Virus record (IMG/VR): IMGVR_UViG_3300025168_014280
Location: 1 to 45,538 of that record
Strand: one strand, 5' to 3'
Origin: a virus
Length of the DNA: 45,538 bases
Shown here: positions 1-45,538 of the stretch, piece after piece
Layout: each line of letters starts with the position of its first letter
Position numbering within the stretch: position 1 is the first letter of the stretch
Made by a program: the position numbers and the translations under genes
Notes under the pieces: model-generated
Database searches by the model: none
Told to the model about the DNA's origin: nothing
What the model saw: the letters and a program-made list of their open reading frames with translations, nothing else

Positions 1-52
1 TTTGAATATGCCTAATGTGTCATTATTTGGTGGTCCGTTAGTTAGAAGATGA
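1..52 (+). CDS. 3' end of an upstream gene (partial)
   Basis: An open frame enters from the left edge (first full codon at 2) and stops with TGA at 50-52. The visible C-terminus reads NMPNVSLFGGPLVRR. The stop overlaps the next start in the ATGA arrangement seen throughout this genome, which is the main reason to believe it is a real gene end. Too little is visible to assign a family. Confidence 0.5.
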   Translation, partial: LNMPNVSLFGGPLVRR

Positions 53-312
53 TCACTATAGAGTGTAATAACCTACCAACAGTGAGAGTTTTTATTAACA
101 ATGAATTGTTTGTGGATCAAAAATTACCCTATAAGAAAACTAAGTTAATACCCACTGTAAATGGCAGGATCAACAAGATATTGGTGAAAAACATGTGTGG
201 CGATCAAATTGTAGCAAATGGTCAAGTTATCGGCCCCAATAACTACACAGAATTGCGTAGAAAAACCAAATGGGTAGAAAATCCGAAATCTAAATCTAAA
301 CTTCGTCCTTAA
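49..312 (+). CDS. Small hypothetical phage protein, 87 aa
   Basis: I do not recognise this 87-residue protein. It has no membrane segment or signal peptide, looks beta-rich in its first 60 residues, and ends in a basic tail (KWVENPKSKSKLRP). The start is chosen because ATG at 49 overlaps the upstream TGA by four bases. It is followed by a short gap that holds a candidate late promoter, so it may be the last gene of the upstream unit. Confidence 0.6.
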   Translation: MITIECNNLPTVRVFINNELFVDQKLPYKKTKLIPTVNGRINKILVKNMCGDQIVANGQVIGPNNYTELRRKTKWVENPKSKSKLRP

Positions 313-318
313 TAAATA
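310..318 (+). promoter_or_regulatory. Candidate T4-type late promoter (TAATAAATA)
   Basis: TAATAAATA matches the T4-like late promoter core (TATAAATA in T4, NATAAATA in marine relatives). It lies just upstream of the ATG at 324. The extended string ATAAATACCGTTAT recurs almost exactly before the gene at 19217. The sequence is short and the genome AT-rich, so chance occurrence is possible. Confidence 0.35.
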
Positions 319-323
319 CCGTT

Positions 324-1295
324 ATGTCCAGTGTACTAACAAATCTGTTCGAATCTATGGAAAACAAAAAGGTTCAAGAAACTGTAAAACTAAAACTTTT
401 AGACTTTGAAAAAATGATTGCTGACTCCGCAAGAGCATCTGGTGTGCAACCAAGGACATATCTTAAAAATCTTGTTGCAAAAAATGAAGCATTTGCAAAG
501 TCGCCCTTAGTAAAAGTGCTAATGGGTGAAGATGAAATAGACACCGTTCCAGAACAAGAATCTACAATGACCGTTACTAATGCAGATAAAAATGCAAACA
601 CAAAAGCATGGCAAAGATATAAAGCAGGCGATTCAAGATACAAGTACGATAAAGATGCAGTGCCTGAGCAAGAGCAAACAAATGAAGATGAAACTTCAGC
701 AGTAATGGATATACTTGCAAAACACCCTGCAGAATACAAAGAACTTAAAGATGGTGAATCACTATATGATCAAGAAAAATTATTTGATGCATTATTCCAG
801 CATTTTTCAGCAACAGGCGAAATGCCTTATGGTACACAAAAAGCAAGAGATGGTGATCCATATGAGTGGATTGAAGACAAATTAGATGATCTTGGTCTTT
901 TAGAAAATATGGTAGAAGCATTTGACGACCATAAAGAAGACCTAGCAAAAGAATTATATTACAATGGTCCCAACAAAGAAGACATTCAAAACAAATATGA
1001 GTCATTGGAAGAGTATATGGCATCAGAAGAGTTTGAAGACGATGCGACAAAACTGATGTACAAGTTTGATTCTGTGGAACATGTGGATGAAGCAGTAATA
1101 CGTGAAGCACTAGATGAAGCCAAGAAGAAGAAAAAAGGCAAAAAGAAGCCTGTGCCTACATCCCCGGAAAAATGGAGCAGAGCCAAAGCAAAAGCCAGAT
1201 CCAAATTTGATGTGTATCCATCTGCTTATGCAAATGCATATGCGTCCAAAGAATATAAAAAAATGGGCGGTGGTTGGAGAATGGGTAGAAAATAA
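324..1295 (+). CDS. Conserved phage protein with acidic body and basic C-terminal domain
   Basis: This 323-residue protein has three visible parts. Residues 1-70 are a helical N-terminus with a mixed charge pattern. Residues about 70-265 form a strongly acidic, Glu/Asp-rich middle. The tail begins with a Lys run (KKKKKGKKK) and ends in a block around SRAKAKARSKFDVYPSAY and GGGWRMGRK. That tail is, to my recollection, shared by many marine T4-like phage proteins of unknown role and is often attached to different bodies. It may be a nucleic-acid or capsid-interior binding tail, but I infer this only from charge. The gene overlaps the next one by one base and follows a candidate late promoter, which would suit a virion-associated role. 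Confidence 0.7.
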   Translation: MSSVLTNLFESMENKKVQETVKLKLLDFEKMIADSARASGVQPRTYLKNLVAKNEAFAKSPLVKVLMGEDEIDTVPEQESTMTVTNADKNANTKAWQRYKAGDSRYKYDKDAVPEQEQTNEDETSAVMDILAKHPAEYKELKDGESLYDQEKLFDALFQHFSATGEMPYGTQKARDGDPYEWIEDKLDDLGLLENMVEAFDDHKEDLAKELYYNGPNKEDIQNKYESLEEYMASEEFEDDATKLMYKFDSVEHVDEAVIREALDEAKKKKKGKKKPVPTSPEKWSRAKAKARSKFDVYPSAYANAYASKEYKKMGGGWRMGRK

Positions 1296-1723
1296 TGCGT
1301 ATTGGCCAATTACAAAATCCAATACCAGGCGACGTGCTTACATTCGAATTTGGTGATGCACTTGCAATCGATACTCCTATTATTGAAGTACACGGTGACA
1401 ACATACTAGTTTACACAGACGAAATAGCAGGTAAACTGCTTAACACTCTGGAAGCAGAATACCAAGGACGTACAGTTAAACTTAACAAACCAACACGTGG
1501 TGATGTTTCTAAATTTAAAGTGTATGTGAAAGATCCAAAAACTGGAAACATAAAAAAAGTTAATTTTGGTCATGGCGGGACCAGTGCCAAAAAAAGGGGA
1601 GAAAAGACAATGAAAATAAGAAAGTCAAACCCCGCAAGGCGCAAATCATTCAGAGCCAGACACAATTGCGACAACCCAGGACCTAAGACCAAAGCAAGGT
1701 ATTGGAGTTGCAGGAACTGGTAA
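1295..1723 (+). CDS. Conserved phage protein with basic Cys-containing tail
   Basis: 142 residues. The first 60 look like a small beta-rich domain. The second half (KVYVKDPKTGNIKKVNFG, then RRKSFRARHNCDNPGPKTKA and YWSCRNW) is a very basic module with two cysteines. I recall this module from the ends of many unrelated marine-phage and giant-virus proteins. No catalytic function is evident. It starts in the stop codon of the previous gene. Together with its two basic-tailed neighbours it forms a small set of highly charged proteins, plausibly DNA-binding or virion-internal. Confidence 0.7.
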   Translation: MRIGQLQNPIPGDVLTFEFGDALAIDTPIIEVHGDNILVYTDEIAGKLLNTLEAEYQGRTVKLNKPTRGDVSKFKVYVKDPKTGNIKKVNFGHGGTSAKKRGEKTMKIRKSNPARRKSFRARHNCDNPGPKTKARYWSCRNW

Positions 1724-1733
1724 GTACTGCTAT

Positions 1734-2402
1734 ATGGCTTATCTCAATCATAACATTCCTCCATTCTCAGCATACATTAGAAATGAATATCTTTACAATC
1801 ATACAAAAGGTCATGGAGAATTTACATTCTGCGATGTCCACTGTGTGGCGTCATTAGAACGTAGAGCCTTACTGTTTGAAGTGTTGTTGCCAAATGGTGT
1901 CAATTGGACCAGAAGACCAATACACTCATTTGTGTGGAAGAAAGATGCACCACAGCACACTCTTAATCTACATCAATATTGGGACTGTTTTTCTCCTTAT
2001 GTGAATGTACAAATAAGAAATAGACTGGCTAACTGTAGAGCAGAACTGCTGGATTGGAAAGGCGTAAAACGCAAAGGCACCTACATGTTTACAATAGACT
2101 GGTCTTGGGAAGCCAAAGGTTCTAATCTGGACACAAACTTCTCCGAAGATCCTGAACACAAATGTGCTCACATGTTTAGGATGGATGATGGAAATTTCTT
2201 TGCATATCCTAACAATAGAACTGTTTGGTATGATGATGCATTTATGGAAGAAAGATTACAAAACAATCCTGGATACTTGATTGATCAAAACTTCTATACA
2301 GTAGAAAATACCAGAGAAGAATCAGTAACAGACGATTCATACTTCACGCAGTTCGAAAGAGAAGTTCCAACACAATTCAATATCGAAGACGACAGTAAAT
2401 AA
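1734..2402 (+). CDS. Hypothetical phage protein, 222 aa
   Basis: I do not recognise a named domain. The protein is rich in aromatic residues (Trp, Tyr, Phe, His) and beta-like in its first 150 residues. It contains an RRPIHSFVWKKD segment, a WSWEAKG segment, and an acidic C-terminus. There is no signal peptide or membrane helix. It sits ten bases after the previous gene and five before the next, so it is co-transcribed with the basic-tailed proteins. An aromatic-rich soluble protein in this position could be a structural or assembly factor, but that is a guess. Confidence 0.65.
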   Translation: MAYLNHNIPPFSAYIRNEYLYNHTKGHGEFTFCDVHCVASLERRALLFEVLLPNGVNWTRRPIHSFVWKKDAPQHTLNLHQYWDCFSPYVNVQIRNRLANCRAELLDWKGVKRKGTYMFTIDWSWEAKGSNLDTNFSEDPEHKCAHMFRMDDGNFFAYPNNRTVWYDDAFMEERLQNNPGYLIDQNFYTVENTREESVTDDSYFTQFEREVPTQFNIEDDSK

Positions 2403-2406
2403 CACT

Positions 2407-2859
2407 ATGAAACTGCAAGAATTGCTCGATGTGCCTGTACAACTCAAGGATCCAAAATCCCCTGGCACTAGAGGTCTACAATTACGTAAAAACCGCCCAC
2501 AACGCAGATACTTTGATTATATGCATATGGTCAAAGAAGACGTAAACTATTGTGCAAATTGCGGTAACCTTATGTTGCCAGAAGCATATAAGGGTGGTTT
2601 AAGAAAATGGTTCAAGGACAAATGGGTAAACATTGCCAAAAAGAAAAAAGGTGGTGGTCATCCCGAGTGTGGTACATCAGGTGATAAAAAAGGTTATGCC
2701 AAATGTGTACCAGCATCCAAAGCAAGATCAATGAGCAAAAAACAAAAAGCATCAGCAGTAAGAAGAAAACGTTCTGCACAAAGCAAAGCAGGAAGACCTG
2801 GCAAAGAGTCTGGTGGCGCAGGCAAAAAACCAATAAACGTTAAAACCAAAAAAAAATAA
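2407..2859 (+). CDS. DUF5872-like basic phage protein
   Basis: 150 residues. A central motif (LRKWFKDKWVNIAKKKKGGG, then HPECGTSGDKKGYAKCVPAS) followed by SKARSMSKKQKASAVRRKR is the signature of the DUF5872-type module found in marine phages and algal or giant viruses, whose function is unknown. A CxxC (CANC, about residues 39-42) and two further cysteines inside the module could bind a metal. The C-terminal third is almost entirely Lys, Arg, Ala, Ser and Gly and is probably disordered. The gene follows its neighbour by five bases in the same operon. Confidence 0.7.
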   Translation: MKLQELLDVPVQLKDPKSPGTRGLQLRKNRPQRRYFDYMHMVKEDVNYCANCGNLMLPEAYKGGLRKWFKDKWVNIAKKKKGGGHPECGTSGDKKGYAKCVPASKARSMSKKQKASAVRRKRSAQSKAGRPGKESGGAGKKPINVKTKKK

Positions 2860-2898
2860 CAATAGACAAACTTTTGATTAGACTACATACTAATAGGT

Positions 2899-3498
2899 AT
2901 GTTTGAACTAATTAATCAATTCGAAAATAAAATTGCAGAATTTTTTGGTTCTCTGTATGCTGTTGCCACAGACTCATGCACACACGGAATTGAATTGTGT
3001 TTGCGACATACTAAAGCTAATTTTATTACTATTCCAACTAGGACTTATATCTCTGTTCCATTCACAGCAATGAAACTAAATTTGGATTGGAGTTGGGACG
3101 AATCAGAATGGCAAGATTATTATTTTCTTGGCAATACCAACATTGTAGATTCTGCTGTATTATGGAAAAAAGATTCGTATATACCAGGAACTTATATGAA
3201 TTTGAGTTTTCAATTTAAGAAACATCTTAATCTAGGAAGAGGTGGAATGATTCTTACAGATAACAAAGTGTCATATAACATATTAAAAAAAATGGCACAT
3301 GATGGACGAACCACAGACATTCCGTGGACACAACAAAATATTACTGATATAGGTTACCATTACCATATGACCCCCGAAACCGCACAATTAGGTTTAAACA
3401 AATTAGATAGTGCCATACAAACAGCGCCAAAACAATGGACTATCACAGAGTGGCCTGATCTAAGTAAAATGTCAGTGTTTGCCAACAGCAACAGTTGA
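2899..3498 (+). CDS. Shortened DegT/DnrJ/EryC1-type PLP aminotransferase
   Basis: This looks like a sugar aminotransferase of the DegT/DnrJ/EryC1/StrS family, which transfers an amino group from glutamate to keto-sugars using PLP. Visible landmarks in family order are ATDSCTHGIELCLR (about 22-36, the cofactor phosphate-binding turn), VDSA (83-86, the Asp facing the pyridine nitrogen), SFQFKKHLNLGRGG (103-116, with Lys108 as the expected Schiff-base lysine) and IGYHYHMTPETAQLGLNKL (the conserved region after the lysine). At 199 residues it is about half the usual length of around 370. Several loops of the large domain are compressed and most of the small C-terminal domain is missing. It may be a minimal active form, need a partner, or be decaying; the conserved key residues argue against simple decay. 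Confidence 0.75.
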   Translation: MFELINQFENKIAEFFGSLYAVATDSCTHGIELCLRHTKANFITIPTRTYISVPFTAMKLNLDWSWDESEWQDYYFLGNTNIVDSAVLWKKDSYIPGTYMNLSFQFKKHLNLGRGGMILTDNKVSYNILKKMAHDGRTTDIPWTQQNITDIGYHYHMTPETAQLGLNKLDSAIQTAPKQWTITEWPDLSKMSVFANSNS

Positions 3499-3523
3499 CT
3501 TTCGATCTAATCACAAGTATAAT
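3495..3523 (+). promoter_or_regulatory. Sigma70-type promoter of the dsbA/DNA polymerase unit
   Basis: The -35 box TTGACT (3495-3500) and the -10 box TATAAT (3518-3523) are 17 bases apart. An AAGGAG ribosome binding site follows at 3532-3537, before the ATG at 3544. The whole -35 to -10 stretch is repeated with two substitutions at 7498-7526 in front of gp45, which strongly supports it as a functional phage early/middle promoter read by the host sigma factor. The -35 box overlaps the stop of the preceding gene. Confidence 0.85.
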
Positions 3524-3543
3524 ACATAAACAAGGAGTTTTTT

Positions 3544-3798
3544 ATGAACAAAGTTTTTAATTCAGAAGAAGTGGCCAAGTTGACGCAAGTCATTAACGAT
3601 GGCATTAAAGTAAAACAAGAAGTAAAAGATCTTTCAGAAGGACTGAGAGATACTGTAAAAGCAGTAGCAGAAGAAATGGAAATAAAACCAGCAGTGCTTA
3701 CTAAAGCAGTAAACATTGCGTTCAAAGAATCATTATCAGCAGAGAGAGAAGATTTTGAATACTTAGAAACTATTTTGGAAGCGGCTAAAAAAGCCTAA
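3544..3798 (+). CDS. dsbA: DsbA-like late-transcription dsDNA-binding protein
   Basis: 84 residues, all helical in appearance. The protein resembles the T4 DsbA family in size (89 in T4) and layout: an N-terminal helix, a central KVKQEVKDLSEGLRDTVK helix, a EMEIKPAVLTKAVNIAF segment and an acidic end. In T4, DsbA binds double-stranded DNA and affects late transcription. The start is fixed by a perfect AAGGAG seven bases upstream. It is the first gene behind a sigma70 promoter and overlaps the next gene at its stop. The assignment rests on pattern rather than an invariant motif. Confidence 0.6.
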   Translation: MNKVFNSEEVAKLTQVINDGIKVKQEVKDLSEGLRDTVKAVAEEMEIKPAVLTKAVNIAFKESLSAEREDFEYLETILEAAKKA

Positions 3799-4022
3799 TG
3801 AATCCTATAAACATCTTAAAATGGAGTGGCACTAGTTTACTGGTCATCGGTACTGGTGTCAATTCATTAGGATATTATCCACAAGGTCCTATATTGCTAG
3901 TAATTGGTGGATTAACTTGGTTAACCGTTTCTATACTGTGGAAAGAACCTGCACTAATTGTAACTAATTCAGTCCTTGCACTTGTTGGCATAGGCGGATT
4001 GTTTATAAATTATATTACATAA
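3798..4022 (+). CDS. Small integral membrane protein
   Basis: 74 residues that are almost entirely hydrophobic, with three likely membrane segments at about 11-28, 30-48 and 52-71. The segments are separated by short loops containing YPQGP and WKEP. No conserved catalytic motif is visible. It overlaps dsbA at its start and the DNA polymerase gene at its stop (TAATG), so it is expressed with them. Roles such as inner-membrane anchoring or holin-like activity cannot be told apart from sequence. Confidence 0.65.
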   Translation: MNPINILKWSGTSLLVIGTGVNSLGYYPQGPILLVIGGLTWLTVSILWKEPALIVTNSVLALVGIGGLFINYIT

Positions 4023-6655
4023 TGAGTTATGTTGATGCACTATTTGATAGAGATTCGGACAAGATATCTGTAGTCGAAAGAATAAATGGCGAAAGAAAGT
4101 ATCTTGAATATCCTGCAAGATACGTAGGATACTATGATGATCCAAAAGGCAAATTCAAATCCATATTCGGCACACCTGTTTCAAGAATAGCAACTAAGTC
4201 TGGAAAAGAATTCAAACGTGAAGTGGCCATGCAAAATGGCAAACGTCTGTATGAATCTGATATAAATCCTATCTTTAGATGTCTTGAAGAGAATTATCTT
4301 AACAAAGATGCTCCTGAACTGCAAGTTTGTTTTTTTGATATAGAGGTTGATTTTGATCCGGCCAAAGGCTATGCTAAACCTGCTGACGCATGGGCGCCTA
4401 TAATATCAATTACTGTGTATCTACAATGGTGTGATCAATTGATATCACTTGCTATACCTCCCAAAGATTTCCCCAATCCTGAAATTATAGAACAGGAGTT
4501 TGAAAATACTATGTTGTGTCCTACTGAAGCAGATATGTTGGACAAATTTATTACACTGGTTGAAGATGCTGACGTGCTGTCAGGTTGGAATTCAGAAGGA
4601 TTTGATATTCCTTACACTGTGAATAGAATACAAAAAGTGTTAAGCAAAGATGACACAAGACGACTGTGTTTGTGGAATGCTATGCCACGCAAAAGAATGT
4701 TTGAAAGATTTGGCAATGAAGAACAAACGTATGACATAATTGGTCGTGTGCATTTGGATTACATGCAACTGTATAGAAAATATACCTATGAAGAAAGACA
4801 TTCATATGCGTTGGATTTTATTTCGAAAATGGAGTTGGGTGAACAGAAGACTCCATATGAGGGCACACTTGATACATTGTACAACAAAGACTTTGTAAAG
4901 TTTATTGAATATAACAGACAAGACGTTGCATTGTTGGGCAGACTAGATGCAAAATTAAAATTTATTGCACTGTCGAATGAACTAGCACATCAAAATACTG
5001 TGCTGATTCAAACGACCATGGGTGCTGTGGCAGTGACTGAACAGGGCATTATTAATGAAGCACACAGACGTGGCATGGTGGTGCCAGACAGAGTAAAACG
5101 GGAACCAGGATCAACTCCAGCCGCGGGTGCATATGTGGCATATCCTAAAAAAGGATTGCATGATTGGATCGGATCAATTGATATAAATTCACTATATCCT
5201 TCTGTGATTAGAGCATTGAATATGGGTCCGGAAACTATTGTAGGCCAATTACGTCCTATCGACACAGATGCTTCTGTGGAACACAAGATGGCCAATAAGA
5301 TGTCATTTGCAGGTGCATGGGAAGGCGAGTTTGGCACACTGGAGTACTCTGCTGTTATGCGTAAAGACAGAGCCAAAAGCATTACTATAGATTGGGAAAA
5401 TGGTGAGACCAACATATTGAGTGCGGCAGAAATCTATAATCTGATATACAACAATGATCAGCCATGGTTTTTGAGTGCAAATGGCACAATCTTTACACAT
5501 GAATTTGCAGGAGTAATTCCAGGACTCTTGGAACGTTGGTATGCTGAAAGAAAAGAATTACAGAAAAAGATGAGACAAGCCATTGCGGCAGGCAACAAAG
5601 TTGAACAGGCATTTTGGGATAAAAGACAACTGGTTAAAAAAATTAACTTGAACAGTTTGTATGGTGCTATCCTTAATCCTGGTTGTAGATTCTTTGATAT
5701 AAGAATAGGGCAATCAACCACACTCACAGGCAGATGTATCACAAAACACATGGCAGCCAAAACAAATGAAATTATCACAGGTGAATATGATTACAGAGGA
5801 GATTCTGTTATATATGGTGACACTGACTCTGTGTACTTTTCAGCATATCAACCTTTGAAGAAAGAAATTGATGCAGGCAATGTGCCATGGACACAAGATT
5901 CTGTTGTGCAATTGTATGACTCTGTTGCAGAAGAAGTTAACAAGTCATTTCCAAAATATATGCAACAGGCTTTTAACTGTCCGGCCACTTATGGTAAAAT
6001 TATTGCAGGTGGTAGAGAAGCAGTTGGGTCAAAAGGATTATTCATCACTAAAAAAAGATATGCTATGAAGATCTATGACTTAGAAGGTGAACCAGTTGAT
6101 AAAATCAAAGCAATGGGTCTTGATCTTAAACGTTCAGACACTCCTGCTTACATACAGGACTTCTTGTCTGATGTGTTAGATAAAGTGTTAACCGGTGCTG
6201 GAGAAGAAGAAGTTATGGACTTTATTGCTGGCTTTAGATTAGAATTTAAAAAGATGCCTGGCTGGGAAAAAGGATCTCCAAGACGTGTTAACAAACTTAC
6301 TGAGTATCATTCTCGAGAAAAACGTAAAGGTAAAGTGAATATGCCTGGTCATGTGAGAGCGGCTATAAATTATAATACTTTAAAAAAGGTCTATAATGAC
6401 AGATATTCTATGGACATCATCGATGGACAAAAATGTATTGTGTGCAAACTAAAAGACAATCCCATGGGGTACACGTCGATTGCATATCCAACAGATGAGT
6501 TGCGTATTCCTGATTGGTTCAAAGAAATGCCTTTTGCTGATGCTGAAATGGAAGCAACATTAATCAACAAAAAATTAGATAATTTAATTGGTGTGTTAGA
6601 CTGGGATCTAGGTAACTCAGAAGCAGACAATACTTTTGACAAACTATTTGGATAA
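4022..6655 (+). CDS. 43: T4-type family B DNA polymerase
   Basis: Replicative DNA polymerase with 3'-5' proofreading, 877 residues (T4 gp43 is 898). Exonuclease motifs: Exo I FFDIEVD (104-110, Asp106/Glu108), Exo II WNSEGFDIPYTVNR, Exo III YNRQDVALL. Polymerase motifs: motif A SIDINSLYPS (385-394, Asp387), motif B KINLNSLYGA near 540, and motif C YGDTDS (598-603, Asp600/Asp602). KKRYAMKIYD is the conserved KKRY segment. All catalytic acids are present. The order and spacing match T4 gp43 rather than cellular Pol II. It is expressed from the 3495 promoter with dsbA, and the sliding clamp it would use is encoded at 7549. Unlike T4, a methyltransferase-like gene lies between polymerase and clamp. 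Confidence 0.98.
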   Translation: MSYVDALFDRDSDKISVVERINGERKYLEYPARYVGYYDDPKGKFKSIFGTPVSRIATKSGKEFKREVAMQNGKRLYESDINPIFRCLEENYLNKDAPELQVCFFDIEVDFDPAKGYAKPADAWAPIISITVYLQWCDQLISLAIPPKDFPNPEIIEQEFENTMLCPTEADMLDKFITLVEDADVLSGWNSEGFDIPYTVNRIQKVLSKDDTRRLCLWNAMPRKRMFERFGNEEQTYDIIGRVHLDYMQLYRKYTYEERHSYALDFISKMELGEQKTPYEGTLDTLYNKDFVKFIEYNRQDVALLGRLDAKLKFIALSNELAHQNTVLIQTTMGAVAVTEQGIINEAHRRGMVVPDRVKREPGSTPAAGAYVAYPKKGLHDWIGSIDINSLYPSVIRALNMGPETIVGQLRPIDTDASVEHKMANKMSFAGAWEGEFGTLEYSAVMRKDRAKSITIDWENGETNILSAAEIYNLIYNNDQPWFLSANGTIFTHEFAGVIPGLLERWYAERKELQKKMRQAIAAGNKVEQAFWDKRQLVKKINLNSLYGAILNPGCRFFDIRIGQSTTLTGRCITKHMAAKTNEIITGEYDYRGDSVIYGDTDSVYFSAYQPLKKEIDAGNVPWTQDSVVQLYDSVAEEVNKSFPKYMQQAFNCPATYGKIIAGGREAVGSKGLFITKKRYAMKIYDLEGEPVDKIKAMGLDLKRSDTPAYIQDFLSDVLDKVLTGAGEEEVMDFIAGFRLEFKKMPGWEKGSPRRVNKLTEYHSREKRKGKVNMPGHVRAAINYNTLKKVYNDRYSMDIIDGQKCIVCKLKDNPMGYTSIAYPTDELRIPDWFKEMPFADAEMEATLINKKLDNLIGVLDWDLGNSEADNTFDKLFG

Positions 6656-6667
6656 ATTATTTAGACA

Positions 6668-7501
6668 ATGGTATCTAGGCGTCAAATTAAACAAGCAATT
6701 AAAGTTTTAGAAGAAGCATGTGAAGAAGAATTTTCCGGCGTAAGATATGAATTGAAGAATGCTCTTGCTACTGCAAAGGAGCTTATGGAAGAGTCAGATA
6801 AAAAAATACTTGCATTGTCGCATGACCAAGGAATGTCTCAAATAGTTTTTGGCTTTTCTGAAGATTATGTAAAAAATGTTGACATCAAACATTCGAAACT
6901 AGTAAGCAATTTTATTAATCTTTGGTGCACTAGACAAGCAGATTGGAGATATCCATGGTGTTTTGTTTGTCCTAATCACGTTGATTATGTTTATCATGCG
7001 GTTAAATCACATATAGTATATGTTTGCACAAATCATTTTGAAGAAAAAGAACTTATTCACAAAGCCTTAACAAAAGTTGCAAAGACTGATCGTGCCCAAG
7101 CAACAATGTTTCGAGTAAAACCATTAGAGTTTACAGGACATATTCGAGATCAACATGTGCCTTTTTATCAAATAGGGACAGCACTAAGTTTTGATTATTT
7201 GCCATATCTAAGCATAGAGCAAATACGTATTTTTATAAGTTCACTAGAGAAAATACTCAGACCAGGAGGACAAGCACTGCTCCACTATGCTGACGGAGAA
7301 CATAAATTAGAATGGGAATCATTTATAAACAAGGAAATTTCATTTTGTTCACAGGATATGCTAGACCAAATTGCCCAAGACAGTAATTTAAAATCCGAAT
7401 TTTTTCATATAGACACAAAATACTCTTTTGTAGTTTTGACAAAACCAGGGGCCAAAGTAAGCATCAAAGGTCATTTAACAAAAATTGAACCAGGTTATTG
7501 A
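6668..7501 (+). CDS. Methyltransferase-like protein of unknown substrate
   Basis: 277 residues. The N-terminal 55 residues form a charged helical region. The C-terminal half has the look of a class I SAM methyltransferase from motif IV onward: a LSFDYLPYLSIEQIRIF stretch, then LEKILRPGGQALLHYADGE (the usual 'leader-PGG' turn and following strand). I cannot find a convincing glycine-rich motif I, although residues about 88-130 (a Cys/His/Trp-rich stretch with WCTRQADWRYPWCFVCPNH) occupy its place. It could be a degenerate methyltransferase or a methyltransferase fold used for binding. It follows the polymerase by twelve bases and its end abuts the gp45 promoter. Confidence 0.45.
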   Translation: MVSRRQIKQAIKVLEEACEEEFSGVRYELKNALATAKELMEESDKKILALSHDQGMSQIVFGFSEDYVKNVDIKHSKLVSNFINLWCTRQADWRYPWCFVCPNHVDYVYHAVKSHIVYVCTNHFEEKELIHKALTKVAKTDRAQATMFRVKPLEFTGHIRDQHVPFYQIGTALSFDYLPYLSIEQIRIFISSLEKILRPGGQALLHYADGEHKLEWESFINKEISFCSQDMLDQIAQDSNLKSEFFHIDTKYSFVVLTKPGAKVSIKGHLTKIEPGY

Positions 7502-7526
7502 CTTTCGACCTAATTACAAGTATAAT
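7498..7526 (+). promoter_or_regulatory. Sigma70-type promoter of gp45 and the deazaguanine island
   Basis: TTGACT (7498-7503), a 17-base spacer and TATAAT (7521-7526), followed by AAGGAG (7535-7540) and ATG at 7549. The spacer is almost identical to that of the promoter at 3495-3523, with two base differences over thirty positions. Near-identity between two non-adjacent promoters suggests either a recent duplication or shared recognition by one regulator. Confidence 0.88.
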
Positions 7527-7548
7527 AATTTAACAAGGAGATACACAC

Positions 7549-8286
7549 ATGAAAGACATACTACAAGATATTGTTGCTCATACACATTCGCTAGGATTTA
7601 TAGAACTAGTAAAAGTTGTAGGAGATGACAAACAAACAGAATTAGACGCAATGGCAGAGGACAGGGCAGTTGTTGTTAAAGCACAGATGCACAAGCCTGT
7701 TGCTGAGATACAAGGAACATTTGGAATGTCTAACTTGGGTCAATTGGATATCATTTTAAAGATTCCAGAATACAAAGATGCAAAAATCACAGTGAACACA
7801 CAAGAAAGAAACGGTGAAACTGTACCAACAGGGTTGCATTTCGAAAATGCTGTAGGTGATTTTCAAAATGATTATAGATTTATGAGCAAAGAAATTGTTG
7901 AAGAAAAATTAAAGTCTGTAAAATTTAGAGGAGTAAATTGGCACGTAACAATTAATCCAACTATGCCTGACATCATGAGACTAAATCATCAAGCATCTGC
8001 TAACTCACAAGAACAAGTGTTTACAGTAAGCACTGATGGTGATGAACTAAAATTTAAATTTGGAGATGCGTCTTCACATGCAGGTGAATTTACATTTGCA
8101 AAAGGAATCACAGGCGCTTTAACAAAATCATGGTCATGGCCAATAGCACAGATTACTTCAATATTGAAATTGCAAGAAAAGTCTAGCAGTTGCGAGATGG
8201 CTTTTTCAGATGATGGTGCGGCCCAGATTACTGTAGATTCTGGTATGGCAAAATATCAATACATACTACCTGCACAAACAAAATAA
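7549..8286 (+). CDS. 45: T4-type DNA polymerase sliding clamp
   Basis: 245 residues, close to T4 gp45 (228). Clamps are poorly conserved in sequence. The match is by overall pattern: an N-terminal helix followed by alternating strands, the SNLGQLDIILKIPEY region, VNWHVTINPTMPDIMRLNHQA across the domain linker, and a C-terminal SSSCEMAFSDDGAAQITVDSG block ending in a YQYILPA strand. Gp45 encircles DNA, tethers gp43 and, in T4, activates late transcription with gp33 and gp55. It is the first gene behind its own promoter with a strong ribosome binding site, which fits the high amount of clamp needed. The downstream modification genes follow without a gap. Confidence 0.85.
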   Translation: MKDILQDIVAHTHSLGFIELVKVVGDDKQTELDAMAEDRAVVVKAQMHKPVAEIQGTFGMSNLGQLDIILKIPEYKDAKITVNTQERNGETVPTGLHFENAVGDFQNDYRFMSKEIVEEKLKSVKFRGVNWHVTINPTMPDIMRLNHQASANSQEQVFTVSTDGDELKFKFGDASSHAGEFTFAKGITGALTKSWSWPIAQITSILKLQEKSSSCEMAFSDDGAAQITVDSGMAKYQYILPAQTK

Positions 8287-9747
8287 ATGCATAAGAATCT
8301 TACTGAAGAGCAAAAAGACTATGCTGTGTTTCTCCCGGCTCTTAGTGGATTTTACGCAACATTTGTGGGCAAACAACGTGTTGATAATACCTATGTTGAT
8401 CCAGCACGTATGCCTGTTCAATTCAATGGCAATATGGAGAGTCTTAATTGGCTCAATCCAAAAGAGGCATTGTTTGAATATAATTGGACATTGTACTCCG
8501 CCGGTCATGCAGAACTAGACATCAATAAAGATTCTCCCAAAGAAGACATGATTCGCAATCGTGACAGAAAAACATCATGGCTACTTGGTGACTCTGGAGG
8601 ATTTCAAATAGGTAAAGGCGTATGGGAAGGTGACTGGAAGGATATCAATTGTCCACGTGCAAAGAAAAAACGTGAGCAAGTACTTGCTTGGATGGATGCT
8701 TACATGGACTATGGTATGATATTAGATATCCCAGCCTGGGTAGCACGTTCTCCTGCAGGAGTCAAAGCAACAGGAATTAGCACATATCAAGAAGCAGTAG
8801 ACGCCACACGCATTAATAACGATTACTTCATGAAAAATAGGAATGGCAATTGTAAATTTTTAAATGTGTTGCAAGGCGAAAATCATGCAGATGCAGATGA
8901 CTGGTATGAAAAAATGAAAGATTATTGCGACCCTAAAGTGTATTCCGATCATTTCAATGGCTGGAGTATGGGTGGACAAAACATGTGTGATATTCATCTT
9001 GTACTGAAGAGATTGGTTGCATTGCGTTTTGATGGTTTGTTAGAAAAAGGCAAACATGACTTCATGCACTTCTTAGGCACATCGAAACTTGAATGGGCCA
9101 CACTACTCACTGACATACAAAGAGCAGTAAGAAAATATCACAATCCTAACTTCACTGTAACATTCGATTGTGCATCTCCTTTCTTAGCAACAGCCAATGG
9201 ACAGATTTATTGTGAGTTAGAAACCAATGACAGACAAAAATGGGTATACAGAATGGTACCAAGTATCGACAATAAAGCAATGTCAACAGATAACACTCCA
9301 TTTGCAGAAGCATTTGTAAGAGAAGGTAAACATCCTAGTTTCTTAGACTCGCCTGTTACTGATGGACTTACAGCAAAAGACATATGCATATACGGACCAG
9401 GCGACCTAAATAAGATTGGCAAAGAAGGCAAAACATCATGGGATTCGTTCTCATATGGTATCATGATGGGACACAATGTATGGATGCATATAAATGCTGT
9501 ACAAGAAGCAAACAGACAGTATGATGCTGGCAAAGTACCGAATATGCTGGTGCAGGAAACATTCGATAAAGTTATGTTCCGTGACATTGTTGAAGCCATA
9601 TTTGCAACGGATGACAGACAAGTAGCAGATGCTATAATAAAAGAGTATAGCAAGTACTGGATGAGTATAATTGGCACAAGAGGAGCAACTGGCAAAAAAA
9701 CACAAAATGCATCAACTATGTTTAATAATTTATTCAAGGAGGCTTAA
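8287..9747 (+). CDS. dpdA: Phage TGT/DpdA-like transglycosylase for 7-deazaguanine DNA
   Basis: A member of the tRNA-guanine transglycosylase superfamily, here most likely the DNA-acting DpdA type, which exchanges guanine in DNA for preQ0 or a derivative. Visible motifs are WLLGDSGGFQIGKG (98-111, with Asp102 in the substrate-binding DSGGFQ motif), LDIPAW (146-151), a GWSMGG loop (225-230, the base-recognition loop) and TFDCASPF (292-299). Asp294 of the last stands where TGT has its catalytic nucleophile. I see no CxCxxC zinc cluster, unlike bacterial TGT. At 486 residues it is longer than TGT (about 380). FolE, QueE and a QueD-like protein in the same region make the DNA-modification role likely. 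It starts directly after the gp45 stop. Confidence 0.85.
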   Translation: MHKNLTEEQKDYAVFLPALSGFYATFVGKQRVDNTYVDPARMPVQFNGNMESLNWLNPKEALFEYNWTLYSAGHAELDINKDSPKEDMIRNRDRKTSWLLGDSGGFQIGKGVWEGDWKDINCPRAKKKREQVLAWMDAYMDYGMILDIPAWVARSPAGVKATGISTYQEAVDATRINNDYFMKNRNGNCKFLNVLQGENHADADDWYEKMKDYCDPKVYSDHFNGWSMGGQNMCDIHLVLKRLVALRFDGLLEKGKHDFMHFLGTSKLEWATLLTDIQRAVRKYHNPNFTVTFDCASPFLATANGQIYCELETNDRQKWVYRMVPSIDNKAMSTDNTPFAEAFVREGKHPSFLDSPVTDGLTAKDICIYGPGDLNKIGKEGKTSWDSFSYGIMMGHNVWMHINAVQEANRQYDAGKVPNMLVQETFDKVMFRDIVEAIFATDDRQVADAIIKEYSKYWMSIIGTRGATGKKTQNASTMFNNLFKEA

Positions 9748-9911
9748 TGGTAGAAGAACAGGTCGATATCAAACAAGAACTTAAAAAAATTAAGAAACGT
9801 GTTAAACAACTAGAATCACAAAGAGAATTAGTAAGAGCATGGGAACACAAAGCAGAACTGTTAGATCTTAAAAAACAAAAATTAAAATACAAGGAGATGT
9901 TGGACCGATGA
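9747..9911 (+). CDS. 54-residue coiled-coil protein
   Basis: A short gene filling the space between the transglycosylase and the next gene. It has ATG overlapping the upstream TAA (TAATG), AGGAGG immediately upstream at 9737-9742, and a TGA overlapping the next ATG. The product begins MVEEQVDIKQELKKIKKR and is a highly charged heptad-like helix throughout, with no cysteine or proline. Its own 3' end contains the AAGGAG that serves the next gene. It could be a small adaptor or accessory subunit for a neighbour. I do not recognise a family. Confidence 0.7.
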   Translation: MVEEQVDIKQELKKIKKRVKQLESQRELVRAWEHKAELLDLKKQKLKYKEMLDR

Positions 9912-10417
9912 AGCGTGATTATACTGACGGGGTAAAAGATAATGTAGTTTTCTTTACAGGCAAAGAAGTCGAGAAAACTCCAACACATGGACAAGAAACA
10001 TTATTTGTTGTCGGTGTGCATAGTTCTAAAAAAATTAAAGCAATGGCAAAAAAGAATAATGCCACACACATATATCTTGGTGCTAATCATTCAATGAAAC
10101 ACTTAGGCGGTGAATATTATGAAAGTTTACACAACATCATTAAAGTTTTACTTGAAGACTACTGTGTGACTTTGGATACTCCTATCACTCCGAAAATTCC
10201 AGGCATCGATGATTTATTACAAAATAAAAAATTCACTATAGTATACGCATTGCCAATAGAAAATATTATGCAAATAAAAGGCAATGTTGTTATTAAACTA
10301 GATGACAGTGATTACAAAGCAACTAATCCAGGAGTATGGTGTTGGTCAGTAAAAGACATGATGACTGAACAACATTTTACTGATTGGGTAGAATATGAAA
10401 AGGACAAAATAATATGA
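9908..10417 (+). CDS. Hypothetical protein in the deazaguanine island, 169 aa
   Basis: I do not recognise this protein. It has an alternating strand/helix look: TLFVVGVHSSKKIK, then HIYLGANHSM, a TIVYALPIENIM strand, and a C-terminal NVVIKLDDSDYKATNPGVWCW block. The His/Gly-rich GANHSMKHLGG could be a binding loop. There is no membrane segment. Its ATG overlaps the stop of the coiled-coil gene and an AAGGAG lies 12 bases upstream. Its own stop overlaps the QueD-like gene. Position between a DpdA-like gene and a QueD-like gene suggests it helps in the same pathway, but that is inferred from context only. Confidence 0.65.
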   Translation: MKRDYTDGVKDNVVFFTGKEVEKTPTHGQETLFVVGVHSSKKIKAMAKKNNATHIYLGANHSMKHLGGEYYESLHNIIKVLLEDYCVTLDTPITPKIPGIDDLLQNKKFTIVYALPIENIMQIKGNVVIKLDDSDYKATNPGVWCWSVKDMMTEQHFTDWVEYEKDKII

Positions 10418-10773
10418 AAAATATTTGGGTAACATTTCGTAAAGAAGGTATTCACAAATATCCTGCGGCACTGACCGATCCAGATCTCAAAGGTGTAGAA
10501 TTTTTAGGATATCCACACAGACACATCTTTCATTTCAAAGTAATGATAGAAGTATTCCATGATGACAGAGACATAGAATTTATTTTGTTTAAAAGATGGT
10601 TAGAAAATTTATATGAAGGCACAATAGAACTTGATTACAAGTCATGTGAAATGATTGCAGATGATTTAGCAGTAGCAATACAAACAAGATATCCTGGAAG
10701 ACAAATTACAATTGATGTGTCAGAAGATGGAGAAAATGGGTGTACATGCACTTATGACAAACAAACAAACTAA
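10414..10773 (+). CDS. Divergent QueD/6-pyruvoyltetrahydropterin synthase-like protein
   Basis: 119 residues, the usual QueD size. Sequence order fits the 6-PTPS fold. His14, then PHRHIFHFKVMIEV with His35 and His37, reproduces the three-histidine zinc pattern of QueD (H...HxH). DRDIEFILFKRWL matches the DFGDLK region, and SCEMIADDLAVAIQ with TIDVSEDGENG matches the PT.EN.A helix and the V.ET strand. The catalytic cysteine normally four residues before HxH is not there. QueD makes 6-carboxy-tetrahydropterin from the FolE product, and folE lies 1 kb downstream. It could be active with an altered mechanism, or a fold relative with another job. Confidence 0.45.
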   Translation: MKNIWVTFRKEGIHKYPAALTDPDLKGVEFLGYPHRHIFHFKVMIEVFHDDRDIEFILFKRWLENLYEGTIELDYKSCEMIADDLAVAIQTRYPGRQITIDVSEDGENGCTCTYDKQTN

Positions 10774-11846
10774 TGACAGTATACATAGTAGACATTGAAG
10801 CAGTAGAAACACGTTACACAGCACAGTGGAAGAAACATTTGCCTATGCAACTTGAAAGAAACACTAAGTGCAATGTAGTCACTATATCAGGTGGTGAAAC
10901 TCCACAAGCAACTACTCCTGGCGCATTTTTAAACTTTGGTGGCACTAATGTGTATAAATCTAAACAGTTAGAAATAATTGCTGAAAAATTTTGTAATGGC
11001 GAGATCAAAGACGGAGACTATTTTCTATATACAGATGCTTGGAATCCTACTGTAATACAACTCAAGTATATGGCTGAACTGTTAGGAGTAAAGATTAAAG
11101 TAGGCGGCATGTGGCATGCAGGTTCATATGACCCAGCAGACTTTTTAGGCAGGCTAATTGGTAACGCCAAATGGGTAAGACTTGCTGAACAATCTATGTT
11201 TGAATGTTATGACCACAATTACTTTGCCACTGACTTTCACATCGAGATGTGGGACGAGGTTTTTAAAAACATAACACATAGTATGAGACACAAAGATAAT
11301 AAGGTAGTACGCACAGGATGGCCTATGGAGTATATGCATAATGAACTCGATGCATTTCAAAATATGAAGAAAAAAGATATAATTCTTTTCCCACATAGGA
11401 TTGCTCCTGAGAAACAACCAGAAATATTTTATGATCTTAAAGATGCAATGCCACAATATGAATTTATAGTGTGTCAAGAGAAACAATTGAAGAAACATGA
11501 ATATCACAATCTGTTAGGAGAAGCAAAATTAGTGTTCAGTGCAAATCTACAAGAAACATTGGGCATATCAGGCTTCGAAGGTTTGTTAGTAGACACCATT
11601 GCGATGGTGCCAGACAGACTAAGTTACACAGAGATGTTTCATGGTATTTTCAAATATCCAACCCATTGGACAGAAACTAAAGAAGGCTACAAAGAAAATA
11701 AAGAGTTTTTGATTAAAAAAATTACTGAAGTGATGGAAAACTATGATTCATATCAAAAGTTAATAATAAAACAAAAGAAAATATTGCTGGATGAATTTTT
11801 TACAGGAGACATCTTGTACAAAACAATAAATGAAAGTACAATATAA
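10773..11846 (+). CDS. GT-B glycosyltransferase-like protein
   Basis: 357 residues with the outline of a GT-B, GT1/GT4-like glycosyltransferase. The N-terminal half is Rossmann-like and contains GGMWHAGSYDPADFLGR. The second half starts with IILFPHRIAPEKQPEIF, the typical donor-domain opening. It ends with AKLVFSANLQETLGISGFEGLL, where the paired acids of QETLGISGFE resemble the E-x7-E donor-binding motif. It lies between the QueD-like gene and folE, overlapping the former by one base, so it may glycosylate the modified base as T4 glucosyltransferases do to hydroxymethylcytosine. An alternative is glycosylation of a surface component. The donor sugar cannot be inferred. Confidence 0.65.
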   Translation: MTVYIVDIEAVETRYTAQWKKHLPMQLERNTKCNVVTISGGETPQATTPGAFLNFGGTNVYKSKQLEIIAEKFCNGEIKDGDYFLYTDAWNPTVIQLKYMAELLGVKIKVGGMWHAGSYDPADFLGRLIGNAKWVRLAEQSMFECYDHNYFATDFHIEMWDEVFKNITHSMRHKDNKVVRTGWPMEYMHNELDAFQNMKKKDIILFPHRIAPEKQPEIFYDLKDAMPQYEFIVCQEKQLKKHEYHNLLGEAKLVFSANLQETLGISGFEGLLVDTIAMVPDRLSYTEMFHGIFKYPTHWTETKEGYKENKEFLIKKITEVMENYDSYQKLIIKQKKILLDEFFTGDILYKTINESTI

Positions 11847-11848
11847 TC

Positions 11849-12532
11849 ATGATATCAAAACAGATTAAGCAGAGAATTAAAGATGCTGGTGGCAAATTTT
11901 GGGCAGGAGATAATATTAGTGAATACATTCTAGATGGTGAAAAAGAACAACTTATACTAGAACTTACAGAAAAATTTGAAAATGTGCTGGACAGTTTGAT
12001 CATTGACAGAGAAAATGATCCTAACAGCATGGAAACTGGTAGACGTCTTGCAAAAATGTATATCAACGAACTGATGAGTGGCAGATATAATCCTATGCCA
12101 AACGCAACTGCTTTTCCTAATCATGTTGAAGAAGGTTACAAAGGCATGTTGGTAGTGCGAAGCGAACTAAAAAGTATGTGTTCGCATCATCATCAACCAG
12201 TTACAGGCATTGCATATATTGGTATCATTGCCGGAGAAACACTAATAGGACTAAGCAAGTACACAAGAATAGCACAATGGTGTGCAAGACGTGGCACATT
12301 ACAAGAAGAACTGTGCAATGACGTTGCAAAAGAGATTATGAAAGCAACTGGCAGTAATGATGTTGGGGTATACATTCAAGCAACACATGGTTGTTGTGAA
12401 AACAGAGGTATTATGGCACACTCCAGTTTGACACAAACAACTGTGTTAGAAGGAGCATTCTTGCAAGATCCAAACACAAGAAAAGAATTTATGGACAACA
12501 TAAAATTACAACAAGAATTTGCTCCCAGATAA
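11849..12532 (+). CDS. folE: GTP cyclohydrolase I
   Basis: Converts GTP to 7,8-dihydroneopterin triphosphate, the first step of both folate and 7-deazaguanine synthesis. 227 residues, against 222 in E. coli. Zinc ligands are seen at Cys111 and His114 in MCSHHHQPVTG, and Cys182 in THGCCENRG, matching E. coli Cys110, His113 and Cys181 almost to the residue. GLSKYTRIAQWCARRGTLQEEL is the conserved helix-loop region with the GTP-contacting residues. The family-typical N-terminal helices are present. In this context its product most likely feeds QueD and QueE for base modification. Its stop overlaps the next start. Confidence 0.93.
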   Translation: MISKQIKQRIKDAGGKFWAGDNISEYILDGEKEQLILELTEKFENVLDSLIIDRENDPNSMETGRRLAKMYINELMSGRYNPMPNATAFPNHVEEGYKGMLVVRSELKSMCSHHHQPVTGIAYIGIIAGETLIGLSKYTRIAQWCARRGTLQEELCNDVAKEIMKATGSNDVGVYIQATHGCCENRGIMAHSSLTQTTVLEGAFLQDPNTRKEFMDNIKLQQEFAPR

Positions 12533-13047
12533 TGAAAGTACACTACAAACTTCCAATAAAAAACATTAGTATTCCAAACAACATTGTATGGCAAGAGAAT
12601 AACGACAACTACAAACAAGGGCCTTTTGTAAACTATACAAACAAAAATTATGAACATATCATGCAGAATTACGTTTATCAAAAACCTAATCCTATGCCTG
12701 AATGGGTAGATGACATACTAAAATATTTCGATCATTTCGATATAGTCGAACCGGCTTTATCCAAGATTCCTCCTGGTAAAGTATTACCACTGCACAGAGA
12801 TACCTTATCAACATTTAGTAAAATACATAACATCACAGACCCGTCAAACATTATTAGATACATAATTTTTTTGCACGGGCATATGCCTGGTCAATTGTTT
12901 CAAATAGAAGATACAGTTTATTCAAGTTGGGAGAAAGGTAACTATCTATCATGGACCAGTGATCAATATCATGCTGTTTATAACATGAGCAATGTTGATC
13001 GTGTGGCATTACAGATAACCTGTGTAGGGAAAAACAAAGTAATATAA
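12532..13047 (+). CDS. 2OG-Fe(II) oxygenase-like protein (aspartyl-hydroxylase type)
   Basis: 171 residues. The iron-binding facial triad is visible as His88-x-Asp90 in GKVLPLHRDT and His147 in SDQYHAVYNMS. Arg157 in DRVALQITC is the likely 2-oxoglutarate anchor. The spacing suits a compact double-stranded beta-helix dioxygenase such as the aspartyl/asparaginyl hydroxylase-like group. The substrate is unknown. It overlaps folE and the aminotransferase-like gene, so all are co-expressed. A second oxygenase of the same general type follows at 13936, suggesting two oxidation steps on one product or two related substrates. Confidence 0.72.
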   Translation: MKVHYKLPIKNISIPNNIVWQENNDNYKQGPFVNYTNKNYEHIMQNYVYQKPNPMPEWVDDILKYFDHFDIVEPALSKIPPGKVLPLHRDTLSTFSKIHNITDPSNIIRYIIFLHGHMPGQLFQIEDTVYSSWEKGNYLSWTSDQYHAVYNMSNVDRVALQITCVGKNKVI

Positions 13048-13943
13048 TGATTTATCACACCAATAATACTAATGATAATTTTGTTTCAGGCTCTGTGCCT
13101 ATCCCTAGCAAACGTGTTTATAATTTTTGGAAAAACATGGAGACAAACACAGTACAAGATATTTTTAATTACAATGTTGTGGATGAATACATAAATGACT
13201 ACGTTAATTGGATTAAAGCAGATAAACTTAACAAATTAAGTGGCTTAGAAAATTTTCCTTGGCACAGTTACTCTTCTGGCACAACAGAAAGTTTCACTAA
13301 CTTTACAAGTAGATATGGTAAAAGATGTTTTCGTTTTTTCAAAGGTGAGTACATGTTTCAAAAATTAAATGCAAGAAATAACAATTATATGTGGATGCAT
13401 CTTGATGAAGGGCCTGTGTATGACAACGATGCTGTCATCATTAGTTTGCCATTTTCAGACTTTGGTACCGTACACCCTAGATTAAATACTGTGCTTGAAC
13501 AGTGCAATGAAAGAAATGTTCCTGTGCTTATAGATTGTGCGTACATGTGTATTGCAAAAAATATTGAATTTGATTTTAATCAACCTTGCATAGACACAGT
13601 CACATTCTCATTGAGCAAAGGATTTTGGGGAATAGATAAACTGAGACTAGGGATAAGATTTCAAAGAGAAGATAGAGATGACAACCTAGATATCTATAAC
13701 AAATGGAAAACTTTGCCATTACACAGTATTGCTATAGGTAGAAAGTTTATACAAGAATTTGAAACAAACTGGCTATGGAATGATTATGGCGGAAAATATC
13801 AACAGATATGTGATGCAAATAATTTAACGCCAACAAATTCAATCCTACATGCACTGGGAGGAGAACAGTATAAAGATTGGAATCGAGGCACATCAGTTAA
13901 TAGGGTATGTGTATCAAATGCGTTAGGAGATATAGATGAGTGA
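13047..13943 (+). CDS. PLP-dependent fold-type I aminotransferase-like protein
   Basis: 298 residues, shorter than usual class I/II aminotransferases (about 370-400). Landmarks in order: SYSSGTTESF (75-83, cofactor-phosphate turn), VPVLIDCAYM (Asp163 and Tyr166, as in the DxAY strand that holds the pyridine nitrogen), and TFSLSKGFWGIDKLRLGIRF, with Lys191 as the Schiff-base lysine and Arg200 as the phosphate or substrate arginine. The small domain is abbreviated. It would transfer or remove an amino group, possibly on a deazaguanine side chain, a sugar or an amino acid donor. It overlaps both neighbours. The family assignment is firm; the substrate is open. Confidence 0.75.
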   Translation: MIYHTNNTNDNFVSGSVPIPSKRVYNFWKNMETNTVQDIFNYNVVDEYINDYVNWIKADKLNKLSGLENFPWHSYSSGTTESFTNFTSRYGKRCFRFFKGEYMFQKLNARNNNYMWMHLDEGPVYDNDAVIISLPFSDFGTVHPRLNTVLEQCNERNVPVLIDCAYMCIAKNIEFDFNQPCIDTVTFSLSKGFWGIDKLRLGIRFQREDRDDNLDIYNKWKTLPLHSIAIGRKFIQEFETNWLWNDYGGKYQQICDANNLTPTNSILHALGGEQYKDWNRGTSVNRVCVSNALGDIDE

Positions 13944-14499
13944 TTATACAGTAATTAATATCAGTGACAAAATTGATCTTAGACCTATCAGAGACTTCGC
14001 AAACACTTTACCACAAATTAGAAAATCCGTGCCTGATACAAATTTAGATCCGGAGCAGAGGGAAATTCAAAGCAAATATTACAATGACAACAATTCAAGT
14101 AAATTCCTTGCTTTTGGTGATGATGAAGATGTCAAACATCTGTTTAAAGATTTTGCCAAAGTAATAGATTTAGAAATGCTATCATACTGTTTAATATATC
14201 AATTACCCGGCACGTTTACTGGTCCACACTACGATTGCTTTTTTGGTTACTGTGATAGATTTGGTATAGATAGAAAACACGCTCCACATATTCAAAGACA
14301 CGTGGTGTTTTTAGATGAATGGAAATTTGGGCAAATTTTCTGTTTTCCTACGTCTGTGTACGCTAATTGGCGTATGGGCGACATGATTACATGGCCTTAT
14401 AAAACTATACACTCAACTGCAACTGCCGGACTTGCGGCAAGGATTGCACTAACTGTGACTGGTATAGACTCAGATTTATGGAGACAAATAAATGCCTAA
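13936..14499 (+). CDS. 2OG-Fe(II) oxygenase-like protein
   Basis: 187 residues. The triad is seen at His98 and Asp100 (TGPHYDCFFG) and His159 (YKTIHSTATAG), with Arg169 in ARIALTVTG as the 2-oxoglutarate anchor. The beta-strand order (YCLIYQLPG, RHVVFLDEW, IFCFPTSVY, MGDMITWPY) fits a jelly-roll dioxygenase. It resembles the oxygenase at 12532 in size and layout but is not a close copy. It starts eight bases inside the aminotransferase gene and its end overlaps the phosphoribosyltransferase. The substrate is unknown; oxidation of a modified base or of a precursor is plausible from context. Confidence 0.72.
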   Translation: MSDYTVINISDKIDLRPIRDFANTLPQIRKSVPDTNLDPEQREIQSKYYNDNNSSKFLAFGDDEDVKHLFKDFAKVIDLEMLSYCLIYQLPGTFTGPHYDCFFGYCDRFGIDRKHAPHIQRHVVFLDEWKFGQIFCFPTSVYANWRMGDMITWPYKTIHSTATAGLAARIALTVTGIDSDLWRQINA

Positions 14500-15019
14500 T
14501 TACAACATGGAAAGCAAATACGTTCACGAAGTGGACAACAATTATCGTACAGGATATGACCGCATATTTAAAAAGTCTAAGACCGTGTCTGGACCTAATA
14601 AAAATTTTGTTACATGGGATCAAGTGCATGAATACACAGACTTTTTATCTAAAGTAATTGAACATCAGCATTATGATGCAATCATCGGGATACAACGTGG
14701 TGGACTTATTCCTGCTGTGCTGTTGTCACATAAGTTGAATATGCCAATGCATACAATACAATTTTCTTTACGTGATTTAAAACAAGTTGGCAATATTGAT
14801 TTGCCAAAAAAAGGTACATATCTAGTTGTTGATGACATAAATGATACAGGAGAAACTTTTACACAATTACAAGAAAAATTTAATAAGGCTGGATTATCTG
14901 TAAAGTATGCAGTGCTACACAATAATGTGCCTTCTAAATTCACAGTTGATCATTACGCTTTAGAAATAGATAAATCAAAAGATCCTGCTTGGATTGTATA
15001 TCCATGGGAATCTAAATGA
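14492..15019 (+). CDS. Type I phosphoribosyltransferase
   Basis: 175 residues with a clear PRPP-binding motif, LVVDDINDTGETF (111-123), and the upstream IIGIQRGGLIPAVLLSH loop typical of xanthine/hypoxanthine/guanine phosphoribosyltransferases. The enzyme joins a base to PRPP to give a nucleotide. In this setting it could salvage a purine or deazapurine base, or release/recycle bases displaced by the DpdA-type exchange. Base specificity cannot be read from the sequence by eye. It overlaps both the oxygenase and the amidinotransferase genes, so it is part of the same transcription unit. Confidence 0.85.
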   Translation: MPNYNMESKYVHEVDNNYRTGYDRIFKKSKTVSGPNKNFVTWDQVHEYTDFLSKVIEHQHYDAIIGIQRGGLIPAVLLSHKLNMPMHTIQFSLRDLKQVGNIDLPKKGTYLVVDDINDTGETFTQLQEKFNKAGLSVKYAVLHNNVPSKFTVDHYALEIDKSKDPAWIVYPWESK

Positions 15020-16026
15020 ATGAATGGGGACGAGTCAAAAGAGTCCTAATAGGCACTGCTACCAGAGCCAAGTTGCCTCGAGTCAATGAGCATACTAGGT
15101 ACGTTTACTATGCAGATAGAGATGCTGACAGTGTTCTTCCACAAGGAACCTATTCACAAACTATCATAGACGAAGCCAATGAAGATCTAGACACACTGGC
15201 AAACATATACAAAGATTTTGGAGCAGAGGTAGAAAGACCAAACATGAGTTGGTCATCCGACAGACATCATGCACTGTATTGTCCACGCGACACTATACTA
15301 ACTGTAGCAGACCAAATTATTACTGCACCTATGTGTGTAAACACAAGAAAAGATGAATGGGTTAATATGCTGAGTCCAGGTAACCTAGGTGGTAAGTTTC
15401 CGGATCATGAGTTAACAGGTGCACATCTGTTTGACGATTCTGATTACAACACTGAGTGTGTGCAAAACAAAAATGTACTTGCACTGGGCAATCATAAACC
15501 CATGTGGGATGCCGCTAATGTGCTGAGAGCAGGGCGTGACCTGTTGTATCTTAAATCAAACACTGGTAATCTAGCAGGAGCAAAACAACTGCAAGACATT
15601 CTAGGCAATGAGTACAAAGTGCATGTGTTACACGATGTGTATTCATATTCACACATAGATTCAACTATCTGTTTGCTAAGACCAGGTCTAGCACTGATCA
15701 ATCCTGCAAGAATAAAATCCAAAAATGATTTGCCCTATGCAATGCAAAATTGGGACATACTGACCTGTCCTGAACCTGTTGAAAAAAGTTGGACTGATCA
15801 CTGCATGTCTTCTATATGGACCAACATGAATTTGGTTAGTTTAGATGAACGCACAGTGGTTGTGGACAGTATTCAAGAACCAACTATTCAAATGTTTGAA
15901 GCACATGGCTTTACAGTAATTCCTATCAATATGAGACATCAACGCACACTAGATGGAGGTCCTCATTGTTGCACCATAGAACTTGATCGCGAATATGATC
16001 TTGAAACTTACTTTGACAAGACCTAA
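15016..16026 (+). CDS. Arginine:glycine amidinotransferase-type enzyme
   Basis: 336 residues. The family match is strong. KPMWDAANVLRAGRD (161-175) corresponds to the FDAADFxRAGRD region of AGAT, YSHIDST (211-217) carries the catalytic His213 (HxD), and TLDGGPHCCT (311-320) holds Cys318 in the place of the nucleophilic cysteine. Such enzymes move an amidino group from arginine to an amine, giving a guanidino product (glycine in creatine synthesis, inosamine phosphate in streptomycin synthesis). No creatine or antibiotic pathway is visible here. The gene sits between a phosphoribosyltransferase and queE, raising the possibility that it acts on an amine-bearing 7-deazaguanine. Its end contains the -35 box for queE. 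Confidence 0.88.
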   Translation: MNEWGRVKRVLIGTATRAKLPRVNEHTRYVYYADRDADSVLPQGTYSQTIIDEANEDLDTLANIYKDFGAEVERPNMSWSSDRHHALYCPRDTILTVADQIITAPMCVNTRKDEWVNMLSPGNLGGKFPDHELTGAHLFDDSDYNTECVQNKNVLALGNHKPMWDAANVLRAGRDLLYLKSNTGNLAGAKQLQDILGNEYKVHVLHDVYSYSHIDSTICLLRPGLALINPARIKSKNDLPYAMQNWDILTCPEPVEKSWTDHCMSSIWTNMNLVSLDERTVVVDSIQEPTIQMFEAHGFTVIPINMRHQRTLDGGPHCCTIELDREYDLETYFDKT

Positions 16027-16041
16027 ATACTTCTATATAAT
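16013..16041 (+). promoter_or_regulatory. Consensus sigma70 promoter for queE
   Basis: A perfect -35 box TTGACA (16013-16018), a 17-base spacer and a perfect -10 box TATAAT (16036-16041). The -35 box lies in the last codons of the amidinotransferase gene. Only eight bases separate the -10 box from the queE ATG at 16050 and there is no ribosome binding site, so the transcript should have almost no leader. Confidence 0.82.
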
Positions 16042-16049
16042 AAAACAAC

Positions 16050-16946
16050 ATGGATGAGAAAAAATACTATTATTCGGAGATATTCCACTCTATACAGGGT
16101 GAAGGACACTACACAGGTGTGCCAACTGCTTGGATAAGATTTTTTATGTGTAATTTACAATGTAATGGTTTTGGGCAAATTAATCCTAGTGACCCAAGCA
16201 CATATGAATTGCCATTCGAAACTTATGATGTGTCACAGGTTAAAAGAGTAGAAGATCTGCCAGTATGGGACAAAGGTTGTGATTCATCTTACACATGGGC
16301 AAAAAAATACAAACATCTTATGGGACAAGAAACTCCAACAGTCCTTGCAAACAAAATTGTAGATGCTTTAAAAACTGATTCAAATCCACAAGGCAAATTT
16401 TTACATCCTGTCACAAAACAAAGACAACATCTGTGTATCACAGGTGGCGAACCATTAATGATTACAGGACAGTCAGCCACTGTGGGCATTTATGAAGAAC
16501 TGGAAAGACAAGACAACTTGCCGCTGTCGATGACATTTGAAAGTAATGGCACACAAAAATTGAAACAGCCATTCATTGATTGGGTAAACAGAATCGACAC
16601 AGAAATATTTTTTAGTATAAGTCCTAAACTTTGGTCTGTTGCAGGAGAGAAGGCAGAAAAGGCCATTAAGCCCGAGATTGTTAAAGAGTACCATGATATT
16701 TCTAAAACAGGACAATTAAAATTTGTTTGTGGACACAAAGATGAACAATGGGATGAGATGGAACAAGCAATACAAAAGTTTAAAGATGCAGGAGTAGATT
16801 GGCCTGTATGGGTCATGCCTGTAGGAGCAAGAGAAGAAGAACAATCTGAAACAGCAGGTGCAGTAGCCAAACGTGCTTTCCAACGTGGTTATAATGTTGC
16901 GGCTAGAGTGCATGTTTATTTGTTTGGAAATAAAATTGGTACTTGA
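16050..16946 (+). CDS. queE: 7-carboxy-7-deazaguanine synthase, phage type
   Basis: Radical SAM enzyme converting 6-carboxy-tetrahydropterin to 7-carboxy-7-deazaguanine. The N-terminus YYYSEIFHSIQGEGHYTGVP and the RFFMCNLQCNGFG region are diagnostic of QueE, and CITGGEPLM holds the GGEP SAM-binding motif (132-135). The iron-sulfur motif is unusual: Cys34 and Cys38 are in place, but the third cysteine is not three residues later (Phe41 there). A cysteine at 77 (KGCDSSYTW) after an insertion of nearly 40 residues probably supplies it. At 298 residues it is longer than bacterial QueE (about 210-230). I recall the same insertion in marine phage QueE. It is preceded by its own consensus promoter. 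Confidence 0.92.
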   Translation: MDEKKYYYSEIFHSIQGEGHYTGVPTAWIRFFMCNLQCNGFGQINPSDPSTYELPFETYDVSQVKRVEDLPVWDKGCDSSYTWAKKYKHLMGQETPTVLANKIVDALKTDSNPQGKFLHPVTKQRQHLCITGGEPLMITGQSATVGIYEELERQDNLPLSMTFESNGTQKLKQPFIDWVNRIDTEIFFSISPKLWSVAGEKAEKAIKPEIVKEYHDISKTGQLKFVCGHKDEQWDEMEQAIQKFKDAGVDWPVWVMPVGAREEEQSETAGAVAKRAFQRGYNVAARVHVYLFGNKIGT

Positions 16947-16948
16947 TA

Positions 16949-16976
16949 TTGACATTTACAGATTAATGCTTATAAT
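16949..16976 (+). promoter_or_regulatory. Sigma70-type promoter before the RNase H unit
   Basis: TTGACA (16949-16954), a 16-base spacer and TATAAT (16971-16976). The -10 box ends seven bases before the ATG at 16984 and no ribosome binding site is present, so transcription would begin at or next to the start codon (a leaderless or near-leaderless message). Confidence 0.8.
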
Positions 16977-16983
16977 ATAATAC

Positions 16984-17334
16984 ATGTTTGATAAATTAAA
17001 TCCTTTCAAGAAGACTAAGACTGAAGCAAAATCTAGCAACATTATTGACGAAAAAACAAAAGCAACTAAAAAAGGCGAACCCTACATAAAAGTTTTAGAT
17101 ACAAATGTTGATCCTAAAAATCCTAAATATGGATATTTCGAATTGGATTGGAATGAACATTTTGTAGCCAATTTAAAGAAACATGGATTCTCAGGCAACA
17201 CAGATGAAGAAGTAGTCGATCACTGGTTCTCAGTCTTATGCAATACTATTGCAGAAGGAGAACAACCCATAAGGCCAGACAATACAATCGTTAAAGAAGA
17301 AAAACGAGAGGATGGCAAAACTGAAATCTCCTAA
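16984..17334 (+). CDS. Conserved hypothetical phage protein, 116 aa
   Basis: I do not recognise a domain. The N-terminal 50 residues are lysine-rich and probably flexible (NPFKKTKTEAKSS). A compact middle, with YGYFELDWNEHFVANLKKHG and TDEEVVDHWFSVLCNTI, looks like a small alpha/beta unit. The C-terminus is charged. It is the first gene behind its own promoter and overlaps the RNase H gene by 23 bases, an arrangement suggesting translational coupling. A replication-accessory role is possible from context only. Confidence 0.65.
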   Translation: MFDKLNPFKKTKTEAKSSNIIDEKTKATKKGEPYIKVLDTNVDPKNPKYGYFELDWNEHFVANLKKHGFSGNTDEEVVDHWFSVLCNTIAEGEQPIRPDNTIVKEEKREDGKTEIS

Positions 17335-18322
17335 AACATATCTACTGTTTGATTCTGCAAACACATTCTTCAGAGCAAGGCATGTGGTAAGAGGCGATGA
17401 CATGGCTACAAAAACAGGGTTGGCTCTGCATATCTGTATGAATAGTGTCAAAAAATGTTGGGAACGTTTTAAAGCAGATCATGTGATATTTTGTTTTGAA
17501 GGAAGATCATGGCGCAAAGATGTTTACGGTCCATATAAAGCAAACAGAAAAGAATCAAGAGATGCATTAACGCCTGCAGAACAAGAAGCAGATAAAATAT
17601 TTTGGGAAACTTTCGACGAATTTAAAAATTTTGTCACAGACAAAACAAACTGCACTGTTTTACAACATGGACAACTTGAAGCAGATGATCTTATAGCAGG
17701 ATGGACCCAAGCACATCCAGATGACAAACACATAATTGTTTCCTCAGATTCCGATTTTTATCAACTGCTTAATGAAAACATTTCGCAATACAACGGAATT
17801 ACAGATACACACATCACAGACAAAGGTTATTTCGATGAGCATGGCAATGATATAATAGATAAAAAAACTAAAGAACCTAAGGCTCCACCAGATCCTGCAT
17901 GGTTATTGTTTGAAAAATGTATACGAGGAGATTCTTCAGATAATGTATTCTCTGCATTTCCTAAAGTAAGAAAAACAAAAATGCAAGAAGCATTCAAAGA
18001 TAGAAACAATCAAGGATTTATTTGGAACAATATGATGCTGAGTAGATGGCTTGATCATCATGGCAAAGAAAGAATTGTCAAAGATGAATACGCAATAAAT
18101 CAACAGTTAATTGATTTGACTAGACAACCTGATCATATCAAAGAAATAATTTTTGATACAATAAGTGTTACTACAAAATCACCAAAACAGGTTGCAAACG
18201 TTGGTATTCATATGTTAAAATTTTGTAGTAGACACGATTTAGTGAGGATAAGAGATAATGTTAAATTTTATGCAGAGCCTTTCAACGCAAGACTCAATCA
18301 AGACCAAACAATTACTGCCTGA
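17312..18322 (+). CDS. rnh: T4-type RNase H (5'-3' exonuclease / flap nuclease)
   Basis: 336 residues (T4 RNase H is 305). It removes RNA primers from lagging-strand fragments. Metal-binding acids typical of the FEN family are seen in order: YLLFDSANTFFRA (Asp14), VIFCFEGRSWRKDVYGPYKANR (the arch basic residues), QLEADDLIAGW, IIVSSDSDFYQLL, and FEKCIRGDSSDNV, the helix-hairpin start. The C-terminal 100 residues are a helical domain as in T4. Its start overlaps the upstream gene by 23 bases and its end overlaps the next by 65, so it is translationally embedded in an operon. Confidence 0.9.
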   Translation: MAKLKSPKTYLLFDSANTFFRARHVVRGDDMATKTGLALHICMNSVKKCWERFKADHVIFCFEGRSWRKDVYGPYKANRKESRDALTPAEQEADKIFWETFDEFKNFVTDKTNCTVLQHGQLEADDLIAGWTQAHPDDKHIIVSSDSDFYQLLNENISQYNGITDTHITDKGYFDEHGNDIIDKKTKEPKAPPDPAWLLFEKCIRGDSSDNVFSAFPKVRKTKMQEAFKDRNNQGFIWNNMMLSRWLDHHGKERIVKDEYAINQQLIDLTRQPDHIKEIIFDTISVTTKSPKQVANVGIHMLKFCSRHDLVRIRDNVKFYAEPFNARLNQDQTITA

Positions 18323-18764
18323 TAGATTCTGGATTATTGAACACAACGGTTCAAGGATAGGTACTATTCAAAGACACGATTCAAACCAATTCATAATTAC
18401 TGGCACAGACTCTTCTGTGGCCACACTTACTTTAAATGAAGTCACTGAAAAATTTGACTTGTTTTCTGATGCAGTTGCAGATACTGTAGAAGTTGAGGTT
18501 CCAAAAGAGTGTTATGAGTATCCTACAAAGCACATGCCATACAATGCAGTATATGATGTGCAACACAAACTGCCGTTGTACTCTAAATCACCAAACTCGA
18601 AAAACATGTATGCGGCAGGTTACTACTGTGTGAAGTTTTCAAAAGGGTGGGTCAAAGGATTTTGTCCTAAGTTATCCACAATTTTAGAAAATGAATATGA
18701 AGGTCCATTCAAAACAGTGATCGAACAAAGGAAAGTATTCTCAGATGTCAACAAAAGTAGATGA
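18258..18764 (+). CDS. Conserved hypothetical phage protein, 168 aa
   Basis: No named domain that I recognise, but the block from about residue 85 (ECYEYPTKHMPYNAVYDV, then KLPLYSKSPNSKNMYAAGYY and GWVKGFCPKLSTIL) resembles a conserved hypothetical of T4-like marine phages. It also has a GSRIGTIQRHDSNQF strand pair near residue 31. The annotated ATG at 18258 lies 65 bases inside the RNase H gene; an alternative ATG at 18270 gives a product four residues shorter. It overlaps the next gene by 20 bases. Confidence 0.65.
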   Translation: MLNFMQSLSTQDSIKTKQLLPDRFWIIEHNGSRIGTIQRHDSNQFIITGTDSSVATLTLNEVTEKFDLFSDAVADTVEVEVPKECYEYPTKHMPYNAVYDVQHKLPLYSKSPNSKNMYAAGYYCVKFSKGWVKGFCPKLSTILENEYEGPFKTVIEQRKVFSDVNKSR

Positions 18765-18966
18765 TACTTTACATCTTAAGAACTTTATCGAAGAAGTAAA
18801 CAGAGCGGATAACACACGTCAACGAGAAATAAAAGTGGATATTGAACGTGCAAAGAGAATTAGAAATGCTCTGACTACTCTTTTAATTCATTATGTTGAG
18901 ATACAAAGTAGAAGAACAGAATCCGAAGGTAATTCGGTAAGTATGGATGGAGGAGAATTTCAATGA
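18745..18966 (+). CDS. Small helical hypothetical protein, 73 aa
   Basis: 73 residues, nearly all helical and strongly charged (DDTLHLKNFIEEVNRAD, then IERAKRIRNALTTLLIHYVE). A short Ser/Glu/Gly tail holds MDGGEF. The tail's coding sequence contains GGAGGA at 18949-18954, which is the ribosome binding site of the glutaredoxin gene, so the two are coupled. No function can be assigned. Confidence 0.6.
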   Translation: MSTKVDDTLHLKNFIEEVNRADNTRQREIKVDIERAKRIRNALTTLLIHYVEIQSRRTESEGNSVSMDGGEFQ

Positions 18967-19184
18967 ATATAGTATGGACCAAGCCAAATTGTCCTTTCTG
19001 TGACATGGCAAAGAATTTATTAGACTCAAAAAACATCACTTATGAAGTAAGAGAGTTAGGTGAGCAATGGACACGTGAGCAATTGCTAGAAGCATGTCCA
19101 GGTGTAAGGACAGTACCACAGATTATATTGGATGAGGTTCATGTCGGCACTTACGATAATCTTAAAGAGCATTTGTCCACATAA
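18963..19184 (+). CDS. Glutaredoxin
   Basis: 73 residues with the CPFC redox motif (Cys10/Cys13), a YEVRELGEQWTREQL helix region, and the TVPQI segment with the conserved cis-proline that contacts glutathione. This is a compact phage glutaredoxin. Its expected role is to reduce ribonucleotide reductase or other disulfide enzymes for dNTP supply. The start ATG overlaps the upstream stop and is preceded by GGAGGA. No ribonucleotide reductase is in the window. Confidence 0.92.
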   Translation: MNIVWTKPNCPFCDMAKNLLDSKNITYEVRELGEQWTREQLLEACPGVRTVPQIILDEVHVGTYDNLKEHLST

Positions 19185-19200
19185 ATCATTCAAAATAGCA

Positions 19201-19208
19201 GATAAATA
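19201..19208 (+). promoter_or_regulatory. Candidate T4-type late promoter (GATAAATA)
   Basis: GATAAATA fits the NATAAATA late promoter core and is followed by CTGTTATA directly before the ATG at 19217. The surrounding string ATAAATACTGTTAT differs by one base from that at 312-325, before the gene at 324. It implies a late-expressed sub-unit inside this operon, with a very short leader. Confidence 0.35.
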
Positions 19209-19216
19209 CTGTTATA

Positions 19217-19513
19217 ATGTCGAGACCCAAACCAAAGACGCTTTTACAGTATACTAACAAAAAATCCTACAAGATGGAAGAAGTGTTAGAGTCAACTGCC
19301 ATATGGGCAGTATTTTATAAAGGCAAACCAATCAATCTTAAATCATCATCTATAATTTCGAACTATCCTGGCCCAAAATACAAAAAAGTTTCTTTTTCAA
19401 ATCCAGGTCATGCTCACAATCTTGCTCAAAAATTAAATGACATGTTCAAATGTCAGGACTTTGCTGTGTACGAACTCAGTGAAGGTAAATTATTGCAAGA
19501 TGAAACTAACTAA
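19217..19513 (+). CDS. Conserved hypothetical phage protein, 98 aa
   Basis: 98 residues with a basic N-terminus, a WAVFYKGKPINLKSS strand-turn-strand near residue 31 and an N-P-G-H-A-H-N-L-A-Q-K-L helix (residues about 61-73). I recognise no enzyme motif. It follows a candidate late promoter and overlaps the next gene by 14 bases. A small regulatory or structural protein is possible; nothing specific can be claimed. Confidence 0.6.
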   Translation: MSRPKPKTLLQYTNKKSYKMEEVLESTAIWAVFYKGKPINLKSSSIISNYPGPKYKKVSFSNPGHAHNLAQKLNDMFKCQDFAVYELSEGKLLQDETN

Positions 19514-19844
19514 ATCCAAACTATCAGAACTTCTAAAGACACAGTGTGATTTAAAAATGTCATGTGAGAAGATCATAATCATGTCATTTCTGAATCCTAG
19601 AGATGAAGACAGTCACTTTCAACTGCATTATAAAGGTTTTCATCTAATGAAATTTGCTAAATTCAAATATTACAAAATACGATTGAAAAATAAGTTGTCA
19701 ATGAAGAATTGGTTGACTCTAGATCGTAACTGTCCATCCCCATATTACATAAACGGCAAAAAAAACTATGTGTATATGTTTGCACAAAAACCAGCAGTGA
19801 TCCTTCAATTGTTGGATGGTGACTTAGATTCCTTCCAAATATAG
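19500..19844 (+). CDS. Hypothetical phage protein, about 114 aa
   Basis: The open frame extends upstream, but the likely start is the ATG at 19500 (MKLTKSKLSELLK), which overlaps the preceding gene by 14 bases as its neighbours do. The protein has a basic N-terminal helix, a central LHYKGFHLMKFAKFKYYKIRL segment rich in aromatic and basic residues, and a VYMFAQKPAVILQLLDGDL end. No recognised domain. It is the last gene before the MoxR promoter. Confidence 0.55.
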   Translation: MKLTKSKLSELLKTQCDLKMSCEKIIIMSFLNPRDEDSHFQLHYKGFHLMKFAKFKYYKIRLKNKLSMKNWLTLDRNCPSPYYINGKKNYVYMFAQKPAVILQLLDGDLDSFQI

Positions 19845-19858
19845 CGAGTTTTGTATGG

Positions 19859-19886
19859 TTGACACTTGAGTATGCGGCTCTATAAT
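19859..19886 (+). promoter_or_regulatory. Sigma70-type promoter of the MoxR/VWA unit
   Basis: TTGACA (19859-19864), a 16-base spacer and TATAAT (19881-19886). AAGGAG follows at 19896-19901. The GTG at 19901 overlaps this ribosome binding site, so the ATG at 19913 is the true start of the ATPase gene. Confidence 0.85.
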
Positions 19887-19912
19887 AGTAAACATAAGGA
19901 GTGTTAACAAAG

Positions 19913-20998
19913 ATGAGCAAAACAGTTGAAACTACAAGACAAATAGGGCCTAGCCAGGCCATCACAGCATTAAAATACTGTGTAAAATTACAAAGACCAG
20001 TAATGATATGGGGTGCACCAGGTATTGGTAAGTCCGATATTGTTAAACAGATTGGGGACGAACAATCACGTGAAGTGATTGATATTAGATTACCTTTATG
20101 GGAACCAACAGACATCAAAGGTATTCCATTTTACAATTCTAAATCTAATGCAATGGAGTGGGCACCACCTATTGAATTACCAAGTGATCCTAAGAGCAAT
20201 GCTATTTTATTCTTAGATGAAATAAATGCGGCTCCTCCTGCTGTGCAGGCCGCGGCATATCAACTTATTCTTAACAGACAGGTTGGTGCATACAAACTGC
20301 CAGAAGGAGTTTCTATTGTGGCCGCTGGTAACAGAGAAACAGACAGAGGTGTAACATTCAGAATGCCTGCTCCTCTTTCTAATCGTTTTGTCCACATAGA
20401 AGTAAAAGTGGATTTTGACGATTGGTTTGAATGGGCCACTACTAATAGCATTCATGCAGACGTAGTAGGATACTGTTCTTTTGCGAAACAAGATTTATAT
20501 GACTTTGATCCTAAAGGATCTTCGAAGGCATTTGCTACACCAAGAACATGGTCATTCGTGAGTCAATTATTAACAGAACACCTACCAGACAATACACTCA
20601 CTGATCTGGTTGCAGGTGCAGTGGGGGAAGGCACAGCGATCAAATTTATGGCTCATCGTAAAATTGCCGCTGACCTTCCTAACCCTACTGACATCTTACA
20701 AGGCAAAGTAAAAAAGATGAAGAAAAGAACTGAAGTAAGTGGTCAGTATTCATTAGCAGTTAGTATGTGCTATGAATTAAAACAGTTTGCTGACAACAAA
20801 GACAAAGACTTTGATCAAAAAGCAGATAATTTTTTAGACTTTATGATGGAAAACTTTGACACTGAACTTACTGTGATGGGTGCTAAGATTGCATTGTCTA
20901 CTTACAAACTACCGATGAAGCCAAGTAAATTAAAATCTTTCAACAAGTTTCATGAAAAGTTTGGCAAGTATGTTGTAGCGAGTATGGAAAATGCTTAG
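19913..20998 (+). CDS. MoxR-type AAA+ ATPase
   Basis: About 361 residues from the ATG at 19913; the longer GTG form at 19901 is rejected because that codon lies within the ribosome binding site. Walker A GAPGIGKS is at 34-41, Walker B is ILFLDEINAA, sensor 1 lies in IVAAGNRETDRG, and an arginine finger region is PLSNRFVH. MoxR ATPases act as chaperones, loading metal or remodelling a partner that carries a VWA domain. Just such a partner overlaps its 3' end. T4-like marine phages carry this pair commonly; its role in infection is not settled. Confidence 0.9.
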   Translation: MSKTVETTRQIGPSQAITALKYCVKLQRPVMIWGAPGIGKSDIVKQIGDEQSREVIDIRLPLWEPTDIKGIPFYNSKSNAMEWAPPIELPSDPKSNAILFLDEINAAPPAVQAAAYQLILNRQVGAYKLPEGVSIVAAGNRETDRGVTFRMPAPLSNRFVHIEVKVDFDDWFEWATTNSIHADVVGYCSFAKQDLYDFDPKGSSKAFATPRTWSFVSQLLTEHLPDNTLTDLVAGAVGEGTAIKFMAHRKIAADLPNPTDILQGKVKKMKKRTEVSGQYSLAVSMCYELKQFADNKDKDFDQKADNFLDFMMENFDTELTVMGAKIALSTYKLPMKPSKLKSFNKFHEKFGKYVVASMENA

Positions 20999-22184
20999 TC
21001 CACAAGAAGAAAAAATCACAACTGCTAGAATATCACTGCTGTTGAAAAAACCTTTCTTTGGCAATATGGCCACTAGATTGGTTTTGAAAGAAGATGCTAA
21101 CATTGAGACAGCGGCTACAGATGGCAAAAACTTATGGTATGCACCTAAGTTTATTGATAGATTAGATATCAAACAGGTTGAATTTTTACTTGCTCATGAA
21201 GTACTACATGTTGCATTTGAACACATGCTAAGAAGAGGCGACAGAGAACCTCAAGCATGGAATGTGGCCTGTGATTATGCAATCAATCAGATTCTGATCG
21301 ACGAAGGCGTAGGCAAAGCACCAACAGGCAACGATGCTCCACTAGTGGACCATATGTACAAAGGACTTGCATCAGAAGAAATATATGGGCAATTAGAGGA
21401 CTGGCAGAAAAAACAAGAGACTTTAGATGTACATGTTGACCTAGACAAAGGTGAAGGCACAATAAAAGATAAACAGGGCAATAAGAAAAAGATTAAAGTG
21501 GGTGCTGGAATGACCAAACAAGAGCAAGACGCACTTAGAGATGAAATAAAAAATTCCTTGTTGCAGTCTGCGAAAGCGGCACTATCCGCAGGTGGTCACA
21601 GTGCAGGACAATTACCAGCAGGACTTGAGAGATTAATCACAGACATTTCTGCTCCTAAACTTGATTGGCGAAGTTTACTTAGAAACACAATTAAAAGTCA
21701 AATCAAAAACAATTATTCTTGGATGCGTCCTTCACGTAAAATGTATTCTACTAATGCAGTATTACCAGGATTAGATGTTGAAAATTCACTGGACATTGCA
21801 GTATCAATTGATACATCAGGATCAATATCAGACACAATGTTAAAAGATTTTCTTTCAGAAATAAATGGTATTGCAGATGAGTTTGATGCTTACAAAATAA
21901 AAGTTTGGTGTTTTGATACAGAAGTTCATGCTCCTGAAGAATTTGAAACATGGGATGGTAAGGATATTACACATTACCAACCTGCAGGTTATGGTGGTAC
22001 TGACATTGCTGTAAACTGGAAATGGATGCAGGAAAATGAAGTAAAACCAGAACTATTGGTTTGCTTTACTGATGGCGAAACATGGGATCGATGGGGTGAT
22101 TCCGACTACTGTGATACTTTATGGGTTATACACAGTGGTGACAGAATAAAACCACCTTTTGGACAGACCGTTTATTATTCTTGA
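20991..22184 (+). CDS. VWA-domain protein with HExxH metallopeptidase-like N-terminus (DUF2201 type)
   Basis: 397 residues. The N-terminal domain has FLLAHEVLHVAFEH, with HEVLH at 69-73 as a zinc-metallopeptidase motif, then WNVACDYAINQIL. A Lys/Glu/Gly-rich linker covers about 145-190. The C-terminal VWA-like domain has the MIDAS metal site DTSGS at 274-278 (VSIDTSGSIS), GYGGTD and LLVCFTDGE. This combination is the DUF2201/VWA-like family, partner of MoxR ATPases. It starts inside the ATPase gene. It may be a phage protease or remodelling adaptor against a host target; the intact HExxH suggests real peptidase chemistry, which is untested. Confidence 0.88.
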   Translation: MLSPQEEKITTARISLLLKKPFFGNMATRLVLKEDANIETAATDGKNLWYAPKFIDRLDIKQVEFLLAHEVLHVAFEHMLRRGDREPQAWNVACDYAINQILIDEGVGKAPTGNDAPLVDHMYKGLASEEIYGQLEDWQKKQETLDVHVDLDKGEGTIKDKQGNKKKIKVGAGMTKQEQDALRDEIKNSLLQSAKAALSAGGHSAGQLPAGLERLITDISAPKLDWRSLLRNTIKSQIKNNYSWMRPSRKMYSTNAVLPGLDVENSLDIAVSIDTSGSISDTMLKDFLSEINGIADEFDAYKIKVWCFDTEVHAPEEFETWDGKDITHYQPAGYGGTDIAVNWKWMQENEVKPELLVCFTDGETWDRWGDSDYCDTLWVIHSGDRIKPPFGQTVYYS

Positions 22185-22210
22185 CAACAAGGGCAAAGAT
22201 AAATTATAAT
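22181..22210 (+). promoter_or_regulatory. Sigma70-type promoter before the small acidic protein
   Basis: TTGACA (22181-22186), an 18-base spacer and TATAAT (22205-22210). The -35 box overlaps the VWA gene's stop codon. A strong AAGGAG (22230-22235) precedes the ATG at 22241. The -10 box lies inside a 24-bp perfect palindrome, listed separately. Confidence 0.8.
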
Positions 22211-22226
22211 ATACGTATATTATAAT
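22203..22226. repeat. 24-bp perfect palindrome overlapping a -10 box
   Basis: The half site ATTATAATATAC is followed directly by its reverse complement, with no loop. It spans the -10 box and the presumed transcription start. It is not followed by a T-tract, so it is unlikely to be a terminator. Candidate operator for a dimeric repressor, although pure A/T palindromes can arise by chance in this genome. Confidence 0.6.
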
Positions 22227-22240
22227 ATTAAGGAGACGAC

Positions 22241-22528
22241 ATGTCAGTAGATAAAACACAAACAACAGCAACAACTGAAGCGCCACAAGACGGCACAGTT
22301 GCTACACCACAAGCAGAGGCTCCGGCCCTTACTGTGGCAGACTTAAGAAACGTAAGAACAATCATCGACATCTCATCACAACGCGGATCATTTAAAGGTG
22401 GTGAATTAAAAACAATAGGCGAAGTGTATGACAAGTTAGATGCATTCCTAAAAGGCGTTGATGCAAAAGCAGAAACAGAAGGCACTAAAAAAGTTGACAA
22501 TGCTCCTGTAGCAGAGGCGGCAAAATGA
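22241..22528 (+). CDS. Small acidic hypothetical protein, 95 aa
   Basis: 95 residues. The first 27 are low-complexity Thr/Ala/Pro/Gln and probably disordered. A compact helical core (LTVADLRNVRTIIDISSQRG, then GELKTIGEVYDKLDAFLKG) occupies about 30-75, and the tail is Ala/Glu/Lys-rich. I recall similar small proteins in T4-like marine phages without a known function. It has the best ribosome binding site of the region and is the first gene behind a promoter with an operator-like palindrome, so it is probably made in quantity. Confidence 0.65.
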   Translation: MSVDKTQTTATTEAPQDGTVATPQAEAPALTVADLRNVRTIIDISSQRGSFKGGELKTIGEVYDKLDAFLKGVDAKAETEGTKKVDNAPVAEAAK

Positions 22529-23115
22529 AACACCTAGGACAGGTTAAAACAACTAGTTCAAAGGTTGTGATTGTAAACAGAACATTACCAGGCGACCCCT
22601 TGTCTTGTTTGCTTATTCAAAAAGAAGGACTGCGACCATTTGAAGAAGATTTAGTCATGGATCTATTGCAATCTCCAGAAGGACAAGAAGCATTTGAGTT
22701 TGCTCATGTATTAGGAAGACACAAAATGCCTCTAGCAGACTCCAACAATCCTAATGAACAGAGTGCGGGTACCAGTATCCAAGGCATCTCTGCACTAGAA
22801 CATTTACACACAAAAGGATTGTTACAGAAACAACCAACTGAAAATGTTCTGGTTACTACACCTGGTCAAGATGCTATTCAATTAGACAAATTGAATGCAA
22901 TGATTGCAGAACAAAAAGGCGTAAAAGTCGACGGACTAGCAATACAACCAGATACAACTGCATCTGGTGATAGCGGAAAATCACAGGCGAAACTTATGTT
23001 GAATCGTGCAGAAAAACTAGAAAAACAAATGCTGGCAATGAGAGAACGTGCCTATGAACTCGATCCGGATACAAGACCAAAAAAAGGCAGACCTAAAAAG
23101 AACGCGGACGAATAA
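22525..23115 (+). CDS. Conserved hypothetical phage protein with basic tail, 196 aa
   Basis: 196 residues. The N-terminal part contains VVIVNRTLPGDPLSCLLIQ and an acidic helix (PFEEDLVMDLLQSPEGQEAF). The middle is a flexible Ser/Thr/Gln-rich stretch, and a coiled segment (MLNRAEKLEKQMLAMRERAY) leads to an AT-hook-like KKGRPKK near the end. This suggests DNA contact, but no domain is recognised. It overlaps the preceding gene by four bases and lies two bases before the omega-like gene. Confidence 0.6.
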   Translation: MKHLGQVKTTSSKVVIVNRTLPGDPLSCLLIQKEGLRPFEEDLVMDLLQSPEGQEAFEFAHVLGRHKMPLADSNNPNEQSAGTSIQGISALEHLHTKGLLQKQPTENVLVTTPGQDAIQLDKLNAMIAEQKGVKVDGLAIQPDTTASGDSGKSQAKLMLNRAEKLEKQMLAMRERAYELDPDTRPKKGRPKKNADE

Positions 23116-23116
23116 G

Positions 23117-23371
23117 TTGGCTAGGGTATTCACCAATGATGCTTTAGAAGTTTGCGATAACGCAGGCGTCGATGGTCGCTATGAAATGATATTGTTAGCG
23201 GCACATAGAGCCAGAAAAATAAGAGAAAGCGAACTTGGCAGAGGAGAAAGAAACACAGTAGAAGCACTTCGAGAATTTGAAAGAGGTGAAACAAATTTTA
23301 CTGAACTGAAAGACTCCTTTGTACAGTCGTTACAAACAGTACACCCGCCAAAAGAAGAAATTGAAGAATGA
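23117..23371 (+). CDS. RNA polymerase omega subunit-like protein
   Basis: From a TTG start at 23117 the product is 84 residues beginning MARVFTNDALEVC. It lines up with bacterial RpoZ (MARVTVQDAVE): RYEMILLAAHRARKI corresponds to RFDLVLVAARRARQ, and NTVEALREFERG to TTVIALREIEEG. Omega helps fold and stabilise the beta-prime subunit of RNA polymerase. The frame is also open to an ATG at 23048, which would add 23 basic residues overlapping the upstream gene; I prefer the TTG because of the RpoZ match. A phage copy could replace host omega to redirect transcription. It overlaps the epimerase gene by four bases. Confidence 0.72.
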   Translation: MARVFTNDALEVCDNAGVDGRYEMILLAAHRARKIRESELGRGERNTVEALREFERGETNFTELKDSFVQSLQTVHPPKEEIEE

Positions 23372-24291
23372 AAATACTTGTCTTTGGCGGGGCAGGATTT
23401 ATCGGACATCACTTAGTAAATCAATTACAACATCAGCATGATATCTGTGTGTACGATAATTTTACAGTGTTCGGCTTACGTGCTGAATATTTAAAAAGAG
23501 AACTGATCCAAAAAAGAACAGAACAATGGTATAATGTTGACACAGTAAGTGGGTCAGTGATAGAAAACTCGTTGATCCAGCATACATTTGAAACTTTCAA
23601 ACCAGATGTGGTTGTAAATCTTGCGGCATATCCAAGAGTAAGTTTATCAGAAAAATATCCTGTACTGAGTGCAGAAGGCATGATTCAAGGATTAATTAAC
23701 ACCATGAATTACCCAATAAAAAAATATGTGCATGTGAGCAGTTCCAACGTATACGGAAACTACCAAGATGACGCTGATGAAAGTTCTTTGTGTGCTCCAA
23801 TTAATCTGTATGGTTCATTAAAACTAACACAAGAGTATTTGATTAAATCAAATGCAAAAATAAAAGGATTTGCTTATAATATTTTAAGACCAATTTGTGT
23901 ATTTGGCAACTATGATCTAGGAGATAGATTAGTTCCAAAATTTGTTAAACAGGCTATTAACAATGAAGATATATTTTATGCACAAGATACTACAACTGAT
24001 ATAACATATGTTTCAGACATGATTCAGGCTATGCAACTTTCAATTGAAAGCGATGTAGACAACGAAACATTTAATGTAAGCAGTGAACACACAGTAACCT
24101 TAAAACAACTTGCTGAACATATTGTATCCTATTATAAAAGCAACAGTAAAATGATTCCAGTTAGTAGAGAAAAATATTTTCCTAATAGAGGTTCATTGAA
24201 AATTGACAAACTGAAAAATTTATTAAAATATGAAAGACAGTTTGATTTACACAAAGCACTAGAACATCTAGACGCTGATAGCATTTACTAG
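23368..24291 (+). CDS. NAD-dependent sugar epimerase/dehydratase (extended SDR)
   Basis: 307 residues. The nucleotide-binding motif GGAGFIG is at 7-13, the catalytic pair is Tyr148 and Lys152 (LYGSLK), and the active-site Ser lies in VHVSSSNVYG. NILRPICVFG and the C-terminal substrate domain complete the family layout. These enzymes act on NDP-sugars (for example UDP-glucose 4-epimerase or GDP-mannose dehydratase); which one is not determined. It is the last plus-strand gene and its 3' end overlaps the convergent glycosyltransferase gene by 24 bases. It may supply a sugar donor to the minus-strand operon. Confidence 0.9.
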   Translation: MKILVFGGAGFIGHHLVNQLQHQHDICVYDNFTVFGLRAEYLKRELIQKRTEQWYNVDTVSGSVIENSLIQHTFETFKPDVVVNLAAYPRVSLSEKYPVLSAEGMIQGLINTMNYPIKKYVHVSSSNVYGNYQDDADESSLCAPINLYGSLKLTQEYLIKSNAKIKGFAYNILRPICVFGNYDLGDRLVPKFVKQAINNEDIFYAQDTTTDITYVSDMIQAMQLSIESDVDNETFNVSSEHTVTLKQLAEHIVSYYKSNSKMIPVSREKYFPNRGSLKIDKLKNLLKYERQFDLHKALEHLDADSIY

Positions 24292-25812
24292 TTTAAACTT
24301 TGCTTTAAGCCAGTTTTCATCATAAAGACACATTAGTTCAGATTCTGCTTTACCCAACCCAAATTCTTTTCCTTGGTTTGCACCTTTCAAACACCATTCA
24401 CTATTTTTTCCTTCTGCGATAGAGCACCAAGCATCCAGCCGCATTTTGTCTTCTGACTTTTTATTCATTTTCATTACACCTGCTGATAATTTTGCACACT
24501 CTCTGAATGCAGATCTCCATGTCATGTATGGAGTTTGATTAAATTCTGCGATCGTGGACAGTATTTTTACATGTTCAAAAGGCATACTACAAGAAAAATC
24601 TACTCCCCAATCTTTAATGTCACGCACAATATTTGTCGGATACAATTTAATGCCATAGCCACCATAGGTAAGCCCATTTATCGGAATGTAAGAATCAAAT
24701 GCATAACACTTAGATTCTGCTAATCTATCAGGTTCGAAATCAAAATTAAAATCCGGATGCACTTGACTCTTAGCAAACACTGCCCAAAAATAAGGTGCTT
24801 CACATATGGCTGCCGCTTGTTTGTATGCATGTACCATGCCTATGCCTTTTGTATCATGCATTCTTATAACATCCAAATTCCTATCAACCAATTTTTGATA
24901 ATTTTCATCAGCATTTGTTTCTTCATATGAGAAAAAATATATTGGAAATTTGCTTTTTATTTCTGCACCTGGATAATATTTTATGTGCGGATAGTCATAT
25001 AGTTGATCCACTACGTAAGATTTTGCTTCCCTTGGTACACACATTACATTCTTGTTTGGACCAAACACATCAATATTAAGGTCATCCCATCTACTTGGAT
25101 AGTGTTTTGGCAACACATCTTTCATTGGGTTTGTGATCTCCACAAACCATTCATAGTGATGAGTGAAAGTATGGTTTTTTATTGCTTCCGCACAAGACGT
25201 AGATAAATCAAATACATTTACTGGTAATGGTTGTACCTGTACATGATGCTCCCTAATTTTAATGGAGTCAAACCATTCTAATTTTTGCAGTGTGTGTAAT
25301 TGATCTTTGAATTCCTGCACTGGCACATAAAACGTGTAGTCACCAAATGTGTGAATAAATTTTTCTTCACCTATATCAGGATGCCAAGTAAAATCAAAAT
25401 TATCATAAGCACAAACAGATGATGTGATCCATATGTGTGACTCTTCTGTTTTATTACACATACGTTTAATAAAGTTAAAAAAATTGGAGTTGAGTCTTTC
25501 TCCTTCTTGCTCATGTGGCATCATGTTGGTAGCATGAAATCTTGGCGCTGATCTTTGTCTGGTTACTGTGTGTTCATGGAATTGCCATGCAGTGTCAGAT
25601 GTATGTTTTTGATTTACAAGATAAGTGTGTGAGTTTTTTGCGTGTTGATCACCAAACACTTGTACAAAGTTTTGTTCCCAATCAGGAACTCTATAATCAA
25701 AATTAAAATCAGTATAATTGTTTTTCGAGTCTATGATCCAGAACCATTCTGTGTTTGCTGTATAATCAGTTAAGGTGCCATTGTACTCAAAACAATCGTA
25801 CATCAGGAACAA
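24268..25812 (-). CDS. Repeat-containing GT-A-like protein, 514 aa
   Basis: The protein contains four copies of a unit of about 45 residues, at roughly 21-66, 124-168, 219-265 and 340-385. Each has an aromatic strand (FWIIDS, IWITSS, EWFVEI, FWAVFA), a NFDF-like turn and a closing strand. The fourth copy sits in a region (about 311-445) that resembles the GT-A-like protein at 37677: RMHDTKGIGMVHAYKQAA before it and YMTWRSAFRECAKLS after it. I take it to be a glycosyltransferase relative, perhaps with repeated binding modules. No clear DxD remains in the repeats. It is the last gene of the minus-strand operon and overlaps the carbamoyltransferase gene by 10 bases. Confidence 0.6.
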   Translation of the reverse strand: MFLMYDCFEYNGTLTDYTANTEWFWIIDSKNNYTDFNFDYRVPDWEQNFVQVFGDQHAKNSHTYLVNQKHTSDTAWQFHEHTVTRQRSAPRFHATNMMPHEQEGERLNSNFFNFIKRMCNKTEESHIWITSSVCAYDNFDFTWHPDIGEEKFIHTFGDYTFYVPVQEFKDQLHTLQKLEWFDSIKIREHHVQVQPLPVNVFDLSTSCAEAIKNHTFTHHYEWFVEITNPMKDVLPKHYPSRWDDLNIDVFGPNKNVMCVPREAKSYVVDQLYDYPHIKYYPGAEIKSKFPIYFFSYEETNADENYQKLVDRNLDVIRMHDTKGIGMVHAYKQAAAICEAPYFWAVFAKSQVHPDFNFDFEPDRLAESKCYAFDSYIPINGLTYGGYGIKLYPTNIVRDIKDWGVDFSCSMPFEHVKILSTIAEFNQTPYMTWRSAFRECAKLSAGVMKMNKKSEDKMRLDAWCSIAEGKNSEWCLKGANQGKEFGLGKAESELMCLYDENWLKAKFKLVNAISV

Positions 25813-27266
25813 ACTTTGATGCCGTATTTGGCTTCGAATCTGTCAGCATCTTCTCTAGTGTTAACCATAGGTTCCCCACGAATGTTAAGAGATGTATTAA
25901 GCAACATAGGGCAACCAGTTTTCTCATACCATTTTTCTAACAACATTCTAAAACCAGGTGAATCATCCTTGCCTACTGTCTGCACTCTGGATGTTCCATC
26001 CACATGGATAATGGCAGGAAACTCATGTGGTTTTTTACATGTGCCAACAAACTGCATGTATGGAGAATCATCAGTGCATATATCAAAATACTCATTTACA
26101 TGTTCTTTCAGTATTGCAGGAGCAAAGGGTCTAAATTTTTGTCTACGTTTAATTGCATTCACTTGATCTTTAATTTCAGGACCTCTAGGATCTGCTAGAA
26201 GTGATCTATGGCCTAAAGCACGTGGCCCAAATTCAGCACGTCCAGACGCTACTCCGACTATTTTATTGGCATCTAATTCAGTGATAATTGCGTCTACAGG
26301 GTATGGATTGTCTATATTGGTACCAATGTACGGCCCCGGCCATTTTACCCTTTTTCCATGCTCTGCAAGTGCGGCTCCTAGTGATGATCCACAGTCTCCT
26401 GGATTGGGCATAATCCATACAGAATCAGCATGTCCAAATATGTGTGAATTTGCCACACAGTTCAGAGCCACTCCTCCTTGATAGATTAAATGGTTATTAC
26501 CATGATTAGTGTGTGCCATTGCTTTTTTGGTATATTCTACTACGAACTCTTCTGCCACTGCTTGAATACTAGCGGCTATGTCCATTACATCTGCTCCTGG
26601 CAAATAGTTTCCTAGTCCTTCATGCACATTCTTCTTCAATTCAAAAGGATAATAACTTGCAATAAAGTCTTTTTTTATTTTGTCTTTGTAGATCGGTTTG
26701 CCCCATCCTGCCATACCCATGGTGATGTATTCTTCATCCATTGGTTTTAAATTACAACGGAGAGTGAATGCTGAATACAACAATCCAAAAGAATGTGGAT
26801 ATTTGCTGTTGAACAGATGTTTCAATCCTCTCCTATCATCATATTCCCAAACGGAGCAAGTCAAAAATTCTCCAATAGCATCCAACACAACTACAGTGCC
26901 CATGTTCATTGGACCAGTAAATGCACCGGCAGCCGCATGCGAATAATGATGGTCAAATGTTTTTACCGGCGCTGTGATGCCAAACTGTTTCATGTATTTT
27001 GCTGGTGAACCTTCTAGGCCAACATAGGCATATTCACCTGTAACCATTTTGCGTATATTTTTTTTCCAAGGCTTTTCGTACCATGCAACCACATCTGGCA
27101 TACCATACTGCATGGCTTCCTTGACCATGTCAATGTGTAAACCTTTGTCATGTTTTTTGCCTGAATATCTTTCACTGTGAGCGCCGAATACAATTTTACC
27201 ATCTTTGATCACGCTCAGTCCTGCATCATGAAAATGTGCAGATACTCCCCAAATAGTTTTACTCAA
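25803..27266 (-). CDS. NodU/CmcH-type carbamoyltransferase
   Basis: 487 residues. It transfers a carbamoyl group from carbamoyl phosphate via carbamoyl-AMP to a hydroxyl, usually on a sugar. The N-terminal Kae1-like domain begins WGVSAHFHDAGLSVI and carries FDHHYSHAA (104-112, metal-binding histidines). YQGGVALNCVANS and NPGDCGSSLGAAL form the ATP-binding part. The C-terminal YrdC-like region starts FGPRALGHRSLLADPR, followed by FRPFAPAI and MLLNTSLNIRGEPMV. All family landmarks are present. With the surrounding glycosyltransferases it most likely decorates a glycan, although a carbamoylated nucleotide cannot be excluded. Confidence 0.93.
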   Translation of the reverse strand: MSKTIWGVSAHFHDAGLSVIKDGKIVFGAHSERYSGKKHDKGLHIDMVKEAMQYGMPDVVAWYEKPWKKNIRKMVTGEYAYVGLEGSPAKYMKQFGITAPVKTFDHHYSHAAAGAFTGPMNMGTVVVLDAIGEFLTCSVWEYDDRRGLKHLFNSKYPHSFGLLYSAFTLRCNLKPMDEEYITMGMAGWGKPIYKDKIKKDFIASYYPFELKKNVHEGLGNYLPGADVMDIAASIQAVAEEFVVEYTKKAMAHTNHGNNHLIYQGGVALNCVANSHIFGHADSVWIMPNPGDCGSSLGAALAEHGKRVKWPGPYIGTNIDNPYPVDAIITELDANKIVGVASGRAEFGPRALGHRSLLADPRGPEIKDQVNAIKRRQKFRPFAPAILKEHVNEYFDICTDDSPYMQFVGTCKKPHEFPAIIHVDGTSRVQTVGKDDSPGFRMLLEKWYEKTGCPMLLNTSLNIRGEPMVNTREDADRFEAKYGIKVCS

Positions 27267-28258
27267 TTTTTTATTCCTAGTTCTGCCCTATGTTTGTGCC
27301 AACCTTGTTTGACACAATGACTATGGTTGTGTTCTATAACATCTTTCATTTCTTCTATAAAATTGTACATTTTCTCTTGCCTGCTGTCAATACTGTCAAT
27401 TACTTTGCAAATAGCGTTCACTCTATCAACTCCATGCATGTCGTCATAATCTTCGTTCCACCATTTGTTAAAAGTTTTAAAACCTAATTTGTGCAACAAA
27501 CCTAAATGTCCTTGTCCTGCCATTATCACAAAAGGCTTTTTGAACAACATGGGTCTGATTGTTTTTTCTGTGATAAATGTGGTGTTATTAGCAGTTTCAG
27601 TTTCACTCACAATATCAACAAATATGTTATCATAGTGATGTTTTATACCTAAGACATTTTCTGGAAATTGTAACAATACACCTTTGCGAAAATGTTTTAC
27701 TCGTATATTGTTGTGCGGTGCAGATAATAATATTTGTTTGTATTTCTCAGCGTCCTGTTCACTATAAAATTCTTTCAGTTTTTTTATTGTGTAATCTGTA
27801 AATGGAGGTTTACCTGCGCCAGTCCAAAAGGTATGCAAACAATTATTTGTAGATTTAACCTTGTCGTGCAATACTACTCTGTCCCAACTAGGTCTTCCAA
27901 TAAAATGACCAAAAAGTTTTTCTGGTTGTGCGACATATTCTGTGGCCCAATCAACGTTAGATCTTTTTATTAGATCTAACCAATATGGTTTTCTATACAC
28001 AATTTTGCAAGGATAATTTGCCTGATAGTCACATATCTCTATTGTGATATTATCTATGTTGATGTTTTTTTCTTTTGCTGTTTGTAAAATTTTGTCCCAA
28101 GCACCGTTTTCATACAGATTGTAACCTTCTGGATACATGTCTAACACAGGATCCTGTGATTTGGATATACACAAATTAAAATAGTCTTCTAAAGCAGTGG
28201 CAAAGTTATTGAAAACAACACCGACGTTAACATACTTGAGCAAAGGCATTTTTTTCAA
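27263..28258 (-). CDS. GT10-like glycosyltransferase of a marine-phage family (copy 1)
   Basis: 331 residues. The diagnostic block is IFVDIVSETETANNTTFITEKTIRPMLFKKPFVIMAG (given here in shorthand by its ends and the ITEKTIRPMLFKKP core), followed by GLLHKLGFKTFNKWWNEDYD. The TEK...P.L...P pattern resembles the donor-binding segment of GT10 fucosyltransferases. The N-terminal part has DPVLDMYPEGYNLYE and KLFGHFIGRPSWDR, both repeated in the paralogue at 28760. The likely role is transfer of a sugar to a phage or host surface component. It overlaps its neighbours by four bases on each side. Confidence 0.65.
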   Translation of the reverse strand: MKKMPLLKYVNVGVVFNNFATALEDYFNLCISKSQDPVLDMYPEGYNLYENGAWDKILQTAKEKNINIDNITIEICDYQANYPCKIVYRKPYWLDLIKRSNVDWATEYVAQPEKLFGHFIGRPSWDRVVLHDKVKSTNNCLHTFWTGAGKPPFTDYTIKKLKEFYSEQDAEKYKQILLSAPHNNIRVKHFRKGVLLQFPENVLGIKHHYDNIFVDIVSETETANNTTFITEKTIRPMLFKKPFVIMAGQGHLGLLHKLGFKTFNKWWNEDYDDMHGVDRVNAICKVIDSIDSRQEKMYNFIEEMKDVIEHNHSHCVKQGWHKHRAELGIKN

Positions 28259-28770
28259 AACAACACTCCTATGCCCATATGTCTTATTCTAGTAAGACTC
28301 ATAAATTTGTATTGCTGTGCTTGAACACCCGGTAAATGCATATCGTGTAGCAAAATAATATGATCCGGAGATACAACTTGTTTCAATTTCATCATGGTTG
28401 TGTCCATATAAAAACTATCGTGTGAATGATCGACAAACACCCAATCAAATTCAGTGTCCACAGTGTCTAACCAGATGTTGCTGTCTTTATTGATGTAATC
28501 TATGTTATCAAACATTTGTAAATTGTGTTTGGCTTTTTCTTGTTGTTCTTTGAATATTTCTACTGTGGTAATTTTTGCATCAGGGTCGCAAAAACTTGCT
28601 ATGATAGATGTGCTTAATCCTTGATATGTACCTAATTCTAAAATAGTTTTTTTGCCCGACAAAGTTTTTTCTATTACTCTTGCTTCGTCTCTGTGCATCC
28701 AGCCTTCTATGCCAAATTGAAGCATGCCGTCCTTGTTATGTTTTAATTCTGCTAAAGATTTAATTTTCAT
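28255..28770 (-). CDS. Class I SAM-dependent methyltransferase
   Basis: 171 residues. Motif I is ILELGTYQG (43-51), motif II is ITTVEIFKE with the acidic residue for the SAM ribose, and EFDWVFVDHSHDSFYMDT is motif IV. SPDHIILLHDM closes the core sheet. The pattern resembles small O-methyltransferases of the Methyltransf_24 type found in sugar clusters. It is sandwiched between two paralogous GT10-like genes, overlapping both, which suggests it methylates the sugar they transfer or the acceptor. Confidence 0.85.
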   Translation of the reverse strand: MKIKSLAELKHNKDGMLQFGIEGWMHRDEARVIEKTLSGKKTILELGTYQGLSTSIIASFCDPDAKITTVEIFKEQQEKAKHNLQMFDNIDYINKDSNIWLDTVDTEFDWVFVDHSHDSFYMDTTMMKLKQVVSPDHIILLHDMHLPGVQAQQYKFMSLTRIRHMGIGVLF

Positions 28771-29806
28771 AACATTCTATTTCACTATCATTCCATACAC
28801 TAACATTGAACTTATGCAGGTGTTTTTCATATCCTTTGTTTGCTACATGTTCAAAATTATGTTCTAACACAGATTGCATTTCTTTCAACATATTCTTCCT
28901 TGCACTGTGACCCATGTCAGCAATATTTTGCATTCTTTTTTGTATTCCTATAAATTTTGATTTAAAATTAAGATTATCATATTCTTCGTCGAACCATTTG
29001 TCAAAAGTTTGAAAACCTAATTGGCGTAATTTTTCCAAATAGTTAGTCCCGCACATGGCTAAAAAAGGTCTTTTAAACAACATTGGACGCACAGTTTTTT
29101 CTGTAATGAAACAATTTTCATCAGACGTATCAGTTTCATGCATAATGTCCACAAAGGTTTGTTGATACGTCATCTGTAATGGTTTAATATCGTCAGGCCA
29201 ATTAGGACTTGATTTTATTGCATTAAAGGGATCTAAATTTTGTAGTGGAGTATCTAATGTATCACTTACAATTTGTTTTATTTCTTGATTGTTATAATGT
29301 CCTGTATTTTTTAAATTTACTATTATATCAGACAAACTTTTTTCCACATTGGCAAATCCATGCATAGAATAATAAGATATGTCAGCATATCTGTTCTTGA
29401 TGTAACTGTGCATTGCACATCTATCCCAAGTCATTCTTCCTATGAAATGTCCGAAATGTTTTGCAGTGTAATGAGTAAACTCTATATTGTTTTCCTGTGC
29501 ATATACAGATGCTTTGTCTAAGAAATAAGGAGTGTGTTTTATAACCTTGCAGTGATATTCTGCTGACATATCTCCAGTCACTAACGTGATGTCCGTCTCA
29601 TTAAATCCACATGCTTTTGCTATGGCCAGTATAGCATCATAAGTCTCTGCTGTGTGTAGGTTGTAACCTTCTGGATAAAGATCAAGAATAGGATCATTAT
29701 TATTTTTTTTACACCATGTAAAGTAATTGGTTAGATCACTAGTAAATTTTCCTAATCCACTATACAGATATCCTATGCCAGTAATAGGCCAAAGTTTTAG
29801 TTTCAT
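28760..29806 (-). CDS. GT10-like glycosyltransferase of a marine-phage family (copy 2)
   Basis: 348 residues, a clear paralogue of the gene at 27263. Shared features are DPILDLYPEGYNLH, KHFGHFIGRMTWDR, TFVDIMHETDTSDENCF followed by ITEKTVRPMLFKRPF, and LRQLGFQTFDKWFDEEYD. The most divergent part is the middle (about 150-220), which may set acceptor specificity. As with copy 1, the TEK/P.L segment suggests a GT10-like donor site. The presence of two copies suggests two different linkages in one glycan. It overlaps the oxygenase and the methyltransferase genes. Confidence 0.65.
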   Translation of the reverse strand: MKLKLWPITGIGYLYSGLGKFTSDLTNYFTWCKKNNNDPILDLYPEGYNLHTAETYDAILAIAKACGFNETDITLVTGDMSAEYHCKVIKHTPYFLDKASVYAQENNIEFTHYTAKHFGHFIGRMTWDRCAMHSYIKNRYADISYYSMHGFANVEKSLSDIIVNLKNTGHYNNQEIKQIVSDTLDTPLQNLDPFNAIKSSPNWPDDIKPLQMTYQQTFVDIMHETDTSDENCFITEKTVRPMLFKRPFLAMCGTNYLEKLRQLGFQTFDKWFDEEYDNLNFKSKFIGIQKRMQNIADMGHSARKNMLKEMQSVLEHNFEHVANKGYEKHLHKFNVSVWNDSEIECYEN

Positions 29807-30528
29807 TTTTTGTCAACAGGGTTACCATGTTCATCTTCGTAATACAAACTACGGTGTGGTTTTTCTTCTGGTATGCTGTTGGACGTATAATAAAATATTC
29901 TAAATCCTACACGTGCCACTGTGTCTGGACAGGTCATAGGGTGTGGATGACCATGTCTTAATTTAGGATGATATTTCCACATTAACAGTGTGTTAGGTTC
30001 AGGAGTGATTTCTGCCACAGTTTCTGTGTTTTCTAAGTTTCGAAACTGTAATCCTCCCTGCCAGTCAGATTGCCATTCTTTACTAAGATATAAAATTAGA
30101 TTTAATTGTCTATTAAGATGTAATTCTTCATTCCAATTAAAATCTGTATGCATTTTAAGACTGTGACCTTTATAGGATTTCATCAACCCTGCTCCAACCA
30201 TATGTGGATCAGGAATAAGTTTGGATTCTTTAGTGAACTGTTCTAACCAAGTTACAAATTCAGTTGAATTCATTTCTAAATTCAGTTGCCTAATAAGTGG
30301 TGCCACATCACCGTAATTATTTGTGCATTCTTCCATGTATGAACCATTCCTTGTAAATCTTGTCCATCTTTGTTTTGGAATGTCTTCAACTTGTTGTGCT
30401 AATTTTTTAAACAGTTCGTCTGGCAAAAAATTAGGTAGTGCTATCCAAGGCACTGGATCTGCAGTATGATAATCCATACTAAAGTGCCTTGCAGAGTATT
30501 TGTTGGTTATTTCATTAATATTGATCAT
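29803..30528 (-). CDS. 2OG-Fe(II) oxygenase (prolyl-4-hydroxylase type)
   Basis: 241 residues. Iron ligands are His127 and Asp129 (LKMHTDFNW) and a second histidine in RHGHPHPMTCPDT (His194 or His196). Arg206 or Arg210 (ARVGFRIFYY) is the 2-oxoglutarate anchor. The LNLILYLSKEW and WQGGLQF strands are typical of the prolyl-hydroxylase-like group. It would hydroxylate a peptide, sugar or base. It starts two bases after a 34-residue gene and is followed by glycosyltransferase genes; hydroxylation to create a sugar attachment site is one possibility. Confidence 0.85.
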   Translation of the reverse strand: MININEITNKYSARHFSMDYHTADPVPWIALPNFLPDELFKKLAQQVEDIPKQRWTRFTRNGSYMEECTNNYGDVAPLIRQLNLEMNSTEFVTWLEQFTKESKLIPDPHMVGAGLMKSYKGHSLKMHTDFNWNEELHLNRQLNLILYLSKEWQSDWQGGLQFRNLENTETVAEITPEPNTLLMWKYHPKLRHGHPHPMTCPDTVARVGFRIFYYTSNSIPEEKPHRSLYYEDEHGNPVDKK

Positions 30529-30529
30529 A

Positions 30530-30634
30530 TCAATGATAGATAAAAGGATCTTTCTTTTTAAGTTCTTTAATTTTTTTGCGATATTGGAGTTCTAGTTTAA
30601 TTTTGTGAAACAAACTTTTAATCCAGGATAACAT
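30530..30634 (-). CDS. 34-residue micro-gene (basic amphipathic peptide)
   Basis: An ATG (30634-30632) follows the stop of the SGNH-like gene without any spacer, and the TGA lies one base before the oxygenase ATG. The frame therefore fills the gap between two genes exactly. The peptide starts MLSWIKSLFHKIKLEL, continues with a Lys-rich helix and ends KKKDPFIYH. It has no cysteine. I recall similar short peptides ending in DPFIY in T4-like marine phages. Its position inside an operon with five radical SAM enzymes makes it a possible peptide substrate, but an amphipathic membrane-associated or accessory peptide is equally likely. Confidence 0.65.
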   Translation of the reverse strand: MLSWIKSLFHKIKLELQYRKKIKELKKKDPFIYH

Positions 30635-31312
30635 TTAGATATTTAACATGCCTTTTAACAGTGTGCATGCCTCTTGATGTGCTTGATGTAACGGGTGTTT
30701 ATATTTGCCTACAGGAAAATTTTTGTCTGAGCACCATTCTATAAAACCTTTGCCTTGGAAAGAGTGCATAGTAAGTTCTGCAACATCATCGCATGCTGGC
30801 AAAAATACATATTGAGCACCCTGCGACTCCAGATACCCTTTCACTGCCAGCATACATAATTCAGTTTGAAACATATACTGTTTGTGACCTGTGTAGGTGT
30901 AGATCTTTTTGGATAACTCTGGAATTCCTATTTCATTCAGTTGTTGAGAATACTCTCGATATTCATCAAATGCTTTGATATCGTAATCCCATGAATTCGG
31001 AGCAAGGTCCAACCAAGTTGTTGGCTGATTATTTTTTCCTTTAATTAACTGATTTAGATGCACACCAAAACGTGAAGGATACGTCCATTGCACTATGTAG
31101 AATGATTGCCAATCTGCTTTGCTTTCTAGTATCTGTTTTGCAATGCCTTGGTTAGATGCAGAAGGATATGCTACACAATTATATTCCACACCCAAGTGCT
31201 TGGCTGTTAAAGCAGGGTACGTTAGTTGTGAATATGGTACTTCATCGCCAAGTTCTGATCCATGTATAAATGAACATCCTGCTGATACAATTTTCTTTAT
31301 ATTTCTGTCCAC
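30635..31312 (-). CDS. SGNH-like hydrolase family protein
   Basis: 225 residues. The N-terminus IKKIVSAGCSFIHGSEL has the block I serine (Ser14) of SGNH/GDSL hydrolases, ASNQGI supplies the asparagine-containing block, and KHPLHQAHQEA near the C-terminus has the late catalytic histidine region. Such enzymes are esterases or acetyl hydrolases acting on sugars or lipids. The divergent marine-phage branch has no tested substrate. It overlaps the first radical SAM gene by 16 bases. In a surface-glycan cluster, de-acylation would fit. Confidence 0.65.
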   Translation of the reverse strand: MDRNIKKIVSAGCSFIHGSELGDEVPYSQLTYPALTAKHLGVEYNCVAYPSASNQGIAKQILESKADWQSFYIVQWTYPSRFGVHLNQLIKGKNNQPTTWLDLAPNSWDYDIKAFDEYREYSQQLNEIGIPELSKKIYTYTGHKQYMFQTELCMLAVKGYLESQGAQYVFLPACDDVAELTMHSFQGKGFIEWCSDKNFPVGKYKHPLHQAHQEACTLLKGMLNI

Positions 31313-32580
31313 CAGTCCAATACTCTTTCATCTCTGTTTAATATTTTCGTTATATCTTGACCTCTTATTTTGTCGATGCTTTCTTGACGTTGTTTGCCTT
31401 TTTGTGTCGCTGTAAAAGTTTCTCTAGTTTTTAAGTTTTTTAAAACATCTATTAATGCTTTTTGTTTTCTAGTAGCACGAGGTTCCATATATGCAAGTGC
31501 TTCATCAATTATTGTGTGCAACAGCATTTTAGGCAGTGCTAGTGGACTTAGGATTTCTTCATCGCTGAAAGTGAACATAACCTTTGTTAATATTTCAGTA
31601 TCTAATTCTTTGCTTAGGTCAAACATATTTTTTAGTTCTAATAAACCAGGCATTGTCAGTGTGTAGTCTAGTCTCATTTCTCTAGACGTTTTAGACACTG
31701 CTAACCCTTCTTTGAAATTGCGTAACCACTGCTGATAATTTAATCCATCTCTAATATATTCACCAACTTCTCCTGTGCCATCCAATGAAGAACATATTTG
31801 CCAGTCTTGAAAATGTGGTACAAGATCAAACAGTTTGATGCCTTTAAAAGTGGTCTTACTTAAATTTGTGTTGTATCTCACACAAACTTCTTTTGCAAAT
31901 CCTAATTCTATAATTCTCTGCATGGCTTTCCAGTGCATGTCCCACATCAAAGGTTCTCCTCCGCACCAGTATATTTCTTTTATTTTTTTTGTTTCAACTG
32001 CATCAACAAATTCTTCCACAATTTGTGTATCTTGAAATTTTTTAATTTGTTCTCTTAATGGCGATGCCATCCATGGTTGTGATTCTTTGCTCCATGTGTT
32101 ATTTTTTCTTGATTCTGCTTCCCAACTAGAACTGAGCATGTCTCCACACATCCTACATTTAAAGTTACACAAATTGTTGAATCTGTAGTCAAAACTCACA
32201 GTTTCCATTGTAGTAGCACCTTTGTTGTCCGTTGTAGCAAATGCTTCGTCTATTTTATTTTCAAACAGTTTGTTCCAATAAGATCTGTACACGTCTGTGT
32301 TTAAAAGTTTATGATCACACACTTCACATTCTGAAAGTTCTTCTCCTGCTAACATACGTAAACGCACTGATTTCATATGATCTGAATTCCAATGTTCTTT
32401 CAGTGTTTGCGGTTTATACTCACGGGCATTATTATCTGTGTCTATATACTGCTTAAAACTTTGTGCAGACTCCCTAGATGCACAACATAAACGTCTTTCT
32501 GTTTGGGGAGATAGATAGGTGTGTGTCCATGGAGCCATACAAAACGTTTTATTGCCTTCACTGGGTTTTAATCGTTTCAT
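31297..32580 (-). CDS. Radical SAM protein 1 with N-terminal SPASM/twitch-like domain
   Basis: 427 residues. The radical SAM cluster motif is Cys138, Cys142 and Cys145 (LCNFKCRMCG). IYWCGGEPLMW is the GGEP SAM site, and YNTNLSKTTF and CSSLDG follow as core strands. Before the core, residues 1-90 hold FCMAPW (Cys14), LCCAS (Cys32/33), a KEHWNSDHMKSVR helix and CEVC (Cys85/Cys88). This is the pattern of a SPASM/twitch auxiliary iron-sulfur domain, here placed at the N-terminus rather than the C-terminus. Radical SAM enzymes with such domains often modify peptides. The substrate is unknown. First in a row of five. Confidence 0.88.
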   Translation of the reverse strand: MKRLKPSEGNKTFCMAPWTHTYLSPQTERRLCCASRESAQSFKQYIDTDNNAREYKPQTLKEHWNSDHMKSVRLRMLAGEELSECEVCDHKLLNTDVYRSYWNKLFENKIDEAFATTDNKGATTMETVSFDYRFNNLCNFKCRMCGDMLSSSWEAESRKNNTWSKESQPWMASPLREQIKKFQDTQIVEEFVDAVETKKIKEIYWCGGEPLMWDMHWKAMQRIIELGFAKEVCVRYNTNLSKTTFKGIKLFDLVPHFQDWQICSSLDGTGEVGEYIRDGLNYQQWLRNFKEGLAVSKTSREMRLDYTLTMPGLLELKNMFDLSKELDTEILTKVMFTFSDEEILSPLALPKMLLHTIIDEALAYMEPRATRKQKALIDVLKNLKTRETFTATQKGKQRQESIDKIRGQDITKILNRDERVLDWWTEI

Positions 32581-33737
32581 ACCAGTTCTTTCAATTGCGG
32601 AAATGTTACAGCAAACGATTCTTGTCTAAATTTATCACTGGCTGTAATTTTTAATCTTCTGGCTTCATCCATTGTGGCAGAGTGCAAATTTTTATCCATC
32701 ATAAAATCTACTGCACCTTTAAGTTGCTGTTTGTGAAAATTGTTATTATTGTATTTTAACAGTTTTTTTGCAATTTTTTCTTTTAATTTTTTTGGAAGAT
32801 ATTGTACATTCCATTCTTTGGCTTCGTGCAAATAATTGTAAAACACATAATCAAAATCTTGTGTCTCTATCCAGTCGGCCATCTTGTCTAGATAGTATAT
32901 GTTTTGTATGTTAATTGTACAGCACACTTGCGTTTTAATATTCTTGTGTGTGTTTTTAAGCCTGTTAAACTTTTTTACATTTGCAACCACTTTTTTCCAT
33001 TCTGCACCATGACGTTGATATTCAAATCTTTTGCCCATGTCATCAATAGAAAACGCTATTTCGACTTCTGCAAACTCTGGCCATATGCTTTCTATAGCAC
33101 GTTTAGGATATGTTGTGCCATTTGTGTTGTAGTGAATTTTTTGACCACCTGCATGACCTAACACAGCACTTTTCTCTAGCAAAGTAAAATGTTCTTCGAT
33201 TAAGAATGGTTCACCTCCTGTAAATTCAAAATATTCAACTGTAGGCAAAAGCGATTGAATATCGTTCCAGAGGTCAACTTCTTTACGTGGCCATTGGCCT
33301 TGTTGTAACCAATCTTTAGCATGTTTATTGCCTAACACAATTTCTTCTTTTGCCCATTTTGAAGATGACCAAGATCCACATATTCTGCATTTTAGATTAC
33401 AAATGTTACCTAGTTTAAGATCTAAAAATTTAATGTCCAACCTATCAGTGTTTACTCCAAATTTTTTATTGGAAATCATACGCTTAGAAGTGCCACCTGC
33501 TGATTCTAAACTCCAACATTTAGCACAGGTTTTAGGCATACCGCCCTCTAAAAACTCCTGTCGCAAATTGCTCATATATGTTGAATGGAAAGCATCACCG
33601 ATACTGTCACCTTTGGCAATATCATAAGGGATGTTGTTTACACCTAGAATAGATTCTTCAGCAAGACAACATGGTCTAAATTCTCCTAGTGGAGTTGTCT
33701 CAATGCTCATCCATGGCAGTGTACAAATTTTAGACAA
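32577..33737 (-). CDS. Radical SAM protein 2 with N-terminal SPASM/twitch-like domain
   Basis: 386 residues. The core motif is Cys113, Cys117 and Cys120 (ICNLKCRICG), the SAM site is FEFTGGEPFLIEE, and IHYNTNGTTYP and IAFSIDDMG mark later core strands. The N-terminal auxiliary pattern is ICTLPW (Cys5), RPCCLAE (Cys23/24) and CAKC (Cys71/Cys74). It is closest in layout to copies 1 and 3. The C-terminus is helical and lysine-rich and carries no further Cys cluster. It overlaps both neighbours by 4-8 bases. Confidence 0.88.
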   Translation of the reverse strand: MSKICTLPWMSIETTPLGEFRPCCLAEESILGVNNIPYDIAKGDSIGDAFHSTYMSNLRQEFLEGGMPKTCAKCWSLESAGGTSKRMISNKKFGVNTDRLDIKFLDLKLGNICNLKCRICGSWSSSKWAKEEIVLGNKHAKDWLQQGQWPRKEVDLWNDIQSLLPTVEYFEFTGGEPFLIEEHFTLLEKSAVLGHAGGQKIHYNTNGTTYPKRAIESIWPEFAEVEIAFSIDDMGKRFEYQRHGAEWKKVVANVKKFNRLKNTHKNIKTQVCCTINIQNIYYLDKMADWIETQDFDYVFYNYLHEAKEWNVQYLPKKLKEKIAKKLLKYNNNNFHKQQLKGAVDFMMDKNLHSATMDEARRLKITASDKFRQESFAVTFPQLKELV

Positions 33738-35004
33738 GTATCTCTCCTAATTCGGGTACAACATCTACAAGTTTTTGTTTTCTTCTTTGATCAAGCAAAT
33801 TGGTCATTTCTACAAACTTTGGCAATAAATGTGTCTTATCAGATGACATCATGAAATCTATAGTAGACGCAAATCCATTATAGGCTCTTTTAAGTGTATC
33901 TTGCTTTTCTATGCTCTGCATGTGCAACTCAATTTTTGTCTTAATTTTTTCTTTTATATGTTGTGGCAAAATATCTATCCTATAGTGCAACGGATCTTGT
34001 AATATGTTCATGTGCAAATCACTAGGCCCTAAAAATCCTTTGGCCATCCAATCTTTATGAAAATCTGATATATGATCAACATTCATCACACTCACTGTTG
34101 GCGAAATATAAAAATCCACATTGGGACATTTTTTCAACATCTCTTCTCTATTGTGTTCTACATCTGCCCACACTGTGCCGTTCCTTACGTATTCAGCACG
34201 AGGACCCATAGCATCCAAAGACGCTCCCACAGATACTTGTTTAAATTCTGGCCATATATCTAGCACGTTAAGGTCTTTGTACGCCATTCTAGTAAAGTTA
34301 GTGTTGTATATCAGTCTGACTGAGTCTGCTTTGCCTAAACGTATCAGTTCTTTCAAAATTTTATAGTGCTCTTCCATTATCAGCGGTTCGCCGCCAGCAA
34401 AATAGACTTGCTCAACCATAGGCATATATGCAATCAGTTGACTGTAAGCATCCATTTTTGTTGTGCCGGCATAGGTTATTTTGTCATGATTTGGTTTGCC
34501 CCATAATGCTACTTGATCATCGTACCAATTCGAAGAAAACATAGATCCGCATGATCTACAAGATAGATTACAAAGATTGGAAAATCTTATATCCCAGTAT
34601 ATCATGTTTACATCATCATATGCACCATCATCTTTTGTTTTTTTAATTTTGTCTATGTGATGACCAAAATGTATGTTTGAAGATTCTCGCATTGAAGTCC
34701 AGCCATGTGCCTCTTGCTCATAACATTTGGTGCACTGTTTGCTTGGTTTGTTGGACAGCATATTGGTCCTGATAGTTTTCATATCATCGCTGTTCCATAA
34801 TTCTTGTATTGTGTTTTCCTTCATTGACCCAATTGGATGTTCATGCTTTGCTAGACAGCATGGATATGCATTGCCATCTGGATATGCGTGAAGATGTGTC
34901 CAAGGTAACATGCAAAAATACTTGCTATCTGTCAGCAACTGTTTTTCTTTGTCACTTAAAGTGTTTACATCTACTTTTGTTGGCATTTTGTCTTTATAAC
35001 TCAT
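33730..35004 (-). CDS. Radical SAM protein 3 with N-terminal SPASM/twitch-like domain
   Basis: 424 residues. The core motif is Cys145, Cys149 and Cys152 (LCNLSCRSCG), the SAM site is VYFAGGEPLIMEE, and LIYNTNFTRM and VGASLDAMG follow. The auxiliary domain is the most typical of the set: FCMLPWTHLHAYPDGNAYPC with Cys31 and Cys49/50, LGS-like GSMKENTIQELWNSDDM, and CTKC (Cys91/Cys94). That whole block reads like a textbook SPASM half placed before the radical core. It has an extra 28-residue N-terminal extension. The substrate is unknown. Confidence 0.88.
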   Translation of the reverse strand: MSYKDKMPTKVDVNTLSDKEKQLLTDSKYFCMLPWTHLHAYPDGNAYPCCLAKHEHPIGSMKENTIQELWNSDDMKTIRTNMLSNKPSKQCTKCYEQEAHGWTSMRESSNIHFGHHIDKIKKTKDDGAYDDVNMIYWDIRFSNLCNLSCRSCGSMFSSNWYDDQVALWGKPNHDKITYAGTTKMDAYSQLIAYMPMVEQVYFAGGEPLIMEEHYKILKELIRLGKADSVRLIYNTNFTRMAYKDLNVLDIWPEFKQVSVGASLDAMGPRAEYVRNGTVWADVEHNREEMLKKCPNVDFYISPTVSVMNVDHISDFHKDWMAKGFLGPSDLHMNILQDPLHYRIDILPQHIKEKIKTKIELHMQSIEKQDTLKRAYNGFASTIDFMMSSDKTHLLPKFVEMTNLLDQRRKQKLVDVVPELGEILV

Positions 35005-36331
35005 TGTACCATGCTACCATTTCTTCACTGAACGTATTTGTAAAATTTTTATTACGTCTTTTGTCATATTGTTTATAAAAATGTTTAAAGTCTTGCTGTA
35101 ATCTATCCAGAGAATCTGCTCCAGAGTGTGGCGTTTTAACAACATCTAAGTAGTCGATAAGTCTGTGTATTTGATTGTATTCATGTTCATGTAATAAGTC
35201 TTTGTAGATTTTTGCTTGATATTTTAGTTTGTGGATTGCTGTTTGTTTTATTGACTCGGGCAAAACCACTGCCGACTGAAAGGAAGGAAAACGCAATATG
35301 TTCAATGTAAAGTTAGGAAAATTTTTGCCATATTTTTTTTTCAGGGCAACCATCCAATCTATAAGACTGTCTAGAGAGTCCAAACACAATGCATTTACAG
35401 TACACATTACATGCAGTCGTGAAAGGTTACCTTCTTCTATCAATCTAAACACATTGTCTCGCCATTGTTTAAACTTCATTCCATCTCTGATGTAGTCTGC
35501 TTGTCCCCACATTGCTTCTGCAGATGTGTAAACGTCGAAATGTTTTACGTGATGTGATGCTTCGATTAATCTGTCCATTAATTCTGGTTTAGGACACAGA
35601 TTGCTATTGATTGCAAGTATAGTTTCGCTCTTGCTATGATTTGCCTTGAACCAATCAAGCAGTTTCCACATGTCAGCACTCATTAATGGTTCTCCGCCTG
35701 TGACTCTAAGTTCTTGCAAAGTTTTGTGTAAATCTGTTTCCCACCATTTCCAAAATGCTTCCACATAAGGATTATACTCTTGGTATCCATATTTCTGAGA
35801 AGCATCATGCGGGTGAGTAAAATGATTTCTTCCATCTGATTTTAGATCAGTATATGCACCATTCTTTTTGATGTCTTTGACCCATGTTGTGGAAAATGCA
35901 GGATTACAATAAGAACAAGCAAAATTACAGGTCCTGTCAAAAGATATTTCTAAAGTTTTAAGATTTACATCATATTCAAAAGTTGTATCATATGCAGTTT
36001 GGAGATCTTCATGTGTATAAATTTTTGATTTGTAAATTCTGTCGGATACAACATCAGGACCAATATCTTCTGCTTTCCAGCAGTACTCGCAACCTTTTGG
36101 TCTTTGACCGGCCTGCATCATTTTACGTTCTAATTTTTTTTGGTGTGTGTTGTGTATTGCTGAAGGATTTGTTTTAATTTCTTCCAGATCAATTTGGTGT
36201 GGCAAAGGATGATGGCAAGATGTAGTTTGACCTGAACCTAACCAGATGGTAGCGTTGTACCACTTGGCCGCACAAAATGAAGCACTTTTTGTGTCTAGGT
36301 AATTTTTTTTAAATTCTAAATCTTTGTTCAT
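34994..36331 (-). CDS. Radical SAM protein 4 (AKW subgroup)
   Basis: 445 residues. The core motif is Cys135, Cys139 and Cys142 (TCNFACSYCN), the SAM site is LRVTGGEPLMSAD, and LAINSNLCPKPEL follows. The N-terminal auxiliary pattern differs from copies 1-3: FCAAKWYNATIWLGSGQTTS with Cys20, SCHHP (Cys39) and CEYC (Cys81/Cys84). The PW becomes KW and the CC becomes a single Cys followed by His-His. The SYCNPAFSTTW stretch and EAFWKWWETDL are shared with copy 5. It forms a subgroup with copy 5, so the array looks like at least two ancestral types. Confidence 0.88.
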   Translation of the reverse strand: MNKDLEFKKNYLDTKSASFCAAKWYNATIWLGSGQTTSCHHPLPHQIDLEEIKTNPSAIHNTHQKKLERKMMQAGQRPKGCEYCWKAEDIGPDVVSDRIYKSKIYTHEDLQTAYDTTFEYDVNLKTLEISFDRTCNFACSYCNPAFSTTWVKDIKKNGAYTDLKSDGRNHFTHPHDASQKYGYQEYNPYVEAFWKWWETDLHKTLQELRVTGGEPLMSADMWKLLDWFKANHSKSETILAINSNLCPKPELMDRLIEASHHVKHFDVYTSAEAMWGQADYIRDGMKFKQWRDNVFRLIEEGNLSRLHVMCTVNALCLDSLDSLIDWMVALKKKYGKNFPNFTLNILRFPSFQSAVVLPESIKQTAIHKLKYQAKIYKDLLHEHEYNQIHRLIDYLDVVKTPHSGADSLDRLQQDFKHFYKQYDKRRNKNFTNTFSEEMVAWYNEL

Positions 36332-37680
36332 CTAGTTGCCTGCTGACATTCTGAAAACCATGAGCGATATTCAGGAAAAGTTTCTATAAGATTAGTGTTT
36401 CTCCTTGCATCGTGTGTGCGGAAAAATCTCCAAAAATCTGCCATGTGTAAGTGTTTATCATCTATGCCTTGGCGCATAACCTGATAAGATCGTTGAAGTT
36501 TTTCTATTTCGTAGTCTCTAAATGCAGACATGTGCGTATCATGTTGGTTCTGTTGCATATATTCAATTGCTTCTTCAAAATAATAGTTGAACGATTCATC
36601 TAACAATCCTATGTGTTGCCAAATAGGCTGACGCAATATAGGAGTATCAAACCACACTCTTTGATAGTCTTTAGAATACTTAGATCTCAATTCTAAAATA
36701 TGTACAAGTAGCGTTTTTAAACTTGACACACTCAGATTATTCAGTGTGATAATAAAAGTCAGCGAATTTCTACCTGGAATATCGGTTAGATATCTGTTTA
36801 CATTGTTCCACACTGTATCAAAATTCATGCCGTTCCTAATGTACTGTGCTTTTTTATCCCATGCATCTAATGACACAAACTGCATAAAATGTTCAACCAA
36901 TTCACCATCACATATCTGTTTGACCATAGAAAAATATTTGTCTGTGAGTTGTTGTGTAGGTGGACAAAAGTTCGATGTGACATTTAAGTGCAGATCTTCT
37001 TTAGGATTTTGAATAACATACTCAAAAACTTTAAATGTATTTTTATCCATCATTGGTTCTCCACCAGTCATTCTAAAATGTTTTAGTTTAGGATACAGAT
37101 CAGGCCACCATTTCCAAAATGCTTCCACGTAAGGATTATTTTTTTGTGGCAACACCTTAAAGTGTGTTGGATCATTGTGTGGATTTGATGTAGGATATGC
37201 ACCATGCTCTTCTATTTCTTGTGCCCATGCAGTTGAATACTGTGGAGAACAATAGGAACAAGAAAAATTACATGCATTGTTAAAATCTACTTCAACGTAG
37301 GTTGGCACAACATCTGCTTGTGGATTTTGTAAAATATTTTCATACTCTGCTATTGCCCATTCTTCACCAGAACGATAATGCCTGTCACTTAGTTTGTTGT
37401 TATCTTCCAACCGCCAACAATATGAACAACCATCTGGACGTTGCCCATTGATCATTTGTAATCTTTGTGTTTTTTTCTCATCTGTATTGTGCAGTTTGGA
37501 TGGATCTTGTGCAATTTTTTCTCTATCAATTGCATGTAGTGGAGGATGATAACATGAATTAGTTTTACCTGTGGTCAGATGTAAACTTGTTTGCATCCAT
37601 TTTGCCAAACACATACTAGGCGATACAGCGTCAAGTTTTTTCTTTGCCTCTAGGGCAGAGTCCATGTAATCACTACTCAT
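36328..37680 (-). CDS. Radical SAM protein 5 (AKW subgroup)
   Basis: 450 residues. The core motif is Cys137, Cys141 and Cys144 (ACNFSCSYCS), the SAM site is FRMTGGEPMMDKN, and LNVTSNFCPPTQQL follows. The auxiliary pattern is MCLAKW (Cys24), SCYHPPLHAID (Cys43) and CSYC (Cys85/Cys88). It shares PQYSTAWAQEIEEHGAYP and NPYVEAFWKWWPDL with copy 4. The C-terminus ends with an LHMADFWRFFRTHDARRN block that parallels the QDFKHFYKQYDKRRN end of copy 4. Gene order and overlap imply co-expression with the GT-A-like gene just upstream. Confidence 0.88.
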   Translation of the reverse strand: MSSDYMDSALEAKKKLDAVSPSMCLAKWMQTSLHLTTGKTNSCYHPPLHAIDREKIAQDPSKLHNTDEKKTQRLQMINGQRPDGCSYCWRLEDNNKLSDRHYRSGEEWAIAEYENILQNPQADVVPTYVEVDFNNACNFSCSYCSPQYSTAWAQEIEEHGAYPTSNPHNDPTHFKVLPQKNNPYVEAFWKWWPDLYPKLKHFRMTGGEPMMDKNTFKVFEYVIQNPKEDLHLNVTSNFCPPTQQLTDKYFSMVKQICDGELVEHFMQFVSLDAWDKKAQYIRNGMNFDTVWNNVNRYLTDIPGRNSLTFIITLNNLSVSSLKTLLVHILELRSKYSKDYQRVWFDTPILRQPIWQHIGLLDESFNYYFEEAIEYMQQNQHDTHMSAFRDYEIEKLQRSYQVMRQGIDDKHLHMADFWRFFRTHDARRNTNLIETFPEYRSWFSECQQATR

Positions 37681-38540
37681 TTGTTACACCATTTAAAAAA
37701 TTTAGATTGATCTGGCTCAAGATAAGAAGCATTGATACCTAAATGATAGTTCAAGTCTTTGTGCAAGTCTGTAATTTTCTCTTGTATATCATCTTTGGTT
37801 GACTCATGTACACTATGCCACATGTCTTCTAGGGATTTAAAGTCTTTTGTTATCTTGTAATCCCATCCTGTCATTAGTGTTGTCAAGAAAGATCCATAAC
37901 ATGCTCCATGTATTGCCCAGTCTCCATTTTTTACATCACTGCCTACACTCATCCAAACTAATAAATTTTTTAAATTTTCTCTGTATATTCTTTTCTTGAA
38001 TTCAGCAGGTTTGACTCTATGTCCTCTATCCAAACTCATTTTTACTCCTTCTCTGAAACCTGCTTGCCAAGCTTGATACTCAGAGTGATTAATTACAGTG
38101 GTTGAATAGCATTCTTTCATTGCCACATACTGGTCATGAAAACAAAATTCTATTGCACTTTCTGGGTCACCTTCCGAGTTTTCATGTGTTTTCATTTGTT
38201 TTACAAATTTTTTTGTCCAGGAAGATATTCCACCATTGCCATACTTTAACCCATTTATAATGTTATGTCCTTGCCATCTGATTACTGCATCTTCTGGCAT
38301 TGTAGCAGTATCAAGTTGTTGATCAAAAATACTAGCATCAACAATATTGTCACCATCCACTAACATGAAACGTTCTGTGTCGGCAGTTTCTGCGGCGGCT
38401 TTGTGTGCCGCATCTGATCCTTCAACGCCGTCAACACGTTTTGCCCAGGGGCATTTGGATTTAAGATCTAACCAATTGTGCTCTTTATTAGGTTCTTTGT
38501 AAGAAAGAAAGATTACATCAAGATCTGCTATATCAATCAT
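37677..38540 (-). CDS. GT-A-like glycosyltransferase
   Basis: 287 residues. The N-terminus DLDVIFLSYKEPN opens a GT-A Rossmann half. RFMLVDGDNIVD holds a DGD that matches the metal-binding DxD of GT-A enzymes. GGISSWTKKFVK and QAWQAGFREGVKMS are shared in pattern with the long repeat protein at 24268 (TWRSAFRECAKLS). The sugar donor and acceptor are unknown. It sits between the radical SAM array and other GT-like genes, overlapping its neighbours by 4-8 bases. Confidence 0.65.
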   Translation of the reverse strand: MIDIADLDVIFLSYKEPNKEHNWLDLKSKCPWAKRVDGVEGSDAAHKAAAETADTERFMLVDGDNIVDASIFDQQLDTATMPEDAVIRWQGHNIINGLKYGNGGISSWTKKFVKQMKTHENSEGDPESAIEFCFHDQYVAMKECYSTTVINHSEYQAWQAGFREGVKMSLDRGHRVKPAEFKKRIYRENLKNLLVWMSVGSDVKNGDWAIHGACYGSFLTTLMTGWDYKITKDFKSLEDMWHSVHESTKDDIQEKITDLHKDLNYHLGINASYLEPDQSKFFKWCNK

Positions 38541-38853
38541 AGTTTACATATGAATGTTTGTGTTCGTCAAACCAATCCGGTTTTACTTTGGCAGGTTTAA
38601 TACATACAAACAAATTGTCCTTTTCTACAATCCAACCAGGCAATTGTTTTGTGAACTTAAAATTTTTGCCTTGTTTTTGTGTTTCTCTTAATTTTAATCG
38701 CAACTCTCTATCTACCACTTCATGTGACATAGTAGCCATGCCTTTTTTGACTTCTAACATAGTTTCTTCATTGCATGATATGAAATCGCCCGGCTCATCT
38801 GATACGCCAACCATTGTAATCTGTCCTAAATGATTATAATAAATTTTAAACAT
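38533..38853 (-). CDS. Small hypothetical protein, 106 aa
   Basis: 106 residues with no recognised family. The N-terminal MFKIYYNHLGQITMVGVSDEP and the middle GWIVEKDNLFVCIKPAK are strand-like, and one helix runs from about 29 to 60. In some tail-associated phage proteins a similar short beta-rich domain is seen, but I cannot support a link. It overlaps both neighbouring glycosyltransferase-like genes by about eight bases, so it belongs to the operon. Confidence 0.6.
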   Translation of the reverse strand: MFKIYYNHLGQITMVGVSDEPGDFISCNEETMLEVKKGMATMSHEVVDRELRLKLRETQKQGKNFKFTKQLPGWIVEKDNLFVCIKPAKVKPDWFDEHKHSYVNYD

Positions 38854-39655
38854 ATGCTTTATATTTAGATATCAAATCCTCTGTACATTTTGTTTTATCA
38901 TGGTAATGCCATGGCACACTAATTTTTGCTCCATTAACAATTATTTGATTAGGTTTAGGTATAGAAAAATATTGCCAGTGGCCAACACAGTATTTTTTAT
39001 TGTGTACAAATGTAGGCAAACTTGTGGTTGATACGCAATTATCCATGCCTAAATTTCTCAATGCCATAGCCATACCAAAGTCTGTAGATGGTTCATGAGC
39101 GCCCCACAATCTAAACTTTTTAATTTCATCATACCAATTGTCAAAAATTCGGTCTAATTCTTTAAAGAATGCAACATTTTGTTTGGTTACTCTCACATAG
39201 TATAGACCATTATATGCATTTGGCAGTAGATTTTCATTGATAAACTCTCTGTATCTCAAATCATTTGCTTTTTTCCTTTTATGATTTTGTACTGATCCTG
39301 TGATGCATAAATCTTGTAGTCTGAACCTATGTTTCCATATTTCTAAATCACATGGTATCAACATATCTGCTTCAAATTTTACAGTTTCTTTGAATGGAGT
39401 CAAATTTAAAATGTCTGCTTCATATTGCATATTGTTAACCACTGTTCTTTTAGGCACTGTGATTACATGGTCACAAACATCATGCAATTCGGATCTGCAT
39501 GTGTCTGCATCATTCACTATCACAGCAATTTTTACAGGTAATTTTTGTGTGGCTCTAAGACTGAGTGCCCACAGCAATGCACAAGATTCGTAATCTACTT
39601 CATTGTTGAGTGCAAACGTAAGATATCCAAACCCATTTTTATCATTTACATGCAT
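38846..39655 (-). CDS. GT8-like GT-A glycosyltransferase (copy A)
   Basis: 269 residues. FGYLTFALNNEVDYESCALL and LPVKIAVIVND form a GT8-type opening. TVKFEADMLIPCDLEIW stands where GT8 enzymes have their DxD metal site, here EADML with a later Asp. NAYNGLYYVRV, AHEPSTDFGMAMAL and a late FVHNKKY...GHW region (His/Gly) complete the outline. The gene downstream in the window (39642) is a paralogue. The acceptor is unknown; sugars on fibres or host glycan mimicry are plausible. Confidence 0.62.
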   Translation of the reverse strand: MHVNDKNGFGYLTFALNNEVDYESCALLWALSLRATQKLPVKIAVIVNDADTCRSELHDVCDHVITVPKRTVVNNMQYEADILNLTPFKETVKFEADMLIPCDLEIWKHRFRLQDLCITGSVQNHKRKKANDLRYREFINENLLPNAYNGLYYVRVTKQNVAFFKELDRIFDNWYDEIKKFRLWGAHEPSTDFGMAMALRNLGMDNCVSTTSLPTFVHNKKYCVGHWQYFSIPKPNQIIVNGAKISVPWHYHDKTKCTEDLISKYKAYV

Positions 39656-40421
39656 TGTACAAACTTTCCTTGTTCAAAATATGACAATCAAAATTTACAG
39701 TAAACTTGCCTTTTGTATCCTGAAAATGTATTTTATCATGATCAATGGCAGTCACATCAACAGTGTCTCTCGTAGTATGAATAGGCCATGGTATCACACA
39801 ATGATCGACTGAGTCAAACTCCATCAACTGCGACAGTGCGATAGAAACAGCATAATCATTTCTAATGATGTGCGGAGTGAATCCAAACATTTGTGCATAA
39901 TATGTATAATTTTCTATTACCGCTCTCCATAGTTCAAAAAACTTTTTTACTTCTTTTGTTTTTTCAAATTTTAAAACTGTGGCCCACAACATAGATATTG
40001 CAGATTTGCCTACATTTAGAACTCCAACAGCATCATTGTTGATATCATACCATTCTCTGTGCATGAGCAAGGATTGACTAGACTCAAGTAATTTTGTTAT
40101 TTGATCTGATTGCAAAAAATAATCTGAGTCGATTACAATGGTGCTTTGCCATGGCGAAATATCATATGCATGAAAACGTGACAAATTGTGCCATTCTTTT
40201 GATATAACTCCAAAAACTTTTTTATTATTTCGGGGCAGTCCAATTGGTCTATGTTCATCAACTCCTTGTATTTCTTCGCCTACGCTCATGATGGGTATAT
40301 CAGGAATATGTTTACGAACCTGCTTCACACACTGTTCGGCAATTTTTGAGTAATCTATGTGTGAGTTGTGATTGAAAATTAATATGCCGGCATCATGTTG
40401 CAATCTTTTTATACTCCTCAT
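39642..40421 (-). CDS. GT8-like GT-A glycosyltransferase (copy B)
   Basis: 259 residues. AGILIFNHNSHIDYSKIAEQ opens the fold, and STIVIDSDYFLQSD has a clear DSD metal-binding motif. AVGVLNVGKSAI, RNDYAVSIALSQL and a late histidine (DCHILNKES) follow in the same order as in copy A at 38846. The two appear to be an ancient duplication with different acceptors. It overlaps copy A by 14 bases and the operon's first gene by 29. Confidence 0.62.
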   Translation of the reverse strand: MRSIKRLQHDAGILIFNHNSHIDYSKIAEQCVKQVRKHIPDIPIMSVGEEIQGVDEHRPIGLPRNNKKVFGVISKEWHNLSRFHAYDISPWQSTIVIDSDYFLQSDQITKLLESSQSLLMHREWYDINNDAVGVLNVGKSAISMLWATVLKFEKTKEVKKFFELWRAVIENYTYYAQMFGFTPHIIRNDYAVSIALSQLMEFDSVDHCVIPWPIHTTRDTVDVTAIDHDKIHFQDTKGKFTVNFDCHILNKESLYNACK

Positions 40422-40671
40422 GATACTCGTTTAAAATTTGTTGATGTTTTTGTTTTAGTGTGGTTTGAAAATCCTGCACTGACTCAATTACACAAGGTGT
40501 TTTGTTAAGATCAAGCACTGTGTCACCATCTTGTAAACACTGTGCATAACTTAAAGTTTGTGCATCACTGCGAAACAATCCTCCGTGATAAACAAATGTC
40601 ATTTGTGCTTCACATCTTTGATAAAGTAATGAAAGATCTCTTTTAATTGAAAATCTGCGTGTCTGACTCAT
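40393..40671 (-). CDS. Small hypothetical protein, first gene of the minus operon, 92 aa
   Basis: 92 residues. The N-terminus is basic (MSQTRRFSIKRDLSLLYQR), the middle is a small beta unit (MTFVYHGGLFRSDAQTL, VLDLNKTPCVIES), and the C-terminus is a charged helix. No family is recognised. Its ATG lies six bases after a TATAAT box with no ribosome binding site, so it would be translated from an essentially leaderless transcript. As the first gene of an 18-gene operon it may have a regulatory role, but nothing in the sequence shows one. Confidence 0.6.
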   Translation of the reverse strand: MSQTRRFSIKRDLSLLYQRCEAQMTFVYHGGLFRSDAQTLSYAQCLQDGDTVLDLNKTPCVIESVQDFQTTLKQKHQQILNEYHEEYKKIAT

Positions 40672-40677
40672 GATACT

Positions 40678-40706
40678 ATTATAGTATAAAAAGTAAAAGA
40701 AAACAA
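40678..40706 (-). promoter_or_regulatory. Sigma70-like promoter of the 18-gene minus-strand operon
   Basis: On the minus strand, TTGTTT (40706-40701), a 17-base spacer and TATAAT (40683-40678). The ATG at 40671 is six bases downstream. The -35 box is weaker than the others in this window. The -10 box lies in a 15-base A/T inverted repeat, ATACTATAATAGTAT. It sits in the only gap between the fibre genes and the enzyme operon. Confidence 0.6.
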
Positions 40707-40710
40707 GTTT

Positions 40711-41718
40711 TTATGCTTGAGACTGTGCCGCTTCAGCACCTGTTACTGTGCCAATTGCATCATTGTTTAGATGAGTTGTGTTTGGTTTTTTGATCACAAA
40801 CACAGAAGTTAAAGTGCCATCAACAGTATCTAGCAATGTCTGTGCATCATCTTCTGGATCTGATTCTGCTTCACCTGATCCGCCTGCACCTTCATCTGAT
40901 GAATCTGCCGCCGCGTCTGAGGCAGTTGATTTGATGTGTAATACTTCTCCTTTGCCACCATTACTACCTGCTGTGCCTGAAATTTTTACTTCCCACTGAC
41001 AAAAGTTTGCAGTGTATGGAGATGAATCTGCAAATTGTTTCTGTAACACTACATAGCCTCCACCATTGCTTAAATCAGTGTTCCAATATCCTTCATTGAC
41101 AGCAGTGCCTGGAGTACCAGAACCACTTAATGCATCAGTGTTACCAGTCAGTGTAAATGTAGCGGCTTTGGTGTTGAACAAGTCGATCCATTCTGTCTGC
41201 TTGCCTCCTGCTGTGCCACCTGATAAGTTCCAAGTGTGTGTGATGCTTCCACCTGCATTGAAAAAATATCTTGCCGCATCTGATGAGGCAAATGTAATTG
41301 TTTGTTCGTGTACAGTAGATGTTCTCCATGCACCAGAAAATGTTCTGTTACCTGCGGAGTTTGCGTCAGTAACGTTGGCGGCAGCCGCAGTGTATCTTCC
41401 GTTGCCTAAAGCAGTAATATCGTTGGTTATTGCAAGTATGGCCGCTACTGGATCACCGGCTACTAAAGTGCCGGAGTCTGCTGTTGTAATTCCAGTGCCT
41501 TGATGGTCTGATAAGTTACGCATTCTGCCTAACAGTGTATTCCATTGTGCTGCCTGCACAGTTGTAGATGTATCCACTACAGATATAACATTAGATTGAC
41601 CCATGCCATAAGTGCCGTTTCCAGTGCCCCAAATCTTGTTAATGTTATTTGGGTCGCCACTGTTGGCAAAGCCATTATAATGATCATCTAGTATTAAGTC
41701 ACCTGTTTGATATGCCAT
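40711..41718 (-). CDS. Tail-fibre/structural protein, 335 aa
   Basis: 335 residues, rich in Gly, Ser, Thr, Asn and Ala with few charged residues, as in phage fibres. The N-terminus MAYQTGDLILDDHYNGFANS is, to my recollection, shared by structural proteins of T4-like marine phages. A long beta-rich middle carries repeated TFTLTG, GSITHTWNLSGG and similar strands. The stretch around 275-300 is acidic (SDEGAGGSGEAESDPEDD), probably a flexible insert. It is the last fibre gene before the enzyme operon, and the ATG follows AGGAAAATATAA closely. Confidence 0.7.
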   Translation of the reverse strand: MAYQTGDLILDDHYNGFANSGDPNNINKIWGTGNGTYGMGQSNVISVVDTSTTVQAAQWNTLLGRMRNLSDHQGTGITTADSGTLVAGDPVAAILAITNDITALGNGRYTAAAANVTDANSAGNRTFSGAWRTSTVHEQTITFASSDAARYFFNAGGSITHTWNLSGGTAGGKQTEWIDLFNTKAATFTLTGNTDALSGSGTPGTAVNEGYWNTDLSNGGGYVVLQKQFADSSPYTANFCQWEVKISGTAGSNGGKGEVLHIKSTASDAAADSSDEGAGGSGEAESDPEDDAQTLLDTVDGTLTSVFVIKKPNTTHLNNDAIGTVTGAEAAQSQA

Positions 41719-41728
41719 TTATATTTTC

Positions 41729-43354
41729 CTAATTTTTTCCTACTGCAATTTCTAAGTATTTAACCCCAGGACTATCACTTGTTTCTAAACTTCGGCCAAT
41801 TACAGCATAAAGACTAACTGATGATAAGTCGCTAACAGATTCTGCACAGCCTGGTGTTGATGAACTGACTAATCTGTCACCTTTTTGCACCGGACCAACT
41901 ACAGAACATTTTACACGTCCAGTAAGTGCCACATATGGATGTGTTGAATTTGGACCTGCACCTGAATTCATTGCAAACGCTGGATCCTCAGATATGACTC
42001 CAAATACATCTGTATCTGATTGCTGTGTGCATTTGGTAATTTCATTGTCACCGCCTAATTTCACTACTGTGCCGTATTCATATGATGCATCAGCATGATA
42101 TCTTTCTGCCAAGTCAGCATATTGTGCCGATGTTGCTGTCGCACGTAGAGTTGCATATGATGTGATTGCAATATTTCCTGTGCTTGTGCCGTCTTCGGTG
42201 GTTTGTATTAACGCAAATTGGTCTTCTGATTCATCCCATATAAGGGCCACATTTGCATGAATACCTCTATCAAACAATATTCCAATGTCATTGCCTACAG
42301 TAGAGTCACCAAGACCTGATGAAGAATCAAAACCTCCAGCTCCACCAGCGGTTTGACCAGAGTTTAATACAATGATGTTATCTTCAACTGTGGTATTGGT
42401 GGCTGAATTAGTTACTGTTGCTCCGTTTACTTGTAAATTACCTGCGACAGTTAAGTCACTGCCCACTGTAGCACTTGCGGAAAAAGTTATATCAGTTGTT
42501 GCGCCGTCAATAGCAATAGCAGTTGTGTTGATGCCGCCATCATTTATATCAATGTTCACATCGCCATTCAAAGCGGTATTTTTTAAAGTGAATCCTGTTC
42601 CTGACTGAATTAATGATACATCACCATCTACACCTAGCACTAAAGAATTATCGTTTGCTATTGTTAATGTACCAGTGGTTGTATCATCCTCGTTGGCTTT
42701 CAATAAGTTTGCGGCTGCAACTCCACCTACTGAGTCAGCGTCTGTGGCAGTGCCTTGGAATTTGGCTGATGAAATGGCAGTTGATAGTGTAACACCTCTT
42801 TTTATTGTGGCAAATCCTGAAATGTCATTTAATGGAGTGAATTCAATTGCTGATGTTATTGATACAATAACGTCATTGAGTAATGATTGAATCACTGCCC
42901 TAGATGTGCCTGTGTTGTCAACGATTGTTGTTGCAATGGAGCCTGTGGTACCTGAACTGCCTGAAACAACCGGCCCTACCAAGATCCATATTGATCCATT
43001 GTACACATACATTTGTTCATTTGTAGAATCAAACCATAAGTCACCTGTTGAACCTACTGTGGGTTGTGCTGTGCTTACATTTGTGCCACTGGCTGCCTTG
43101 AAAGCAGACCCTTGATACACTTGTAATTGTTTTTTAGTTTTGTCATAAAAAAGTTGACCTTCAACTGCTTTGGTTGGTGTATTTGCTGTTGTGTCGGCAA
43201 AATTTTCTAGTAGTTTGACTTGGTTCTCATTAAGAAGTTCTCCAAAGCCAGCATAATTTTTTCCAAATAATGAAATATCTAAAGTGGCATCTAAAGTACC
43301 ATCAGCTATTGTGGTTAATACTGTGCCGTCAGTTTTATTAATTGTGTATGCCAT
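41729..43354 (-). CDS. Tail-fibre/collar protein with C-terminal receptor or processing domain
   Basis: 541 residues. The first 280 or so duplicate the neighbour at 43354 (MAYTINKTDGTVLTTIADGT, QLFYDKTKKQLQVYQG, GDLWFDSTNEQMYVYNGSIW). The middle is a repetitive Asn/Thr/Asp beta region. The C-terminal 150 residues are different: YADLAERYHADASYEYGTVV, then GVISEDPAFAMNSGAG and VALTGRVKCSVVGPVQKGDR. That block resembles the C-terminal domains of other phage fibres of the peptidase G2 or intramolecular-chaperone type, but I cannot see the catalytic pair. It is likely the host-contact end. It overlaps the next gene by one base. Confidence 0.75.
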   Translation of the reverse strand: MAYTINKTDGTVLTTIADGTLDATLDISLFGKNYAGFGELLNENQVKLLENFADTTANTPTKAVEGQLFYDKTKKQLQVYQGSAFKAASGTNVSTAQPTVGSTGDLWFDSTNEQMYVYNGSIWILVGPVVSGSSGTTGSIATTIVDNTGTSRAVIQSLLNDVIVSITSAIEFTPLNDISGFATIKRGVTLSTAISSAKFQGTATDADSVGGVAAANLLKANEDDTTTGTLTIANDNSLVLGVDGDVSLIQSGTGFTLKNTALNGDVNIDINDGGINTTAIAIDGATTDITFSASATVGSDLTVAGNLQVNGATVTNSATNTTVEDNIIVLNSGQTAGGAGGFDSSSGLGDSTVGNDIGILFDRGIHANVALIWDESEDQFALIQTTEDGTSTGNIAITSYATLRATATSAQYADLAERYHADASYEYGTVVKLGGDNEITKCTQQSDTDVFGVISEDPAFAMNSGAGPNSTHPYVALTGRVKCSVVGPVQKGDRLVSSSTPGCAESVSDLSSVSLYAVIGRSLETSDSPGVKYLEIAVGKN

Positions 43355-44511
43355 TATTCTCCTGCTCCATATAATGTTTTAACAGCAGAACCAGATGAAT
43401 CATATATTACCAATGTTACTGCTGATGTTAACATGGTTGATGATACAACGCTTGTGCTTGTAGTTGTGATATTGCCAATAAGATTATCTGCTGTCACATT
43501 ACCGTTGACAACTAAACCATCGTTGATTACTACTTCAGTAGAATCATCACTTTCTATTTGATTCGTTTTTATCAATGGCGATGTCACAGAAGTTGTGCCT
43601 GAAAGTTCTGGACTAGACACTGATGTATTCACTGTTAAGATATTTGGTACTATCACGCCGGCAGTTTCTCCATCTATGGTCAATGCCGTTGTTGTGATAC
43701 CTCCGTCATTTACTCGAATTATTATGTCACCATTTGACGTGGCATTTCTGATTGTAAAGTCAGAATCTTGTTGCGAAAATACAATGTCACTGTCGGCGCC
43801 TAGGATAAGTGAAGCATCGTTTGCCACTCTAAGCGTACCCGAAGTGGTATCATCACCACTAGACAGTAAGTAATTTGTGGCCGCTACCCCTCCAAGTTGA
43901 TCTGAGTTTGTTGCAGTGCCTTGAAATTTTGTGTCCGATATAGCAGTGGTTAGTGTGACACCTTTTTTGACTGTTTCAAATCCTGATATGTAAGTTTGTG
44001 GAGTAAACTCATTGCCACTAATCATGCCTACTAGATTGTTGCCAGAATTAAGTTTAATAACATTTTGCAATCCGCCTAAATTGTCAGTGATCTGTTCTGC
44101 ATAGGCACCTGTGCTTGTGGCATTCAAAGGCCCAATCAGTGTCCATACCGAACCAGTGTACGCATAGATTTGTGATGTGTTTGTGCTGTACCATAAGTCG
44201 CCTAGTGAACCATAACTTGGTGCTGTTGCAGATACAATTGTTCCTGCTGTGGCTTTGAATTGTGTGCCATCATACACCTGCATCTGATCTAATGTTGTGT
44301 CATAGAACAGTTGGCCTGTAATTGGTTTGTCCGGAGCATTTGTTGTGCTGTTAGCAAAATTTTCTAATAATTTTACTAGATCTTCATTTAAAACTTCGCC
44401 GTAACCTGTATATGCTTTGCCAGGTAAACCAATATTGGTTGTTTCATCAAGTGTGCCATCTGTAATGGTTGTTAGTACATCGCCATCAGTTTTGTTAATT
44501 GTATATGCCAT
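43354..44511 (-). CDS. Tail-fibre/collar protein, tandem paralogue
   Basis: 385 residues. It shares with the gene at 41729 the whole N-terminal and middle portion: the MAYTINKTDG start, VLTTITDGTLDETTNIGLPG, LLENFANST, QLFYDTTLDQMQVYDG, GDLWYSTNTSQIYAYTGSVW, KKGVTLTTAISDTKFQGTAT and DGGITTTALTIDGET. It lacks the C-terminal receptor-like domain and ends after SAVTLVIYDSSGSAVKTLYG. Low-complexity Thr/Ser/Asn strands suggest a beta-fibre. It probably joins the same fibre or an alternative one. A candidate late promoter lies ten bases upstream. Confidence 0.75.
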   Translation of the reverse strand: MAYTINKTDGDVLTTITDGTLDETTNIGLPGKAYTGYGEVLNEDLVKLLENFANSTTNAPDKPITGQLFYDTTLDQMQVYDGTQFKATAGTIVSATAPSYGSLGDLWYSTNTSQIYAYTGSVWTLIGPLNATSTGAYAEQITDNLGGLQNVIKLNSGNNLVGMISGNEFTPQTYISGFETVKKGVTLTTAISDTKFQGTATNSDQLGGVAATNYLLSSGDDTTSGTLRVANDASLILGADSDIVFSQQDSDFTIRNATSNGDIIIRVNDGGITTTALTIDGETAGVIVPNILTVNTSVSSPELSGTTSVTSPLIKTNQIESDDSTEVVINDGLVVNGNVTADNLIGNITTTSTSVVSSTMLTSAVTLVIYDSSGSAVKTLYGAGE

Positions 44512-44521
44512 ATTAATACTA

Positions 44522-44529
44522 TATTTATG
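44522..44529 (-). promoter_or_regulatory. Candidate T4-type late promoter for the fibre genes (CATAAATA)
   Basis: On the minus strand the sequence reads CATAAATATAG, matching the NATAAATA core, about ten bases before the ATG at 44511. It lies in the 42-base gap between two structural genes, a sensible place for a late promoter. Confidence 0.45.
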
Positions 44530-44553
44530 AGTTTATAAATCCGTGCTTGATCA

Positions 44554-45538
44554 TTATGTCCTAGCAATCTTTAAAAAATAGGTATTTGCTGTGCTTACAT
44601 CTCCGTTTGGAAATTCTTGTGCTCTGTATGTGGTATCATCAAGTTTTGTTTGATAGTTGCCAGAACCATCTAAAATTGTATCTATCATGCCTTCTCCTCT
44701 GTTGAATCCTGAAGAATCACTTGCTAGAGAGTATGTAATTTTGTATCCTGAAGCACTTTGTGATGCTTCATATCTTATATGGGTTGTCAACAAGTTTCCA
44801 AATATATCAGAATCATACACCTGTAAATTATTATCACCTGTAATAAACAGAGGCGCAGTGTAACTGTTGTTCACTCCGTTGATTCTAAACAGATAATAAC
44901 TCTCAATTGTTTTAAATTGATCCAATGTTTCTGGTATTCCATCTGCTGAGTAAAGTTCTGTGTTTGCTCGAGTGTCTATAAAGACAGGAGTAGGTTCAAC
45001 TAAGGTGGCATTTTCTAAAGTGATAGGCTCCTCAAGGAAATCAGTAGTGGTTGAGACAGAGTCGCAAGTGATTCCATCAGTATCTGCATTATTTTCAGCA
45101 GTGCCAGTGCCGCCTTTGATAACATATGTGCCTGCTTGTGTGTTTGTTGCTGTAGTTGTGCTTTCGATCAATTGTTCAATAGCAGGATGAATAAATGTAT
45201 CATAAAAATCCCCTAGTGTCATTGCTCTTATGTCACCATTATCATAATATATCGGAAATGTTTTGCCTGAATCATTTGCTTGATCACTGGTTAAAATTGT
45301 TGTGTCAGCAGTCTGATCTGTGGTGTCTGAGACAGGCAGTCCGTCAATATCGCGATATATTTGATTCAATCTGTCAAAGATAGTTGTGGTTGTGCCAGGT
45401 TCAGCAGTTGTGCCTTCGGCAGGAAAGTCTGATGAGGATTCTGATGCAGCTCCAGCAGTCAAACGTGTGTCATTTATTGCATCGAGACTTCCGCCTGATG
45501 GTACTACATCAAGCACCACAGAAGGATCTAGAGAATAT
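44554..45538 (-). CDS. Structural/fibre-like protein (5' end outside the window)
   Basis: The frame is open to the right edge with no stop (about 327 residues visible). The GTG at 45519 is therefore probably internal and the gene runs off the window. The visible part starts DVVPSGGSLDAINDTRL, then a Ser/Thr/Glu-rich segment, FPIYYDNGDIRAMTLGDFYDTFIHPAIEQL, and a beta-rich C-terminal half with YYLFRINGVNNSY, YKITYSLASDSSGFNRGEGMI and FLKIART. The composition and position beside the fibres point to a virion adhesion or baseplate-associated protein. No enzyme motif. Confidence 0.65.
   Translation of the reverse strand, partial: YSLDPSVVLDVVPSGGSLDAINDTRLTAGAASESSSDFPAEGTTAEPGTTTTIFDRLNQIYRDIDGLPVSDTTDQTADTTILTSDQANDSGKTFPIYYDNGDIRAMTLGDFYDTFIHPAIEQLIESTTTATNTQAGTYVIKGGTGTAENNADTDGITCDSVSTTTDFLEEPITLENATLVEPTPVFIDTRANTELYSADGIPETLDQFKTIESYYLFRINGVNNSYTAPLFITGDNNLQVYDSDIFGNLLTTHIRYEASQSASGYKITYSLASDSSGFNRGEGMIDTILDGSGNYQTKLDDTTYRAQEFPNGDVSTANTYFLKIART

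Follow-up and report, generated by a model that had tools for sequence, protein, structure and literature searches.

A tandem array of five radical SAM genes

Five neighboring radical SAM open reading frames lie on the minus strand at positions 31297–37680 of the window (the whole stretch of DNA analyzed, a 45.5 kb fragment). We named them R1 (31297–32580), R2 (32577–33737), R3 (33730–35004), R4 (34994–36331) and R5 (36328–37680), with transcription running from R5, the first of the five, to R1, the last. Their products are 386–450 aa long, neighbors overlap by 4–11 nt, and head-to-tail overlap takes in 11 window genes, from 40671 to 30635. The radical SAM core profile PF04055 matches all five (E = 5e-11 to 3e-6), one of which passes the Pfam cut-off, while the NCBIfam model NF033640 (N_Twi_rSAM; curated cut-off, 170 bits) covers each nearly end to end with scores of 320.9, 324.3, 421.1, 314 and 316.3 bits for R1 to R5, making R3 the nearest to the family consensus. 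In each protein, an N-terminal cysteine set composed of C..PW or C..KW, a CC (R1–R3) or SC (R4 and R5) pair and CxxC precedes the CxxxCxxC core. Open reading frames and both profiles agree with the initial annotation, which had described five adjacent, overlapping genes with CxxxCxxC, GGEP and an N-terminal cysteine set.

The same annotation had rated the array the strongest candidate in the window for an undescribed system, but a new domain order is not supported: NF033640 already names the architecture with an N-terminal twitch, R1–R5 are all full-length members of that family, and T4-like viruses with multiple radical SAM genes are in print, as passages of two papers show (PMC5332604, PMC7029224). 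The family model covers single proteins and not an ordered operon. What is new here is the conserved, ordered quintet, along with the glycosyltransferases that accompany it and the range of jumbo phages that carry it.

An N-terminal, permuted twitch domain

The SPASM/twitch match falls at residues 5–95, ahead of the core, and not C-terminal to it, where the auxiliary domain of SPASM/twitch enzymes normally lies. The SPASM profile PF13186 matches R3 at residues 31–95 (E = 1e-13), and a profile built from R3 (22 orthologs) matches the C-terminal twitch of BtrN (4m7t) at profile positions 28–98 (E = 3e-4), an alignment of about 71 residues that covers all four cysteine positions with matching cysteine spacing. 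Both results bear out the earlier description of a SPASM-like domain placed first. In all but a few members of the five ortholog groups, the N-terminal spacing is C-x17-[CS]C ... CxxC, the same as in the aligned BtrN stretch. The first cysteine stands 17 residues ahead of the CC or SC pair wherever the full pattern is matched, save for one R3 sequence at 16, and 4 of 38 R2 sequences do not match the full N-terminal pattern. The core motif is still more constant: CxxxCxxC is present in every member of the five ortholog groups (n = 38, 38, 54, 63 and 94 for R1 to R5), and GGEP is kept in all sequences except one.

Structure prediction gave a confident AlphaFold2 (AF2) model of R3 (pLDDT 92.4, pTM 0.89), in which the cysteine sites (C31, C49/C50, C91 and C94) fall before a beta hairpin, just past the hairpin and past a helix. 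The same placement of cysteines, hairpin and helix has been described for the BtrN twitch (PMC6231123). The BtrN alignment, the cysteine spacing and the secondary structure of the R3 model mark the N-terminal domain of R1–R5 as a permuted twitch, in which a single auxiliary Fe–S cluster is most likely bound. The nearest PDB folds to the R3 model in Foldseek were SkfB, GDGT-MAS and anSME, with only the core aligned, a permuted domain being beyond the method.

These likenesses have limits. BtrN (2-deoxy-scyllo-inosamine dehydrogenase, PDB 4M7T/4M7S) shares a homologous twitch with R1–R5, but it is a single enzyme of antibiotic synthesis whose twitch follows the core, whereas in R1–R5 the twitch comes first. 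R1–R3 have one extra adjacent cysteine, and R4 and R5 depart from BtrN at the aligned place, where serine stands for the first cysteine of the CC pair and the next residue is cysteine. SkfB, anSME and SuiB are SPASM/twitch modifiers of peptides and proteins, the first and last-but-one of which are closest to the R3 core fold in the PDB; R1–R5 differ from them in the order of the auxiliary domain, in lacking an RRE and in leaving no room for a precursor peptide inside the array.

Five ortholog classes in a fixed order

We scanned IMG/VR with R3 and R5, yielding loci L006–L090; R5 matched at 496 places in the database, 80 of which were kept. Iterated HMM searches revealed tandem N_Twi_rSAM genes in most loci with enough downstream sequence. 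Loci were then classified gene by gene according to the best window ortholog and identical sets were removed, leaving 32 viral loci (some of them still close relatives) that carry all five classes on one strand. The order R5-R4-R3-R2-R1 was found in 29 of these, and the remaining three, which are close relatives of one another, have R1 and R2 swapped (54312). Additional copies adjoin their own class (44, 33, 22). The set seen in the window is therefore met again, in the same order, in other viruses, and scattered single copies alone, the pattern that the initial annotation had named as contrary to its reading, are not what the viral loci show. Gene order is not absolute, given the R1/R2 swap in three loci, and synteny among related phages reflects shared ancestry in part.

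The five classes are separate lineages. Orthologs are mostly 45–80% identical (lower for R2), and the window paralogs share 21–26% identity with R1. In a FastTree phylogeny of 168 sequences, some of whose long rows are uncertain, clade support was 100 for R1, 97 for R2, 86 for R3, 99 for R4 and 100 for R5, and each of the five clades has a Bacteriovoracaceae member inside or beside it. R4 and R5 join in one supported clade (98–99), while R1–R3 form separate deep clades and are not clearly a single group. The two subgroups proposed from the sequence match the CC/SC split, and the tree backs the R4–R5 pair more clearly than a union of R1–R3. Between near relatives, R1–R5 are 67–87% identical in amino acids at a divergence of 50–67% at four-fold sites, a sign of purifying selection on every one of the five. 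Together, R1–R5 are probably five non-redundant enzymes that act in sequence as an ordered multi-enzyme modification system.

Glycosyltransferases and a virion protein accompany the array

Upstream of R5 come, in order, the genes for X, a small protein, a GT8-type glycosyltransferase, a second glycosyltransferase, a further small protein and a protein of the virion. X (37677–38540, minus strand) carries a conserved motif of the DxD type (DGDN) and is predicted from its AF2 model to be glycosyltransferase-like, with a GT-A fold; the model (pLDDT 89) has GT2 and other GT-A enzymes as its nearest folds, with weak E-values, and a Pfam scan of X returned no match. A homolog of X lies upstream of R5, at most seven genes away, in 36 of 36 loci and is the immediate neighbor in most. 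The GT8-type gene (38846–39655, minus strand) is homologous to a characterized GT8 enzyme (family profile versus glycogenin-1, E = 2.7e-5) and is predicted to transfer sugar. The second GT8-like gene (39642–40421, minus strand), present in 35 of 36 loci, is linked to GT8 through the first (profile–profile match, 99.5% probability) and has no direct PDB match; it too is predicted to transfer sugar. PDB profile searches with X and with this second gene returned nothing useful.

Two small proteins keep their places in the block. A 106-aa protein (38533–38853, minus strand) sits between the GT8 gene and X, where other loci have similar small proteins that align weakly across groups. A 92-aa protein (40393–40671, minus strand) sits between the virion gene and the glycosyltransferases, where families 7 and 17 occupy the same position in most loci; a PHROG search with one member of family 7 found no match.

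Next to this block lies a fiber-region virion protein (40711–41718, minus strand), a candidate substrate found in 34 of 36 loci. Its N-terminal half is 28% identical to PA5oct gp360, which was detected in virions by mass spectrometry and whose gene adjoins tail-fiber genes. Searching IMG/VR with the virion protein alone recovered the same glycosyltransferase block, and in almost every locus that extends far enough downstream R5-R4 come after it; the exceptions mostly end early, with L224 a likely true exception.

Downstream, an SGNH/GDSL-like hydrolase of the DUF6071 family (30635–31312, minus strand; family representative L057 versus PF19547, E = 1e-11) overlaps the end of R1, and SGNH/GDSL hydrolases adjoin bacterial N_Twi_rSAM genes too. 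Further along the minus strand are genes for a 2OG-Fe(II) oxygenase (29803–30528; PF13640, E = 4e-13), a SAM-dependent methyltransferase (28255–28770; PF13578, E = 3e-12) and a NodU/CmcH-type carbamoyltransferase (25803–27266; PF16861, E = 8e-55; PF02543, E = 6e-34), along with two mutually related proteins (27263–28258 and 28760–29806) that matched no Pfam family in the scan. Elsewhere the window encodes FolE (PF01227 match) and a QueE-like gene, the latter labeled by eye.

Carriers among jumbo phages and bacteria

By DNA polymerase sequence, the carriers are very large uncultivated aquatic phages of a jumbo T4-like clade. The window polymerase is 58–64% identical to that of five array-bearing contigs of 178–342 kb and about 42–45% identical to that of jumbo isolates, among them Atu_ph07, Phosso, Vibrio 2.275.O and Munch. 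With its polymerase nearest to those of jumbo phages, the window was rejected as a typical pelagimyophage. Most large carriers have 6–21 N_Twi_rSAM matches per contig, and one contig has a single match. None of the four genomes Atu_ph07, Phosso, Vibrio 2.275.O and Munch contains an N_Twi_rSAM above the cut-off, nor does PA5oct, which has a relative of the virion protein. Among isolate phages, tblastn with R1, R3, R4 and R5 returned only Vibrio phages K566 and K567 or no match, and searches with X and the second glycosyltransferase gene found nothing; K566 has two N_Twi_rSAM above the cut-off and three clear ones below it.

Single copies predominate among the bacterial N_Twi_rSAM genes that a genome scan detected, which belong to Bdellovibrionota, Bacteroidota, Elusimicrobia and other groups. 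In Bacteriovoracaceae UBA6144, an array with all five classes adjoins obg, a context that is truly chromosomal. A search of Bdellovibrionota genomes for the GT8 family, run without a positive control, found no match, and neither did a search for X in UBA6144; enzymes of the R1–R5 type therefore seem to need neither a phage fiber nor those glycosyltransferases. Oligoflexia MH2_Bin27 has an X homolog at 37% and further radical SAM clusters resembling those of jumbo phage contigs, and L092–L096 look from gene order and content like viral contigs binned into MAGs. Neighbor scans in bacteria revealed weak trends only (SGNH, other radical SAM and GT2 genes).

Earlier reports describe comparable gene content. 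A T4-like environmental viral genome holds 12 radical SAM genes together with Fe–S assembly genes (PMC5332604), and a host-recognition cluster of pelagimyophages holds radical SAM cassettes and glycosyltransferases (PMC7029224). Like the carriers here, the phages in those passages are large marine T4-like phages with many radical SAM genes near fiber and glycosyltransferase genes, but the same passages describe neither a fixed orthologous quintet nor a bacterial counterpart set. A literature search, with most subscription journals outside its coverage, found no paper dealing with N_Twi_rSAM function, with the ordered quintet or with phage enzymes that have an N-terminal twitch.

A proposed pathway and its alternatives

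The initial annotation had pictured an assembly line acting on one peptide, glycan or cofactor. A fixed gene set in a fixed order fits an ordered multi-enzyme pathway, and the genes alongside the array favor a glycan or glycoprotein over a free peptide. Because the glycosyltransferase partners are constant, the balance tips slightly toward a substrate that bears a sugar, and the position of the array in the fiber operon suggests a virion glycoprotein as the target. The best explanation of the whole, to which we give tentative preference at somewhat short of even confidence, is that the five enzymes act in turn on one glycoconjugate, likeliest a glycosylated fiber protein of the virion.

Under this explanation, R5-R4-R3-R2-R1 would be made from one operon with the two GT8-type glycosyltransferases and X, directly after the fiber genes of a jumbo T4-like phage. 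The radical step is established chemistry in the radical SAM superfamily. As in other family members, the CxxxCxxC cluster of each enzyme would cleave SAM to a 5′-deoxyadenosyl radical, which would abstract hydrogen from the bound substrate. The permuted twitch would hold an auxiliary [4Fe-4S] cluster by four cysteines, as in BtrN, and this cluster would accept an electron. The substrate that BtrN oxidizes is an amino-cyclitol, and the electron is believed to pass to an auxiliary cluster with four cysteine ligands (PMC9012708). By analogy, each enzyme may carry out a two-electron oxidation (dehydrogenation, a cross-link or similar) at its own site or on its own intermediate. The genomic context suggests five such steps in succession on one glycoconjugate, assembled by the neighboring glycosyltransferases, with a glycosylated fiber protein such as 40711–41718 as the likeliest target and tuned adsorption or protection of the fiber as the possible effect.

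Attachment of the substrate to a virion fiber is, taken separately, rather doubtful. The bacterial array without these glycosyltransferase partners suggests that the same chemistry can be put to use on a different carrier molecule, and for this reason we hold the fiber reading level with one in which the operon remodels a surface glycan of the infected host (LPS or capsule), for instance to block superinfection, and leaves virion proteins alone. Decoration of surface glycans is the usual work of enzymes such as the GT8s, the carbamoyltransferase, the methyltransferase and the SGNH hydrolase, and some loci also carry NeuB-like and UDP-sugar dehydrogenase genes. In K566, the N_Twi_rSAM genes lie near GT8-like genes, PagP and an LpxC-like gene (glycosyltransferase and LpxC labels by eye), while GT2, epimerase and SGNH genes are close by in bacterial carriers; a passage on pelagimyophage glycosyltransferases makes the same argument (PMC7029224). 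Against this, the block lies within a fiber-gene operon and, in 34 of 36 loci, comes with the virion protein, and elaborate host-glycan chemistry late in infection would probably be of little gain to a lytic phage.

A glycosylated tail-fiber protein or a phage-directed surface glycan is more likely than a classical RiPP. Maturation of a RiPP whose precursor is the 92-aa or 106-aa protein is improbable, even though peptides are often modified by SPASM/twitch radical SAM enzymes (PMC9012708) and both small proteins keep conserved operon places. The array has no gap for a precursor gene, the two proteins look ordinary and conserved, with no sign of a variable core, none of the operon genes was recognized as encoding a transporter or peptidase, and no RRE or PqqD-type Pfam match was found in R1–R5 or ten flanking proteins, a set outside which the 92-aa and 106-aa proteins fell. 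Slightly less probable again is synthesis of a small molecule, modified nucleotide or cofactor: the substrates of MoaA and BtrN are small (PMC9012708) and the window holds FolE and the QueE-like gene, but these 7-deazaguanine-type genes are on the opposite strand, about 15 kb off and outside the conserved block. Least probable is that there is no pathway and the paralogs are mobile cassettes that gathered in a variable part of the genome, as extra copies (6–21 matches in most large viral contigs), apparently independent swapping of R1 and common insertions of genes between copies might suggest, since all five lineages are retained, in order and under purifying selection, across deep divergence.

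Returning to the preferred explanation, its most complete form, a five-step radical assembly line of phages that rewrites a virion glycan or glycoprotein with one enzyme per step and has a common origin with the chromosomal Bdellovibrionota arrays, is rather unlikely. If true, it would mean that a phage encodes an enzymatic modification of unusual complexity. A quintet with fixed partners provides a handle on the N_Twi_rSAM family, with operon boundaries, five ortholog groups, candidate substrates and a bacterial counterpart, and the long-noted excess of Fe–S genes in T4-like marine viruses becomes testable.

Evolution of R1 and the gene content of the window

R1 (31297-32580, minus strand), one of the window's five N-terminal-twitch radical SAM (rSAM) genes, shared 78-87% identity with its orthologues in L016-L018 and in L092-L094, the latter apparently viral contigs binned into MAGs, whereas for the other enzymes of these loci identity to those of the window was only about 38-60%. 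Among closer relatives of the window (L013-L015), R1 was only 47-48% identical. R1 seems to have been exchanged separately, independent of the other four.

Elsewhere in the window, FolE (11849-12532; PF01227), a QueE-like rSAM gene (16050-16946) and a possible tRNA-guanine-transglycosylase/DpdA-like gene (8287-9747) possibly form a 7-deazaguanine DNA modification set; the latter two were recognized by eye and had no Pfam match. A DegT/DnrJ/EryC1 aminotransferase homologue (2899-3498, 199 aa only) looks shortened, since its best-matching stretch covers just profile positions 167-237 of 360. An NAD-dependent sugar epimerase (23368-24291; PF01370, E 4e-30), located where the window's two gene blocks meet, is possibly a nucleotide-sugar supplier.

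Related genes in other phages and in bacteria

A further N-terminal-twitch rSAM, annotated as 'hypothetical protein', was found in Vibrio phage K566 (L091:20472-21734, minus strand; 142 bits on NF033640, under the cut-off of 170), in a cluster that also includes glycosyltransferase-like genes, PagP and, by eye, an LpxC-like gene. In Bdellovibrionota, R5/R4-type genes adjoin a gene judged nucleotidyltransferase-like by eye (L184:5802-9472 and L183:4652-7125), and in genome G004 an ABC exporter is also close by, as is an outer-membrane protein resembling one that adjoins the array of Bacteriovoracaceae UBA6144. Finally, in L185 (G011:C1:128000-147999) and L182, several other rSAM families occur both in a second block of rSAM genes on a viral contig of 198 kb and in an Oligoflexia cluster, a pattern suggestive of gene exchange linking jumbo phages with Bdellovibrionota.
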